Assembly: GCA_903813345.2 (NCBI GenBank)
Contig: CAIIXF020000007.1
Coordinates: 1,615,730 to 1,679,729 of the forward strand
DNA length: 64,000 bases
Source: Owenia fusiformis
Taxonomy: Eukaryota > Annelida > Polychaeta > Sabellida > Oweniidae
Direction of reading: 5' to 3'
The notes below the pieces were generated by a model. It searched no databases. It was not told the DNA's origin and saw nothing but the letters and a program-made list of their open reading frames with translations. Both the position numbers and the translations under genes were made by a program. Position 1 is the first letter of the stretch, and each line of letters begins with the position of its first letter. This document shows positions 1 to 64,000 of this stretch, piece after piece.

Positions 1-2
1 TA

Positions 3-362
3 TATGAACAAGCTAGCTTCTATAACTCTGATTACCAATATGCTCGCAAAACAATCTCAGATTCAGTGATATCCAAAATTGAAATGTATGACATGTTTAT
101 CAAGTATCATCACCTCCATGTTTTCCGGGCAATTGAACCAGCTCTGAAGCATCGATTTAGGGAACGTCATTGTAAGCCTACACTTACAGAAACAGCTTAT
201 AAACGATGCCTGAAGAGTATTGCCACAGGTCTGGCCAGTCGATCACAGCTAGCTTTGTTGATATTTGAGGAGCAGCGAAAAGTCGACAAGCTGCAAATAG
301 ATATAAAACACAGACAACATGATCCTAATGTTGAACTTATGAAACCTGATATGTTAAAATGA
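3..362 (+). CDS. 3'-terminal coding part of an unidentified gene
   Basis: A frame is open from the window edge and ends at a TGA at 360-362. About 119 residues are visible, rich in charged and aromatic residues (KIEMYDMFIKYHHLHVF, then RHRFRERH-like and EEQRKVDKLQ stretches). No transmembrane segment is seen, and the last 40 residues look helical or coiled-coil. The composition and the absence of stops fit a real terminal exon. Its true 5' exon boundary is not visible. I do not recognise the family and assign no function. It is transcribed toward WAC (tail to tail). Confidence 0.6.
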   Translation, partial: YEQASFYNSDYQYARKTISDSVISKIEMYDMFIKYHHLHVFRAIEPALKHRFRERHCKPTLTETAYKRCLKSIATGLASRSQLALLIFEEQRKVDKLQIDIKHRQHDPNVELMKPDMLK

Positions 363-2458
363 GAATTAGCGAGTAAATCCAATCAGGGGCCTGTTTTTTA
401 AAAAGTATTGTCAATCATGATTCTCAAATTTCAGTTGCCTTTTAATTTCATGAAAAAGGTTTGACATAATTGCTGTCCCATGGAGCAGATCCTTTTGATC
501 TGGGCCAGCTTATTTTTTAGCGCATGTGTGAATATAGAGTAACAACGGGTTTGTAAGTTTTGACCTGTACATGCACAATCCTAATGACAGTCTGTAACAT
601 ATATTACACAGGGGGAGACCATTTAGTGTCCAAGCAATTTGCAAATCATGGAGATACAAAAATCATTTTGATTTCTTTGTGATGGCCGTGTCTCCTAAAG
701 CCAACTCAACTGATAGAAAACCATTTACTTATATTCTAATTTACTAGATATGTTTTATAATATCAAAAAGTACAGTGATATTTAAGTTAGGCATTATGTG
801 CCATGTAGTGGTGTCAATTAACCGCTTGAGCATTAACCGGTTAACCGGGGGTTTTTACCGGTTAAAGTCGGTTAACCGGCGGGAAATTTGAACTGATAAT
901 TTCAAATGAAATCTTCATCTTCGATCTTGAAAGTTGAAACAAATTGGAAAAATGATATATCGGCGTTTATTTTTTACGTTCGTCAAGCTTTACTCTATTC
1001 TATGTAAGTAAGCGCGGGAAAGCAATGTGGCAGGGATTAAAGTTGCTGATTGGATGTTTGTAAGGAATTATCGGACCTATCACATGTATGAGTAGCTCAC
1101 ATGAAACTGACGCTTGAAAAACAAACAGATTAAAATGCAAAGTAAGCTCGGGAAAGCAATATGGCAGGGATTAAAGTTGCTGATTGGATGTTTGTAAGGA
1201 GTTATAGGACTTATGACATGTATGAGTAGCTTACGTGAAACTGACACCATAAAACCAAACGGATTAGCATGCAAAATAAGCGCGGGAAATCACAGAATTA
1301 TACACGGTCAACTAACCACCCATAAAAACACAGACCGGTTAAGGCATTATCGGCGGTTAACCGGTTAACCGGTTAATACTTGACACCTCTAGTGCCATGA
1401 CTTTCCTGCCTACATGGAGAACTTAATGAATTAGCCAGAATTCTCACTATTCTTGGCCTACCTTAATTGCAGACTTGCATCTATGCATCAAGCCCTTGTT
1501 TAATCCCTCATAAGGTTCTACACATGCTATTACAAATACCTAGGTGGCAGAGACTTTTTGCATATGCAAGAGACTCCCTATTAGTAACAAAATTTAGCAT
1601 CAGAGGCTTTCATATTATCCATTGTGAAACCTTAGTATATACATGTAGTAATACTCCAAAAACAGCAAAATGAACAATTGTATATATAGATTTTATTTAC
1701 TGGGAGGGATTGAATATGGAATTTATATAGAGGGCCTATATGATATTTCCAGAGGGACCACGGCAAAATGAACAATTGTATATTCTGTTACATTTTAGGT
1801 GTGAATTTGAACAAGCAACACTTCAAAATATATGGCTTTAGCTCTATCTAGTGTACTATCTAGTCTTTTTGTGCAACTTCACAACTTGGTATTTTGTCAA
1901 CAGTGACATCTTTACATGCTTTGTGTTTTTTGTGAGTGCTGCATGCATGCAGTGTATTATTCTATGGTATATACCCTTTAACTAATATTTACCCATTTAC
2001 CAGAAAATGTGACCTATTTTAAGTGAAAAATGTTCTTTTCAATGAAGATACAATGTATTATCATATGATCTGTAAAATGAAGCCTCCTGATAGGTCAGTT
2101 CTTGTGCTGTACCAATCTGTATTGCTACCGAGATTGTCTCCATTGATCATCTCGATATTCTGTATTGGCACTCGACTTCGTCTATCCAATACGGAATTTC
2201 TCGAGCAGAATATATCCTGTATTGCACTTCAAATCATTAAATAACTTATACCTTTGTTTATAGAAAATTTTATCCAAATAAAACAGACTTCAATTTCTCG
2301 GACAGTAAAACTGGACGACAATCATTGTAGGCCTTATCCGATCGTATTGTATAATAATCATGTAATGTTTAATATATGTAATATGTTTGCGTAATATGTG
2401 TAAATGAAATAAACAATGTATTAGACACCAGTGCAATGAATTGTTTGATGCTTTTATT
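363..2458 (+). other. 3' UTR / flank of the left gene
   Basis: No coding signal. Candidate polyadenylation signals AATAAA lie at 2277-2282 and 2408-2413 (+). A hAT MITE occupies 806-1391. The remaining ORFs are short and without composition bias. Confidence 0.4.
806..1391. mobile_element. hAT-type MITE with perfect 8-bp TSD
   Basis: The ends are inverted (TAGTGGTGTCAA at the left; TTGACACCTCTA at the right). They are flanked by identical GTGCCATG at 798-805 and 1392-1399, the 8-bp duplication typical of hAT insertion. Subterminal sequence is packed with CCGGTTAACCGG-type palindromes. The centre carries a tandem duplication of about 130 bp (about 1010-1140 and 1141-1270). There is no transposase, so it is non-autonomous. 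Confidence 0.88.
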
Positions 2459-3114
2459 ATGTCCCCACCACATAGTGTGGGGCCATATTGTCTGCCTAGG
2501 CACGTCCGTCTGTACGTCCAGCAGTTTTCTCCAAAACCGCTACAGATATCACCTTCAAATTTTCAGGAATAACTTATGAGTGCATACAGATGTGGATGAA
2601 ATTTTTTTAAACTCGATACGTACTTCCTGTCGGCCATTTTGAAGTCACATGCTAAAATACTCGTCTGCAAACTTTAAGAACAACCTCACAGTTGCTTGAA
2701 CATTTTGTTCAGCTCACTTCATTCTAGATCTGATTAGGTTTTGGACCTGTTAGCTCAGTCATGGCAGCCATTTTGAATGTCTTGAGAAAAGTTAGCACGC
2801 GATGATACTTTGTATCATATTAAATGGTGTTTTTGAGTTTTCATACTTTAACTATTTAGTAGCTTCATAAATAATTTCAGGTGTGCTTTATTGTAAAAGC
2901 CTATGTTATTGTTAACAGTAGTTATATGTGATAATTTTGTAAAAAGAAATCAGCAAAAACTCATAATCACATTTTAATTGTCGGCCATTTTGGATTTTCC
3001 GTCCTAAAATCTTGTCTGTGAAGTCTTGTCTACGCGTTTTCAGGTGAACCATTTTGTAGATCAATTTCATTTCAAAAATTTGCAGTATATAGGATCACCC
3101 ATTGGTGGGGACAT
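2459..3114. mobile_element. TIR element with ATGTCCCCACCA ends
   Basis: Inverted ends ATGTCCCCACCA (2459) and TGGTGGGGACAT (3114) enclose about 650 bp. The inside has a TCCGTCTG-rich subterminal stretch and repeated CGGCCATTTTG blocks. It has no coding capacity. The style matches the elements at 36091 and 44390-50810. Confidence 0.65.
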
Positions 3115-3307
3115 GTTGTACACATTTGTGTTCTTGTTTTGTAAAGTGAATCTTAGGATATAAATCTTCAGATTTATTACAATTAGCAAGATGTCATGGT
3201 TGCTCCTCATAAGAATATCCACTGCATGATTTTGTTATGGAATTCCCTTGACATTTTCCAGCATTACTTTTATGTTGTTATAGTCTCAAACCTTTTTGTG
3301 AAGGTGT

Positions 3308-3360
3308 TTGGCAGTTGGTATCTGTAACAAATGGCAGGTGGTGACATTTTGCATGTTAAT
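3308..3360 (+). repeat. Dispersed repeat R1, copy 1
   Basis: Contains ATCTGTAACAAATGGC followed by GGTGGTGACATTTTGC. The same segment recurs near 22826-22866 (+), in diverged form at 38385-38435 (+), and reverse-complemented at 8113-8150. Confidence 0.6.
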
Positions 3361-3815
3361 GCCTTATTTGAATTTGCAATTAAATGTACTTCATTGATTA
3401 TCATTACTTGAAACCACTATAAGGCACACTAGTTTTTAACTTGGGAGGAGGTTGATTCTCTAAAGTTAGGGAAAATTCACAATATTCGTTTTAAATTTGT
3501 TGCATCCCTTTTGCAATATCTTTATGAAATCAAGTGCACTGTCAGATCGTCAAAAGGATTATTCAGAACTTTTTGCCAATACACAATTGAAATGTTCAAC
3601 CAACTGGGAAATCAATAAACTGAAATCTAACATCAAGTAATATTTTTACAATTTATTCTTCTTCAATGAATATAGCATATAACATATATAGACATGATTG
3701 AAACCAGTAGTCTGGCTGTATTCACTATTCACCTATTTGAAGATTTGCCACCTGAATGAAGTAACATTCTTAAATACTCCATCTATTGATTATAAGACTG
3801 TTGTATCACCTCTTA

Positions 3816-3926
3816 CTGTGGTATATACAATATATACACACACAAAAAATTACTGTGGTATATACAATACATACGCACCAACAATTACTGTGGTATATAC
3901 AATATATACACACAAACAATTACTGT
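3816..3926. repeat. Tandem repeat, three units of about 35-38 bp
   Basis: Three consecutive units beginning ACTGTGGTATATAC and continuing through a TATACACACA-type stretch to CAATT. Small differences separate the units. Microsatellite-like, with no coding meaning. Confidence 0.75.
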
Positions 3927-6288
3927 AAATCGAACAAACATGAATTCTCAATTTTATAAGAATAATTACTTGTATTACATGAAATCAAATACTATTACTA
4001 GGTGTTATATACCTTCTTATCAAACTGAAACGTCTATGATGCAACATTACCAAAACTCAGACTATCCTCAAGCCACTGTGACTTCCTCACACACATGTCA
4101 CCGCAACAAGCTTGAGAATAAAATGGGAGAAGGAAGGTCAAAATGCTTGATACAAGACTAAAACTTAACGTTTTTACTCATTGTAGATTGTACACAATTA
4201 TTGTGCCATGTGACAAACTGATTATGTGAGTGACACTCATATTCTGTGTCACATTAGTATTGGTGAAGTACAGGCAATGTGGTACACAAATCAACTGTTT
4301 TGAACATGAAATGTTATTTATTAACACAGAAACAATAATAATTTAATTATATATATCATATAAATAAAACACAGATTGTAAGATGGATTCCAAGAACACC
4401 TAATTAGAGTGAGAGACATTCATACAAAAAATAATAAAATATTTGCTCAAAGATTGTGCACATTGAGTACCATTATTCTACAGCTTTATTCGAATGTGCA
4501 TCTGCAAGAACATTATTGTTTCCCCGATAATATTTGAACTTTTTGAAAATGTGTGAACTCAGAAATCATACAACAGTACCATCCATAACATTATAATGGT
4601 ACTTAATGTAACCAGGGTAACATTGCAATGGTACCATTTGAACATATTGACACTTTATTCACAGCATATGTTTACATTATAGCGTTACTATGGTTACAGA
4701 TCCAAGATCCTACCATTTGCAACCATGGTAACATAAAAATAATCAACACCTAGGCAGGCAAAGTCCACGTTTATGTACAAGAGGCATTTCAGGCCTCGCC
4801 TAGTGAGTTACATAAATACTAGTTAGTGTCTATGTACAGACTCGACCACAGCATTCTCCAGGCTGCAACATGTATGTGCTAACACTGAATACTACTGTTC
4901 ACTGTACATCAGCATTTGAAGCATACTTTTGCACATCAATATAGGCTCCAAGTAGCATGGCAACCTATGATGCATTCATAAAACTACTGTATTGAGTAAC
5001 ATTAGCACCAATTCTCAAGCCTGTGTTTTAGTTTCTATGCATACTTGTACTGTTTTCATTTTCTTGTGTGTTAAAATTCAAATTTGTTCTGAACATCTTT
5101 AGAGTGGATAGGGTAAGTAAATTCTATGTTTAACATTATTTTGTGGAATCATAATTTGTGTTTAATTATGTAGTTGTAAATACATACCTTATTGAAATAG
5201 ATAAATAAAATATGATATAGTCAGTGGATTATTTTCGAAAATACCACATAGACCAAATTAAAGATGATGTAGTTCTAATAAAAATAAAGAGATGTCAGGG
5301 GGAACACTTAAAAATTTATTTGATCTAGGAATTCCTTAGTTATCAAAGGGATCATGTCGATTCCACCAAAAAATTCATAAGTAGATTGAAATACCAAAAA
5401 CCATGGATATATGGTTATGTACACAAGCAATGAAAGAACTGACATGGTATGAATGTGTCTTGCAACTGACAGACAGTGCGTAAACATGATAATGCAAAGT
5501 TGAACCATAGATAAAACAAATAAATAATCAATTACAAAACCAGGACTGGTGACATTTCTAATCACATCTTAAAAAAATAAAATCATTTTTAATACAAACA
5601 GATTTTTGTATGCATAAATCATTTTGGAACATATTTCACTAGGCTGTTAATTTACAAAGTATTGTGATTTATAAAATTAAGTATACCTTGTACGTACATC
5701 ATGCAAGTCATTGTAAGATCAGAACATTATCATTATGTCACAATGCTATATGTTATCATGTAATATTTCACTTATTTTCCATGTTTTGTTCTAGCTCTAT
5801 CCAAACCCTACATAGTGGTGATGTCAACATAAATCTTCACCACAATCTGACAAAACTAGCTACCCTAACCTGGCCTTATTCATTACTCAGCAAATGTACA
5901 TTTTATACAATAATATATTACAATTCTAAAATAAAACTAGATTACACAAGGATGGTGTCTCTTAAAATTAAATGAGCAAAATGAATTGAAGAAATACGAC
6001 TTATAATTTAAGACTAATTAGCATTGAAAATTATCCTGGTGTCCCTTTCTCAAAAATACGAATTAGGATTCGTGAAATGAATTTGTACAAGACAATTGAA
6101 TTTCACAGATCAGAGCACACAATATTTTGAAATAGCTATGTAAAATGAATGAATTAATGATTATGAAAAGTGATACGTTAGGAAAACATAGTTGTAGAAG
6201 CCACACAAATGACAATGATTTAAGAAAACACCATCCTTTGTTAAGACTGCATTTAAACTCTAGATTTTGCCGAGTGGCTCTGGAGGTG

Positions 6289-6391
6289 CTATTTGGGCGG
6301 TGTCTCCGTGGCAACGGGGCGTGATGGCATATACGTTGTTTGGTTCTTTAAGCTCTCCAGATCTTTAATTTGCTGTCGTAAAAATAATATT
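6289..6391 (-). CDS. WAC: WAC terminal coding exon 12
   Basis: Encodes [20 protein letters not shown], then a short tail ending ATETPPK and TAG at 6291-6289. The coiled-coil end matches vertebrate WAC. The [12 protein letters not shown] tail extends beyond it. Confidence 0.95.
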
Positions 6392-9300
6392 CTGAAAGAA
6401 AAACACAAATCAATCGTTACATGTCTGGAAGTTCTTAAACCAAAGACATCCTTCTTAAGTATTCATTATTTTCTTAATTTCCTGATATCCATAGAATAAA
6501 ACATACTCATTTACGAATATAGATAAGATAGTACGAATAGGAATTCTTCAATGCTTACCTTTGTTCTTGTAAGGTGGCCTGTATTTCCGCTACCCTGACT
6601 AAAGATCGTGCTTTCTTCAAATCAGCAGAGACCTTGGTGCAGTGAAGATTGCCGATTGTGTGAGCCTCGTCCGCATAGCGACATGCCTGAAAATTTGATA
6701 ATTTTACATGCCAGGAATTTCTTGTTCCATATTTACAGTACGCGGAAAATCTGTTAACCTGAAGTTTTCTTTTTGAAATTTTCATTGAAAAATTCATTTT
6801 TATTGGATTCTATTCTAAAATTTATGAGTATGCCATGGCTGTGCATGCAGTGATTACAATGAACTGGGACACACTCACATGAACAGAGTGTCTTAAATCA
6901 CAGATATATAAACATAGCATCGCAAAATCTCTTAAGGCAACAGTGTCGTGAAACGACGACCACCAAACCACTACAATATTTCTCAGTAAATTAAATTTTA
7001 GAGTTTATATGAGTATGTTATCAATCTCTACCTGTCTGTCAAAATGGTCCCCTGGCCAGCCCCTGACATGACCCAGTAGGCTGTCTTTGTAGTAGTTACT
7101 GAGGGAGGGGGTAAGGTGAACACTGGGCTGTTGTACAGGTGGAGCACTGATGTTGCTGCTATTTGCTGGCAAGTCTTGGGAACTACCGTCACTGGGAGCA
7201 GGACTCACTGCCCTGCAATGTAAAAATATTGAATATGAAATGCTTGTGAAACAAATTTTTTTTTTAGATTTAGAAAATTATAATTTTGACATTACACATT
7301 GATATGAATAAATAATAATCATTTCTTTTGAGCCACATGGTCACAAAAACAGTCTCAATAACACAAGTGTTAATTTCGAAAGATCCAAATGGAGTCCTAC
7401 CTTGGAGATCTGTGGCTGTTTGGGGAACAGGGTGGGCTCTGGTGCCCTAGGGGATGGTGCTCCTGGTGGTGTCTCTCAGACTCCAAGTTGGGGGTGTGGT
7501 TCATCTGCTCCATGTGAGGGGACACCTGCACTTGTGGAGATTGATCTATAGTTGACCGAGGAGAGTGCCCTGTATCTGAATATACAAAATTGGTTTCAAC
7601 TCAAGATGTTCTGTTCCTTTTTAGGTTGCTCTCTAAATCCCTCAACATTCACCATGATATAATTCCCGTTTCCTTATATCTTAGATTTTAAATATAAATT
7701 CTTGATTTAAGACAAAAATCTATGTGCATTTAAAATATTTTATCTAAATGCTACTATCGAAATAATTATCCTTAACATTTTACACGAAGGATTATTATAA
7801 TGACAGCCTACAACACCAGGCCATTGTTTTGACAGGTTAACCAATATAAATTGTTTTTTCATTAAAATGTTAATACTGACAACATATTCCATGTTAATAT
7901 GTACTTACTGTGTTGATGCTTGCTAACTCTTGTACTAAGAGCCTTGTGCAACTTCTGAAGAGTTTGTAAAGCTGAAGTAAACAAAACAAAGATGTTAGTT
8001 CACTATAAATCAGCAATTTAATAACTGGATTTTAATTTCAAACAATGTATAACATCATTTCTTAACTACATGTACATATATGGTCACTATAACAAACAAT
8101 ACAAAAACATGCAAAATGTAACCATCTGCCATTTGTTACGGACGCCAAACTCCATATGCCGAACTCTGAATGCCTTGTAGCCAAAAACTGTCCCCTGACA
8201 TGTATTTTACGAGGGTAAGTCGAAGCCATAAGCTCAAAGTCCCATTTTTCTTACCTTGCTGAGTGAGCTGTTGGTTGTCTACTTTCTGTAGAGTCTTCTC
8301 ACCCAGATGTGTTATTAACTGTGGTATTGCCATAGATGTGGGGGTGCTCACTGTGGGATAGCTGTGATTATATGAAGGCGTAGATGTGGGTGGGGTTCCA
8401 TGGATTATCCCAGGGGTGCTATTAGGGGGGTAGTGTGGGGTACTACTAGGGTGAGACTGCCGAGATGGAGGACGTGAATTAGTTGGGGTTGACCCAGGTG
8501 AGATGTCCATATCTTCTTCATGTTGGTTGTCTGAAAATACACAATACGCACATAAATTACACATTACACACATGCAGTGAAAATTATAGGAACATAACAC
8601 ACATGTTTAACAACACAGTATGCTCACGGCAAATGGTCTCCCCAGCATTCAAAGCAACAACGTGTTGCTCCAAGTGAACAATACTGCGATATTTGGTAAC
8701 ACATAAATTCTAGGACAATGATGAAGCAATTGTAAATTTTCACAGAGTCAATTTGCCTTCACCAATGGTGAATATGAGGTTTGAATTTGCTTCATCATCC
8801 ATTTGAGTTCTTCTGATATCAGAAATGTTTGAGATTTTTTGGGAGTTTAAAACAATCAAAACTTTATTTGATTGCATAACGAAGAATTTGGAATTCAGAT
8901 TTTGCCTTGTTTAGCTGAAATAAAAGGAGTATCAATATTGAATTTCTTTGGTCCCAGTTAGCTTCATCTTGATGCAGAACAGAGATTCTCATAAGGAACC
9001 GGCCTCTAAACTTTGAATCAAATTCGACAAGTGGTATTTGAGTTATCAATGCTTTAAAAACATTTACAAATATTCACCCCACAACTTTGAAGTATTTTAA
9101 TGGTGGCAATTCTAATTAGTACTTAATTCTGAAGTCAAACAATTGAAGATGCAGTCTTCAAACACAAGGAATAAATGACAAAAAATCACATAGCTTGATA
9201 AGCAAAAGGATGAAGACAAAAAACTTTATCATTTCAATAATTATGTCAAAGGAGCACAAATTCTGGTTATTTGGGTTTAAATTGAATTGATCTTAACCCT

Positions 9301-12300
9301 TAGAGTGCTGATTTGTTTTGGACGTGCATTCCATGGAGACTGACTTGTTTGGGGATTGATTCCCCATTTCAGACATGCATTTAGAACCTGATCATACTAG
9401 AAGTATGATGCATGCATGTATCATATGGATGCAATATAATAGCTAAGTCACTTAAAATGCCATGAAAAAGCATTTAAGAGTTACGAAGGAGTCATCTAAT
9501 CCTATAAATTGACTAGAAGACAAAGTTAACGACAGAGATTTGTCTGAAAATTTTCAAAATATTCTAATCACCATTTACCCACATATCAATGATATTTCCT
9601 TCATTTTCACAAGTTAAAATGATAGATTTACCTCTATCATCACCTGGTCATATATTGTGATTGATTTCCTCATATTTGATGAGTATTCTTCAATTTAATC
9701 CAAAAAATAAAAAATTGTTCACTTCCGGTTTCGAACTTCCGGTCAATATTTTCGAAATAAAAAGTTTAGAAATACATGTATTTCTGTTTCATTAATTATT
9801 GTGGCTATTCAACTTATTTTGTAATAAGGCACAGACGTGAACAATATCGTACCTAAAACACAGCATTGTGGTCTTGTTGACCAAGAAAGCAAGATGGCCA
9901 CAGAAAAGTTAATCTGACCTCTAGAACTTATCACTGTGTAACTTATGTAAAAATTTGAATGGTTTGGCTGGAAACCTGTAGACAAGTCTTGAAAGTGAAG
10001 ATTTTAGGACGGACAATCCAAAATGGCCACCTTAAAATTTACCCAGAATGCCGAAAAACCAATCAGTTCTTGACGTTGATATGTAGAAACATCCCTGAAA
10101 ATTTCAGATGAATCCCTCAAATGGTTTGGCTGGAAACCTGTAGACAAGTCTTGAAAGAAGATTTTAGGACGGAAAATCCAAAATGGCCACCTTAAGATTT
10201 ACCCAGAATGCCCAAAAACTAATCAGTTCTTGACGTTGATATGTAGAAACATCCCTGAAAATTTATAGATGAATCCCTCAAATGGTTTGGCTGGAAACCT
10301 GTAGACAAGTCTTGAAAGTGAAGATTTTAGGACGGAAAATCCAAAATGGCCACCTTAAGATTTACCCAGAATGCCCAAAAACTAATCAGTTCTTGACGTT
10401 GATATGTAGAAACATCCCTGAAAATTTCAGATGAATCCCTCAAATGGTTTGGCTGGAAACCTGTAGACAAGCTGAAAAGTGAGACGCCGCCCGCCCGCCC
10501 GCCAAGCTGACTACAATATCGTACCTTTTGTTAGGTACGATAAAAATATGTTGTATGAATGTTAACAACACCATCAACTATCAAAACCATCACATTTGGA
10601 GAAGAATAGCGGCAAATTATGTAAGGTAAAGACTTCTGACTTTTTGCAAACACTTTCATCATTATCAAGCGATTAAACTTGCTGATTGTCTACATGGAAT
10701 GTTACATCAAAGCGAGGGTCTCAATCTAACCAAACAAGTGACCAAGCTGATGAAATATGAAGTTAATTTTGGATAAACAGAATTTCATTTGAATTTTGTG
10801 ATTATTGAAACATCATTGATCAAAGAGCCAAGAAGTCTGCCAAGTCCCAAAACAATGCTTTTAGGAATTTCTTAAAGATGCAATATACCATACATTTCTC
10901 TCCCAGACAATCAATTAGTGTCCCATTATTTTTGCTTATACAGGGTGTCAAATAAGTCCCGTCCCCCCCCCTACAGCCAAAACAGGAAAAGATGGTACAT
11001 AGTGTGATATACCATTGGAAAGATCGTCCAAAGTTAAGTTGATTGGCATATATCTGACACTTGTCAATCAATGTCACAAATTGCTACATTGTTGCAATTA
11101 AGGTGCCCGTATATATAAAAAGGCGGCAATTCAGCAGATTTTTGAAAACCAGGCATCAGTAATGCCATTCAAGAAAAGTCTGTCAAGATGGCAACATATG
11201 TATCTGATAGTGAGATACAACAATTTGTAGATAGAGTAAGATGTGTTGCATACAGAGAGGCAATGGACAGTGGTGCAGACTTTATTTGTAAGAAATGGAT
11301 AGCGAAGAAGATTAAAAGATCTGACAAGTTTGTTCAAAGATGCTGGAAAAAGCCGTATGATGAACTTGTTACACAATCAAGATGTGGTGCTCCTGAAGTC
11401 CTTTCTCCTGCATCAAAGGAAGTTATATGGGATGGATCAGCTAAAAAGAGAAAGAGTTGTACTGAAGTGGCCAGAGATATCAAGATGAAGCGTGGCAAGG
11501 TGGTGTCAAGACAATTGGTGCACAATTATCGTGTTCGCGAAGGCCTTAAGGCATGGCACATTATTCCTAGACCATTGAAGAATGAATCCCAAAAAGCAGA
11601 TCGCCTTTGGTTTATTAACTTTTTGAGAGATTGGGATGAGGATGACTTCCTCCATTTGGCTCCTTCTGATGAGTTTTTTGTGTATACAATAAGAAAGCCA
11701 AACCATCAGAATGACCGTGTATGGGCTAAACGGCGTGATGATTGTAGTGATTTGCTAGTGCGAGAACAGTTGGCATGGCCCCAATGCATAGGGATTTTCC
11801 TCTTATTTACGGCAAAGAAGATGATGTGGATTATTAAAGAGGATGGTCAGAAATGGACCGGGGATTACTTCCGTGATACAGTTTTAAGGGGGAGGGTAAT
11901 ACCCTTTCTAAGAAATCCTCAGAATGTGATTGAGCCATCCCAAGTGACTTTGTTACATGATAAGGCCCCTTGTATGAAGGCATTGGCTACACAAGATCTC
12001 CTCAAGCAGTCAAAAATTGACTTTTTTGGGAATGATGACTATCCTAGTAATAGTCCGGACTGTAATGCGTGCGAACATATGGGATCCATAGTTAAGGATA
12101 GAACAGAGGCACTTATGGATGAGGAACCCATAGAGAACAGAAATTCAAAGGATGCTTTATTAAAAAACTTGAAGAAAGTACTAAAAAGTCTTGAAAATGC
12201 ACATGAACTTTTTGACGTTTTGCTTAAGTCATATCCGTCTCGTTTTGACGCCATAAAAGCTGCTGGAGGGGGACATACCAACTATTAAAGAAATCATCAG

Positions 12301-15300
12301 AATAAAGGTAAATGTCATCTAAACTACTTGAGAGTTGGTGAGTTAATGTAACTTTGGATGATCTTTCCAATGGTATATCACACTATGTACCATCTTTTCC
12401 TGTTTTGGCTGTAGGGGGGGGGACGGGACTTATTTGACACCCTGTATAATATCTTAGATAGCTTAGATCTATGTTAAGATATATATTATTGCAGATTATT
12501 GAAATGATAAAATGAACAACCAACAGTCAGAATTGAACAGAACTGATTCTGTGGCCATCGAGGGGAATCCCCATCAGCCTACACGCTTCTTGAACAAGAC
12601 AGCTTTTCATTGTTTATGATAAACAAATTTAACAACCAATAAGATGACAGAAAGATTTCCCGGTATATTCAAACTTAAAATTCAATTTATTTTGTTAAAG
12701 GTGCAGTGTCTGATAAAAGCACAATCAGAGTAACCCCCTGCTGTTTTGGCTCTGATGTATAAGAAGTTGGTCTATAAACTGACCAACTTTGAGACTTCAC
12801 CTAATTTCGTTACCTTATCAGTTTGATGACTGTTCACAGATATTACTTTCTACTGGCTAGTAATAAAGTCGAAATGCATTTTTTCATTTTTGAACCATAA
12901 CACGGTTGTCCTGTCCATTTTTTCAATGTATCGGCGATACTGTGCCCTCAATTTGTTCTTAAGATATATCTTAGGTATGTTAGTTAAAAACAATTATAAT
13001 AGAACATCACTGATTGTCTGGGGGAGAAAGCTCAGCAACATTCCCCCTTTAAAGTAATTTGATCAGTCAGTACAATCGCAAAATTAGCACTGAAACGGGC
13101 GATTTGGGAATTCTCCATTTGTAAGTAGATAGGTGAATATATGCAAAAAATCCAGGTTAAAGATTTTTCAACAACCAGCCGTTTTTCAACAGACTGACTC
13201 AGAGAAAAAAACAAGACTAACACTAAGGATGGAACACAACTGCCTGTCTTGACTTCAAAATAGATACTTTCCATTCCAATTTTTTTTGCTTTGTCCCATT
13301 CCTACAGAACACCGATCTCCCCTGTCATATGTACATCACAGATCAATCGTAAATAGCCTACCTTCATTTTCATGCAGCCTACTTTCTTGTGAATTCTGTG
13401 AGTTAAATAATGCCTGGTGAGGGGGGTCTGAAGTATGACGGTCATACCGCTCATTGTTGCTAGTATAACCATTACTATTTCCACTAGAGTGTTTATGTTG
13501 TGTTTTAGTGTCTACTTTAGAGTAATCATACTGGTGTGGCGTGTGGTGCTGCCTAGAATGCCCACTACTGCCACCAATCCGATGCTGTACATGATCATTA
13601 GAGTTAGTCCGGCCCACATCTCCAGGCCTATCTTTATGGTAGTGCTTAGTCCTATCTCCGGAACTACTTTGATGTGATGTATCATTCCGCTCGCTTGCTT
13701 GGCTACTGGAATGTGGTTTTCTTTTATCTGCTGAAAATAGTTAATTCTACATATCATCTAGAGCTTGAATACAGATAAATAACTAGATCAACTAGATAAC
13801 TAAGATCAAATTTTACAATTTTGAACTGAAAAATTCATGTCTAATGCTAAATATTCAATCTAAATATATAATTCAATACTTATCTTAAAAATGTACAATT
13901 TTGAACAATAAAATCCATGTCTATATGCATATATATATAAGCAAACTGAACTACAAACTATCATAATGACAGTAAGAAAATAAAACCAAGACAACAAATG
14001 AACAATTTTTTGTTACTCACATTTTTCGTTATAGGCTTGTCTTTGTTTATCTTGCTGCTGTCGTTCTTTTTCTTTAACACAAGCAGGCTTTGTGACAAGG
14101 CTGGAAAAAGAAATATCATTGGTGCACTGAATAAAGGGTTATGCAGAGATATAGATACCTGATGTTTACTTATTAGTGTTAAATTTTATCTTGACATAAA
14201 ACAAGCTTTAGCCGTTAGGACCCTCTACTATCTATTCCCTTCATCCCTCTTATTGTTCAACAGTTTGGACATTTAGTTGTCATTCGTATAACATTATCGC
14301 CATTTACCTAAGGCAATTTTCAATGTTCAGATCTCTTAAAGTTTTTTAAGGATGACATTAGATTTTTCCAATGCCTTATTCATGTTGCTTGTGATTGAAG
14401 TGAAATACAAATTCCAGTTTTTCTCGTAGCAAGGTCCTCTACTCTTAAATGCAAGTAAGGCCTAATCTTGTTCTCCATAAGGCCCACAGTAGTTGTTTTA
14501 ATGTAACCCAAATGGGTTATGATGTATTTGGATGTAAGTTATTATTTGCTGTCCTTATGATGGTTTGGATGGTAGAGTCATCGAACTCACTTGCTGACCT
14601 ATAAAATATCTTGATTTCCTTGAATAGAGATGTCATTTTGAAACTTATTTAAATAAATGTAATTTGGACAATGTTACAAAGGGCTCTACTATGAGAAAAA
14701 ACAATATGAGCAAAATGCAGAGATAAAAACTTATTCTGCAACTTACGCCTCATTCCATTCCTTAGGTTTTTCCCATTGGGATACTTCAGATTTGACATTG
14801 TAGTAGTATTTCTTCCCAGAGGAGCTAATGTGCTCTGACCAATCACCACACAGTCGTTGAGCAGACTTCTGAACCTGTAATACAAAAATAAGATGTAACT
14901 AAATGGTATGAGCAATATACCTTTTGGTCTCCAAACTTGTCTCAATCCAACTCAAGTGTAAAATCATTAACTCTAACAATTGATTGACCATTCTACTGTT
15001 CCAGTTTTAATTTGGTGCTTTTTAATTTTGGGAGTTATTTTTGTCATCATTTGCAAAAACAAACAATTTTTTCAATAAACACCTCTAACAGAAAAATTTA
15101 ACTTCATATTTTTCATGCAATCTCTATGTATATCAGTAGGGGTGAGACGACAACCCGATGAGTCGAGGACTCGCGGGTTTGGGGCTTCGAGTCGAGTCGA
15201 AGTTGATGAATCGAATCATTTTCGAGTTGAGAAAAAAATTCGAAAAAATAAAAAAATTCAGAAAAATACTGTCAATATGCATGTTTTTACTCGATATTGC

Positions 15301-17782
15301 ATTGAATATATAAGTTTCAATGACTTGGATATGCTTGTATTAAATTATTATATTGTATGTACACATAAATGAAAGAATATATGTAATAAAATCAGAATAA
15401 ACTTACGACGAATTGTGTTTGTTTATATTTCCGGCTTTCCACCATTGACACATTGAAAATACGAAAAAGCGATGTTGTTCGCACTTGCGCGACTCGAAAC
15501 GGATTCGAAACTCAAATCATCATTTTCTGACTCGAATCGGATTCGACTCGAATCGGATTTTTTCGACTCGTCTCACTCCTATATATCAGTGATTCTATTC
15601 TATATTTATTAGATTTCGCAAATTCAAAATAAAAAGTTAAGAATACTTACATCAACTTTGTGTTCTCGCTGTGTACCATCTTTGCTGGCAGTGCTATCTT
15701 GTCGCTCTCTATTGCTACCTCTTTCTCGTGCAGTCTCTCGCATTTCCCGTACACTTTCTCGTGTACTTTCTCGCACACTTTCTCGTCCATCTCTGCTTTC
15801 TTGAATTTCTCTACTATCTCCAAATGCTCGACTTTCCCTAGATTCTCTGATCTGATTCCGTCCTTCTCTGATATCCCTTGTGTCTCTCTCGCGCATGTCC
15901 CGAGAATCTCTGTCCCTGTCTCGTACATCCCTGCCACTGTCGCGAGACTCTCTAGTGTTCGTAAAAGCTCTATCGTGGTTGTAACTGCGGTTGAAATCGC
16001 TGTCATTGTGATAGGAGTGATTTGATTTCCTGTCGGAGGGCGACACGGGGCTTGAATGGTTTGAACCTAGAAATTACAATAAAATATGACTTATATTATT
16101 ATACTTAAATGGCAAAACAGACTATAAATTCCAGAATTTAATTTTTTGCCTCATAGCAGAAGAATTCCTTCCAGTTTCCAAAAATCTACAAAATTAGCCA
16201 TATTCTATGAGAAATCTGCAATTTTTGTCAAATTTCAAAACATCCCTGAGGAGTCTCGTAAAAATCTGCATACCATTTTAGCTAGCAATCAATATAATAT
16301 GGTATTTTCAAAACTTTTCTCAAACACCAGGATTGACCAACCAGATCATGCCAATGTCTCACAGCTATAAATTTGCAGAACAATACTTTTTAGCAGAGGA
16401 GTGTGGATTTAATTTAGCAGAACTAGCATTTGAATCAACCATAAAAATGAAATAAGAGAGCCATCTGCTTATTATCTCAATTGTTACCTCTGACATCACA
16501 TCAATTATTTAACTGTGAATGTACAACAAATGATTGCATCTTTTGTATCTTTTTTGATTTAGTGGGTCTCACAGTCTCAAGACAGGTGTATAAAATAGGT
16601 AATTTTATTCAATTATGGCTTCCAGGCTTCATCACAATGTAGAACACAAAGGGTGCAAATGCAAGTCATAAGCTCTCACTTATCACTTTTGAAATTCATT
16701 GAATGAAATTCCATTCACTATTATCCACTGCAATCAACTAACAAAAATAGTCCTAATTTAATGATGGCACTTGGATAAATCTGATTTTTTTATCCTAAAA
16801 TGACCAAAAAGTTAACAAAGAGAAAAGTAAACATGTTTATACCTCTGTCATAGCGATCCCTGTTTCTATCAAGGTAAGAAGATTTGTTGTGGTAGCGAGG
16901 GCTTGGGCGACTAGATGGGCTGTCAGATCGGTCTCTCCGTCTACTGTATGGGGATCCCCTGTCATGGTCTTTGTAGCGGTCACGATCTCTCTCCGGCCAA
17001 TAGTTTTTCGGTGGGTATTTGTCAGGGCCCGAGTATGAGTGGGAGTCATTTCGGTCATAATACCTGAAAAGATAAAATATGCAATATATATTTATTTGTA
17101 ATACTTAAAGAACTTAGTTTTCTTAGAAATAAATGACCTATTTTCATGAAAGTGAAATAAATAAGATATCTAAATGACACTGCACTCTCTCACATGACCA
17201 TACACCGATACATAAAAAGATAACTCCAGTATATAAGAACAAAAATGAGAAGCTAGACTTTTCTCAGTTAAGGCTTAAAATACTCGTAAACAATAAAATA
17301 CAAAACGCGAGATTCGCTATGCAAAACTTGAAGAAATAAGCATCCCAGATCTCGTACAATAAACCATGTTATATGAATCATATCTTCAATCCAAATATAC
17401 CAATCAATCCAAATATTATTTTGAACCATCATTTACTGAGTAGATGGCAAAAACAATATGCTACTAAAGGTGCAAAGACGGTTTTTTGCACACAAATGAG
17501 CGAAAAATTGTATGCAAGTTAGCACCAGACCTGCACCTTTAGTTACTCGTCTAGTTCCCTTCATTTCAGAACCATGTTAATAGTGATTAACCAAACCATG
17601 GTTAAGAACCAGTACATGGTCATATGAGATAGATTCTGTCCAATTCTCCCTGTATTTTGATCAAAATAGGGCAGTCTGACAATAAATAAATGGCGGGTTG
17701 TCAGACAGCCCTACTTTAATACTAAAATCTGCGATATATACCCGTCGTTTAGCCTTTGATATTTCCTTGCATGCATTACCAT
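6289..17782 (-). CDS. WAC: WAC: WW domain-containing adaptor with coiled coil (12 coding exons)
   Basis: In animals, WAC is a nuclear adaptor that links RNA polymerase II to the RNF20/RNF40 H2B ubiquitin ligase and also acts in autophagy and Golgi pathways. Coding exons in transcript order: 17742-17782, 16843-17063, 15651-16066, 14747-14874, 14021-14100, 13362-13730, 8255-8530, 7909-7971, 7401-7575, 7032-7212, 6559-6686, 6289-6391. All junctions have GT/AG and matching phase and give 726 residues plus TAG. The start [14 protein letters not shown] closely matches vertebrate WAC. The WW domain has Trp at about residues 238 and 260 ([16 protein letters not shown]). The C-terminus carries [17 protein letters not shown] and [15 protein letters not shown], the conserved coiled coil. 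It is longer than the roughly 647-residue human form because of an Arg/Glu/Asp-rich exon. Family call is very secure. Confidence 0.96.
6559..6686 (-). CDS. WAC: WAC coding exon 11 (coiled coil)
   Basis: Encodes [19 protein letters not shown] and the near-invariant [17 protein letters not shown] helix. Donor GTAAGC at 6558. Confidence 0.96.
7032..7212 (-). CDS. WAC: WAC coding exon 10
   Basis: Ends with [20 protein letters not shown] and PGDHFDRQ, which align with the conserved [20 protein letters not shown] and PADHAEKQ of vertebrate WAC. Confidence 0.95.
7401..7575 (-). CDS. WAC: WAC coding exon 9
   Basis: Encodes [18 protein letters not shown] followed by a His/Ser/Pro-rich stretch ending SPNSHRSPR. 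The SP-dense composition is like the equivalent part of vertebrate WAC. Confidence 0.9.
7909..7971 (-). CDS. WAC: WAC coding exon 8
   Basis: A 63-nt exon encoding [20 protein letters not shown], helical in character. It is placed by phase continuity (G|CT in, A|AT out) and by its splice sites. Confidence 0.85.
8113..8200 (-). repeat. Dispersed repeat R1, copy 2 (inverted)
   Basis: Reverse complement of the R1 segment (GCAAAATGTAACC, GCCATTTGTTAC, GCCGAACTCTGA). It lies in the intron directly after WAC exon 7. Confidence 0.55.
8255..8530 (-). CDS. WAC: WAC coding exon 7
   Basis: Encodes [18 protein letters not shown] and a Ser/Thr/Pro/His-rich run, then a helical end ([20 protein letters not shown]). 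Acceptor TTTTCAG, donor GTAAGA. Confidence 0.9.
9826..10546. mobile_element. Pearl/HINE-like non-autonomous element
   Basis: The left part (AAGGCACAG, then ATATCGTACCTAAAAC) and the right part match the element at 62345-62896. The core is a 161-162 bp tandem repeat (units at 9961, 10123, 10284 and partial 10446). The right end has a CCGCCCGCCCGCC run and a hairpin, ATCGTACC...GGTACGAT (10519-10542). A tandem core with a 3' hairpin is characteristic of the Helentron-derived pearl/HINE families of bivalves. The name is inference; the structure is seen. Confidence 0.75.
9961..10470. repeat. 161-162 bp tandem repeat core
   Basis: Three full units starting GGTTTGGCTGGAAACC and a partial fourth, differing at few positions. 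The third lacks none of the internal landmarks (TTAGGACGG, CAGTTCTTGACG). Confidence 0.85.
10941..12444 (+). mobile_element. Tc1/mariner-type transposon, near-intact
   Basis: Starts CAGGGTGTCAAATAAG and ends with its inverse, flanked by TA (10939-10940; 12445-12446). The inverted repeats are about 96 bp and differ at about one position, including an equal run of nine C/G, which suggests a recent insertion. It contains one long transposase ORF and lies in WAC intron 6 in the opposite orientation to WAC. Confidence 0.93.
11188..12288 (+). CDS. Tc1/mariner transposase (DD37E spacing)
   Basis: Uninterrupted 366-residue DDE transposase. The N-terminal third carries helix-turn-helix-like sequence. 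The catalytic triad is visible: Asp161 in PSDEFFVY followed by NHQNDRVWA, Asp258 in LLHDKAP, and Glu296 in [10 protein letters not shown]. Spacing from the second Asp to Glu is 37 residues, unlike the 34 of classical Tc1. The start ATG at 11188 lies just inside the left inverted repeat. Length and intact motifs suggest it may be functional; activity is inference. Confidence 0.92.
   Translation: MATYVSDSEIQQFVDRVRCVAYREAMDSGADFICKKWIAKKIKRSDKFVQRCWKKPYDELVTQSRCGAPEVLSPASKEVIWDGSAKKRKSCTEVARDIKMKRGKVVSRQLVHNYRVREGLKAWHIIPRPLKNESQKADRLWFINFLRDWDEDDFLHLAPSDEFFVYTIRKPNHQNDRVWAKRRDDCSDLLVREQLAWPQCIGIFLLFTAKKMMWIIKEDGQKWTGDYFRDTVLRGRVIPFLRNPQNVIEPSQVTLLHDKAPCMKALATQDLLKQSKIDFFGNDDYPSNSPDCNACEHMGSIVKDRTEALMDEEPIENRNSKDALLKNLKKVLKSLENAHELFDVLLKSYPSRFDAIKAAGGGHTNY
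13362..13730 (-). CDS. WAC: WAC coding exon 6
   Basis: A 123-codon low-complexity exon rich in Ser, His, Asn, Asp and Gly ([33 protein letters not shown]). The acceptor is a TTTCAGCAG tandem, so three bases may be in or out. Confidence 0.9.
14021..14100 (-). CDS. WAC: WAC coding exon 5
   Basis: Short Lys/Gln-rich linker after the WW domain ([20 protein letters not shown]). Acceptor TTTCCAG, donor GTGAGT, phases match the neighbours. Confidence 0.9.
14101..14746 (-). other. WAC intron 4
   Basis: About 650 bp between exons 4 and 5. AT-rich, with nothing beyond splice sites seen. Confidence 0.6.
14747..14874 (-). CDS. WAC: WAC coding exon 4 (WW domain)
   Basis: Encodes the WW domain: [16 protein letters not shown], then [11 protein letters not shown]. 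The two Trp are 22 residues apart and the closing Pro is present. Donor GTAAGT. Confidence 0.96.
15137..15581. mobile_element. hAT-type MITE in WAC intron 3
   Basis: Inverted ends TAGGGGTGAGACGA and CGTCTCACTCCTA are flanked by identical TATATCAG at 15129-15136 and 15582-15589. Subterminal parts are dense in GACTCGA/TCGAGTC motifs. No transposase. Confidence 0.9.
15651..16066 (-). CDS. WAC: WAC coding exon 3 (RE/RD-repeat exon)
   Basis: About 139 residues dominated by RES, RDS, RDR and RET repeats after an initial Ser/Asn/His-rich part ([13 protein letters not shown]). Both junctions are in phase. This exon accounts for most of the extra length over vertebrate WAC. Its complement is also open for about 120 codons, a by-product of the repeat codons. 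Confidence 0.9.
16067..16842 (-). other. WAC intron 2
   Basis: About 780 bp, AT-rich. Nothing recognisable apart from splice sites. Confidence 0.6.
16843..17063 (-). CDS. WAC: WAC coding exon 2
   Basis: Encodes [16 protein letters not shown]... through RYDRG. It is rich in Arg, Asp, Ser and Tyr and probably disordered. Acceptor TTTTCAG, donor GTATAA. Confidence 0.93.
17463..17543. repeat. Short foldback in WAC intron 1
   Basis: ACTAAAGGTGCA at 17463-17474 pairs with TGCACCTTTAGT at 17532-17543. MITE-like hairpin of 81 bp. Confidence 0.7.
17654..17728. repeat. Hairpin next to the WAC exon-1 donor
   Basis: ATAGGGCAGTCTGACAA at the left pairs with TTGTCAGACAGCCCTA at the right, with flanking ATTTT/AAAAT extensions and a loop of about 15 nt. 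It lies 13 bp inside the first intron of WAC. Confidence 0.8.
17742..17782 (-). CDS. WAC: WAC coding exon 1 (start codon)
   Basis: ATG at 17782-17780 begins [14 protein letters not shown], the family's conserved N-terminus, so the start is firm. A second ATG lies two codons later. The donor GTATAT follows at 17741. Ends in phase 2. Confidence 0.93.
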
Positions 17783-18000
17783 CAATGCTAGATTATTTGG
17801 AATGGTTGCTAAACCCAATCAAGGTTCAGTAAGTGGGTTTATTTAGCTAAAAAACACTCCAAACATATTTTGACAAAATTTAGGTCGCCATTTTCTATCC
17901 GGGTACTTCAAGTGTTCGGTAATTTCCGTTAGACTTACGGGACGATTTACTCGATTTTAAGAGAGTAATTATCTTATACATTATATCATTATCACTTATG
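17783..18000 (-). promoter_or_regulatory. Candidate WAC 5' UTR / promoter
   Basis: Upstream of the WAC ATG on the minus strand lies an AAAATGGCGACC segment (near 17890), resembling the YY1-type ATGGCGGC motif found near many animal start sites. Its ATG opens only a three-codon uORF (Met-Ala-Thr-stop). CpGs are locally denser. No TATA box is evident. The start site is inferred. Confidence 0.35.
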
Positions 18001-18751
18001 CATAGTCATTCTATTTTATCATCAACATTAGATTTAGATTTGGTACGAAATAAAAATAAATGTTCCGATGGTGACGTCATTTGAAAAATTCAGAAAAATG
18101 GCTCAGAATATTCCTCCCCATTTATATTCAAGTTTCTGGTCATAAGAAATGATTAGATAGACATTAAGGTATTGGTATATGATGCTTTATTTTTTGATTC
18201 ACCAATGTATCTTTTTTGTTTGCAAATTATAACATGTAACTCAACTTGTTTATTTGAACAGTGGGTGTGGCATTTTAGGCCTTACAGATACATGTATGAA
18301 TGAATATAGATCTAGCTACACTACCATGTCACTGACAGTCACATGTTTGAAGTTGATTTGATAGATCATTCAAAACTGACAGTTTTAGTATTGACATGTT
18401 TTTTGTTGTTTTCCATATAGAGAGCCTATGGGGTTTTGTCACGTAATCATGTCAGGTGGTAATACGTTTTCACGTCTCACGTTGCTCATCAGAATTACTC
18501 TCACGTTACACGTCCTTGATCATCAAAGAATTACATTCATGTTTCACGAAGATCAAATATCATTACATTTATCACTGTCATCGTCAATGAAACGTTTGGG
18601 AAGCCGGCCTGACTCTGTTGTTTTCTTTGACTAGTTTGTTTAGTTTGTATAATAATAACTAAATTAAACACAGACTCATCAAAATCACCCTTCATTTTGC
18701 TTGCAAGACTTGTTAAGTCCAGACGATGGTCACATAGTCCAGATATCTCAG

Positions 18752-19009
18752 TTTATCCTATACCAAGTAGAGTTTTATGGAGATAAGTTGGTAAGACATA
18801 TCCCGATATGTATCATGATTTTGAGGTTTCCATATCCAGAACCTCCATATCTTCCGCTTCGGTGCATATCTTCCCGCTTCCGGTGCATATCTTCTCGCTT
18901 CCGGTAATGCAATAAAATGACTTTGCATATGAATGATTTGTTTATTTTTACACCTTGTACTATTGAAATGGCCATATGCCCCTGAAAACTCTACTTGGTA
19001 TAGGATAAA
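18752..19009. mobile_element. MITE with 25-bp perfect terminal inverted repeats
   Basis: TTTATCCTATACCAAG... at 18752 and its exact inverse ending at 19009. The centre has three tandem copies of a roughly 21-bp unit containing CTTCCGGTGCATAT. No coding capacity. Confidence 0.82.
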
Positions 19010-19027
19010 GCAGTTATGTTAGGTCGG

Positions 19028-19130
19028 TTTGGATATTGGGTTCATCCCTCGTGAGATATGCACATCTACCTTCGGTCCCTACGGTATATGCAATATGCAT
19101 ATCTCCCTCTGGATAAACCCCATATCCAAA
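19028..19130. repeat. Imperfect 100-bp foldback
   Basis: TTTGGATATTGGGTTCATCC at the left pairs imperfectly with GGATAAACCCCATATCCAAA at the right. It lies immediately beside the MITE ending at 19009. Confidence 0.65.
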
Positions 19131-21679
19131 ACCTCCCAGTACATAACCCTTATATATCAGGTTGATCTTTGTATTTGTCGGATGGGCTTGCTATTGGTTA
19201 AATTTCTACTAAGTCGTTATTCTCGACCAATCAAATAGAAGAAAAGAAATTAAAATATTAATTTCCCGATGGTATTACACCTCTCTTATGTTAATCTTTG
19301 TCGCGTTTTGTAACTGGTCTGATTGGCTAAAAACAGAAAAGTTTAGAAATAGGAACTTATTACATTTGAGTTTACAAAGTCGACAAATAAGATGTATTAC
19401 AAAAGCGAACGTAGGATCAAATGCATTCTCGCTGAACGAAGTTTCATTTATTCTGAAAATGTAGCACGAAATAAAGAGACTGAACAGCGTCACGGAGGTC
19501 TCATAATTCAAAATACGATGCAGGAGACAATGTTTATTGACTTCACGATGCACAGGGTTAACTTCATGAAGCTGTGCATCGTTAATCCTGATGTCTGCAC
19601 AGGCCTGCAGGACTTGCATTTCACGTTTCTCGTTCGATCAAAATCCACTAAAATGCTGCACGCCCGAACCCTTTCCATAGGCTCTATAGATCTATTTTAT
19701 AGAGATCTAGGAATGGGAAAGCCCATGGAAAGATCCATGGAAATCCAATGTAATATGATGTTATTTCCGTAACAACGATATATTTGGAGAAACCTCCCAA
19801 CATACTCGAGTCTCTAGCTTACAGCTAGATGTAACTTCATTGATTTTGTATGTAATGAAGAAAAAGTGTCGAACGTACCTAGAACTCCTTTTTAATATTT
19901 CTTAAATATTTATAAGAACATTAATTATATTTAAGTTGAAGCGTTGCTTGTCTGGATTAAGATATTTCAAAATTTCAAAACATGGCACACATGAGCATGT
20001 AAGATTGTAAGTTTGAATTAATAAGATTATTTGATATTTCGTGAATGTGAATTATTCACCGATGAGCACTTGACATAAAAATTGAAGCACAATTAACGGA
20101 GAATGCCCCTACTTCAGTTATCAAAATGTGAACTCAAATTCATAAAGAAAAGTATCATGCATACTTTGGTATGTAGCTGCATTCAAAGTGATACAGGTGA
20201 ATATATTTTACGCTAGATCTTTCAAGAGATAATGAAATTTCAATTCACTGATGTCAAGTCCTGAGTCATGACAAAAAGTTAACTACTCTAACTTTTTTTA
20301 TTTTAAATTATATTGAAGTGATAAAAAACAAACCCTGAAATAGATGATAGCTCAAGGTATGAGGCATGTGCAAAAGAATATTCATGGGCATTTAAGAGAA
20401 AGAAAGCAAACCTATGGAATATTTAAAGAGGCTTTTTTGACATAGTCCAAGTACTAATTGTCTTAGGTTATGCAAAACAAAATTATTTTAAATGAAAACT
20501 AGACCCTGATGTTGGCCAGTATCAAGGACCTGAAGAAATGGATAGGAGACTTCCATTGAACCATTGGTCTTGGCCGATATTTTCCATGAGAGGCACTGTA
20601 GTTTTCATGCTGTAGTTTTCACGCATTTACATTTTCTGACTTATGACCTGCTAAATGACTTATGACCTGCTAATAAATTCAAACCCACTTGCTTCTTTAA
20701 TAAGAAAATTGGAACAAATTTTGTTTTTGAAATCATCATCATCACAAGTTCGATAGTCAACAATATTTTCGACAGCAAAGTTTGATGATAAACAACTAAC
20801 ATTTGAGTTTGATGACAAACCATTGTTCTTCATATTGTGACATCATTTGTATTATTTCTCATATATGCTCAGTAAGGCCATGACAAATACAGTGCCTCTT
20901 GCTGCAAAATAAGGCAGAGACAGGATTCCTTGGGTCTCTGATCCATTTCTGCAGGTCCTTGCTCAATGCTCATATATACGAATCCAGTCATAACTTTTAC
21001 ATGGCTGAATGTGTAATTAGATGGAGGACTTTGTAAGGTTAATATGGAATTTACCTTATTAAACAAAATGACCAAATTGCTGATGCAGTCAAGAAACCCA
21101 GACCATTAGGATTTGAATTAATCATAATTTTTTAATGCTATATGAAGTGAATGTGAACAAATGAATAAGCTTATAGTTAAAGAGGGAAGCAATTTAGCTT
21201 TGATAGACTTTTTGAGTTTCTTTAGACCTAGGTAAATCAATTTTCACATTGAAACAATCAATTAATATATGAAGTAATACGATTGTGAATTACAGTTCAA
21301 TTCACTTTTTAAGAAATAAGCAATCAAATAGCACAGCAGAATATAAACATGGCAAAATACATTAATATCTTACATGTAAAACGTTTACATATCTTGGATT
21401 GCTTGTGGTTTAGCTAATGAAATGTGGTTTCTATTGATGGTTCTCTTGACATGTTATTTTCAAAGAATTGACATGGTAAGGTTTAAACTCCCTGAAGTAC
21501 AAAAGGCCATTGGTTTACTGCACATTAAACTAATTCATTTGAAATGTTTTGCATCTAAAATATATATATATTTTTCATTTTTCAACAAAATGCTGAACTG
21601 TTGTCATTTGATTGCTTTTTTGGGTTTATTTCAACCTAATTGACAGTTCATATAATGTCACTCTTTTGTGTTTTATAGA

Positions 21680-21733
21680 ATGTCGATAGTCAGAAGAGCA
21701 AATAATATTGTTTCAAACTACAATATTTTTTGA
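21680..21733 (+). promoter_or_regulatory. Upstream ORF of 17 codons before the OSBPL start
   Basis: After an acceptor (TTTTATAG, 21671-21678), ATG at 21680 reads 17 codons to TGA at 21731-21733, two bases before the main ATG at 21736. It would be in the mRNA if this acceptor is used. The placement suits termination-reinitiation control of translation; function is inference. Confidence 0.5.
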
Positions 21734-21735
21734 GG

Positions 21736-22014
21736 ATGTCTTCCAAGGCAAATCGCCATAGTGGTGAAAACTTTAACTACAAAGACAGTGCCAATGGCAA
21801 AGATAGTCGTCGGGAGAGCAACAAAGAATTTAAACGAGAAATAAGCGTCAATTCCAAAGATCCTTCAAAGAGAGAAAGCAAGGAAAGCTTGAAGAGAGAA
21901 ATTAATTCCAATTCAAAAGATGTATCTCGTAAAGAAAGTAGTTCCAGTAAGTCATCGGTGGTGCTGCGTGATAAACGGAAACAAGTGTTGAAGAGGGCAG
22001 AAGCATCAGATTCC
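21736..22014 (+). CDS. OSBPL6: OSBPL exon 1 (start codon)
   Basis: Begins [17 protein letters not shown]. Contains a degenerate internal duplication, [16 protein letters not shown] then [16 protein letters not shown]. Two donors lie 9 nt apart (GTAAGT at 22015, GTAAAT at 22024), both in phase. The 5' splice acceptor at 21678 shows that a non-coding exon lies upstream. Confidence 0.8.
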
Positions 22015-25000
22015 GTAAGTGAGGTAAATATCAAAAAAAAAAATTTAAAGACAGACCCATGATTTATGACACCTCATGCCAGTGAGTTACTTTGTATGAC
22101 AAAGGAATTTCATTTTCAATTTGCAGTCTTTTGAAGAATTTGCATTTTTTGTTGACAACCCTTGCAGAATTGAGAAATTAATGGTTTAGAATGCAGAATT
22201 CTATGCAGATATTGCAATTTTAGATGGAAATGCTACTTGTTTTTGTAGAAGGTAGCAAATCCTTGCTACTGGTAAAAAAGTTAAGGTCAATCCCTGGACC
22301 CGAATGAGCCACCTGGTGGTGAAACTGGTAACTGCCATCTCGCATCTGAGTTATTGATTGAAATCCTGCCTTTTGGTGGCTATGATGGTATAGCTTTAAT
22401 TCTTCAGAAGAGAGTAAATCATTCCCTTGGTGGTCTAAATCAATTTTGCTTCATGTTTGATTGGTAGAACATCATCTTCCCTAATGGCTGCAATAAGTCG
22501 TGACAGTTGATGCAAAAAGGAGTTTGAGTTTTGAATTTATTGGGCAATTCTGAATACCACATATATCTTTTCTTAAGTTTTTAGAGTTTTGTCAAATACA
22601 TGTTGTTACTTGTTTGGCCTACCTATCATTGTCATTTCTCAAGTCCTTTTTATGGTCAAAAATCTGATTATGACATAAAAAGCCATATTTTTGTTAATAT
22701 ACTGGTATCAGAGATAATGCTATATATAAGAATGAAATGAGGTTTTTATACCAGAAGTGGTGACATATTGTGACTTTTTTGTGGATCATGTTCAGAAGTC
22801 AGAGTTTGTAGTTTGATGTTCGGCATCTGTAACAAATGGCAGGTGGTGACATTTTGCATGTTAGTTTCGCATAGGTGCAATATATTTCAAAATTAGGATT
22901 TTGCATCTTGCTGAGTTCATTTAAAGTGAACCTGTACATCTGAAATCTTAACAAAATTATTTGAAAAAATAAAATGAAGAAACCCAGTTTAAATATTCTT
23001 GAAGAAAGTAGGTCAAATATAGTACATATCTGTATTGACTAATGTACGCGACCCACTGAAACATTAAGGTAATAGGAAGGTCTAAAAATACTTGGCATTT
23101 AGGTTTAAGGACTGCAGATGAAGCCTTTAGGGAATGATAAATGAGTGAAACCAGAGAAAATGAGTGAAGCCATGCAAATATTTTACTGCTGTCCATGTAA
23201 AGCTAGGTGAATTGAGGGAACTGTCAGGCGTATGACATTTTGGCTATTTCACTATTAACAGCTGATTTTGGATTTTATAACCATATTTGAAAATGTTAAT
23301 AGTATTGCGTTTAGATCCATTGCTGACTCGGGGGGGGGGGGGTTATTAGTCCTGCATTTAATACTATGTACCTAGAGAAGAAGTTCAGGGAAGAGGACTT
23401 TATGGAGTGAAGGGGTCTTAATGCAGAAGATAATATAAAAACAATTCTTTAATAATATACCACCATTGCAATATATATGGCCACTTTGTCTTGAATTTTC
23501 TGAAGAGGCCCGAACAACCATTAGTAAGAGCGATTCTGGTAAATTAGACATAACAAAATCTGAAATAAGTAATATTGGTACCCAAACCCTTGTATCTCAC
23601 TTATAGGATTAATCAGTACAAGTGTCAAGTATTGAATAATAGAGCATCGAAATATTCAATATTTTGTTTGTACAGTTCCAGATATTCTGTTAATATTGAT
23701 TCTATATTTAATATCGCTTGCAAAAATAGCAATAATAGTTCGAATCAGATTGAATACGATATCATTTTTATCCATGAGAATAATGGAAAGTTTATGTAGA
23801 TGTGAAAAAACAGCCAATAGCTAAATATTATTATTGATTTCTCTCTCACAGCTTAATAAAATCTTTCTTCATTATTTTAGCAATAAGTGTCTATGTGTTT
23901 GTAAATTACTTGTGATTTAACTTTGTGCTGTGTTTGTATGCTGTGTTTTGCTTGAGTATCTTATTCTCGCATCATACGAGTTGGGTGGTTTTTTAATTAA
24001 TTCTAGTTTATATACAATTTTGACAACATGAAATATGTGTGGCAGCTTTCAATAGAATTCACAAATAAATATAAATTACATATAAATATTTGAGACCAGA
24101 ATTGAATAGATGGTAGTGGCTGACTGGGATGTCTAATAAAGGTGTGTTTGACTTTTTTTGAAAATGTCAATTATAGACATTTAGAATTGTGATATTAAAT
24201 TGAACAATTTCAGAATATTTTTTTATTAGTGGTTAGATCAAGACTGGTTTCTCGCAAAATAGCTCTAAAGGTTGATTATTGAGTCTTGCGGGTAATCTAT
24301 AAATACAAGCCCCACTACTTGACCACACAGGTATGAAAACTTCTCACACATTGTGTCGAGCTGTGTAGTATGGGAGCAGAAAGGCTTGTAGCTAGACTTA
24401 TCTGCGGGTTACACTCATACTGTTTTACTTGCATGAAGACCTTATACTTCACTCTCCATGAGTAAGAAAAGGGGGGAGGGTTACATGACCTTCTTTCAAG
24501 ATATATTCTAAGAGAGTACATGGATTCCTGAAATACCTTGATGGATAAAGATGTGTCAGAATTAGACTCATGTTGATTTTGATATCTCATTGAAAATATT
24601 GTAAATGTAAGAAATAATCTAACAGAGAACATGTTCTCCCATGTATGATGCAGATGGTATGATGCCATTTTCCAAATTTTCAACTTTGTGTTTAGTTCAC
24701 CTAATTTATTGAATGGGCATTTAACATGCAACATCTAACCATGTATCATCATTATGTTATGCCTGACCTTGTGTGACCTCATGTAATGAAAACAGAGCCT
24801 AGGGTAAGAGAGGGAATATCCCAGAATTCATGAACCTATCTACATATGAAGATGAACCTCTAGAGATTCATCTTTACATACCGACAGGTTCCTCTTTGAA
24901 TTATGGGATATATCCTCCTCTTCCCTAAGGTAGCCTTTTACAGAACTATTTATGTATGTCTGTCATTATAAATATAAACATAGTCTAAACATGATGTAAC

Positions 25001-28000
25001 TTTTAATATTTAGATACACCTTATGGAATTATGCAACTTAATTAATAGAATGTATTTAATTTAATTATGGATATCTGTTTGTCAAGTGATAAACAGACAG
25101 AGCACCCCCCCCCCCACCCCTCTACCCCACAGTCACAAAAAAGCAATTTTGTGAAATTTGTTGAAAAAACGATAACAACTCATAGTTTGAATTGCTTAGA
25201 ATGCACCATGGGTAATGCAAACCCCAAAAATTGCACCCCCTTGACAATTGCTGGCTTTGCCGTTAAAGTGTTTAATCAATGATGAAATCTTCTATTACAA
25301 GACAGTTTAAAAATGTTTTTGACAATTTACTATTGTAAAGATAGCTTTAAATGTTAGAATCAGACTTTATAAAAGAGCGTATGTCTATTTTTCCCCTATT
25401 CCCTCAGCTCATCCTTTCTATATGCATGACTTTCTCTTGGACTTTAGTAGAGGCCCTTTTCTTTGAGTCAGTGGTTCTATAGGATTTTGTATTAAGGTAG
25501 CATGGTAGCAATGCTATTGCTTATATACATGCAGGGGTTTCATTAGCAGCAGGTAACAGGCGATTTTCACCTGTTGTCACAGAATCGCCTGTTGTTTCTA
25601 GGAACTTTTCAACTTTTCCATGTTAGATTTATGATTTCCATTAATTTTGCCTGTTGTTTTTTATTTATTTATTTAGCCTGTTGTGAGAAATTCTAGTGAA
25701 ACCCCTGTATACATGTAACTCCAAAGAGATGAACTCTCATATAATTTCTTGAAAATTAGCCTTGATACCTCTGATGTTGTCCTATATAACCCTTAAGATA
25801 CCCTTTGGCATTGTCCTTACGATTTTAATTTTGACCCTTTGCAGGAGTGATAGGCTAAAATGTCTATTTCTCTTATTACTTTACTTGCTGATAAATTACT
25901 GAACTTGCCAATCTGATCAAAATGTGTCTTCCCTCTGAGCTACAATTGATTGGTTAAACATCAAATTATTAATGATAAAGTTCGATCCAAGTCAGAGTGT
26001 GGTTTTCTAACTATTGAGATCAGGGTAGTTGATTTTGACCTTGCAGAAGATAGCAAAATGTCAAGCTGAACAATAATTTCAGGATTGATGAGTGTCCATT
26101 CTTTGTTGATGACATTCACTTGGCAAGTCTACACTCAATTAATAACAATATTCATCTGCTGTTTGTTCAGTCCTAAAGTGTCTATTTGAACTATAGATAA
26201 GTAGGACTGTTCAAAGCATTGGCTCATAGATAAGTGTCACTTATTGAATTAGAATCAATGAAGCATCTGGAACTATAGGGGAACTATACAAAACAACAAT
26301 AATATTGTGTATTAAAAATAGTCAGGAAAATGCTGGTATGTATGCAATTTTAGTAAATAACAGACAAGTATATACATGTACATACATGTATGGGAATTAA
26401 TCTACAGGTAATGATGATTTCATTTATGGCAAAAATATACATAAATGAGTAGATCTATGGTTCAGAGAAATTCAGAAAAGAAGTGGCTTGTTGTGTTAGA
26501 GAAGAGTCTTGGATATGTCTTAATATTTCAAGTAAGTGCATTCCCTTTGTAAAAATTTGAGTTAAAGGGATTTCTTGTTTCACAAAGTGTTGAATAAGAG
26601 TAGAAATTGATACCTTAGGTAAAAACAAAAATTTAGATAAGATTCTAATTAGTTTCATAATTTACTTTTGCAAAGTAGGAAATCTAGAATATCATATTCA
26701 ATGCCAGACTTATTAAATCAACTTAACTCAAATCCACTAATATTTTTGGTCTTATACATGTATTAGTGCTAAAAAACATACTAGCTTGGTGGTACATGTT
26801 TAATAAAACTGTATGTTTTGATAAGGGAAAATATCATTCCGTCTCATATTCTGATTTTATTACAACATTGGACAATAGCTGATAAAACGTCAGTGAAGGA
26901 TGACTGGTTTATGTAATCTGAAATCACTGAGGCGGAAAATGAATCTAGATTATAATTGATATGCCAATCTCCATATGAATCCTACCCAGAGTACCAGTAC
27001 TGTATATTAGGCAGATGAAGCTGTCTTTTAAGAAGCAAAATCAAACGATTGAAAAGTGTATATAAACCCTAGAAAAGCTAATGTGTGAAGGATTATAGAT
27101 AAGCCAGTCAGTCCCATTGTCAATGTCAGTGATTGACACATCAATCATTTTGCTTGGAAATTCCACCAGACACTGAATGTGTTTTATGCATCTGGAAATT
27201 GACAAGAATGTTCTGCTGAAGTCTGTAAGAAACCTCACCTTAGGGTCAGAGTCTGTATATGTGGATGAAGCTCTTTTTAAAGAAGCAAATTCAAATTATT
27301 AGAAAGGGTATGTATTGGGACAAAGATACATTTGAGATGTCTTATTAAATCACTTATTATGCAACTATTAATTCAAACCATCTCACTACAACAATTACTG
27401 GATGCTTCATGAGATTAGATTTCTAGATATAGAAGTCAAGCGAATAATACATTTTAAAAATGATTGTCATCATTTCCATTTCTTAATTGAATAGATGTTA
27501 AACAAGGATTCATTGCCTTCCCTTGTGAGAATGTCTTACAAGATCTGCTTCACAAAGTCTCCCTCGCAAGTCTTCTCTCAATGAGAACTCCCTTGTCATT
27601 CCTTCTATAGAAATTCTCTTTCTGAAACCTCTCTCATACCTCCTTCCCATACAGGAATACAGAATGACCCAAAAAACCAACCTTCTAATTTTTGAATAAC
27701 ACTCAATTATTCACCTGCCAGATATTTGTATGACATCCCCATGCAGTAAGGTTCAGTAATTTTTTTACATTCAGTGTTGACCAGTCGATAGGTACTGACA
27801 TAGTTTTTCATCTAAGGAATAGGGACTTTTGAAATACATGTTTCCAGTAATCAGAATTTTGCCAATATTTGAAGAGCTATTATTGGTCCCAGGGTTTGAA
27901 AATTGAGTTTGCTCCCAGGGCTGAGTTTTTGACAGCTCATTCTTTGTCAAATTCGATCCCCACTCCTTCACATTTGAGCTCCTCACAAAAACCTTTGAAT

Positions 28001-31000
28001 GCTGCATTCTGTTTTAATCTTCATGAATTTTCCTATGTCAGCGGTGGTCAATTTGTGAAACAATGCCTTACATGTACTTTTACAATGTTAAAGGATGTAG
28101 CAATCTGCAAGTACATTGTACTTGTTCAGGATCAGAAATAGGCATTGAGCCATTGAACATAAGAATATCCCTCTAAGTTGTTTAAATAGATGATTTCAGT
28201 CAAGCTTTTTCTGGAAAGTTTCTCATCAATTTACTATCATAAGTTCACATAAGTGTGAAGATACATGTAACCATGGAAACTCTTCATCAACTGGTTCATG
28301 GTTTGAGGTGTAATCTGATTGCTACAAGGATTGATCAAAGGACCAGATGCAATTATTATGTCATTTAGTGTTATAGAAACCAATTGAGAATTAGCTAAAT
28401 TAAATCTGTGTTGAAAGACTCTTGGGATATGGTTACCTAGCTTGAGATTATTGCAAGACGATTAGGTGGATAGTCAAAGCACAACCTTTTAGAGAATTCA
28501 AATGAAGTAAAATATGTGCATTTAACTTAATTCATATAAGATCATGATTCTCTTTTTGTCGCAACAAAACTTTGTATTACAAACTACAACATAGTAACGT
28601 AATACAGGAAGCTCATAATTCTCAAGAGCCAGAATTTTGAGAGTGAATGTTGTAATAATTATGTGGCAGGGTTAGATTCCTCAGGGATGAACCACTATAA
28701 CTACTACATGTTCAATAGTGTAGAAGAGTAGGAGGATTAAGATTAGGAGTATTCTCTTTGTCAGTGTCATGTGCCAAACAGTTCACTAATTTAATACATA
28801 CACAGTGTATTATTTTGAAAGAGGAATCCTTTGTATATTCATTTGAGATTATTCACAAAAGGAGTTATTTACAAACCTGGATTATCAGAAATAAATGTGA
28901 GGATTAACAGGCACGTTTGGATAAAACTTTGGTGGTTATTTTTGCAGCAGGATTTTCTAGGATATTGGGTGATATGAGTCGAGTCTCTAAGGTACATGTA
29001 TATGTTTTTTCTACATCATTAGAGAGTGTAACTACATATTAGCAGAGCTATTAAGAAAAATCTTATACCATTAAATAAATGAATCTTCAATATTGCTTTT
29101 AGGTACCTTGTATCGTATTAATAGTACATAGAGTATTTTGTAGGTTCTAAATATAATTAAGACCTAAATACCTATGATCATCCTAGTATTATAAAGTATT
29201 GGTTTCTGTTAGGAGATAAGTATGTACTGCAGTGATCTCCCCAGCAAGTGGGTGCAGCACCCACCTGAGATTTTGAAAATAGGCTTGCACATACCTGAAA
29301 ATCCATTTGCACCCACTTGAAACTTGAAAATGAGAGAAATCATGAAAAATAGGCAAATTTTGACTAATTTTGGTCTGAAATGTGAAAATGAGAATTTTGC
29401 ACCCACTTGAGAAAAATTCCTGTGGAGATCACTGTAATATATGTAATTTTGAGAGTGCTCCAACAATATTGGAGCAAGAACTATAAATATCAGCTTTAAT
29501 AATCTAAGAAAATGCAGAGAAACTCTATCCAATATTGTAAGGCCCATCTAATGTTGTTTTCTTAAGAAAATAATTCAATTATGTCTGATTATTAGTCCCA
29601 GTGATATCTGCTATATATCAGGCTTTCTTAATTTCGTTATTTGCTGCCTATAGGGCAAATTACTCTACAAACTATTATATTAAGGCTAGGGTCATTCTGA
29701 TACATATTTCTTTTCTACAAGCAACATGCTCTGAGATTATGACTGACTTGGAAGAAATGAGTGGTTGTGAAGTATCATAATGGGTACAGTAGACAGATAC
29801 AGTAGCAAATCCTCTCAATTTTTGCAGATAAGAAAAATGAAAAGTCTCTGTTTGTGGCTACAAATTCAAAATAGTTTAATTTTACCCTTGTATTGAATAC
29901 TTGATATCCAGATGCAGAATTATACTTAGAAAGGGTGTATTTCACTACCAATTCATTATACTCTATTTTCATCAGATTCTAATATAAGATCACATAGTTT
30001 TTCTTAATGATACTTTAATACTGTTGGGAAATGTGACATGACATGATTTATTCCATACTAAGTGATGTTTAAGGAGATAGGGACAGGATGTAAAATTAAT
30101 ATAAAAAATATTTCTGAGGGATGAACCTTTTATCCAAAACTGATCATCATAAACATATCCCATGTTGAGTATTATAGATCCAGTAGAGGGAAATTGGAAT
30201 TTTATACTTATAACTGAATTTCAATTATCTGTTCTATCTGTCATTATGTTACTACCACAAATGGTAGTCTCCAACTTTTATGTGGATGGTGTTAATGCCT
30301 TGTATAAGGACATCATCATTTTTTGAAAAAAATGAAAATGTTGGCAGATTGAATATTTTAGATTGAAATTCGAAAATTCAGACCAATCAAAGGATAAAGA
30401 CTGGTACATTGATGCAATATATTATTTATTGCCTATAAGGAAATATGCACATTTTCGGGATTTTGAAAATATCAGCATTATTTTATTAACCTCTGATATT
30501 CCTCAAAACTAACTTAGCATGGAATAAGTTTGTTTTATAACATACCTATGATGATGTATAGTGCAAAGTGTACATAAGACAGCGGGCCAATATAAGTTTT
30601 GAAAAGCCCGCGCCCGCTAACTTTCTGATTGGTCAAGGCGCTGACGTCATAACCAATCAATCGAAGATAAAACTGCACGAGCAATTTTTCTAAACTCATT
30701 TCAACTATTTGTTTGTCAATTCTATAAGAAAACGGTACTCTCTGACCAGTCTACATCATCATAGGTATGTTATAAATCGTTTATGTCACTATCGTGGCAC
30801 ATATGCCCTTGGTTCTCAGAGATCAATGTCCCTCCCAAGGTCGGGCCATATATCACTGAGACCTCGGGCATATATGCCACGATAGTGACATAACCTCTAA
30901 ATATAATGGATATTTTTCATGTAGCAGGGCACTTCGTTACACAACTTGCCTGATCTCTGTGCTTTATGAGGTTTCAATTTACTAGAGGAAAACACTATGT

Positions 31001-34000
31001 CAATTAAAGTTCATGGCTGAAACTATTTCTCAGAATAATGATTTACTTCTCCATAAGGCTGAGATGTTCTAGTAATCAATGCTCTTGTTGACTTTATATT
31101 TAGTTTGCCAGATGTTGTTTTAGATGAGCAAGTCAAGGAGGAAGTGATATTAAATGAAATATGATCAACAGCTCAGAATTCAATTTCTGTGGAGCTGTTC
31201 AGTTTGTAATTGTATTCAGCTTTTACAGAGGAGAGAGGTATTGCTTGTGTTAAAATCCTTTACTTTTATCTAATATTCTTTTTCTGAATCATAGTTGTGG
31301 TAAAGATACTTCAGTATTTGATAAGATACTTATATTTTGGTACAGTGTATGTCATAACCTCTTCACTTTCCTTGAATATATGCCTGCTTCTAAGCAGTTC
31401 AATAACTTTCATTGAGGATTGGTAGCAGGAAAGCAGGAAGAAAATATCTAAGAAACCAGAGTATTAATTGTTGTTAATTGTTGTAAACATCATATGACAT
31501 GATTAGTTTTCTGTTTTGTGATTCACTAGGAAAAACAAAGGGTGGACCATTTAACCATTTAACATTAGGGAGCCAATTTGCATCATATTTCTGCACCTTC
31601 GCAATACCTAGTTTCTGAATTCTGCTGAGAGTGAATATGGAGGGGAGGGGGCAACATCGATGCTTAACAGAATACTATTTGAGTAGAGACTGGGCCTTTA
31701 CAGTTTTCCCCTTTTGCTTTTAGCAGTTAAAACAGTTTGCTTTCGAAACAACTGGCCTTGGGCCAGAATATTATACAGAATATTGCTCTTGTAGTAGCAA
31801 AAGTAAAAAAAATCAAAATTCAGGCTCATGGTACTTTCACCAAGATTTTATGGTTTACCCCTTATCAGATGTAGATTGTGTTTGGGTGGGAAGTAAATCT
31901 TTGAACTTCAGTTTACATTGTAAACTGCAAGTACTCCTGTTTTTCCAGCTACCCTAAGGGTATTCTAATGAACAATGTTATTTCACATTTAGGGTAACAT
32001 TAATTTAATTCTATGTTTAACAAATGGAAAATGTCTTATGTTTGTATCAATTATGTTTGAATGGATTAAATTTTCTTTAACGATGAATCTTTAACGTAAA
32101 TGTATCTTATTTAAATGAATCATGCAGATTGAAACATCCATTAATTCGGTATACTTCTTCAGTAAGGTGAAAAACTGGAGATGAAGATGTTTGGGAATTT
32201 GTTATTCAGGATATGGGTAAACATATCATTTATGTAGCTCAGCCTAATAATAAGGAAGTAAATGTGTCAGAAAGATACAATCATAATCCAGAAACACATT
32301 CAATTTCAAATAAGACCAAAAAGTTATTTAAGATATTTAGTCAGACAGTAAATTTAACAAATAACAATAGCTGTTTATGATGGGTGGTGAAATTAAAGTG
32401 AGTGAACAAAGAGCTGAAAAACAATAAACAGAGCAAATATAATTAGTACTATGTATGACCTTTCATTTGATGTTGCATTTTAATTCATTTTGTTTTATTT
32501 GATAATAGGATGGAAGTGATGACAATCAATCCGTAGCAAGCAATATGACAGATGGCCCCCCAGCTGCCCAGCAAGGCAAGAAGCTGCGCCATCAGAAGAC
32601 TATGGGGGAATGGGAGATTATTGAAGGTTTGAAAGAAGGACAGACATACCAAAAGAAACCAAGAAAGTTTGAAGGCTATCTCATGAAAAGAAGGAAATGG
32701 CCTATGAAAGGCTGGCACAAAGTAAGTACATGCTTATGGTTAAACATACCAACCAAAATACAACTGTTTATTGGAGATTGCTTTTGAAAGGCTAATTTAT
32801 AAGCCAATGATATTATATGGATCAAAATAGGTTTTCACTGGGAAAAGAAGCAAATAGCCTATAAAGGTTGGCCCAAAGAAAGTGCCTCTAGAAATTATAT
32901 ACAGCTTAGGTTATGATCTGTTTCGGACTTTTCAAGAATTAAGGCACAAAATAAGAAAAATATATTTGATTTTCGTTCGCTTTAATAAATTGTTTAAGGG
33001 ACTCTCCTAGTCCCATATATACTTTATATTCATTGTGAAAACCTGGTGCTACTTGCTTTCTGCTCAGATAATACTCTTTCATAGATCTACAGTTAGGGCT
33101 GCCATCGAACTCAAATGTCAGTGTCGACAGTCGAACTCTGCTGTCGAAAATATTGTCGACAATCGAACTTTCCAGGGAGAAAAAATCATCGGGAAAAAAA
33201 GAAAAATATTGTTACTAAATGCCAAGTTAATAGAATATTATAGACGAAAATGGGACAAATACCTGCAATGTTTCGACCGGGATTTATTTCGACTGCTCGG
33301 GCGAAATCTCGTACAACGTCTCGCAAGAGAGAAGAGAAGTCATGAAGGGAACTTCCGGGTGAATTTATTTTTTGAAAATGAAATGAATGTGAACAATATT
33401 TCCGCAGAATACGCGCACATAACACGTTGAAATGTGTATTGAAATGTATTGGGGCCATTTGGATATTTTCAAGTAAGTATTGATATCGTTTGCTGTCGAC
33501 ATGACGGGAATTTTGTCGACTTCGTTGTCGAACTTGCATTTTGACTGACAAGTCGACGTTCCGACTAATGATGGCAGCCCTATCTACAGTATTTATAAAA
33601 ATATGGTAATTTCATATTGAATGTAATATCTCATAAATAGACCATGGAGAGGGTCACTTTGCTGTTAGCTATTGGTCTTGAATCTGGTGGCATTGAATTA
33701 TAGCCTAGTTACAAGCAACAGAGCATGAAATCTATCAGCATCATTGATTTCTCCTTGTTAAAGTGTCCAGATGGGATTATTATTGACCATTTGTCCCACA
33801 TCAATAACACTAATCCACTGTATTATTCAGTGACAGATAACAGACACAGCACCTTGCTAAAGCTAATTTAGGTGTTCTGTTGAAGTATACCAAATCAGGC
33901 ATTCTACTAACTTGTGCATTACATGTACAGTGAAACATGTAAAGTAGAATGCCTCTTAGAAGTAGAACACCTCTCTTAGTAGAACACTTCAGGGTCTCAA

Positions 34001-37000
34001 GGCCAACTGACTTAATGTTAAATGAACCTCTATAAGTAGAACACCTTTTAAAGTGGAACACATCTTAGAGGTTCCAGGGGTGTTCCACTTAGACATGTTT
34101 TACAGTTTATAGTTTGTATCCAGTACATGTGCTCTCCAGGATTTTTCCTGTGGTTATAAAACTCATATCATTAATCTTAATCTAATGGTCCTTTTTCCAT
34201 ATAGCTTTGAAATCTCTTTAAAGTCTCGTTTCTAATGAGATTTTAGGAAATCTGCATTTTTAACCATTAAATACTAAATTTTCTTCCATTCGATGGCATA
34301 TTTGAATTCCCTGTGTAATTGTCTTTCAAAACAACTTTGATTTGCACTGTTATTTATCTTTATTCAAATTCTAATGATTTTCTGGTTTTGTAAAAAAAGG
34401 TCGGGCCAAATCTCCATTGACACAATGCTGAAAAACCTTTAAAAGTTCAGATGCAATGCAGTCTTCAGAGTTTAGTACTTTTTCACAATGATGAAAAATG
34501 ATCATATATGCATTAAAGATACATTTATGTTAAATTTCAGCTTAATTTCTTTTGTTCTTCCTTTTCAGAGATATTTTGTACTTGATAGTGGCATCATGAC
34601 ATACGCCAAAACACCATCTGATGTGAGTAAAATTAGATATTAACATTAATATAATGGATCATTAATATAATGGATCATTCAGTGGTGGTTATTTAGAATA
34701 TATGAAATACAGTAAAACCTCAAGAAGTGAAACACCTCTGCTGGTGAAATACTTTTCAGAGTCCCATGAACAACTTACTTAATGTTAAATAGACTTCTAT
34801 AGGTGGAACACTTCCCAGGTGGAACACTTTCTAGAGGTACCAAAGGTGTTCCACTTAGACAGGTTTAACTGTACCTATTCAGGAATATGCTGTTAGTACA
34901 GTAAAGTGGGACATCCAAATTTAGGATATTGAATTTCTGTAATGAAGCATACCTTGGATTGATTGTCATGGCAACCACAAAATGCAGAATAGTGGTAATT
35001 ACTTAGACTGTCTAAACTAATTGAAACCTTTGGGTGTAATTAGTGAATTAACAGTCTTCTGTCTCCGAAACTTTGTTAAGTGAATATTTAGATTGCATGA
35101 TTTGGTACAAAAGCTTACGTTTGACCTTCTATTAGCTCTCTTGAAATATGGACGTTTATTTGGTCTAAAAGTAGTTCACATATTAGACATTCTGGATGTA
35201 ATACCTTGATAGATCAAGATGAGTATTACCAGCTTTCAAAATACTTGATTAAACTGCCAAACCTATTGCCTATTTATCAAGCAATATACAAGTTGAAATG
35301 TGTTTTGATTTATTAGTACCCATTAGTCTATTTTAAGACAGAAATACTCCACTGTGAGCTGTACTGTGGAAACTGTGAAAGGAACACTCTAAAGTGAAAA
35401 ATTTGTTTTTATATCCTTTAACTCCCATGTTATCAGGGATTTTCAATGTGAGCACCTCTCAGTGGTACTGATCTGCTATTTTGCCTTATTGTACAGTTTT
35501 TTCATCAAGGGAGGCCACTAAATTGTGCCATTTCAACAACTACATGACATGTACATAATAGTAAAAATTTAAAATAGTGAATTATGAAATTTAAAATTTG
35601 TGAAAAGAACAAACGTGAATTTCACATGTTTTACAATAACATTGTTTTATAGCCTTGTAGAATAGATTGTTACATATTGAGCTTCAGATTCACAGATTTT
35701 CAGCATGTATTTCCAATTTTCAATTAGTATAAATCTTATATATTTCAGATTGCGAAAGGGAAAATCCATGGAACCATAGATCTTGGTTTGTCCGTTATAT
35801 CATATAAAAAATACACAAAACGACTAGACATAGATGCTGAGGATATTATCTACCATTTAAAGGTACCTAGCAAAATAAACATGAAAATGTTATGAGTAAA
35901 GCTAATTTATTCTAAATAGAAGATATGTGTCACTATGACATCCTGAAATGCCATTAGAGAGCAATCAGTTTTACATACAGTCATACAGTGCAGTGTACAG
36001 TAACAGTGTACAGTGTACAGTGCAGTCTACTGTAACATATCTTTATTTTGTCAAAAATTTAAAATACAAAATTTCCCCAAGTGACAGATTATCCCAACGA
36101 ACAAAGTTCGGTAGGGATATAGTGAAGCCCTCCGTCCGTCCGTCCGTCTGTCCGTCCGTCAGTCAGTCCGTCCGTCTGTCCGGAAGATAACTCAAATACT
36201 AGTTGACGGATTTTCTTCATATTAAGTGGAAAGATGTATATTGGTGAATAGTTTTACGCAAAAAAAAAATTTTCAAGATGGCCACCGCTTCAAAAATGAC
36301 GGGACTTTTTCGCAAAAATCATAAATTTTTCATTCTAAACCAAAGTAATTAATATTATTCTTTGAAATTTTGTTAGTATATTCACAACATTTATCTATTT
36401 CACATATATTCCCTGTTTTTCATCCTGACCCCCAGGGGCCGTGTATGGGGGGACAGGAAAACAGAAATTTTCGCTAATTTTTAGATCTTTCTGAAGTATA
36501 GCTTTATTATACTCAAATAAAAGGCGATTAAGAGTAGATTGCAGATATTGTATCTTTTTTCTGATTCGAGCCTCGTAAAATTCAAAATGGCCGTCTAATG
36601 TACGATTTCGCAATAATTTTTCGATCCCTTCAAAGTATGGCTATATTATACTCAAATTGAAGGAATTTTGGAGTAGATCACAATTATGGTATTATTTTTC
36701 AAATTTGTATCTCAGAAAATTCAAAATGGCTGCTTTGCAGGAATTCGCAATTCTAAAATCTATTTTTTTCAGTTTTAACCAAAGTGATGAGTATAATTGA
36801 TTGGAATTCGGTAATTAATATTTTGTTCGTTGGGATTTGCTACTCCGCGGAGTTGCCGTTATCTAGTTGTATCTGTAAAAGCTCACTCACTACCAGCTGG
36901 CGCAATATCCTGGGAAATTAGAATATTTTATTCCTGTCATATTTTCTGTACATAGTGCTATTCTAGACAGATACATGAAAGATGGATTCCAACTAATCAT

Positions 37001-40000
37001 GATTTATGAGAATTCAAACTTGACAGTTTCTCAATCGGGAATAATATCATCTCAGTGGTTTATAGCTACAGGAGGTTGATTTCCTCTATCTATCTGTACT
37101 AAGGGCTTGTGATAAAAAACAGTTCATTTATAGCCTTTATATTGTCGAAATGTGTTGGAAAACTCATTAGTCAAGATACTGACTTGTTCTTGTGTCAATA
37201 GGAGTTCAGTCAGGACAAGAATTTACTTGGATGAGTTAACTTTAATTAACTATTTGTTTAGTTGTTGTTTTGGTTGAGTAGAATCAGGGTTCAACAGATT
37301 TGGTTGAGTTGACTAGTGGACTATCTAAGTTGCCTTAGGTAGTTAGCTGAGGCATTATTTTTTAACTGATTCAGTTGACTTGACCTTGAACTTGAACTGA
37401 CATAGTTTGAGATGACCGGGAAGCGTTCAGGCACTAAAACCTTACATTTTCACAGTGAATAACTTCTATATCTTCACTAGTCTACTGCTGTGCATCTTGT
37501 ATTATTTAAAAAAGAGATATCATGTGTGTTGTTTTGTGAATTACTTTAGGTGAAGAGTTCCAATATTTTTGATGGCTGGATCACCGAGATTACACACCAC
37601 AGACTTTATAGACAGCACAAGATTTCCTATGGAGACCGCGACGTCAGCAAAATCAATAAATTTTCTAGTCAGGAAGAAACTGCTCCAGAAACTTATGTTA
37701 CACCTACTCAGGAAAAACCACCAGGTGAAAAACAATATTACATTCATTTAATTATTAATTAAAAAATTGTTCCTCATTCATACCAATTTATTATTGCCCA
37801 TTCTCTTTTCATATTATCATTAACTATTTCTATCACAGCTTCTTTGATCCAGCTTTTTATTAGTCTATTTTTATCAAAATCCAACATTGGTTTTTTATCT
37901 AGTCAGTACATCACACAATTATTTTGAAGTGAATGATCCATAATTCCTAACTTATGAAGTATAACTTTTGAACACATTTTCCTATTATTATTAACTCTTG
38001 TTTTCTTGGCAATTATAGAAAAAAAGGATTGAGGAGATTTTTGAAGATATCTTTTGTTTCTTAATTGAACTTCTCTTATTTATTTATAGATGAGCTGTTC
38101 CGTGAATTACAACGCACACTGAGCCTAACGAAGGTGAGATCAGGAAGTATGAAATCTCGAAGTTCCACTTTAACTCGCGGTCAAGGGAGAGTTGCAGCCT
38201 GGCTGCTAGACATGACTGGTTTGGATAAATGCAATACAGGTTAGTCATACATTCAACCTGGAAATTGTTCATGATATAGGTACATGATACAGGTTTAAAT
38301 GTCAACCCTAGAAGTGGTGACATATTGTTATAGTGTCCAATATCTTTGTGGATGCTGTTCGGTGGTCAGCGTTCAGAGTTCAGCATATGTAATAATTTGC
38401 AGTAACTCATACAAGGTGCTGACATTTTGTCATGGTAATTCGTTATATAAACTTGTTAATTGCAATGAAGGCCAAACATTTATTTTGGTTATTGTATGAT
38501 TTTTGATATAATAGCCAATTTCATATTCTGTTATGTATATTTTATGTATCATTTTTTCCAGATATTGTTTATTTCCTTAGGGTCTCATCAACTAGTAAAT
38601 TATTAGTGTAATAAATGGCTATTTTATTGAGTGCTTAATAAAGGCAATATATTGTAGATTTGGAGAATGTCCATGCTAGGTTGGTAGAACTGAACGAAGT
38701 CCTACAGAAGCTAGGCCAGTCTAATAGTCCTTTACAGCCAGGTGGCTCATCCAATACAGAGGTAAGCTCCCTAGTATGCAATGTAATATTCTCACTTGGT
38801 GTGTCACTTACCATAGTCAATGTAATAGTTGCCCATGCTATCTCAAGACTTGAGTGTAATTATTGGTGTATGAGGTATTATTACAATGAATATGGTATGT
38901 TTTGATATACTATTCTTCAAATATCACATTGTTATTTACAGTTTTGTGTGTTTCACTTTTATATATCCTTTTGTGTTACAGTTGTGTCATCTTTGTAGAT
39001 ATGTCAAATATGTGTCAAAGTGCAAGTTGACTAAGGGTGTTACTTAAGTAAAAATTACTTGCCCAACATTCAGACCTGTAGTATTGAAAAGACACAAGCA
39101 CAAGTCTGTACCAACAATTGCCGGATGGTATACCGACCTCTAAGTTTGAATCTGGTATTTAGGAAATGCTTTACTTGAATGTGTTATCTCTCTTGTGTCC
39201 TACATTGCACAGCATCATATTATGTCCCATCCTTTTATGGGACTATTAAAGGGAGGTCTATCTGGGATCCCATATAGCCTCTACAGGTTCCATCAGTGGG
39301 TATTTTGTCAAACTTTCTTATTGTAGATCTATTCTTTCATTTTTTCATCTATAGTATGTATACCAGGCTTTTGAAATTTATATTGTATATCAGACTTGAA
39401 AAGGAATGTACAGGGTGTCAAAAAACAACGGCACCCCCCTCTCCAGCAAAAAGTCCTGAATGTTCCATATTGTGTCATACATCATTTGAAAGATAATTTA
39501 ATTCTGGAGTAACTCCTCAAATTTCATTTATAAAAACTTTATATTAAAAAAGCTACATTGTTTTTAAGTTTGCTACTTTGGTACTTTATTTGCTGCTCTG
39601 TTACTGGTTAAAGGTCAAATCTTCAGAAAGTGGAATATGAAAGAATTAGCTCAGATTTCAACTGCACTGAACATATGGGTTCAGTTCTGAAAAACAGGGT
39701 ATAGGAACTGATGGACGAAGAGCCTCTTGAAAAAAGACACAGTGAGGATGTATTTCTGAAGAATTTGAGGAAAGTGCTTAGAGGATTATGCAATGCTACA
39801 CCTTTATCTGAATTTTCATTGAAATCATATCCGTCCAGATAAGCTGCTGTTTGAGCAGCAACTGGCGATCATACCAACTACTAAGATTCAGCTGTAAATC
39901 TGTAAAATTACATGATATAAAACTGATATTTCTCAGGTAACTCCAGAATTAAATTGTCTTTAAAATGACATATGACACATCATGTAATATTAAGTACTTT

Positions 40001-43000
40001 TTGCTGTAGAGGGGGGTGCCGTTGTTTTTTGACACCCTGTATATTCTGGAGTATTTTAAATAAAACCAGTTCTATCTTTTGCATTTGCAAAGTTCAAGAT
40101 ATTGAAACAAAATTCTTATAGGTGGATTCAGAGATTTTCAAAAATATTGTATATCCATAGTAGAATGTAGTCTAATGCTGCATTACTTCTCAAATCAACC
40201 TAACTTGTCAATCATAATGATTTCTAATTCATTAGTACTATTGTACAGGATATATGTAGCTTTAATGCTGCTTTTATACTATTAGTTCTGAATACAGCGT
40301 ATAAAATCTATGTATAGTATACCATTAGTCTGTAACAAGGGCATGACCTAGTTGCGTTGTGGGGAGACATTTTGCTTGACTACTGTTAGGTGACTCTAGT
40401 CTATTCATTCATTTTATATCTTAGACCACAAGTGAAACCCGAAAATTGTTGTCATAAGACCCTTATCTTAAGAACATCAAGTGGATTATTTTACCGTTCA
40501 CCGTTCCTAGATCCATGGTGTACTATACATATACCATTACTTAAGTATCTAGTAACATTGAATTATTTTTACACAGCTCTTTTTTGATTTGTATATAATT
40601 CCTTACCTTGAGCCTAAATCTAGATGTATAAGACACTTGGATCACTAACAAGAATGCGATGAATATACTCCTTGCTGTTTGACCTGCAGCAAAATGTAAA
40701 CATCTAAACCTTGATTCTAGCCGTCAGTTTGTTACTGTACGATGTTTCAGCCATCATGAATACCATACCTTACAAAACATTTTGAGATAGGGTCACTTGT
40801 GAATTTATTGATCACCCCTTGTATCTTGACAGATGACAAAATTTTATACCTTCTATACAAAAACAAATTATGCTTAACAAAGTATTTAATTACTCTGGCC
40901 AACACACACTTTCTGTATATTGAATGTTCACTAAATTGTTACTGTACTATGCTTCTATGCTTGAATTGAGCTAAGAACAAACTCTCTTTGCATAATGAAA
41001 GCACTATCAGCAAGCCTCTCTCTAAGACAACATGTTTAGGACTGTTTTATGATAATTAAAATAAAGCTTCAATGTCAATGCTCATGAGACAGGGGGTATT
41101 TCTTGAAGATATTTGAGAGATGTCAAGTCCAGATCTCCTTCAAATGTATGAATGATTAAGTTTCAAATATCATAATTCTCAATAAACCTTTAAATTCTTC
41201 AAATATTGCCATTACAGATTAGCGAATCCATTGTTCTTTTTAAGATTTCCAGTTTTTTAAAAAAGACTAATGACTTGTGTGGATTCATGGTACTTTAAAA
41301 TGTTTGATTTTTTCTTATTGTGCCTTTATGCTCCATGTACAACCCACATGCATATTATTGTAAAGAGAGTTTGCTATCTGTCTCTACCACTGATTAGATG
41401 TAGATTGTATTACATGTAGTGTAAATATAGCGTGGGGGTGTCACAAAATAAGGTATGTGGAAGCATAAGATCCATGCCTATTTCCAAATATTTAAGAAAA
41501 TCTTTTTAAAAACATGAGCCAAAACCTTTTAGGGTAACATTTTTTTGAGAAGCTTACATGGGTCCCTTTGGCCCCTTATACACATTTGTACACTTGTGAC
41601 ACCCCACTCATCTATAGTGTATGCTCCTTCATAGTCAACACTGTATGCTTTCATTATCTCTCACACAACCAGCTCAACACCAGTAGCCTCAAAAAAGAGA
41701 AAACAGGAATCCGCCTTTCTTTCCGTAAATCTAGTTCCAAGAAGGAGAAGAAAGGGGCGCGGACCCCTGAGTTGCCTCGTAAGAGCCTCGTAAGTAGCGA
41801 GAGAAGAGCATCATATATGGGACAAACTAACCAGGTGGATAGCTAGCTAGCTTAATTAGTATATATGTATATCCCATAATTTTCTAGCATTTTGCTGTTG
41901 CTCTGAAAAAGCACATCAAGTGGCATCTTCAACTGCATGGGCAAAGAGAACCTGGTTCTGGGCTCACCTTCGAAAGTATATTGAATTTCACTTTGACTCA
42001 TTCAATTTCTTACAATACTCTATAATTAAACTGTATTTTGAAAATAAAAATCAAGAATATATATGTAAAATATGGAACGTGGCTGAGTGATCCATAATAG
42101 TCTAATAGCTTTTTGAAAAGACATTGGTACATGGTATGTGCTTGTATGTCTATTGGTACACAGGACCCCTTCATGGATTGTATTCTTCAGTGCCAATCTA
42201 TACAGTATGAAACATACCAGAGGTATACCCCTCAAATGTTGATAAGCTATGTAAAATTATATAATAAAAATATTATACCATATTATTGACAAACGGCCTC
42301 CTGGCATGCAAAAAGATGACAAAACCAATGGAAAATTATGGGATGGATGTGAATTATTGTAATTTCTTTGTAGATTGTAATTTAGATTAAGTTAGATAGG
42401 TACTATTGTAGATGTACTGCAGGACTTAGCCACCTTCTTTCTGAACTTAATCTTAACAAAGTTCTGTCATCAGAAGTGAATGTTTTGCTGTAAAGAAATT
42501 TTGTTTATTCTACCCAAACATTGATATAATGATTTTTCCTCTTTGTGTGTGGTACTAGGAAAAGGCTTTAGCTAGCTGAAGCTAATTTGATGGTGTATCT
42601 TTAGAAGAACTCCGTAGTTAACATTAGAAATTTTTAGTTCTTTCCAATTTTGTACTGTATATCTGATGATTTGTGATTCCCGTTACCCATGATCTATGGG
42701 ACCCATAATGTGTGAGATCTTAATGTGAATCTTCTTAATCATGTCTCTATGTGATCTCATTGAATTTTTAATATTTAAAACTGTGTTGAACTCCTCCCCC
42801 CTCCCTCTGTATCTTTGATACTGGGTTTTCAAATAAAAATAAATGTTTCTTTTATATAAAGCTTATACGGTGAATTTACATTCTAGCTTTTCTGTATAAT
42901 ACAATTGCATGATGGTAAAATAAATGCATCCATGCATGGGAATTGGTTAAGGAATATGTAAAAGTGCATGCCTAAATAATAGGCTATTACAGATATTAAA

Positions 43001-46000
43001 AATGACTGTTATATATTGTACGTTAATGTCTCGAGATAGCATCAAATGAAGTCATTCAAATTGAAAAACATTCCAAGCTAATCTATGAAATGTTTTCTGT
43101 TTGAAAGTACACAACTGCATAAAGAATTCCCAGCACTTGCGAATAGTTCCAATTAACACAAATTGACCACTGATTAATCTTCATTAATCTGTAAAAAACA
43201 AATTGTCAATGAGATAATATTGTAAAGAAAACTCCATTTGTATTACAGCTTTCCCCCGGTGGGAGTGAACGATTTCACTTGAGCTCATCCAATCCTAACT
43301 TATCAACCCTCGACACAGACAGGGGTCGACCAATCAGCCTTCCTAACACATTCCTCAACACGTCACCTCCAAGTAAAGAGCAACTAGTCCAGGACAACCA
43401 TTTACGTGAAGATTTTATTGGAACCGCTAAAAATAGTAAGATCATGTTCTTGCACTGAATTTAGAGATGATCATTCGTTCATCAGTTTGTTTCCCAACAT
43501 GAAACCATTGAATTATTCATGAGATTATTATTCCATTAAACAAAGTTTGAGTAGGGATTTAAAGAAGTTGCCCATCTATCTGTTCATCCATCCAGAGTTG
43601 GTAGTCAATCAGCAGGTTGTTAAAAATCAAAACATGATGTCATGTACATGTAATTCCAACTAAATGTAATATTTACTGACATGATTATTTATTTTCAGTT
43701 TATGAAAGTTTGAAAGGCTTGGTGTCAAATATGGACACTGAGAGGGAGAAGATCCGTCATGCTTTGGAGCAAGACTCCCTCGCTCCTTTAGGAGCAACAA
43801 CCAACTATGCAGTAAAACAACAACTCATTGAGGTACCAGCTTGCATTAAACATAACATTAGAAAAATTGTAGAAAGCAAATTTTCTGATTTCCTTTGATT
43901 TTCCAGAATTCAGACTGTAGACTTATAATTTGTAAAATTGTTTACAATTGCTTTTATTAAGTTCATTACCTAAATTAATCATACCTAAATGTTATCTGGA
44001 TTCCAAGCAAACCGCTTAACAGGAAGTTTTGAAATTTTCAATTGGATGTTTCTTTGTTTAAAAATGTATAACCGCTTATTTCTCGGGAATGCTGGGGAAG
44101 TAAAATCTTTGTCACTGGGTGCCTTGGTAAAGTATTAGGGATGTGTTATGTTGCCATTTGTTATCCCAATCTGTGTGTCATTTCTTGTAGGCCCAGAGGC
44201 AGAATGCTGAGCTAAGGGCTAGATTGTCTAGGATAGCTGGAGAGTGTGATGTATCTGGGGTTGTTCCTATACCTACAGTAACAGTGGACTCTGCCCCTGT
44301 ATCTGTGAGTGCTTTTTCTACACTCAACTCACATATAGCATCTAACCAGAGTATATCATGTGTAAAAGGATTTTTGATACCTGATTCTGAGACTTACCAA
44401 TTTTCCTGTACTTGCCTTCCGTCCAGGCAATAACTCAAATACCGTTGGCCCGATTTTGTTCATATTTTGTATACATATTCCCCTATGGGGGCGATTTTCA
44501 AAATGGCCGTTCATTTAAAAATGGTGGCCATTTTTGTGCCAATTTTACAGTAATTTAGGTGAAATATATAAAACTATCATAGCAATATGTTTTAAATGTA
44601 AAAAATGTAGGACATAAATAAAGCTAAAAATGTAGATATTAAAGCAGCACATGGCAGCCATTTTGAAAAATGGCGGCCTTTACTCGTTATTTTACAATTT
44701 TACTACGTAAATTAATATCACTTACCAATTATGTCATTACAATATGCTAAAAGCTACCATAGTCACCTTTTATTGGAACAATTATTTTCCACTTTCACTT
44801 TCGGTTTCCCGGAAGCCCCGCCCACTCTACGTCATAGTCGGGCATGCGCACCATTCATTTTTCTACCATTTTGAAAGTCACACAAAATTTTCAAAAGTGC
44901 GATAAATTGGTACAAAAACGAGCGTTACAAGTCTACTATGTCGACGAATACAACGCAGTTAGATACAACAGAAGGGGTTAATACCCAGGGTGATCCACGA
45001 GTTAGCCCAGCGCGCTCGAACAAAGGTAAATCACCGGTTGTGAAGTCTAAAGTTCTAGAAAAAGACCGGCGTGGCCGTAGAGAAAGTCGAAGTACTTCAA
45101 TTTCTAGTAGGTCAGACTCTGACACTTCGTTTAAAAGACGTAAAAAACATCGTCACAGAGATTCGGCTTCTCCTAAACGGCGACGTCACAGAACTAAATC
45201 TATTTCCTCAAGTCCGAGGGGTAGATACAGATCGAGATCCAGGTCTAGATCCAGGTCTAGATCAAGGAGATCACGTTCTCATTCCTCAAGTCCGAGGGTG
45301 AGATACAGATCTAAAGATAGACTTCACAATCGTAAAAGGTCTAGATCTAAGTCCAGGTCTAGATACAAGTACAAACATAGATCAAAGTCTAGGTCTAGAT
45401 CAAAGTCTTTGTCCTCAAGTCCGAGGAAAAGACACAAATCTTCACATCATAGATCTGCTTATAGGTCTCATAGATCTCCTTCTTTAAGTCCTAAGAAGAG
45501 ATACTATCGTAAACAATCTCCTTCTATAAGTCCTAAAAGGAGACGTTACAGAAATGATAAAGATTCACCCAGATACGATAAGTATCAATGGGAGAGAGAT
45601 CAATTTATCAATCCGAGAATTGATCAGAGACAGGAAATGTTTCAGAATTTCTTGCAAGACCAGCAAGTTCTGAGAGCGATGTATGCAGGATCTGCATACA
45701 TACCTCAAAATATTTCCAAGAAAACACAGTCAAGGCCATGGTCTGTGAATGATGATCACACTCAAGTAAATGATGATCACACACAAGAAAAGGATGATCA
45801 CATTCAAATAAATGATGATCATCAATTTAAATCACCTCCTTCTCTTACAAGAACCATTTCTCTCAATAGAGACGATGATTCAGTTACTATAGAGTTGGAG
45901 AATGATGGTGAACAGGAAGATCCTGATACTAAGCCATCAAATGAGGTGGCAAGAGCCAAATTAGAATTTTTGGCAGCCACTGAAGTCGTTAAAAAATCTT

Positions 46001-49000
46001 TCCCTGAGATAGCAGAGATGTCAACACCTAAGAATAAGGTCAAATCTTGGTCTCTAGTGAAAGATAAACCTTCAGTATTGACTAATTCTTTACAACTGCC
46101 ACTTTGCCCAGGTGTAAAGAACAACTTGATTGAAGGAGTCCCCTTTGCAGATCTCAAAGAACTTATGACTCTTGAGCCCCAAACTGGCAAGTTGTTTCAA
46201 GACAACTTGGCCAAAGTGAAAGAAAATTTGAGGAAAGCTAAAAATGATATAGCGCAGAATCAAATTCTTGACTACACCTCTAAAAAGGAGGACAAAAACA
46301 AACCCAAAACTTCCAATAAGTTCCAGAACAAAGATAGTTCTTTTCGTGGAAAAGGACGGGGTTCAAAGGGGTTTTCTCGAGGAAGAGGCAGAGGTAAATC
46401 TGTCGGTAGAGGAAAGTCCACTGATAAACAGTGACTTATTCCAGGTCGAAAATTACCTCCATACATCGTCAAACGACAAAGTAGGTGGGAGGTTGATGGA
46501 ATTCTGGCAGGAATGGAGTCAAATAAATGCTTCGGCAAAAGTGATAAACCTTTTAAAAGAAGGCTATTATCTTCCATTCAAAGAAAAGCCAAAGTTACAA
46601 AAGACTCCCCTTTGGTCAGAATTTCACAATCCTCTAAAAAGAGCGGCAGTTTTCGACCTAATAAACACTCTCCTAGAGGAGAATGCTATAGAACATGTAG
46701 AAGACATTTCTTCCCCAGGTTTTTACAGTCGAATATTTCTGGTTCCAAAAAAGTCATCCGACAAATGGAGACCCGTGACAGACCTGTCAACTCTAAATCT
46801 TTTTCTGAATGTCCCATCATTCAAGATGGACACTCCAGAAATCATCAAAAGAAATCTGGAGAAGGGAATGTACATGACTTCTATAGACCTTCGACAGGCC
46901 TATTTGCATGTCCCTATCGCCAGGTCTCACCAGAAATATCTGAGATTTGCCGTGAAAGGTCGGGGAGTCTTCCAATGGAAATGTCTTCCATTTGGTCTAG
47001 CAACAGCTCCTTTAATTTTCACAGAGATAGTTTCTCAGATCAAAAAATTCCTTCATTCAATAAATATAAAGATGTTCCAATATCTCGACGATTGGATGAT
47101 AATAGCATCATCACACCAAGTAAGTTCAGAGAACACGCAGACTGTGTGCAACTTAACGAAAAAGTTAGGCTTTCTCCTAAATCTGGAGAAGTCAGAGTTA
47201 AATCCAACTCAGCAACTTACTTACCTGGGCTCACTTTACGACCTAAAGAAAGGTCTAATTTTACCCACTCAATACAGAGTGAAGTTACTCGAAACAGAGA
47301 TACAGCGTTTCCTAGCGAAACCTTTACAAACAGCAAAATTCTGGAAAAGAATTTTGGGTCTCCTAGCGGCAACAGAGAAAATTGTGCCATTAGGGAGATT
47401 GTTCATGAGGGAGATGCAATACGATCTCCAGAGAAATTGGAATGCCTCAAAGGACATGAACATTTTGATTCCATGGTCCAAAATGACAAGACAAGACTTA
47501 GTCTGGTGGCTAAACAAGGACAATCTTGTGAAAGGTGTTCCGATTCAAATGCAGAATTCAGTAGATCTAAAACTGTTCACAGACAGTTCAATGACAGCTT
47601 GGGGAGCACATTTAGAAAATCTAGAAGTTTCAAAGATGTGGTCCAAACAAGATCTGAACCTGCACATCAACATGAAGGAGTTGATGGCAGTAGAGTTAAG
47701 TCTCAAACATTTTCAACCTCAAGTACAGGGGAAAAGGATACAAGTATCCTCAGACAATGCATCCACTGTGGCCTATTTGAAAAATCAAGGCGGCACACAT
47801 TCTTACCAGTTATTCAAGGTAACAAAAAGAATTCTGCTATGGAATCAAGTCAACAATATAGAAATGACAATACGTCATATTCCAGGGAGATTGAACATTC
47901 TGGCAGATGCTCTGTCCAGAAAGTCTCAGATTCTGTCAACAGAGTGGAGTCTGAAAGATCAAATTTTCCATGCAATTTGCAGGAAATGGGGAAAACCTCT
48001 AGTAGACCTTTTTGCGACACGACACAACACGAAATTACCTCTATTTGTGTCACCAGTCCCGGATACGCTAGCATGGGAGGTAGATGCTCTAAGTATGGAT
48101 TGGAAAGGTCTGTGGGCTTATGCCTTTCCCCCGACACCATTAATCTCTCTTGTTCTGAACAAGATGTTGCAAACGACAAATGTGGAAATGATTCTCATTG
48201 CCCCATTATGGGAGAAACAAGCATGGTATCCCAGACTGTTAGAGTCTCTTGTAGAGAAACTTCTAAACATTCCAGTAGTTCCAAAAATGTTGAAACAGAC
48301 AAGACAATGGGTATTTCATCAAAATCCCCAAATATTCAAGCTTCACGCTTGGAGGCTGTCAAACAATCCTTTAAAAACAAAGGCTTTTCAAACAAGGTTG
48401 CAGAAAGAATTGCAAAACCTCAAAGAAACTCCTCGATCAAGGTATATGACTCGAAATGGAGAGTCTGGGCTGGTTGGTGTTCTGAACGGAATAGAGATCC
48501 ATTCAGAACTTCTGTTACTGTAGTAGCCGATTTTCTGAATTGGTTATTTGAAGATAGAAAACTTCAACCAGTTACTATAGCAGGATACAGAACAGCCTTA
48601 GGTAATACTCTGAAAGAAACTTCGAATTTAGATATTGGTTCAGATCCTTTGATTTCTTGTTTGCTATCTAATTTCAAACAAGAAAGACCGAGGAATATCT
48701 CTAATAAAATTCCAAACTGGGATTTAAATGTGGTCCTACAAGGTCTTATGAGACCTCCTTTTGAACCTATCGAAATTGTTGATTTAAAATATGTCACGTG
48801 GAAAACGGTTTTTCTCACTCTGTTAGCTTCTGCAGCAAGACGCAGTGAGATACATGCCTTGGTGCTTAAGAAGGTGTCACATAGTATTGACTGGCAATCC
48901 ATTTTTCTGGGATTCAAATCTGACTTTGTACCCAAGACCTTACTAAAGGCTGGAGGTACTGTCCTGAAGGACATTGAGATAAAAGCCTTAACAGGTTTTT

Positions 49001-52000
49001 TGACACCAGATCTTCAAGATGACAAACTTTTATGCCCTGTTAGAGCATTAAAAGTTTATATGAGAAGATCAAAGCCCATGAGAGATAAACAACAAAGATT
49101 GTTTATATCATACAAGAAAGGCTATAAAGAAGAGATACATGCTAACACAATAACTTCATGGGTGAAGAATTGTGTAGCAAAGGCATTACAGTCTTTTCCC
49201 AAGCATGCTGAGCAGGTTTATAAGGTTAAAACTCACCAACTCAGAGCCTTATCAACTTCCATTGCTTTTGCGAAGAATTGCACTCTAGACGAGATTATTC
49301 AAGCTGGAAGATGGACTAACTTTAACACGTTCGCTTCATTCTACTTAAAGGAAGTGTCCTTGAAAGACTTCGAAGGCAACCACTTCATTGCTGCGAACAA
49401 AACTGTTTAAGTAAGTTTTAAAGTCTTATAGTTCATAATTCTACCAATAAAAGGTGGAAAGTTTTGGTTATTCATCTCCAATTATTTGTTATCAATAATT
49501 AAGATATGAATAACAAAGGAGTGTGCTTGGATAAATTATTTTCACTTGTTACTTTTAGTTTTGCGTTGCAAAATTATTTAACTTAATATCCTACGGTAAG
49601 GATAATGATTCAAGTACGAATTCTAATCAGTTAATGCTGTTTTTGGACTATTTTATTTTCTAAGCTAATATCCCTCCACCTGCTCTGGTGGGATTCAGCA
49701 TATTGTAATGACATAATTGGTAAGTGATATTAATTTACGTAGTAAAATCCCAAAATTTTATGTAATTTTGGTTTTTATAAGTTAATTATACTTACCTATT
49801 ATGTCATTACATCAAAAGCCCTCCCTTGCCACCCCGCTTATCAGCTTTAAAATAAGCGTTTCACCTAGTGAAAAATGAATGGTGCGCATGCGCGACTATG
49901 ACGTAGAGTGGGCGGGGCTTCCGGGAAACCGAAAGTGAAAGTGAAAGTAGAAAATAATTGTTCCAATAAAAGGTGACTATGGTAGCTTTTAGCATATTGT
50001 AATGACATAATAGGTAAGTATAATTAACTTATAAAAACCAAAATTACATAAAATTTTGGGATTTTTGCTGTAACTCGAAAAGTAGTTGAGCGATTTTGTT
50101 CATATTTGGTATGTGAATACTATAAGCATGGCACACTGTCTAATGACATTTTTGGTAGAAGGCGGCCATTTTTTAAAATGGCCACCATTTTAACGTATAT
50201 TTCTATAACTGGAAAAGTAGTGGAGTGATTTTGTTCATATTTGGTATGTGAATACTATGACACTTTTGGTAGAAGGCGGCCATTTTGAAAAATGGCTGCC
50301 ATTTTAACGTTTTTTCTATAACTTGAAAAGTAGTAAAGCGATTTTGTTCATATTTGATATGAATACTCATGAGCCTTGCACACTGTCTCATGACACTTCG
50401 GATAGTAGGCGGCCATTTTAAAAATGGCTGTCATTTTTACATTTTTTACTTTAACTCAAAAAGTAGTGGAGCGATTTTGTTCATATTTGATATGTGAATA
50501 CTTTAAGCATGGCACATTGTCTAAAAAAACTTTGGGGAGTAGTCGGCCATTTAAAAAATGGCCACCATATTTATGTGTGTTATTTTACAGTACATGTGTG
50601 CGATTTTTCAAAAATTTTATAGGTGGCTACTTAAAAGCAAATTAATTCTTCTGATGACAACTTGGCTAGTGAGCAACCATTTCAAAAATGGTGGCCTTTC
50701 TTATGTGTGTTGTTTTATTATATTTGCCATATATTTCGTTTTTAAAAATGCCAGCCATTTCTGTTCGATGGGATTCGCTACGCTTTGGCGTTGCCGATGT
50801 TCTGGTTTGTGATGGTTCCTGCACAATATTAGCAGTTTGATCGGCTGCATTATCCCAATGGAAAAATTTAGAGTTTGGCTGAATGGTTAAGTTTTAATCA
50901 ACTTACCATATTACTACTTTTTGTTGATTTTCTGTCCCACTGGTACATCATTGACTAGCAGGATTTCAGAAATGTTCATGAAAACAATGAACATCAATTT
51001 TCCCTCAGAACATTAGTAATTCAAATAAGAACAAACAAAAAATAGGGATCCTTCATTTGCACATATTGATACATTTTCTGTAATGGTAAATTGTGTGACG
51101 TAAAAAGTGCCTTGCCTACCCAAATGTCAAGTTGCCATAGTAACCCTTATTTTTGACCAATCAAATAAGAGATGCCGATATTATAAGAATCAATCAGAAA
51201 GTATTTTTTGTACATTGTGTGAAAATTTCATCAGAGAATATCAAAAATCGTTCAAATGAGAGTATTTTTCCGGGAACTTATTGAACGACCTGGTAAATCA
51301 TTTGCAAAACTAAACTGTGATTATTGTTTGTATTGCAGCCAAGGCCAACCATGACACATTCAATCTCAGCTGATAGTACTTCTATATGTGAATTCTTTGA
51401 TGCCAATGAGTACCTGATGTCAAGTGAAGCCTCCAGTGATATATCTGATGAGGAAGATGATGCCTCCAGTGATATCTCTGATACGGAGAATACAACTCCT
51501 GGCGAAAGTGGTCAGTAAACAATTCATTTCAGTGTTTTAGAAATTGTAAGGCTTTCTTTATATATGGTGTTTTGACTAATGATAGTATTTAGAAGTTATT
51601 TTTTGAAGGATTTGTCAAAATCATCAAAATCATGTTTACAGTTCACTGTGTGCTACCAATACATGAACGTTTTCTCATTATCACATTTGACAGTAGAACC
51701 TGACTTTGCAAAGTTTTAATGTGTATACTTTGATAATTTGTCAAATCTGTGTGAAGCTGGATATTTATAAATGTGCATATTTTAGGTTCATTAGATATTG
51801 TAATCATTTTATTTTTGTTTTTCTTTATTTTTAATTTCCTAGTTACCTCTAGAAAAGTGAAAGGTATAACCCCACTTGCCTCTTGTCGCAATATCAATTC
51901 TTCCTGATTTGATTTTTTGCTATGTTTAGGCCAGCGAATAGTAGTTCTTTGGTTACTGCAGATTTACAGTGCATATATGACCGTGAACCATTGACTAAGA

Positions 52001-55000
52001 ATTACAATTTTGTGGCCTTATTGCACAATTTCTATTACCTTTTGCCTATTGTTATGCCTTGTCTTATCTTATTTTGAAATACGTATCACTATTGGAATTG
52101 CAACTTTTTTCCATTTTATTATCCATATTTTACGCATTCATGCATTCATTTCTACAATACCATACATTTTTGTTTTGCATTGATTTAATGTGATCTCAAC
52201 TGATTAACTGTATAACACTTTATCCAACCATTTCACTTCAAATCAGTACATAAATTGATTTCTTTCATATTTTGGGGATTTTATCATTATGCATAAATTG
52301 GAAATTCTTATTCCAAATGACTGAATGAATTGATACGAATGGGAAGGTGTAAGATATGATATTATGATTTTAATGATAGTGTCTAAATAATTTGCGCCAT
52401 CAAAAGAATCTGGTGAAACTTTTTTTGAAAACATACAACTTCAACATGCTGTTAGTGTATAAGTTTGTATAAATCTATTAAACAACTGTGAATAGTCAAA
52501 CTTTGACTAGTAGGTATTCAAAAAAAGATTTGTACTTAAGTCTTTTGATGATGCAAGCTCCAAATCATTATAGATTAAAATTTCAGAGACCGATTTCTTA
52601 TAGATTCTTAAAAAGAGATGATCTATTGTCAACATTTTATGTTAGTATTTAACAGAAATATAGACTCTCTGAAATCTGAATTAATGTGAAGCATAATTAT
52701 GATATTCATCTGCAAATTAACATTTGTCAGAAATTAAAGCAATGTCCGAATCCATGTTCCCAGTTACATTTTAGGACTGCTATCAGATCCAGGTATCTTT
52801 AAATGCAGTTTTGCCAACAACAATAATTTAGGTTTGGAAACTTTTATGAAATTCAACCTATACTAAATAAATATATCTTATAGGGTCGATACCTGTAATT
52901 CTAATTCTTAATAATCTTCAGGTATTTTAATTCATAATGATATGTGACTTTCATAATTGATATACTTGGACAAACATTCTTTTCAAATATCAAAGCTTGA
53001 AAAACATTCTCACCTTGTACGACAAGTGCCAAAATTGAAAAAACGACAAGCGCCTTTTTGTTGTTGATTTCAAATCCGTTTGATTCACTATCGACATAAA
53101 CACTTTTTTCTAGCTTTAATAATTACTGAAAAGAACGATTGTGTCCAAGTCTGTTGATTGTGTAAGTTGCACATCATTATGAATCAAAAATATTTAATTG
53201 TTATTTAGGATGAGAAAATACAGCTATTGGCCCTTTAAGTTCCTTATAATTGTAATTGTAAATGGATATAGTTGCACATATAGACATTTAAGATTATTTG
53301 AATTTGATGGTGCATGGTGAGAACTTGTAGGTGTGTTCTGTTACAGTTAGGTTTATAATCTATACCAGTCCCTATAGGGTGTCAAATACCCCCCCCCCCC
53401 CTCCCAGTACAACCAAGACTATTGAGGTCATATCAAGTGTGATATACCACTGGAAAGAACATTGAAAGTTACATTGAACAACCATGATAAACATTTCAAT
53501 ATTAAATATTTGTACTAGCAATTTTGTAACAAATGTTATTTATGTAACAGTTAGAAATATAAAGAATTCATCCAAAGTATCTTCACTTAAATGCTATATC
53601 ACACATGTTATTATATTCAGCAGTTTTACAAAAGAATGGGAAGGGTGTAACATACTTATTTGACACCCTGTGTAGTTGTATTCACACAATCCTTTAGTAA
53701 AATGCACAGTTATCCTTAAATCAGACTTCTGTGGTATGTTACTGGTTGGAAATTCAGTATATTGTGTTTAACAGCTTGAATAGTAGTACATCTACTTGCA
53801 TGGGTCCGATATCACTTACAGATGTTACTCTCTACATCTGTATAACTACAAAATGAGTAACTTTACAAATACTTGAATTTGACATGAAATATTCAATGTT
53901 ATTTCAGGGCTGTTGCTAGGCTTTTTGGCTGTGGCAAAAAATGAGAGCTATTTTTGAAAATCATGCTCAAAACAGATGGGGTCACCTAAACCCTTCAGTT
54001 CTCTTGGCTATGGGCCTGCTATGCATAATCATTGCCACATTGTTTTATAGTAGTATATAGGGGATAGGACAATTTTTGCACATAATTTAAGCATTTAAGC
54101 CAAAACCGGAATAAACCCTGGTGAAAGCCCTGTATTGTTTCAAATGCACAATACCAGAAGTGAATATTTAATATCTCATGTAACATGTGTCTTATGTAAA
54201 AGTCTAACATAAATCCGCATCATTTCAATTTCTGTTTTTCTTCTCCTTTAAACCAACCCTATTCATATAAGAGTGTAACGGAAAAGTCTCATGTTTCAGT
54301 GGCTGAAGTTGATGACCAAGGGTGCCCCCGTTACCTGACTGGACGGCGTACCAAGCTTCCCTCCCCACGTCCTGATACGGGTGATGTTAGCCTATGGGGT
54401 CTGCTATGCAGAAATATCGGAAAGGATCTCTCAAAGATATCAATGCCAGTAACCCTGAATGAACCTCTCAATATGCTGCAGGTAGGGTAGTCATGGGATT
54501 TACATAATGGGTGGTTTTGTATGTATAATTTGAAAAAGAATTTTGCATGAAAATTGCTACATCTGATGATTGTGAATTTAATAAATTAATTGTGTATTAA
54601 ATAGAAATATGTAACTATTGTGTGAGACCCTGATTTTGAGAAAACTGATAAATATTTTATTGTTAGCTGTGGTCATTGGTGGTGGCAGCTTGAATATCCT
54701 TATTGGTCATGTATGTCACATACTAGTCTTTGTGCCTGCTTTGGTTTTATTACTGGTACTCAATAATTGGGTGAATTCTTGTTTTAGTGGCTATGTGAAG
54801 AATTGGAGTACAGTGAAATGCTAGATAAAGCTGCAGAGATACAAGACCCTGTACAGAGAATGGTAAGAACTATATTTGAATACAGTACCTTCATTTTCAA
54901 TCTAAACAATTTACAGTCTAAACAATTTCCAACATGTTATGTTATGTTTATTTGAGTTTAACATGCCTTCAATGGCATCAAGCTATTGCCAGCTTAAGAG

Positions 55001-57704
55001 AGATATGATTAGTACAGTAAAAATTCAGTTTTGAAAGTTCGATAAAAAGAATCAAATCATATCATATTTAAAATATCACTGTACCTTAAGTCATCATGCA
55101 GTGCATTATGGGAAAACGTGTTGTGTTTTCAGGTTCATATGGCAGCATTTGCAGTTAGCGGATATGCATCATCATACTATAGGTGTGGTCAGAAACCATT
55201 CAATCCACTGCTTGGAGAGACATATGAATGTGTCAGAGAGGACAAAGGCTGGAGGTTTATATCTGAACAAGTAAGAATAAAACATCATTCATGGAATTCT
55301 GTGTATTCTAAATTTAAAGATGCTGTCTGGTTATATTTAATTCACCATTGAAATATTACAGTGTGTAAAACTGGAAAATATGTGGTCATTTTCACTTTAG
55401 ATGTCTTGATTTACAAACTGCCAACTATGTTACACCTTCTCCATGGCAACAGCCAGTTGTATGCTCAGGATAATTTATAGCTGCTTTCTTTTGTTTCAGG
55501 TCAGTCATCATCCCCCTATATCAGCATGTTACTGCGAGTCAAAGAACTTTGTTTTTTCACAAGGTAAGAAGGTCCTATAAAATATTATTTTTGGCATCAT
55601 GTATTCCCGTGTCGTGCCATTGTCAGTTTGTCTAGCGGGAATTCTACATGATTGTAACTTATTACATATTGATTTTACATTTTTACATTTTTAAAAGAAT
55701 TCTTTTTACAAGAACCTGAAAATAATCTTCCTAGATGACTTGATGTGAAATCTTTTTAAAAGTATGAGAAAGGAATGGTCAAAGTTTATTCTGTAGTGTT
55801 GATTATATGTATAGTTTTTTCTGAATATCATGTCTTTTTGTAGATGCCCAGATAAAGACAAAATTCTGGGGGAAATCTATGGAGATCCAACCTGTAGGAG
55901 TAGTCTGTGTTAAACTTCCAAAGTAAGTGACTTTGTTAGTACATACATGTATTTACTTACTCAGGGAACCATATTTATTGCATATCAATATTAAAGTCAA
56001 TGCATATCAATATTAAACTTTTATAAAATTGACCTAATCGGGGTTTAGTCCAAAATGTTTTATTGACAAGGCATTTCTTGTATATTATGTAAAATTTGAC
56101 TTTACACAGTATATAATTTTTGTGTATACCAGTTGTCCTGTGAAGCTTGTGAAAAAATCTGTTGTTTGTGGTTTACTGTTGTTTGTATAATCATGTGTCT
56201 TGTAAACTGTCACTGTGGCGTATACTCTATATTGTTATATAAACACTATTGTTTGACTTTATAAATCAAACTTAAAGAAGAAGTTCATTTTTTAGATTCA
56301 ATGAGCAATACCAGTGGAATAAGGTTACAACGTGTGTTCACAATATATTAGGTGGTCAAAGGTGGTCTGAACAGTATGGAGAGATGAACATTAAATGTGA
56401 CAATGGCATCACATGCAAACTCACTTTTACTAAGGTAATACAATGAACATAAATAACAATAAACCATGTATGAAATTAGGTATCGTGTTCCTAAAAATAA
56501 CAAGGGACTCCAATTAGGAAGCCATTAAAGTTTCTAAACATACAGAACTACTAGATGAGATTCTTATATTATATTAAAATAATTATAATAAAGTAGGTAT
56601 AAGGATATAGATGAAATCCAAAGAATGATATTCAAGAAACAAGATTTTAGAGATCAGTGTTCATTTTTGTGATGAATGAACAAAGTTTTAGCAAAAAGAA
56701 TTCGAGTAAAAGTTGTCTTTTGGTTTGCTATTTAAGGTTTCATATCAAAGATAGAAACAGTTGCCCAGTCTTGTCAACTTAATTATCTCTGTGCAATGCT
56801 TTTTAATTTGACTCTTTTGCAGGCAAGTTATTGGTCTGAGAAATGTCATGAAGTCTATGGGAGTATTTGTAATGCTGATCGTAAGGTCTTGACGCACATT
56901 TTTGGGAAATGGAATGAGGGGATCTACTCTGGTCATGCCCCCTCTGCTAAGTGTATCTGGCGACCAGGTGCAATGCCAGAGGACTATGAACTATATTATG
57001 GTTTCACAAGGTATGTCTGGGTGGTTCATGCTACTTTCTGTTATTGCAACCAACCATATTCATGTCTGCTGCTTGATAGAATGTTAAATGTCTATAGATT
57101 TGCCATAGAAGGAGGGAATATTTAACTTAAGATGGTCTTATATTGTGATGAAAATGTCATATTGATGTCTTTATTATAGGTTTGCCATAGAGTTGAATGA
57201 ACTATGTCAGGAAGATGCCAAGCTGCTTCCTGCAACTGACACAAGATTCAGGACTGACCAGAGATTGCTTGAAGAAGGAAATGTGCAAGGGGCGGAGAAT
57301 GAGAAACTACGATTGGAACTTATGCAACGTGAGAAACGGAAACGTCGGGAAGAGGAAGGCATCAAGCATGAACCTCGATGGTTTAGGTATGATCAAATCT
57401 AAAATTTGATAATGTTGTTAATTGCAGTTGCACTGGATGAGATTCAGTTTTTGGATTTGGCATCAGAGTTCAAACGTATTGGAATTTTTGCTGTGTGCTG
57501 TGGAACTTTGTTTATACTATAAATTACTTTTTGCCAAATTAAATGATCTCCTAAGTAATAAGACTCGGTTCAAATATTTCCAATGTTTCTGCTTGCAGGA
57601 GGTTAACCAGTGATAAATCAGAGAACTATGTGTATGGTGGACAATATTGGAACAAAAGAAAAGATCCAGGGTTTGCACGACTGACATTCCCTAAACTTTG
57701 GTAG
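21736..57704 (+). CDS. OSBPL6: Oxysterol-binding protein-related protein, OSBPL3/6/7 subfamily (21 coding exons)
   Basis: Lipid-transfer/sensor protein acting at contacts between the ER and other membranes. Coding exons: 21736-22014, 32509-32721, 34569-34622, 35749-35862, 37550-37724, 38090-38239, 38658-38761, 41673-41789, 43249-43435, 43699-43832, 44191-44304, 51339-51510, 54300-54481, 54788-54862, 55133-55270, 55500-55563, 55844-55922, 56296-56434, 56823-57010, 57180-57386, 57599-57704. All junctions have GT/AG and matching phase and give 996 residues. Seen in order: a Lys/Ser-rich N-terminus, a PH domain (about 143-250, [16 protein letters not shown]), a coiled linker, FFAT motif EFFDANE (565-571), and the ORD (about 625-990) with [12 protein letters not shown] and EQVSHHPP (735-742). 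Close to vertebrate OSBPL6/3/7. An invertebrate probably has one pre-duplication member, so the symbol is a nearest name, not an orthology claim. Confidence 0.95.
22755..22866 (+). repeat. Dispersed repeat R1, copy 3
   Basis: Longest copy. AGTGGTGACATATTGTG at the start is shared with the 38312 copy. ATCTGTAACAAATGGC and GTGGTGACATTTTGCA are shared with the 3308 copy. Confidence 0.65.
24796..24936. repeat. Foldback MITE-like repeat, 141 bp
   Basis: AGCCTAGGGTAAGAGAGGG and AATATCCCAGAATTCA at the left pair imperfectly with TTGAATTATGGGATAT and CTTCCCTAAGGTAGCCT at the right. Confidence 0.75.
25532..25707. mobile_element. Short hAT-type MITE
   Basis: CAGGGGTTTCATTAG at the left end and CTAGTGAAACCCCTG at the right are flanked by identical TATACATG (25524-25531; 25708-25715). 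176 bp, no coding capacity. Confidence 0.9.
29230..29434. mobile_element. MITE with CAGTGATCTCC inverted ends
   Basis: CAGTGATCTCCCCAG and its near-inverse CTGTGGAGATCACTG bound 205 bp that contain a repeated TTGCACCCACTTGA motif. No clean target duplication is visible. Confidence 0.7.
30534..30776. mobile_element. MITE with about 22-bp inverted ends carrying CCAAT and CRE-like motifs
   Basis: AACATACCTATGATGATGTA at the left and TACATCATCATAGGTATGTT at the right. The inside is GC-richer than its surroundings and contains ATTGGTC, TGACGTCA and CCAATCA within about 40 bp (about 30629-30661). Confidence 0.75.
30781..30893. repeat. 113-bp long hairpin
   Basis: TTATGTCACTATCGTGGCAC with ATATGCCC at the left pairs with GGGCATATATGCC and ACGATAGTGACATAA at the right. 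The inner arms also pair partly (TCTCAG/CTGAGA). It begins 4 bp after the preceding MITE. Confidence 0.85.
32509..32721 (+). CDS. OSBPL6: OSBPL exon 2 (PH domain start)
   Basis: [16 protein letters not shown], then [16 protein letters not shown] and the PH start [28 protein letters not shown] is the subfamily signature before the PH domain. Donor GTAAGT. Confidence 0.95.
32842..32883 (+). pseudogene. Decayed partial copy of OSBPL exon-2 3' end
   Basis: GAAAAGAAGCAAATAGCC then TATAAAGGTTGGCCCAAAG resembles the exon-2 end at 32687-32724 (GAAAAGAAGGAAATGGCC, TATGAAAGGCTGGCACAAAG). The donor position reads GA instead of GT, so it cannot splice. About 155 bp downstream, in direct orientation. Confidence 0.6.
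33094..33582. mobile_element. hAT-type MITE in OSBPL intron 2
   Basis: TAGGGCTGCCATC and GATGGCAGCCCTA ends, flanked by identical TCTACAGT (33086-33093; 33583-33590). Subterminal GTCGAC/TCGACA motifs. 489 bp. Confidence 0.92.
33928..34105. mobile_element. Tigger/pogo-like MITE, copy 1
   Basis: Starts TA|CAGTGAAACATGT and ends with the diverged inverse (TTCCACTTAGACATGTTTTA). Repeated GTAGAACACCT motifs inside. A sister copy is at 34710-34871. Confidence 0.65.
34569..34622 (+). CDS. OSBPL6: OSBPL exon 3 (PH domain)
   Basis: 18 codons, [18 protein letters not shown], the second and third PH strands. Acceptor TTTTCAG, donor GTGAGT. Confidence 0.95.
34710..34871. mobile_element. Tigger/pogo-like MITE, copy 2
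   Basis: CAGTAAAACCTC...GGTTTAACTG ends flanked by TA on both sides (34708-34709; 34872-34873). It shares GGTGTTCCACTTAGACA with copy 1. Lies in OSBPL intron 3. Confidence 0.78.
35749..35862 (+). CDS. OSBPL6: OSBPL exon 4 (PH domain)
   Basis: [20 protein letters not shown], then [14 protein letters not shown], aligning with the KGKVHGSIDVGLSVMS region of OSBPL6. Confidence 0.95.
35863..37549 (+). other. OSBPL intron 4
   Basis: Contains the CCCAACGAACAAA-ended element at 36091-36836 and a CAGTGTACAGTG-type microsatellite just before it (about 35986-36030). No exon. Confidence 0.6.
36091..36836. mobile_element. TIR element with TCCG-rich subterminus
   Basis: Exact 15-bp inverted ends, ATCCCAACGAACAAA and TTTGTTCGTTGGGAT. 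A TCCGTCCGTCCG run lies at 36131-36182, and AAAATGGCC-type blocks alternate inside. The right flank GCTACTCCGCGGAGTTGCC resembles the flank at about 50772-50798. Non-coding. Confidence 0.75.
37550..37724 (+). CDS. OSBPL6: OSBPL exon 5 (PH C-terminal helix)
   Basis: [20 protein letters not shown] with RQHKI, the PH C-terminal helix with its conserved Trp, followed by a Ser/Thr/Glu-rich linker. Ends in phase 1. Confidence 0.95.
38090..38239 (+). CDS. OSBPL6: OSBPL exon 6 (linker)
   Basis: [15 protein letters not shown], then Ser/Arg-rich sequence and [16 protein letters not shown], matching the KVAAWLQDSEEMDRC segment of the family. Confidence 0.92.
38312..38435 (+). repeat. Dispersed repeat R1, copy 4 (diverged)
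   Basis: AGTGGTGACATATTGT, then GTTCAGCATATGTAAT and GTGCTGACATTTTGTCATG parallel the 22755 copy. Lies in OSBPL intron 6. Confidence 0.5.
38658..38761 (+). CDS. OSBPL6: OSBPL exon 7 (coiled linker)
   Basis: [20 protein letters not shown] and a Ser/Gly/Pro tail, equal to the DLAHCQSNLVELSKLLQNLE coil of OSBPL6. Confidence 0.92.
39411..40039 (+). mobile_element. Deleted mariner relative of the 10941 element
   Basis: Ends CAGGGTGTCAAAAAAC and its inverse, flanked by TA (39409-39410; 40040-40041), with the same C-run near the ends. Only the transposase C-terminus remains. Confidence 0.88.
39665..39885 (+). pseudogene. Mariner transposase C-terminal relic
   Basis: Reads [42 protein letters not shown] and DHTNY with stops between. 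This is colinear with the C-terminus of the intact transposase at 11188-12288. The catalytic Asp residues are deleted. Confidence 0.85.
41673..41789 (+). CDS. OSBPL6: OSBPL exon 8 (basic linker)
   Basis: Lys/Arg/Ser-rich, [20 protein letters not shown] through LPRKSL. The end has a duplicated donor context (CCTCGTAAGA at 41775, CCTCGTAAGT at 41786). Only the second keeps phase with exon 9. Confidence 0.8.
41790..43248 (+). other. OSBPL intron 8
   Basis: About 1.46 kb, AT-rich. No repeat family or exon recognised. Confidence 0.5.
43249..43435 (+). CDS. OSBPL6: OSBPL exon 9 (linker)
   Basis: [20 protein letters not shown] matches MSPVRLHSSNPNL of OSBPL6. It then runs to [11 protein letters not shown]. 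Phase 1 end. Confidence 0.92.
43699..43832 (+). CDS. OSBPL6: OSBPL exon 10 (helical linker)
   Basis: [20 protein letters not shown], then [16 protein letters not shown] and AVKQQLIE. A predicted helix preceding the coil of exon 11. Confidence 0.92.
44191..44304 (+). CDS. OSBPL6: OSBPL exon 11 (coil)
   Basis: [19 protein letters not shown] matches the NQNAELRSRLNRIHSE block. Donor GTGAGT at 44305 opens the intron that holds the DIRS element. Confidence 0.92.
44938..46434 (+). CDS. DIRS ORF1, gag-like protein with RS-repeat domain
   Basis: 498 residues from ATG at 44938. Residues about 38-200 are an SR-protein-like tract ([11 protein letters not shown] blocks and SSSPRxR repeats). About 268-300 hold four NDDHTQ-type repeats. 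The C-terminal third is a helical region ([20 protein letters not shown]) typical of DIRS gag, ending in a Lys/Gly/Arg-rich tail ([13 protein letters not shown]). TGA at 46432-46434. A nucleic-acid-binding or capsid role is inferred from position. Confidence 0.85.
   Translation: MSTNTTQLDTTEGVNTQGDPRVSPARSNKGKSPVVKSKVLEKDRRGRRESRSTSISSRSDSDTSFKRRKKHRHRDSASPKRRRHRTKSISSSPRGRYRSRSRSRSRSRSRRSRSHSSSPRVRYRSKDRLHNRKRSRSKSRSRYKYKHRSKSRSRSKSLSSSPRKRHKSSHHRSAYRSHRSPSLSPKKRYYRKQSPSISPKRRRYRNDKDSPRYDKYQWERDQFINPRIDQRQEMFQNFLQDQQVLRAMYAGSAYIPQNISKKTQSRPWSVNDDHTQVNDDHTQEKDDHIQINDDHQFKSPPSLTRTISLNRDDDSVTIELENDGEQEDPDTKPSNEVARAKLEFLAATEVVKKSFPEIAEMSTPKNKVKSWSLVKDKPSVLTNSLQLPLCPGVKNNLIEGVPFADLKELMTLEPQTGKLFQDNLAKVKENLRKAKNDIAQNQILDYTSKKEDKNKPKTSNKFQNKDSSFRGKGRGSKGFSRGRGRGKSVGRGKSTDKQ
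46268..48523 (+). CDS. DIRS ORF2, reverse transcriptase and RNase H
   Basis: Frame open over 751 codons, overlapping ORF1 by about 167 nt in another frame. The true start is unknown. RT motifs: [33 protein letters not shown] (Asp about 207), [13 protein letters not shown] at 272-275. RNase [12 protein letters not shown] (Asp 439), [34 protein letters not shown]. The C-terminal extension ([23 protein letters not shown]) is usual in DIRS. All catalytic residues are intact. Confidence 0.93.
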   Translation: MTTPLKRRTKTNPKLPISSRTKIVLFVEKDGVQRGFLEEEAEVNLSVEESPLINSDLFQVENYLHTSSNDKVGGRLMEFWQEWSQINASAKVINLLKEGYYLPFKEKPKLQKTPLWSEFHNPLKRAAVFDLINTLLEENAIEHVEDISSPGFYSRIFLVPKKSSDKWRPVTDLSTLNLFLNVPSFKMDTPEIIKRNLEKGMYMTSIDLRQAYLHVPIARSHQKYLRFAVKGRGVFQWKCLPFGLATAPLIFTEIVSQIKKFLHSINIKMFQYLDDWMIIASSHQVSSENTQTVCNLTKKLGFLLNLEKSELNPTQQLTYLGSLYDLKKGLILPTQYRVKLLETEIQRFLAKPLQTAKFWKRILGLLAATEKIVPLGRLFMREMQYDLQRNWNASKDMNILIPWSKMTRQDLVWWLNKDNLVKGVPIQMQNSVDLKLFTDSSMTAWGAHLENLEVSKMWSKQDLNLHINMKELMAVELSLKHFQPQVQGKRIQVSSDNASTVAYLKNQGGTHSYQLFKVTKRILLWNQVNNIEMTIRHIPGRLNILADALSRKSQILSTEWSLKDQIFHAICRKWGKPLVDLFATRHNTKLPLFVSPVPDTLAWEVDALSMDWKGLWAYAFPPTPLISLVLNKMLQTTNVEMILIAPLWEKQAWYPRLLESLVEKLLNIPVVPKMLKQTRQWVFHQNPQIFKLHAWRLSNNPLKTKAFQTRLQKELQNLKETPRSRYMTRNGESGLVGVLNGIEIHSELLLL
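46513..49410 (+). CDS. DIRS ORF3, tyrosine recombinase
   Basis: The frame is open for 965 codons. The recognisable recombinase is the last 350 or so residues, from about 48350: N-terminal SAM-like core ([16 protein letters not shown]), then catalytic Arg in ARRSEIHAL (48841-48843), His-x-x-Arg in HQLRAL (49234-49245), AGRW, and the nucleophile Tyr in FASFYLKE (49342-49344). The part before about 48350 overlaps ORF2 in another frame and has no recognised domain. It may be non-coding openness or a genuine overlap as described in DIRS-1. The catalytic set is complete. Confidence 0.88.
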   Translation: MESNKCFGKSDKPFKRRLLSSIQRKAKVTKDSPLVRISQSSKKSGSFRPNKHSPRGECYRTCRRHFFPRFLQSNISGSKKVIRQMETRDRPVNSKSFSECPIIQDGHSRNHQKKSGEGNVHDFYRPSTGLFACPYRQVSPEISEICRERSGSLPMEMSSIWSSNSSFNFHRDSFSDQKIPSFNKYKDVPISRRLDDNSIITPSKFREHADCVQLNEKVRLSPKSGEVRVKSNSATYLPGLTLRPKERSNFTHSIQSEVTRNRDTAFPSETFTNSKILEKNFGSPSGNRENCAIREIVHEGDAIRSPEKLECLKGHEHFDSMVQNDKTRLSLVAKQGQSCERCSDSNAEFSRSKTVHRQFNDSLGSTFRKSRSFKDVVQTRSEPAHQHEGVDGSRVKSQTFSTSSTGEKDTSILRQCIHCGLFEKSRRHTFLPVIQGNKKNSAMESSQQYRNDNTSYSREIEHSGRCSVQKVSDSVNRVESERSNFPCNLQEMGKTSSRPFCDTTQHEITSICVTSPGYASMGGRCSKYGLERSVGLCLSPDTINLSCSEQDVANDKCGNDSHCPIMGETSMVSQTVRVSCRETSKHSSSSKNVETDKTMGISSKSPNIQASRLEAVKQSFKNKGFSNKVAERIAKPQRNSSIKVYDSKWRVWAGWCSERNRDPFRTSVTVVADFLNWLFEDRKLQPVTIAGYRTALGNTLKETSNLDIGSDPLISCLLSNFKQERPRNISNKIPNWDLNVVLQGLMRPPFEPIEIVDLKYVTWKTVFLTLLASAARRSEIHALVLKKVSHSIDWQSIFLGFKSDFVPKTLLKAGGTVLKDIEIKALTGFLTPDLQDDKLLCPVRALKVYMRRSKPMRDKQQRLFISYKKGYKEEIHANTITSWVKNCVAKALQSFPKHAEQVYKVKTHQLRALSTSIAFAKNCTLDEIIQAGRWTNFNTFASFYLKEVSLKDFEGNHFIAANKTV
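49694..49802. repeat. DIRS internal complementary region
   Basis: The first half (to TTTACGTAGTAAAA) is the reverse complement of the element's left end. The second half (from TCCCAAAATTTTATG) is the reverse complement of its right end. They abut as expected for the circular junction used as replication template in the DIRS model. Confidence 0.95.
51126..51293 (-). mobile_element. Truncated copy of the CCAGGTCGTTC mariner MITE
   Basis: In reverse orientation starts CCAGGTCGTTCAATAAG next to TA (51294-51295) and shares TTTCTGATTGATTCTTA and GGGTTACTATGG with the full element at 60489-61088. Internally deleted and lacks the other end. It sits 45 bp from the exon-12 acceptor. Confidence 0.8.
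51339..51510 (+). CDS. OSBPL6: OSBPL exon 12 (FFAT exon)
   Basis: [20 protein letters not shown], then an acidic Ser/Asp stretch with ASSDISD repeated twice. Carries the FFAT motif. Phase 1 end (G|V). Confidence 0.95.
51390..51410 (+). other. FFAT motif (VAP-binding)
   Basis: EFFDANE fits the EFFDAxE consensus at all six fixed positions and is followed by an acidic/Ser tract. FFAT motifs bind the ER proteins VAP-A/B, so it would anchor the protein at ER contacts. Motif seen; binding is family knowledge. Confidence 0.93.
51511..54299 (+). other. OSBPL intron 12
   Basis: AT-rich. Contains the short MITE at 53375-53670 with a C-run. No exon seen. Confidence 0.6.
53375..53670. mobile_element. 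Short MITE of the CAGGGTGTC mariner family
   Basis: TAGGGTGTCAAATA and TATTTGACACCCTG ends, a C-run after the left end, and GTGTGATATACCACTGGAAAG shared with the 10941 element. About 296 bp, no transposase. Flanking TA is clean only on the left. Confidence 0.8.
54300..54481 (+). CDS. OSBPL6: OSBPL exon 13 (ORD start)
   Basis: [20 protein letters not shown], then [20 protein letters not shown], the start of the oxysterol-binding-related domain (lid and first strands). Confidence 0.96.
54788..54862 (+). CDS. OSBPL6: OSBPL exon 14 (ORD)
   Basis: [20 protein letters not shown] and PVQRM, equal to LCEEMEYSELLDKASE of OSBPL6. Confidence 0.96.
55133..55270 (+). CDS. OSBPL6: OSBPL exon 15 (ORD)
   Basis: [40 protein letters not shown] and RFISEQ. 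Includes the phosphoinositide/sterol pocket motif and the start of EQVSHHPP. Confidence 0.97.
55500..55563 (+). CDS. OSBPL6: OSBPL exon 16 (ORD signature)
   Basis: [20 protein letters not shown]. With exon 15 it makes the EQVSHHPP family signature, whose His pair contacts the phosphoinositide head group in known structures. Confidence 0.97.
55844..55922 (+). CDS. OSBPL6: OSBPL exon 17 (ORD)
   Basis: [20 protein letters not shown] then [17 protein letters not shown] is conserved. Phase 2 end. Confidence 0.95.
56296..56434 (+). CDS. OSBPL6: OSBPL exon 18 (ORD)
   Basis: [32 protein letters not shown] and CKLTFTK, matching the WNKVTTCIHNIL region. Confidence 0.96.
56459..56590 (+). repeat. Duplicated segment D1, copy a
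   Basis: Shares GTGTTCCTAAAAATAACAAG and neighbours with 59365-59495 in the same orientation. Lies in OSBPL intron 18. Confidence 0.75.
56823..57010 (+). CDS. OSBPL6: OSBPL exon 19 (ORD)
   Basis: [35 protein letters not shown], then [19 protein letters not shown]. Highly conserved block. Phase 2 end. Confidence 0.97.
57098..57125 (+). pseudogene. Decoy copy of the OSBPL exon-20 start in intron 19
   Basis: TATAG|ATTTGCCATAGAAGG resembles the real acceptor TATAG|GTTTGCCATAGAGTT at 57175-57194. Splicing here keeps the phase (Arg-Phe-Ala-Ile-Glu) but reaches TAA at 57123-57125 four codons later (Gly-Gly-Asn-Ile). Confidence 0.6.
57180..57386 (+). CDS. OSBPL6: OSBPL exon 20 (ORD C-terminal)
   Basis: [34 protein letters not shown] and a charged helix ending [12 protein letters not shown], as in the PTDARFRPDQRFLEEGN region. 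Confidence 0.97.
57599..57704 (+). CDS. OSBPL6: OSBPL exon 21 (stop)
   Basis: [20 protein letters not shown] and TFPKLW, then TAG at 57702-57704. TYWELRKDPGF...LW is the family's C-terminus. Confidence 0.96.
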
Positions 57705-58630
57705 ACCCATATACACCAACATGCCAAATCAATATCCATTATAGAGCTCCTCAAGACTATAGCTTTATATCTACTGAAGAACAGGCTACATTTTCAATTT
57801 CATAAATCGTCCAAATATTTGAATTACATCAAACATGTTAAATATTTCAGCATCCTGTTGTTTTGTTAAAAATATTTTGTAAATCTTTTTGAAATAGATC
57901 AGCCATATAAAGCTTTATGAATTAACTGAATTTTCAAATTGTGTAATCATATTATAATGATATCAATTGTATAGAAACTATATAAATGAGGGTCTAAAGA
58001 TTGCTCAGAAGAGAAATGCAGTACAATTCAGGTATGAATGTATACAAGAGGCTGTATATGGGAAGGTCTGTAAGAATCTGTCACAGTGTATGGTCACAAC
58101 TGGCGTGTACTGTATAACATTTAGCCATATCTGTATGATATGTATGTGAATCACACTGTATCTGTATTTATACAAATATGATTTTCAATTTATCAAAAAA
58201 TGCATGATCAAGTTTATAAATGTTACAATATTATATATTATCTATCATATACACATACATGTACCTATAGATATTATTTAAAAAGGAGATTGTATTCATA
58301 GAATGCATTATTTTTGTCACTCTATGCATGTCCTGTTTTGTACACAGAGGCGTTTTTCAGAGTGTGAAATCCTACCTCTAGTTCTGACAGGATGGTTTTT
58401 TGCTACACATTTAGTTTGAAGATCACACTGTTTTCCAATTTCCATATGCAAATAGTCGCACAAATGTTTCTCTTCGAATCTTCTCAGGCTTTGCTACTTA
58501 AGAATCAGAGAAAAAGATCTTTATGTTACGCAATTTATTTGGTTTCATTGTTGATTATCGTCATGGATTGTTTTCAGCAAATGATTGTAATAAATTTGAA
58601 TAAAAAAAAATAGTTAAAAAATTCTAACAT
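57705..58630 (+). other. OSBPL 3' UTR candidate
   Basis: Follows the TAG. Two AATAAA signals lie at 58589-58594 and 58599-58604, the second running into an A tract, so a transcript end near 58,620 is plausible. No other coding signal. Confidence 0.5.
58589..58604 (+). terminator. Paired polyadenylation signals
   Basis: AATAAA twice within 16 bp, about 890 bp after the OSBPL stop. Sequence motif only; cleavage site not seen. Confidence 0.45.
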
Positions 58631-59001
58631 TAGCATTAACTTACATTAGCAAATCACCAATCAGGATAACTTCGCAGCAAATATGGCATGATTTACATAT
58701 TATGACAAATCCTAGATTAAACCAAAATTGGTTTATATCAGGGCATGATTATCACTTATATGTATTTAAGGGATTTTGAGTAAATCTGACTAGAACGTAT
58801 CAATGTAAAATATATTTTCCATTTTAAGATTGATTAGAATGTTTCATTGTAAATCTGAATAGGATTTTCAATTGTTAATCTGAATAGGATTTTCAATTGT
58901 TAATTTGAATAGGCTTTCAAGCTTTAAAATACAAGTGTCATAAAACTAAGGGAGCCTAACAATTTGCACTGTGTCAGGATTTCCAATTTCATTTCAATGT
59001 A

Positions 59002-59069
59002 TAGGGTGTCAATAAAGTCTCTTTCAATGACAATACAAAGGCTATATAAAAAGACATATGGACACCCTG
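59002..59069. mobile_element. 68-bp minimal element of the CAGGGTGTC family
   Basis: TAGGGTGTCAATAAAG and TGGACACCCTG flanked by TA on both sides. Little beyond the inverted ends is left. Confidence 0.7.
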
Positions 59070-59364
59070 TATATTATTATGATTATAAGGTACCAGTATA
59101 TTCACATGTTCAGAAATATTAATGACTTCTAATTTGAGTCTTACTTTATTTCTGGGTTCACATACAAAGATTATTAGTTCAGCAGTAATAAATATTCTTG
59201 GTATATAAAAAGGAAAAAATTTAGTGACCTGTATTTTGTACTTTTAAAAAGTAAGTCACTGAATTTTCTTAATGTTCATACTTTGTAGTAAAGTATTAAC
59301 CCTCAACATGAATATATATCTAGGTAATGGTATATGTAAGTGTTTCTAGTGAAAAATTAAGAAT

Positions 59365-59495
59365 TAAACCATATATGAAATGAGGTATTGTGTTCCTAAA
59401 AATAACAAGGGACTCTAATGAGAAGTCATTAAGAATTTGAACAGACAAAACTACCTTAAGTGCAGATTCATATTATATTAATATAATTCTTTTAA
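59365..59495 (+). repeat. Duplicated segment D1, copy b
   Basis: Second copy of the 56459-56590 segment, with many substitutions. Downstream of the OSBPL gene. Confidence 0.75.
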
Positions 59496-60488
59496 TTATG
59501 AATTTCTAGGCAATCCTTATATATAATGGAAATGTTGAATTAAATATTGATTGATTTTTGTGCAATTTGTTAAATTTCGCCACAATTTGGTGTCACCAAT
59601 AAAAGCATTATGACTTATATATAGATAACGAGTCTAGATTATATACATGTAATACAGTACATATACCGGTACATGTTTCTCTTGCATAAAGAACAACCTT
59701 GGTAACCTTGGTGTATTTAGCGCTTTGTAATTTGACCATTTTTGAGATTTCTATTCAATAGACTAAATGCAAAAATAAAAAATATTGATTTTCGTCATTA
59801 AATATTCAATATTCATATTTGAAACCTACATAGAAAATTACATCTACAAAAATGGTTTTAAAGATTGGTTATCGAACTTTGAAGTTTAGTTTTCTTTGAA
59901 AATGGGACTTCTATGCTAAGTACATTCCCCTGTAGAGCCCATGTTATTAAATCACAAAAGTGAAATATCTTTGAGTCAAATTATTTGATCGCCAGATTAA
60001 CCATTGTTACAGGGCTGTTATTGCATGTTTTATTTAAGGGTAAAGGTGTAGCTTATGTACTTAATTTAAATATGTTAAAATATACTATTAAATGTTATTA
60101 CAAATGAAGTAAGCTACAAATCGAATACTTCATTGTTTTTTAAATTCTTTGAGTCAGTCACATGGCAAGTCTGGAAGTTGGCATTATCAACACAATCAAA
60201 TCAATTATTTAGAGATCAATTTATGGTTTAAGTACTATTCATTACTTGGAAGTCAAAACATATCAACTTTGTTATTCGTTGTTATATCATATATTTTGGG
60301 ACAATTGTTTTATTTATTCAGAACTTTATTTAAAATTTTAAGCAATAAATATAACTTGCCAAATATGAACTTGTGTTTTGTCTATTTCATACATAGATGC
60401 ATATTTTATAGAACACTAGAGACAAACTGAAAGGTATATTCCTTGCAAGTCCACTTCTTTCTAGATATGGTAGCTATAACCATTTATA

Positions 60489-61088
60489 CCAGGTCGTTCA
60501 ATAAGTTCACGGAAAAATGCTCTCATTTCAAAGATTTTTTATATTTTCTCATGAAAGGACGATTCTCGGTTTGGAGAACGAAGTTCATCAATATAAATGA
60601 GCATTATCCCTGCTTCGGACAAATTTGATTTTTTTTACATAATATAGATTTGAATGTCTTCTTTTGAATAGTCATAATTTGATTTGGGTAATATTTCTAG
60701 ATTTTTCGCAAAAAAATATTAGCGCAGTACACTGATGAACTTTTTTCCCCAAATCGAGACTTGTATTTTATTGAATCGGTCTAATTGAGCGTTATCCCTG
60801 CTTCAGACCAATTTGTTATTTTTACATCTTGTAGATTTAAATGTCCTCTTTTGAATATTCATAGTTTAATTTAGGTAATATTTCTATATTTTTCATGAAA
60901 AAAATTATTAGCCCAGGAGACTGTTCTCCAAACCGAGAATTGTCCTTTGCACACAATGTATAAAATATACTTTCTGATAGATTCTTAAAATATCAGCATC
61001 TCTAATTTGATCGGTCAAAAGTAAGGGTTACTATGGTAACTTGACTTGAAATGAGAGCATTTTTCAGGGAACTTATTGAATGACCTGG
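60489..61088. mobile_element. 600-bp mariner-type MITE
   Basis: CCAGGTCGTTCAATAAG and its inverse, flanked by TA (60487-60488; 61089-61090), with inverted ends of about 40 bp. Inside, a roughly 110-bp block starting GAGC.TTATCCCTGCTTC occurs twice (60599, 60788). No transposase. Confidence 0.85.
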
Positions 61089-61334
61089 TAGATATACTAA
61101 GTGTTTGGTATGGTCGATATTAATCATTATAAAATGCAATGCTCATTTCAAGTGGACTGCCATAGTTTTAATTTTTTTTATTACACAGGAAGTAAGGTCA
61201 TAGACTAAACTTTTATAACCTTGACCATAACAGTACAGGAAAGACACAAAATCACATCTGGACAATAAAGGAGGTTCTATATCGCTTTGGAATCTCACCA
61301 ATTCTCGTTTTTCATTGGATTTTAAGAGACTCGG

Positions 61335-61424
61335 CTTGTATTCATGAATGCAACTAACGCCTGTTGGTCATAAATCCGGTTAATCCGGTAGCTGACAGGC
61401 ATAAGTTGCATTCACGAATACAAG
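61335..61424. repeat. 90-bp hairpin
   Basis: CTTGTATTCATGAATGCAAC at the left pairs with TTGCATTCACGAATACAAG at the right. GCCTGT/ACAGGC and two CCGGTTAATCCGG halves continue the stem. Confidence 0.82.
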
Positions 61425-62344
61425 GTAAGTGACTGTTTTTACCATTGAAACCTATGACATCCCAACCAACACAATTAATAAAAACAAGTGGGTGATAACA
61501 ATAGCCCAACCATGTGAGCTAACAAGTGCTGACTTCTATTTATTCAACTATTCAGCAACTCCCTTAAATCAGCCCTTACTTTCAATGTTTTCAGAATTTG
61601 GTTGAAACTCATTTCTTGCAACGAAGCTATACCACAACATATTTCATACATGTCATACCTTACTCAATTTTTGAATTAATAAAATGTATTTTTATAAAAC
61701 AAAGAAAACGACTTATTTCAATAGCTTTATTTTATTGTAAAATGTGTAAATGCATAATGCTGTGTAAATAGCTATAATGGTGAGTGATTGTGCTATTAAG
61801 AAAATAAGATTGGTTACAAAATCTATTGATTGATGGTGCAAGTTATATGTTACTGTATATTGCTTTAATTTGACGGCCATTTTAATTTGGCTGATTTGAC
61901 GGAAAGATAAAAAATTAAGTCTCAGCCAATTTTTTGAAAAAATCCCTGGGACCTAAGGACTCCTTGAGAATTCTTTCAATATTTTGATTGTAAACATATT
62001 TTTTACAGCTTAGCTCATATATGTAGGTAAAACCTCCCTGTGTCACCCAAGAGTAACCTGGCCATTTGACTTGCTAGCCAGCCTTCCGATATCCATATCT
62101 GCCATATCAAATAGCAGTCAAAATTCCAAAATTTGCCCAATCTGCCAAATTAAATAACACAAAATTAAAGCAATTTACAGTATTCTGAGGTACTGAGCCC
62201 TCTTAGTCTAAATTAAAGGCAGAATCAGATCTATAGGGGGTGCCAAATTTGATGGTAAAGTAATAAAGGATTGAAAGTCCAAAAATAAGGGAAAATGTTT
62301 AAATTCTCCAAAATAATAAAAATGGTAACCATAATTATAGAAAC

Positions 62345-62896
62345 AAGGCACAGGGTGAACAATATCATACCTAAAACATAGCAGTGTGGGCTTGAAGACC
62401 CAGAAATCAAGATGGCCGCTGAAAAGTTAATCAGTTCTTAAACTTCTTAAGTACGATAAAAACTAGAATAACTATCACCTGAGATTGAATGTGTCATGGT
62501 TGGCCTTGGCTGCAAAACAAACTGGAATTGTGATGACAAGATTTATCAAAAAACTTCAAGATGGCCACCAGAATGCAAGATGGCTGCCAAAACGTTAATC
62601 AGCTTTAGAACTTCTTACCATGTTACATGTGTGAAAATTTGAAGTAAATTCGTTAAGTGGTTTTTATGGAATCGGGATGACAAGATTTATCTAAAAACAT
62701 CCAAGATGGCCGCCAGAATCCAAGAAGGGCACCCAAAAGTTAATCAGCTCTAGAACTTCTTCCCATGTAACATGTGTGAGAATTTGAAATAAATCCGTCA
62801 AGAAGTTTTCCTGGAATCGTAATGACAAGAAAGTGAGATGCCGCCCGCCTGTCAAGCTGACGACAATATCGTACCTTTTTTTAGGTACGATAAAAA
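62345..62896. mobile_element. Pearl/HINE-like element, rearranged
   Basis: The left end (AAGGCACAG; ATATCATACCTAAAAC) and right end (CGCCCGCCTG; hairpin ATCGTACC...GGTACGAT) match the 9826 element. The core is different (GGCCGCC/GGCTGCC repeats), and a second internal 3'-end-like scar lies at about 62450-62458 next to an exon-12 fragment. Confidence 0.72.
62464..62522 (-). pseudogene. Inverted fragment of OSBPL exon 12, copy A
   Basis: On the minus strand it reads TTTGTTTTGCAG|CCAAGG... through ATTCAATCTCAGGTGA, homologous to the intron end and exon start at 51329-51384. The acceptor AG is kept. The fragment stops where HINE 3'-end sequence begins. Confidence 0.82.
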
Positions 62897-62897
62897 C

Positions 62898-62961
62898 TAG
62901 AATTACTATCACCTGAGATTGAATGTGTCATGGTTGGCCTTGGCCTTGGCTGCAATACAAA
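62898..62961 (-). pseudogene. Inverted fragment of OSBPL exon 12, copy B
   Basis: Minus-strand TTTGTATTGCAG|CCAAGGCC, with a 6-nt CCAAGG duplication that keeps the frame. It reads [17 protein letters not shown] and then runs into the pearl/HINE end and a stop. 435 bp from copy A, with the same junction. Confidence 0.85.
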
Positions 62962-63398
62962 TTAATACATTATTGTAAAAATCTTTAGTATTCTTAAAAT
63001 AAAGTATGCACTTTGGGGATTTTTAGAAAAAAAGAAATGACAATAAATGAAAAATGAACTGAAAAATATTCGAAAATAGAACGATTTTTGTCTAACTTGT
63101 TCACTATATCTGATTCTCCCTTTAATAGAGATTCATAAATGCATAAAATATATATTATTGAGACATTCATCACAATAGAAGCAATAATAACATGCAAAAT
63201 CTATATCTTTTTATGCAAAAATGCTTGTACAAAAGTATATCTCAACACTGTTCAAGCTCAGAGTAGAGATTTCTGAATAACAACATCCATGCATGTGTTG
63301 TTTCCAACTAAGGCTAGGCCAAGTTGAAAAGCCCGTCAGCAGATTTCTACCATAATAATAACACAATAATATACACAAAAATCACTCAAGTTGCACTC

Positions 63399-63961
63399 TA
63401 AAGCCCTGTATACACTGTAAATTGCATTTCAACCATTTCAAGCGTTTCAATCAGTTCAATGGTTTCAATGCTTGCAGCATTTCCTCGGTTCCAATGCTTG
63501 CATCATTTTGAACATTTCAACAGTTCTACATCTACATTAATAATTTGCAAAAGGCTAATAACCCATTTACAGCAAATATATAATATAACATAACATAACT
63601 TATGATGACATATCCCAGACAAGACAACTTCCCCATGGTTGATGTTAGTTTCAATGAATATACTTTCAAAAATTAAAATTTTGTTGCTTGCACCTGTTTC
63701 GCCATTTCGAGCATTTCAATAACACGACAAAAGGAAAAAAGTGAAATAAGAACATAAAAGTTACTAGTTTTAAACATTTTCCCTGACTTTTCAACCGTTC
63801 AAATTTCAATCTGTACATCTTTGAAAATAAAATAACATTTTTGCTGCTTGCGCCTGTTTTGCCATTTGAAGCATTTCAATCGATTTCACTTTCATTTCAA
63901 GCAGTTTGGTTGTTTCACCTTCATTTCAAGCATTTTGCCTGCTAGTGTATTTAGGGCTTTA
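63399..63961. mobile_element. TTTCAA-rich element with TAAAGCCCT inverted ends
   Basis: TAAAGCCCTGTATACACT at the left and AGTGTATTTAGGGCTTTA at the right. The interior has many CATTTCAA / GCATTT direct motifs. Target duplication not clear. Non-coding. Confidence 0.65.
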
Positions 63962-64000
63962 AAGATACTTTCTTAACACATTATAACAAAATAAAGCAAA

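Follow-up and report, generated by a model that had tools for sequence, protein, structure and literature searches.

Two antisense copies of an exon edge at the end of and inside a HINE-like element: a probable templated insertion

How does a piece of a host gene, spanning a splice site and turned to the opposite strand, come to adjoin one end of a transposable element and to occur once more inside it? The question is raised by the window, the 64,000-nucleotide stretch of DNA analysed here (C7:1615730-1679729 of a 498-Mb assembly), which is crossed on its plus strand by a gene of the oxysterol-binding-protein family. One exon of this gene starts at 51339 and, on translation, encodes a peptide that includes the FFAT-like sequence EFFDANEY. 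We take this sequence to be an FFAT motif and the gene to belong to the ORP3/6/7 type. For a downstream exon, ORP3 is the best relative among solved structures (PDB; E 1.2e-19), and the stop codon lies at 57702-57704, at the end of the final exon. Upstream of the FFAT exon, on the strand of the gene, an open frame at 46253-48523 carries reverse transcriptase and RNase H and also matches a Dam-methyltransferase Pfam entry with a score below the cut-off. This set is presumably that of DIRS-type retroelements. A Pfam search of the frames 44875-46434 and 46435-49410 returned no match. The features on which the following account draws are collected in Table 1.

Table 1. Coordinates of the features in the window (positions are those of the window)
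Feature	Position	Strand	Basis or remark
Likely donor segment: 13 nt of intron end (TTGCAG acceptor) and first 46 nt of exon	51326..51384	+	alignment, translation
Oxysterol-binding-domain exons of the donor gene	54389..57396	+	domain matches; structure relatives; translation
Left half of host MITE (X)	62213..62343		comparison with fetched copies
HINE/pearl-like non-autonomous element, ~145-bp tandem repeats	62342..62896	- (inferred; presumed 5' end 62896)	family comparison
Opposite subterminal inverted repeat, 14 nt	62363..62376		complementary at 93% to 62879-62892; other element end 21 nt away
~12 nt of HINE end (AGTACGATAAAAA) repeated beside copy A	62450..62462	-	alignment
Fragment copy A	62464..62522	-	alignment; within HINE array; base 62522 may belong to array unit
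Perfect 10-bp hairpin TATCGTACCT...AGGTACGATA (subTIR and complementary inverted repeat)	62867..62892		4 nt from element end
Fragment copy B	62898..62961	-	alignment; 6-nt GGCCAA duplication; final 3 bases (AAA) common to MITE
Right half of host MITE (X)	62959..63125		comparison with fetched copies

The preliminary description of this DNA held that about 57 bp of the exon edge, with its 3' splice site, recur twice on the opposite strand 11 kb downstream, at 62464-62522 and 62898-62961, and local alignment bears out both the homology and its limits. Copy A aligns without gaps (51326-51384 against 62522-62464, minus strand) and is identical to the exon at 55 of 59 sites, differing at the other four, whereas copy B (51327-51384 against 62961-62898, minus strand) shows two mismatches over 58 sites together with a 6-nt insertion, a duplication of GGCCAA. 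Local scores against the exon are 91-98; copy A reaches 98, and 300 dinucleotide shuffles gave 26 at most. A and B deviate from the exon alike at two sites; A has two more differences, and B has the GGCCAA duplication. Both copies start after the same junction, ...GTACGATAAAAA-C-TAGAA, and both are joined, as had been claimed, at the same terminal nucleotide of the HINE/pearl-like element. The acceptor and the 6-nt insertion ascribed to copy B are likewise present. The open frame ascribed to it means little, because it stops after 22 codons, within the HINE end, and the same exon-like frame of copy A stops after 20.

A fragment present in several places could also be part of a repeat family from which the exon itself was derived. 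This relation, which the preliminary description had set against its own reading, is not supported. Three places were found when 201 bases (51320-51520) were compared with the whole assembly at E<=10, namely the exon, A and B (all three candidates scored). A 25-mer search with up to three mismatches returned the same three without mismatch and one other place with three mismatches. The absence of the fragment elsewhere holds for the sequence of the assembly, which may contain gaps, and for the sensitivity of the tools. Judged from these comparisons of sequence, the donor is likely the exon and not a repeat, and since the fragment was found at the donor and at this site only, there is no sign of dispersal by a transposon.

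The element that copy B abuts contains a tandem array with a period of 145 and 2.1 copies; arrays are longer in other copies of the family. It ends in AACAAGGCACAGGG at 62342 and in TTTTTATCGTACC at 62896. In 20 fetched copies, the latter end has the form ...TATCGTACC(T)nAGGTACGATAAAAA or a degenerate variant, beyond which the copies diverge. BLAST alignments ran past this end in two of the 20, by 10 nt in L010 and by 25 nt in L025; the second over-run is taken as chance, its flank being otherwise unlike the fragment (score 14). CTAG at 62897-62900 was considered as a canonical Helitron 3' terminus and rejected, since in the 20 other copies divergence sets in once GATAAAAA or its degenerate form is passed, ahead of CTAG. 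A second copy of the family lies in the window at 9823-10546, on the same strand and 73-86% alike, with unmatched sequence between its two parts. Elsewhere, the copy at L023 (G000:C8:23292647-23296781) holds an array with a 789-bp higher-order repeat in three blocks.

Which end of the element the fragment touches bears directly on how it came there. Published HINEs carry subterminal inverted repeats (subTIRs) whose distance from the 5' end is 2-4 nt and from the 3' end ~38-60 bp (PMC4067079), and in oyster the left flank is described as consisting of a subTIR, a microsatellite and, 1-12 bp from the subTIR, a complementary inverted repeat (PMC7492417). The end at 62896 resembles this arrangement. 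Its subTIR is 14 nt long, within the 11-15 bp of HINEs, and lies 4 nt from the terminus, within their 2-4 nt. A complementary inverted repeat is found 6-8 nt from the subTIR. Beside the hairpin lies a C/G-rich stretch whose length varies from copy to copy; its microsatellite-like nature is judged from the copies only. Central tandem repeats, often present in HINEs, are found as well. The palindrome of HINEs near the 3' end is missing: the 39 nt at the 62342 end fold at -0.7 kcal/mol, no better than shuffles, and the presumed 3' end contains no stable palindrome. On account of the position of the subTIR, the complementary repeat and the C/G-rich stretch, 62896 is probably the 5' end of the element, which would then lie on the minus strand. 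Because the palindrome is missing at the presumed 3' end, we call the element HINE-like and infer its polarity.

Candidate autonomous relatives were sought through Helitron_like_N, which has 58 matches in the assembly. TATCGTACCT, with up to one mismatch, is absent from 12 loci of 11 Helitron_like_N elements, and no autonomous Helentron with the same ends was seen there, although these loci may stop short of the element ends. At one of the loci, L054:6528-7616, tandem units of ~162 bp lie downstream of the Helitron_like_N frame and are 66-69% like the body of the window element; L054 also holds a 23-nt piece at 87%. The Helitron_like_N matches are spread over contigs C13, C515, C505, C158 and others, frequently small ones, and many fall within open frames 2000-3300 aa long, a pattern that could reflect preferred chromosomal regions or an effect of assembly.

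The site itself is informative about the target. Together, the HINE and fragment B interrupt a MITE at an A-run. With 62897-63420 as query, 39 other places all start at query position 59-67 (~62955-62963) among the best 40 of 1734 candidates. Both halves of the window MITE occur in order in nine of ten fetched copies, the tenth (L036) holding the right half only; the halves abut or overlap in eight of these nine and are 13 nt apart in L033. The left neighbour in nine of the ten copies is window 62253-62343 or part of it. The ends of the MITE are TTAAAGGCAGAATCTGAT and ATCTGATTCTCTCTTTAA, and when the window flanks are joined it is intact except for an A-run of uncertain length. Since HINE and fragment B lie together inside the older MITE, B can be read as filler between the HINE end and the target. 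Directly left of the host MITE, 61851-62184 is another repeat, with 21-nt inverted arms and at least 30 other places.

Target-site duplication by the HINE was also considered. Helentrons are reported, in the passage cited, to make none (PMC4067079). Across 15 copies with both ends, the window copy included and one of them (L026) anchored at the wrong place, the mean was 2.07 against 1.80 for permuted pairs; target-site duplication was rejected, there being no excess over the permuted pairs. TAGA occurs on both sides of the window HINE, a run of four that is within chance. As to an oligo-T target, the window site has the A-run of the MITE, and the flanking bases vary in other copies.

The preliminary description read the locus as transduction of a host exon edge past the 3' terminator of the element. 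Such an origin would have a HINE lying antisense in the exon transpose past its own end and take ~60 nt into the MITE, with a partial tandem duplication afterwards. It would explain why the fragment begins at most 1 nt from the element end, it would make HINE and fragment a single unit and hence a clean insertion into the MITE, and bypass of the 3' end has been shown experimentally for the Helitron Helraiser (PMC4778049). However, the abutting end resembles a HINE 5' end, with its subTIR 4 nt in, inverted repeat and C/G-rich stretch, and because this end is probably 5', read-through past a 3' terminator fits poorly. A replicative element would also be expected to remain beside the donor exon unless lost, and none is there: the exon is uninterrupted across 51384/51385, and the only other HINE match found in the window is the copy at 9823-10546, 41 kb from the exon. 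The genome check that had been proposed, for other HINE 3' ends followed by the same fragment, found it beyond the end in none of the 20 other fetched copies (their flanks score 12-18, A and B 91-98), and assembly searches did not find it elsewhere. Transduction past a 3' terminator is therefore not supported, and we regard it as unlikely.

Nor does the locus look like what is left of a larger inverted gene duplication whose remainder decayed or was deleted. The shared chromosome, the distance of 11 kb and the inversion would agree with such a remnant, but copy A, 93% identical inside, breaks off sharply on either side, no other match in the window at E<0.5 was obtained with 240 bp around the exon as query, and the flanking sequences belong to a HINE end and a MITE. 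This origin is very improbable.

A different order of events is suggested by short matches at the junctions. The fragment might have entered the MITE first, by TATAGAA and AAA microhomology, with the HINE inserting alongside later and independently. TATAGAA of the MITE equals TATAGAA of the donor edge, and AAA is common to the other junction. Yet TAGA(A) on both sides of the HINE would then need to be a target-site duplication, which is not seen beyond chance in the 15 copies and would be contrary to what is reported of Helentrons (PMC4067079). The 7-nt match of MITE target and donor edge occurs in 2.3% of random placements (P ~0.023) and leaves the order of HINE and fragment open. Entry of the fragment before the HINE thus has a low probability in our judgement, about that of transduction.

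The relation between the two copies is clearer. In the first unit of the array, 73 nt stand in place of the 49 nt that other units have between ...AACTTCTTA and TGGAATTG...; the 73 nt consist of AGTACGATAAAAA, C and the fragment (48 by 72 nt if the last C is assigned to the array unit), and the start-to-start spacing of units at copy A is 168 instead of 145. Because A contains the junction of HINE end and fragment, the B-type junction came first and A second, and because A and B have two differences from the exon in common, a single capture preceded the second copying. Tandem duplication, to which the pair had earlier been attributed, does not account for A, since a single such duplication would bring the whole HINE end and the rest of that end is absent.

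The arrangement is probably the outcome of a templated (filler) insertion from 11 kb away, made during or after insertion of the HINE and followed by a second short template switch. Insertion of the HINE, or a later break at its junction, would leave a free 3' end, for which the exon, at a distance of 11 kb, would serve as template for ~60 nt in inverted orientation. The copied strand would then re-anneal to the MITE at a short A-run, AAA being common to donor and MITE. A later template switch would copy the last 12 nt of the HINE end together with the fragment into the first array unit of the HINE, giving rise to copy A. On this account, the fragment would be a scar of repair that has no function in itself.

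At the locus, an antisense exon-edge copy of ~60 nt separates the HINE end at 62896 from the right half of the MITE, and no target-site duplication beyond chance is seen. A patch at a break between HINE and MITE explains the single place, the intact donor, the inversion and the loss-free target. Templated insertion is favoured by the 20 other HINE copies, whose flanks do not resemble the fragment, by the intact donor elsewhere, and by the lack of a target duplication and of a poly(A) tail. The AAA at the MITE junction would be microhomology of the usual kind. Since the fragment includes 12-13 nt of intron, the template would be DNA or unspliced RNA, not spliced mRNA. Template switching has been described to yield inverted templated insertions with microhomology of 3.7 bp on average (PMC8421209). 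Against templated insertion stand the HINE junction, which shows no clear microhomology and one unexplained C at 62897, and the distance of the template: the detection signature for inverted insertions in the cited paper uses templates within 100 bp (PMC8421209), whereas here the template is 11 kb away. The small number of substitutions in the age match, the 7-nt likeness of MITE and donor edge, the missing 3' palindrome and the two BLAST alignments that overrun the element end likewise speak against it.

Divergence gives a rough order of ages. Copy B differs from the exon at two of 58 sites. Compared with the family majority, the two ends of the HINE show differences at two of 62 and two of 63 sites, and its last unit and tail at 13 of 206. 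The fragment and the HINE insertion could be of similar age, a comparison of two to four substitutions. In the host MITE copy, 62 of 297 columns differ, some of them poorly aligned, and eight of nine other MITE copies differ at 4.6-13.4%, the ninth (L037) at 23.9%. On these few sites, the fragment is probably younger than the MITE.

The preliminary description further suggested that antisense copies of a host exon could pair with the pre-mRNA. The complementarity is real: it covers the 3' splice site at length, and the predicted duplexes reach -94.7 and -93.4 kcal/mol. Pairing with the 3' splice site, however, follows from being a copy, and since ~4.8 kb separate the stop codon from the copies downstream of it, pairing would need read-through or minus-strand transcription. 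A role in splicing is accordingly unsupported. That the copies were selected here as an antisense splicing regulator, or as a small minus-strand exon, is an idea we consider very improbable. Both copies do contain CAG/GTGATAG where the gene has CAGCTGATAG, and this could be seen as favouring an exon; it is regarded as an incidental, weak donor-like sequence. Against selection, only 12-13 nt of intron accompany the acceptor, A and B carry private changes, and their frames end after 20-22 codons. For a gene on the other side that could take up the fragments as minus-strand exons, the next 10 kb offer only three open stretches, of 98-108 aa, the longest being 108 aa, a weak test in that a gene of small exons is possible.

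Among known systems, the element is closest to HINE, pearl and Cg_HINE elements (PMC4067079, PMC7492417). It resembles those described there in its subTIRs, complementary inverted repeat and microsatellite-like stretch, as well as in satellite-like central repeats of ~145 bp and no excess of target-site duplication; at this one site, the target is an oligo-A/T run. Unlike in the mite HINE families described (PMC4067079), the subTIR is 21 nt from the presumed 3' end instead of 38-60, and, in contrast to the anatomy given in these sources (PMC4067079, PMC7492417), the presumed 3' end bears no stable palindrome. The host sequence flush with a Helitron-family end recalls the 3'-end bypass of Helraiser (PMC4778049), but by anatomy the end is probably the opposite one, and there is no donor element.

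A closer parallel is the capture of filler DNA by Helitrons (PMC6544945), in which a host fragment is gained at a rolling-circle transposon by break repair with short junctions. In the cases described there, the fragment is internal and multiplied with the element (PMC6544945), whereas copy B lies just outside the end, and multiplication was seen for neither B nor the internal copy A. One might go further and suppose that Helentron insertion leaves an unligated 5' junction that is patched from nearby DNA, so that gene capture by HINEs would start as filler and later enter the array. We consider this general scheme improbable. If it were true, B and A would show the route in two steps, and should it apply to HINE insertions in large number, it would help to explain how elements of the Helitron family first gain gene fragments.

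The locus is a well-bounded case of a host-gene fragment at the end of a HINE-like element and inside its array, with donor, target and empty site all readable within one assembly, and it cautions against immediate reading of such fragments as 3' transductions or antisense regulators. The event itself has its nearest counterparts in class 2 TSIPs, which, as characterised in PMC5110952, are likewise short copies from elsewhere with no target-site duplication and an intact donor, and have short microhomology at one junction, a part that AAA may play here, and in MMBIR-type templated insertions, with which it shares the inverted orientation (PMC8421209). The paper on class 2 TSIPs favours patches derived from RNA (PMC5110952), whereas here DNA or unspliced RNA is possible. 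In contrast to both kinds as described in these sources (PMC5110952, PMC8421209), the case here comes from a reference assembly, its donor lies 11 kb off on the same chromosome, and the fragment adjoins a transposable element at its end and was copied a second time. Set beside these systems, the locus is probably an ordinary, though neat, local repair scar with a HINE-like element, an event of a known kind.
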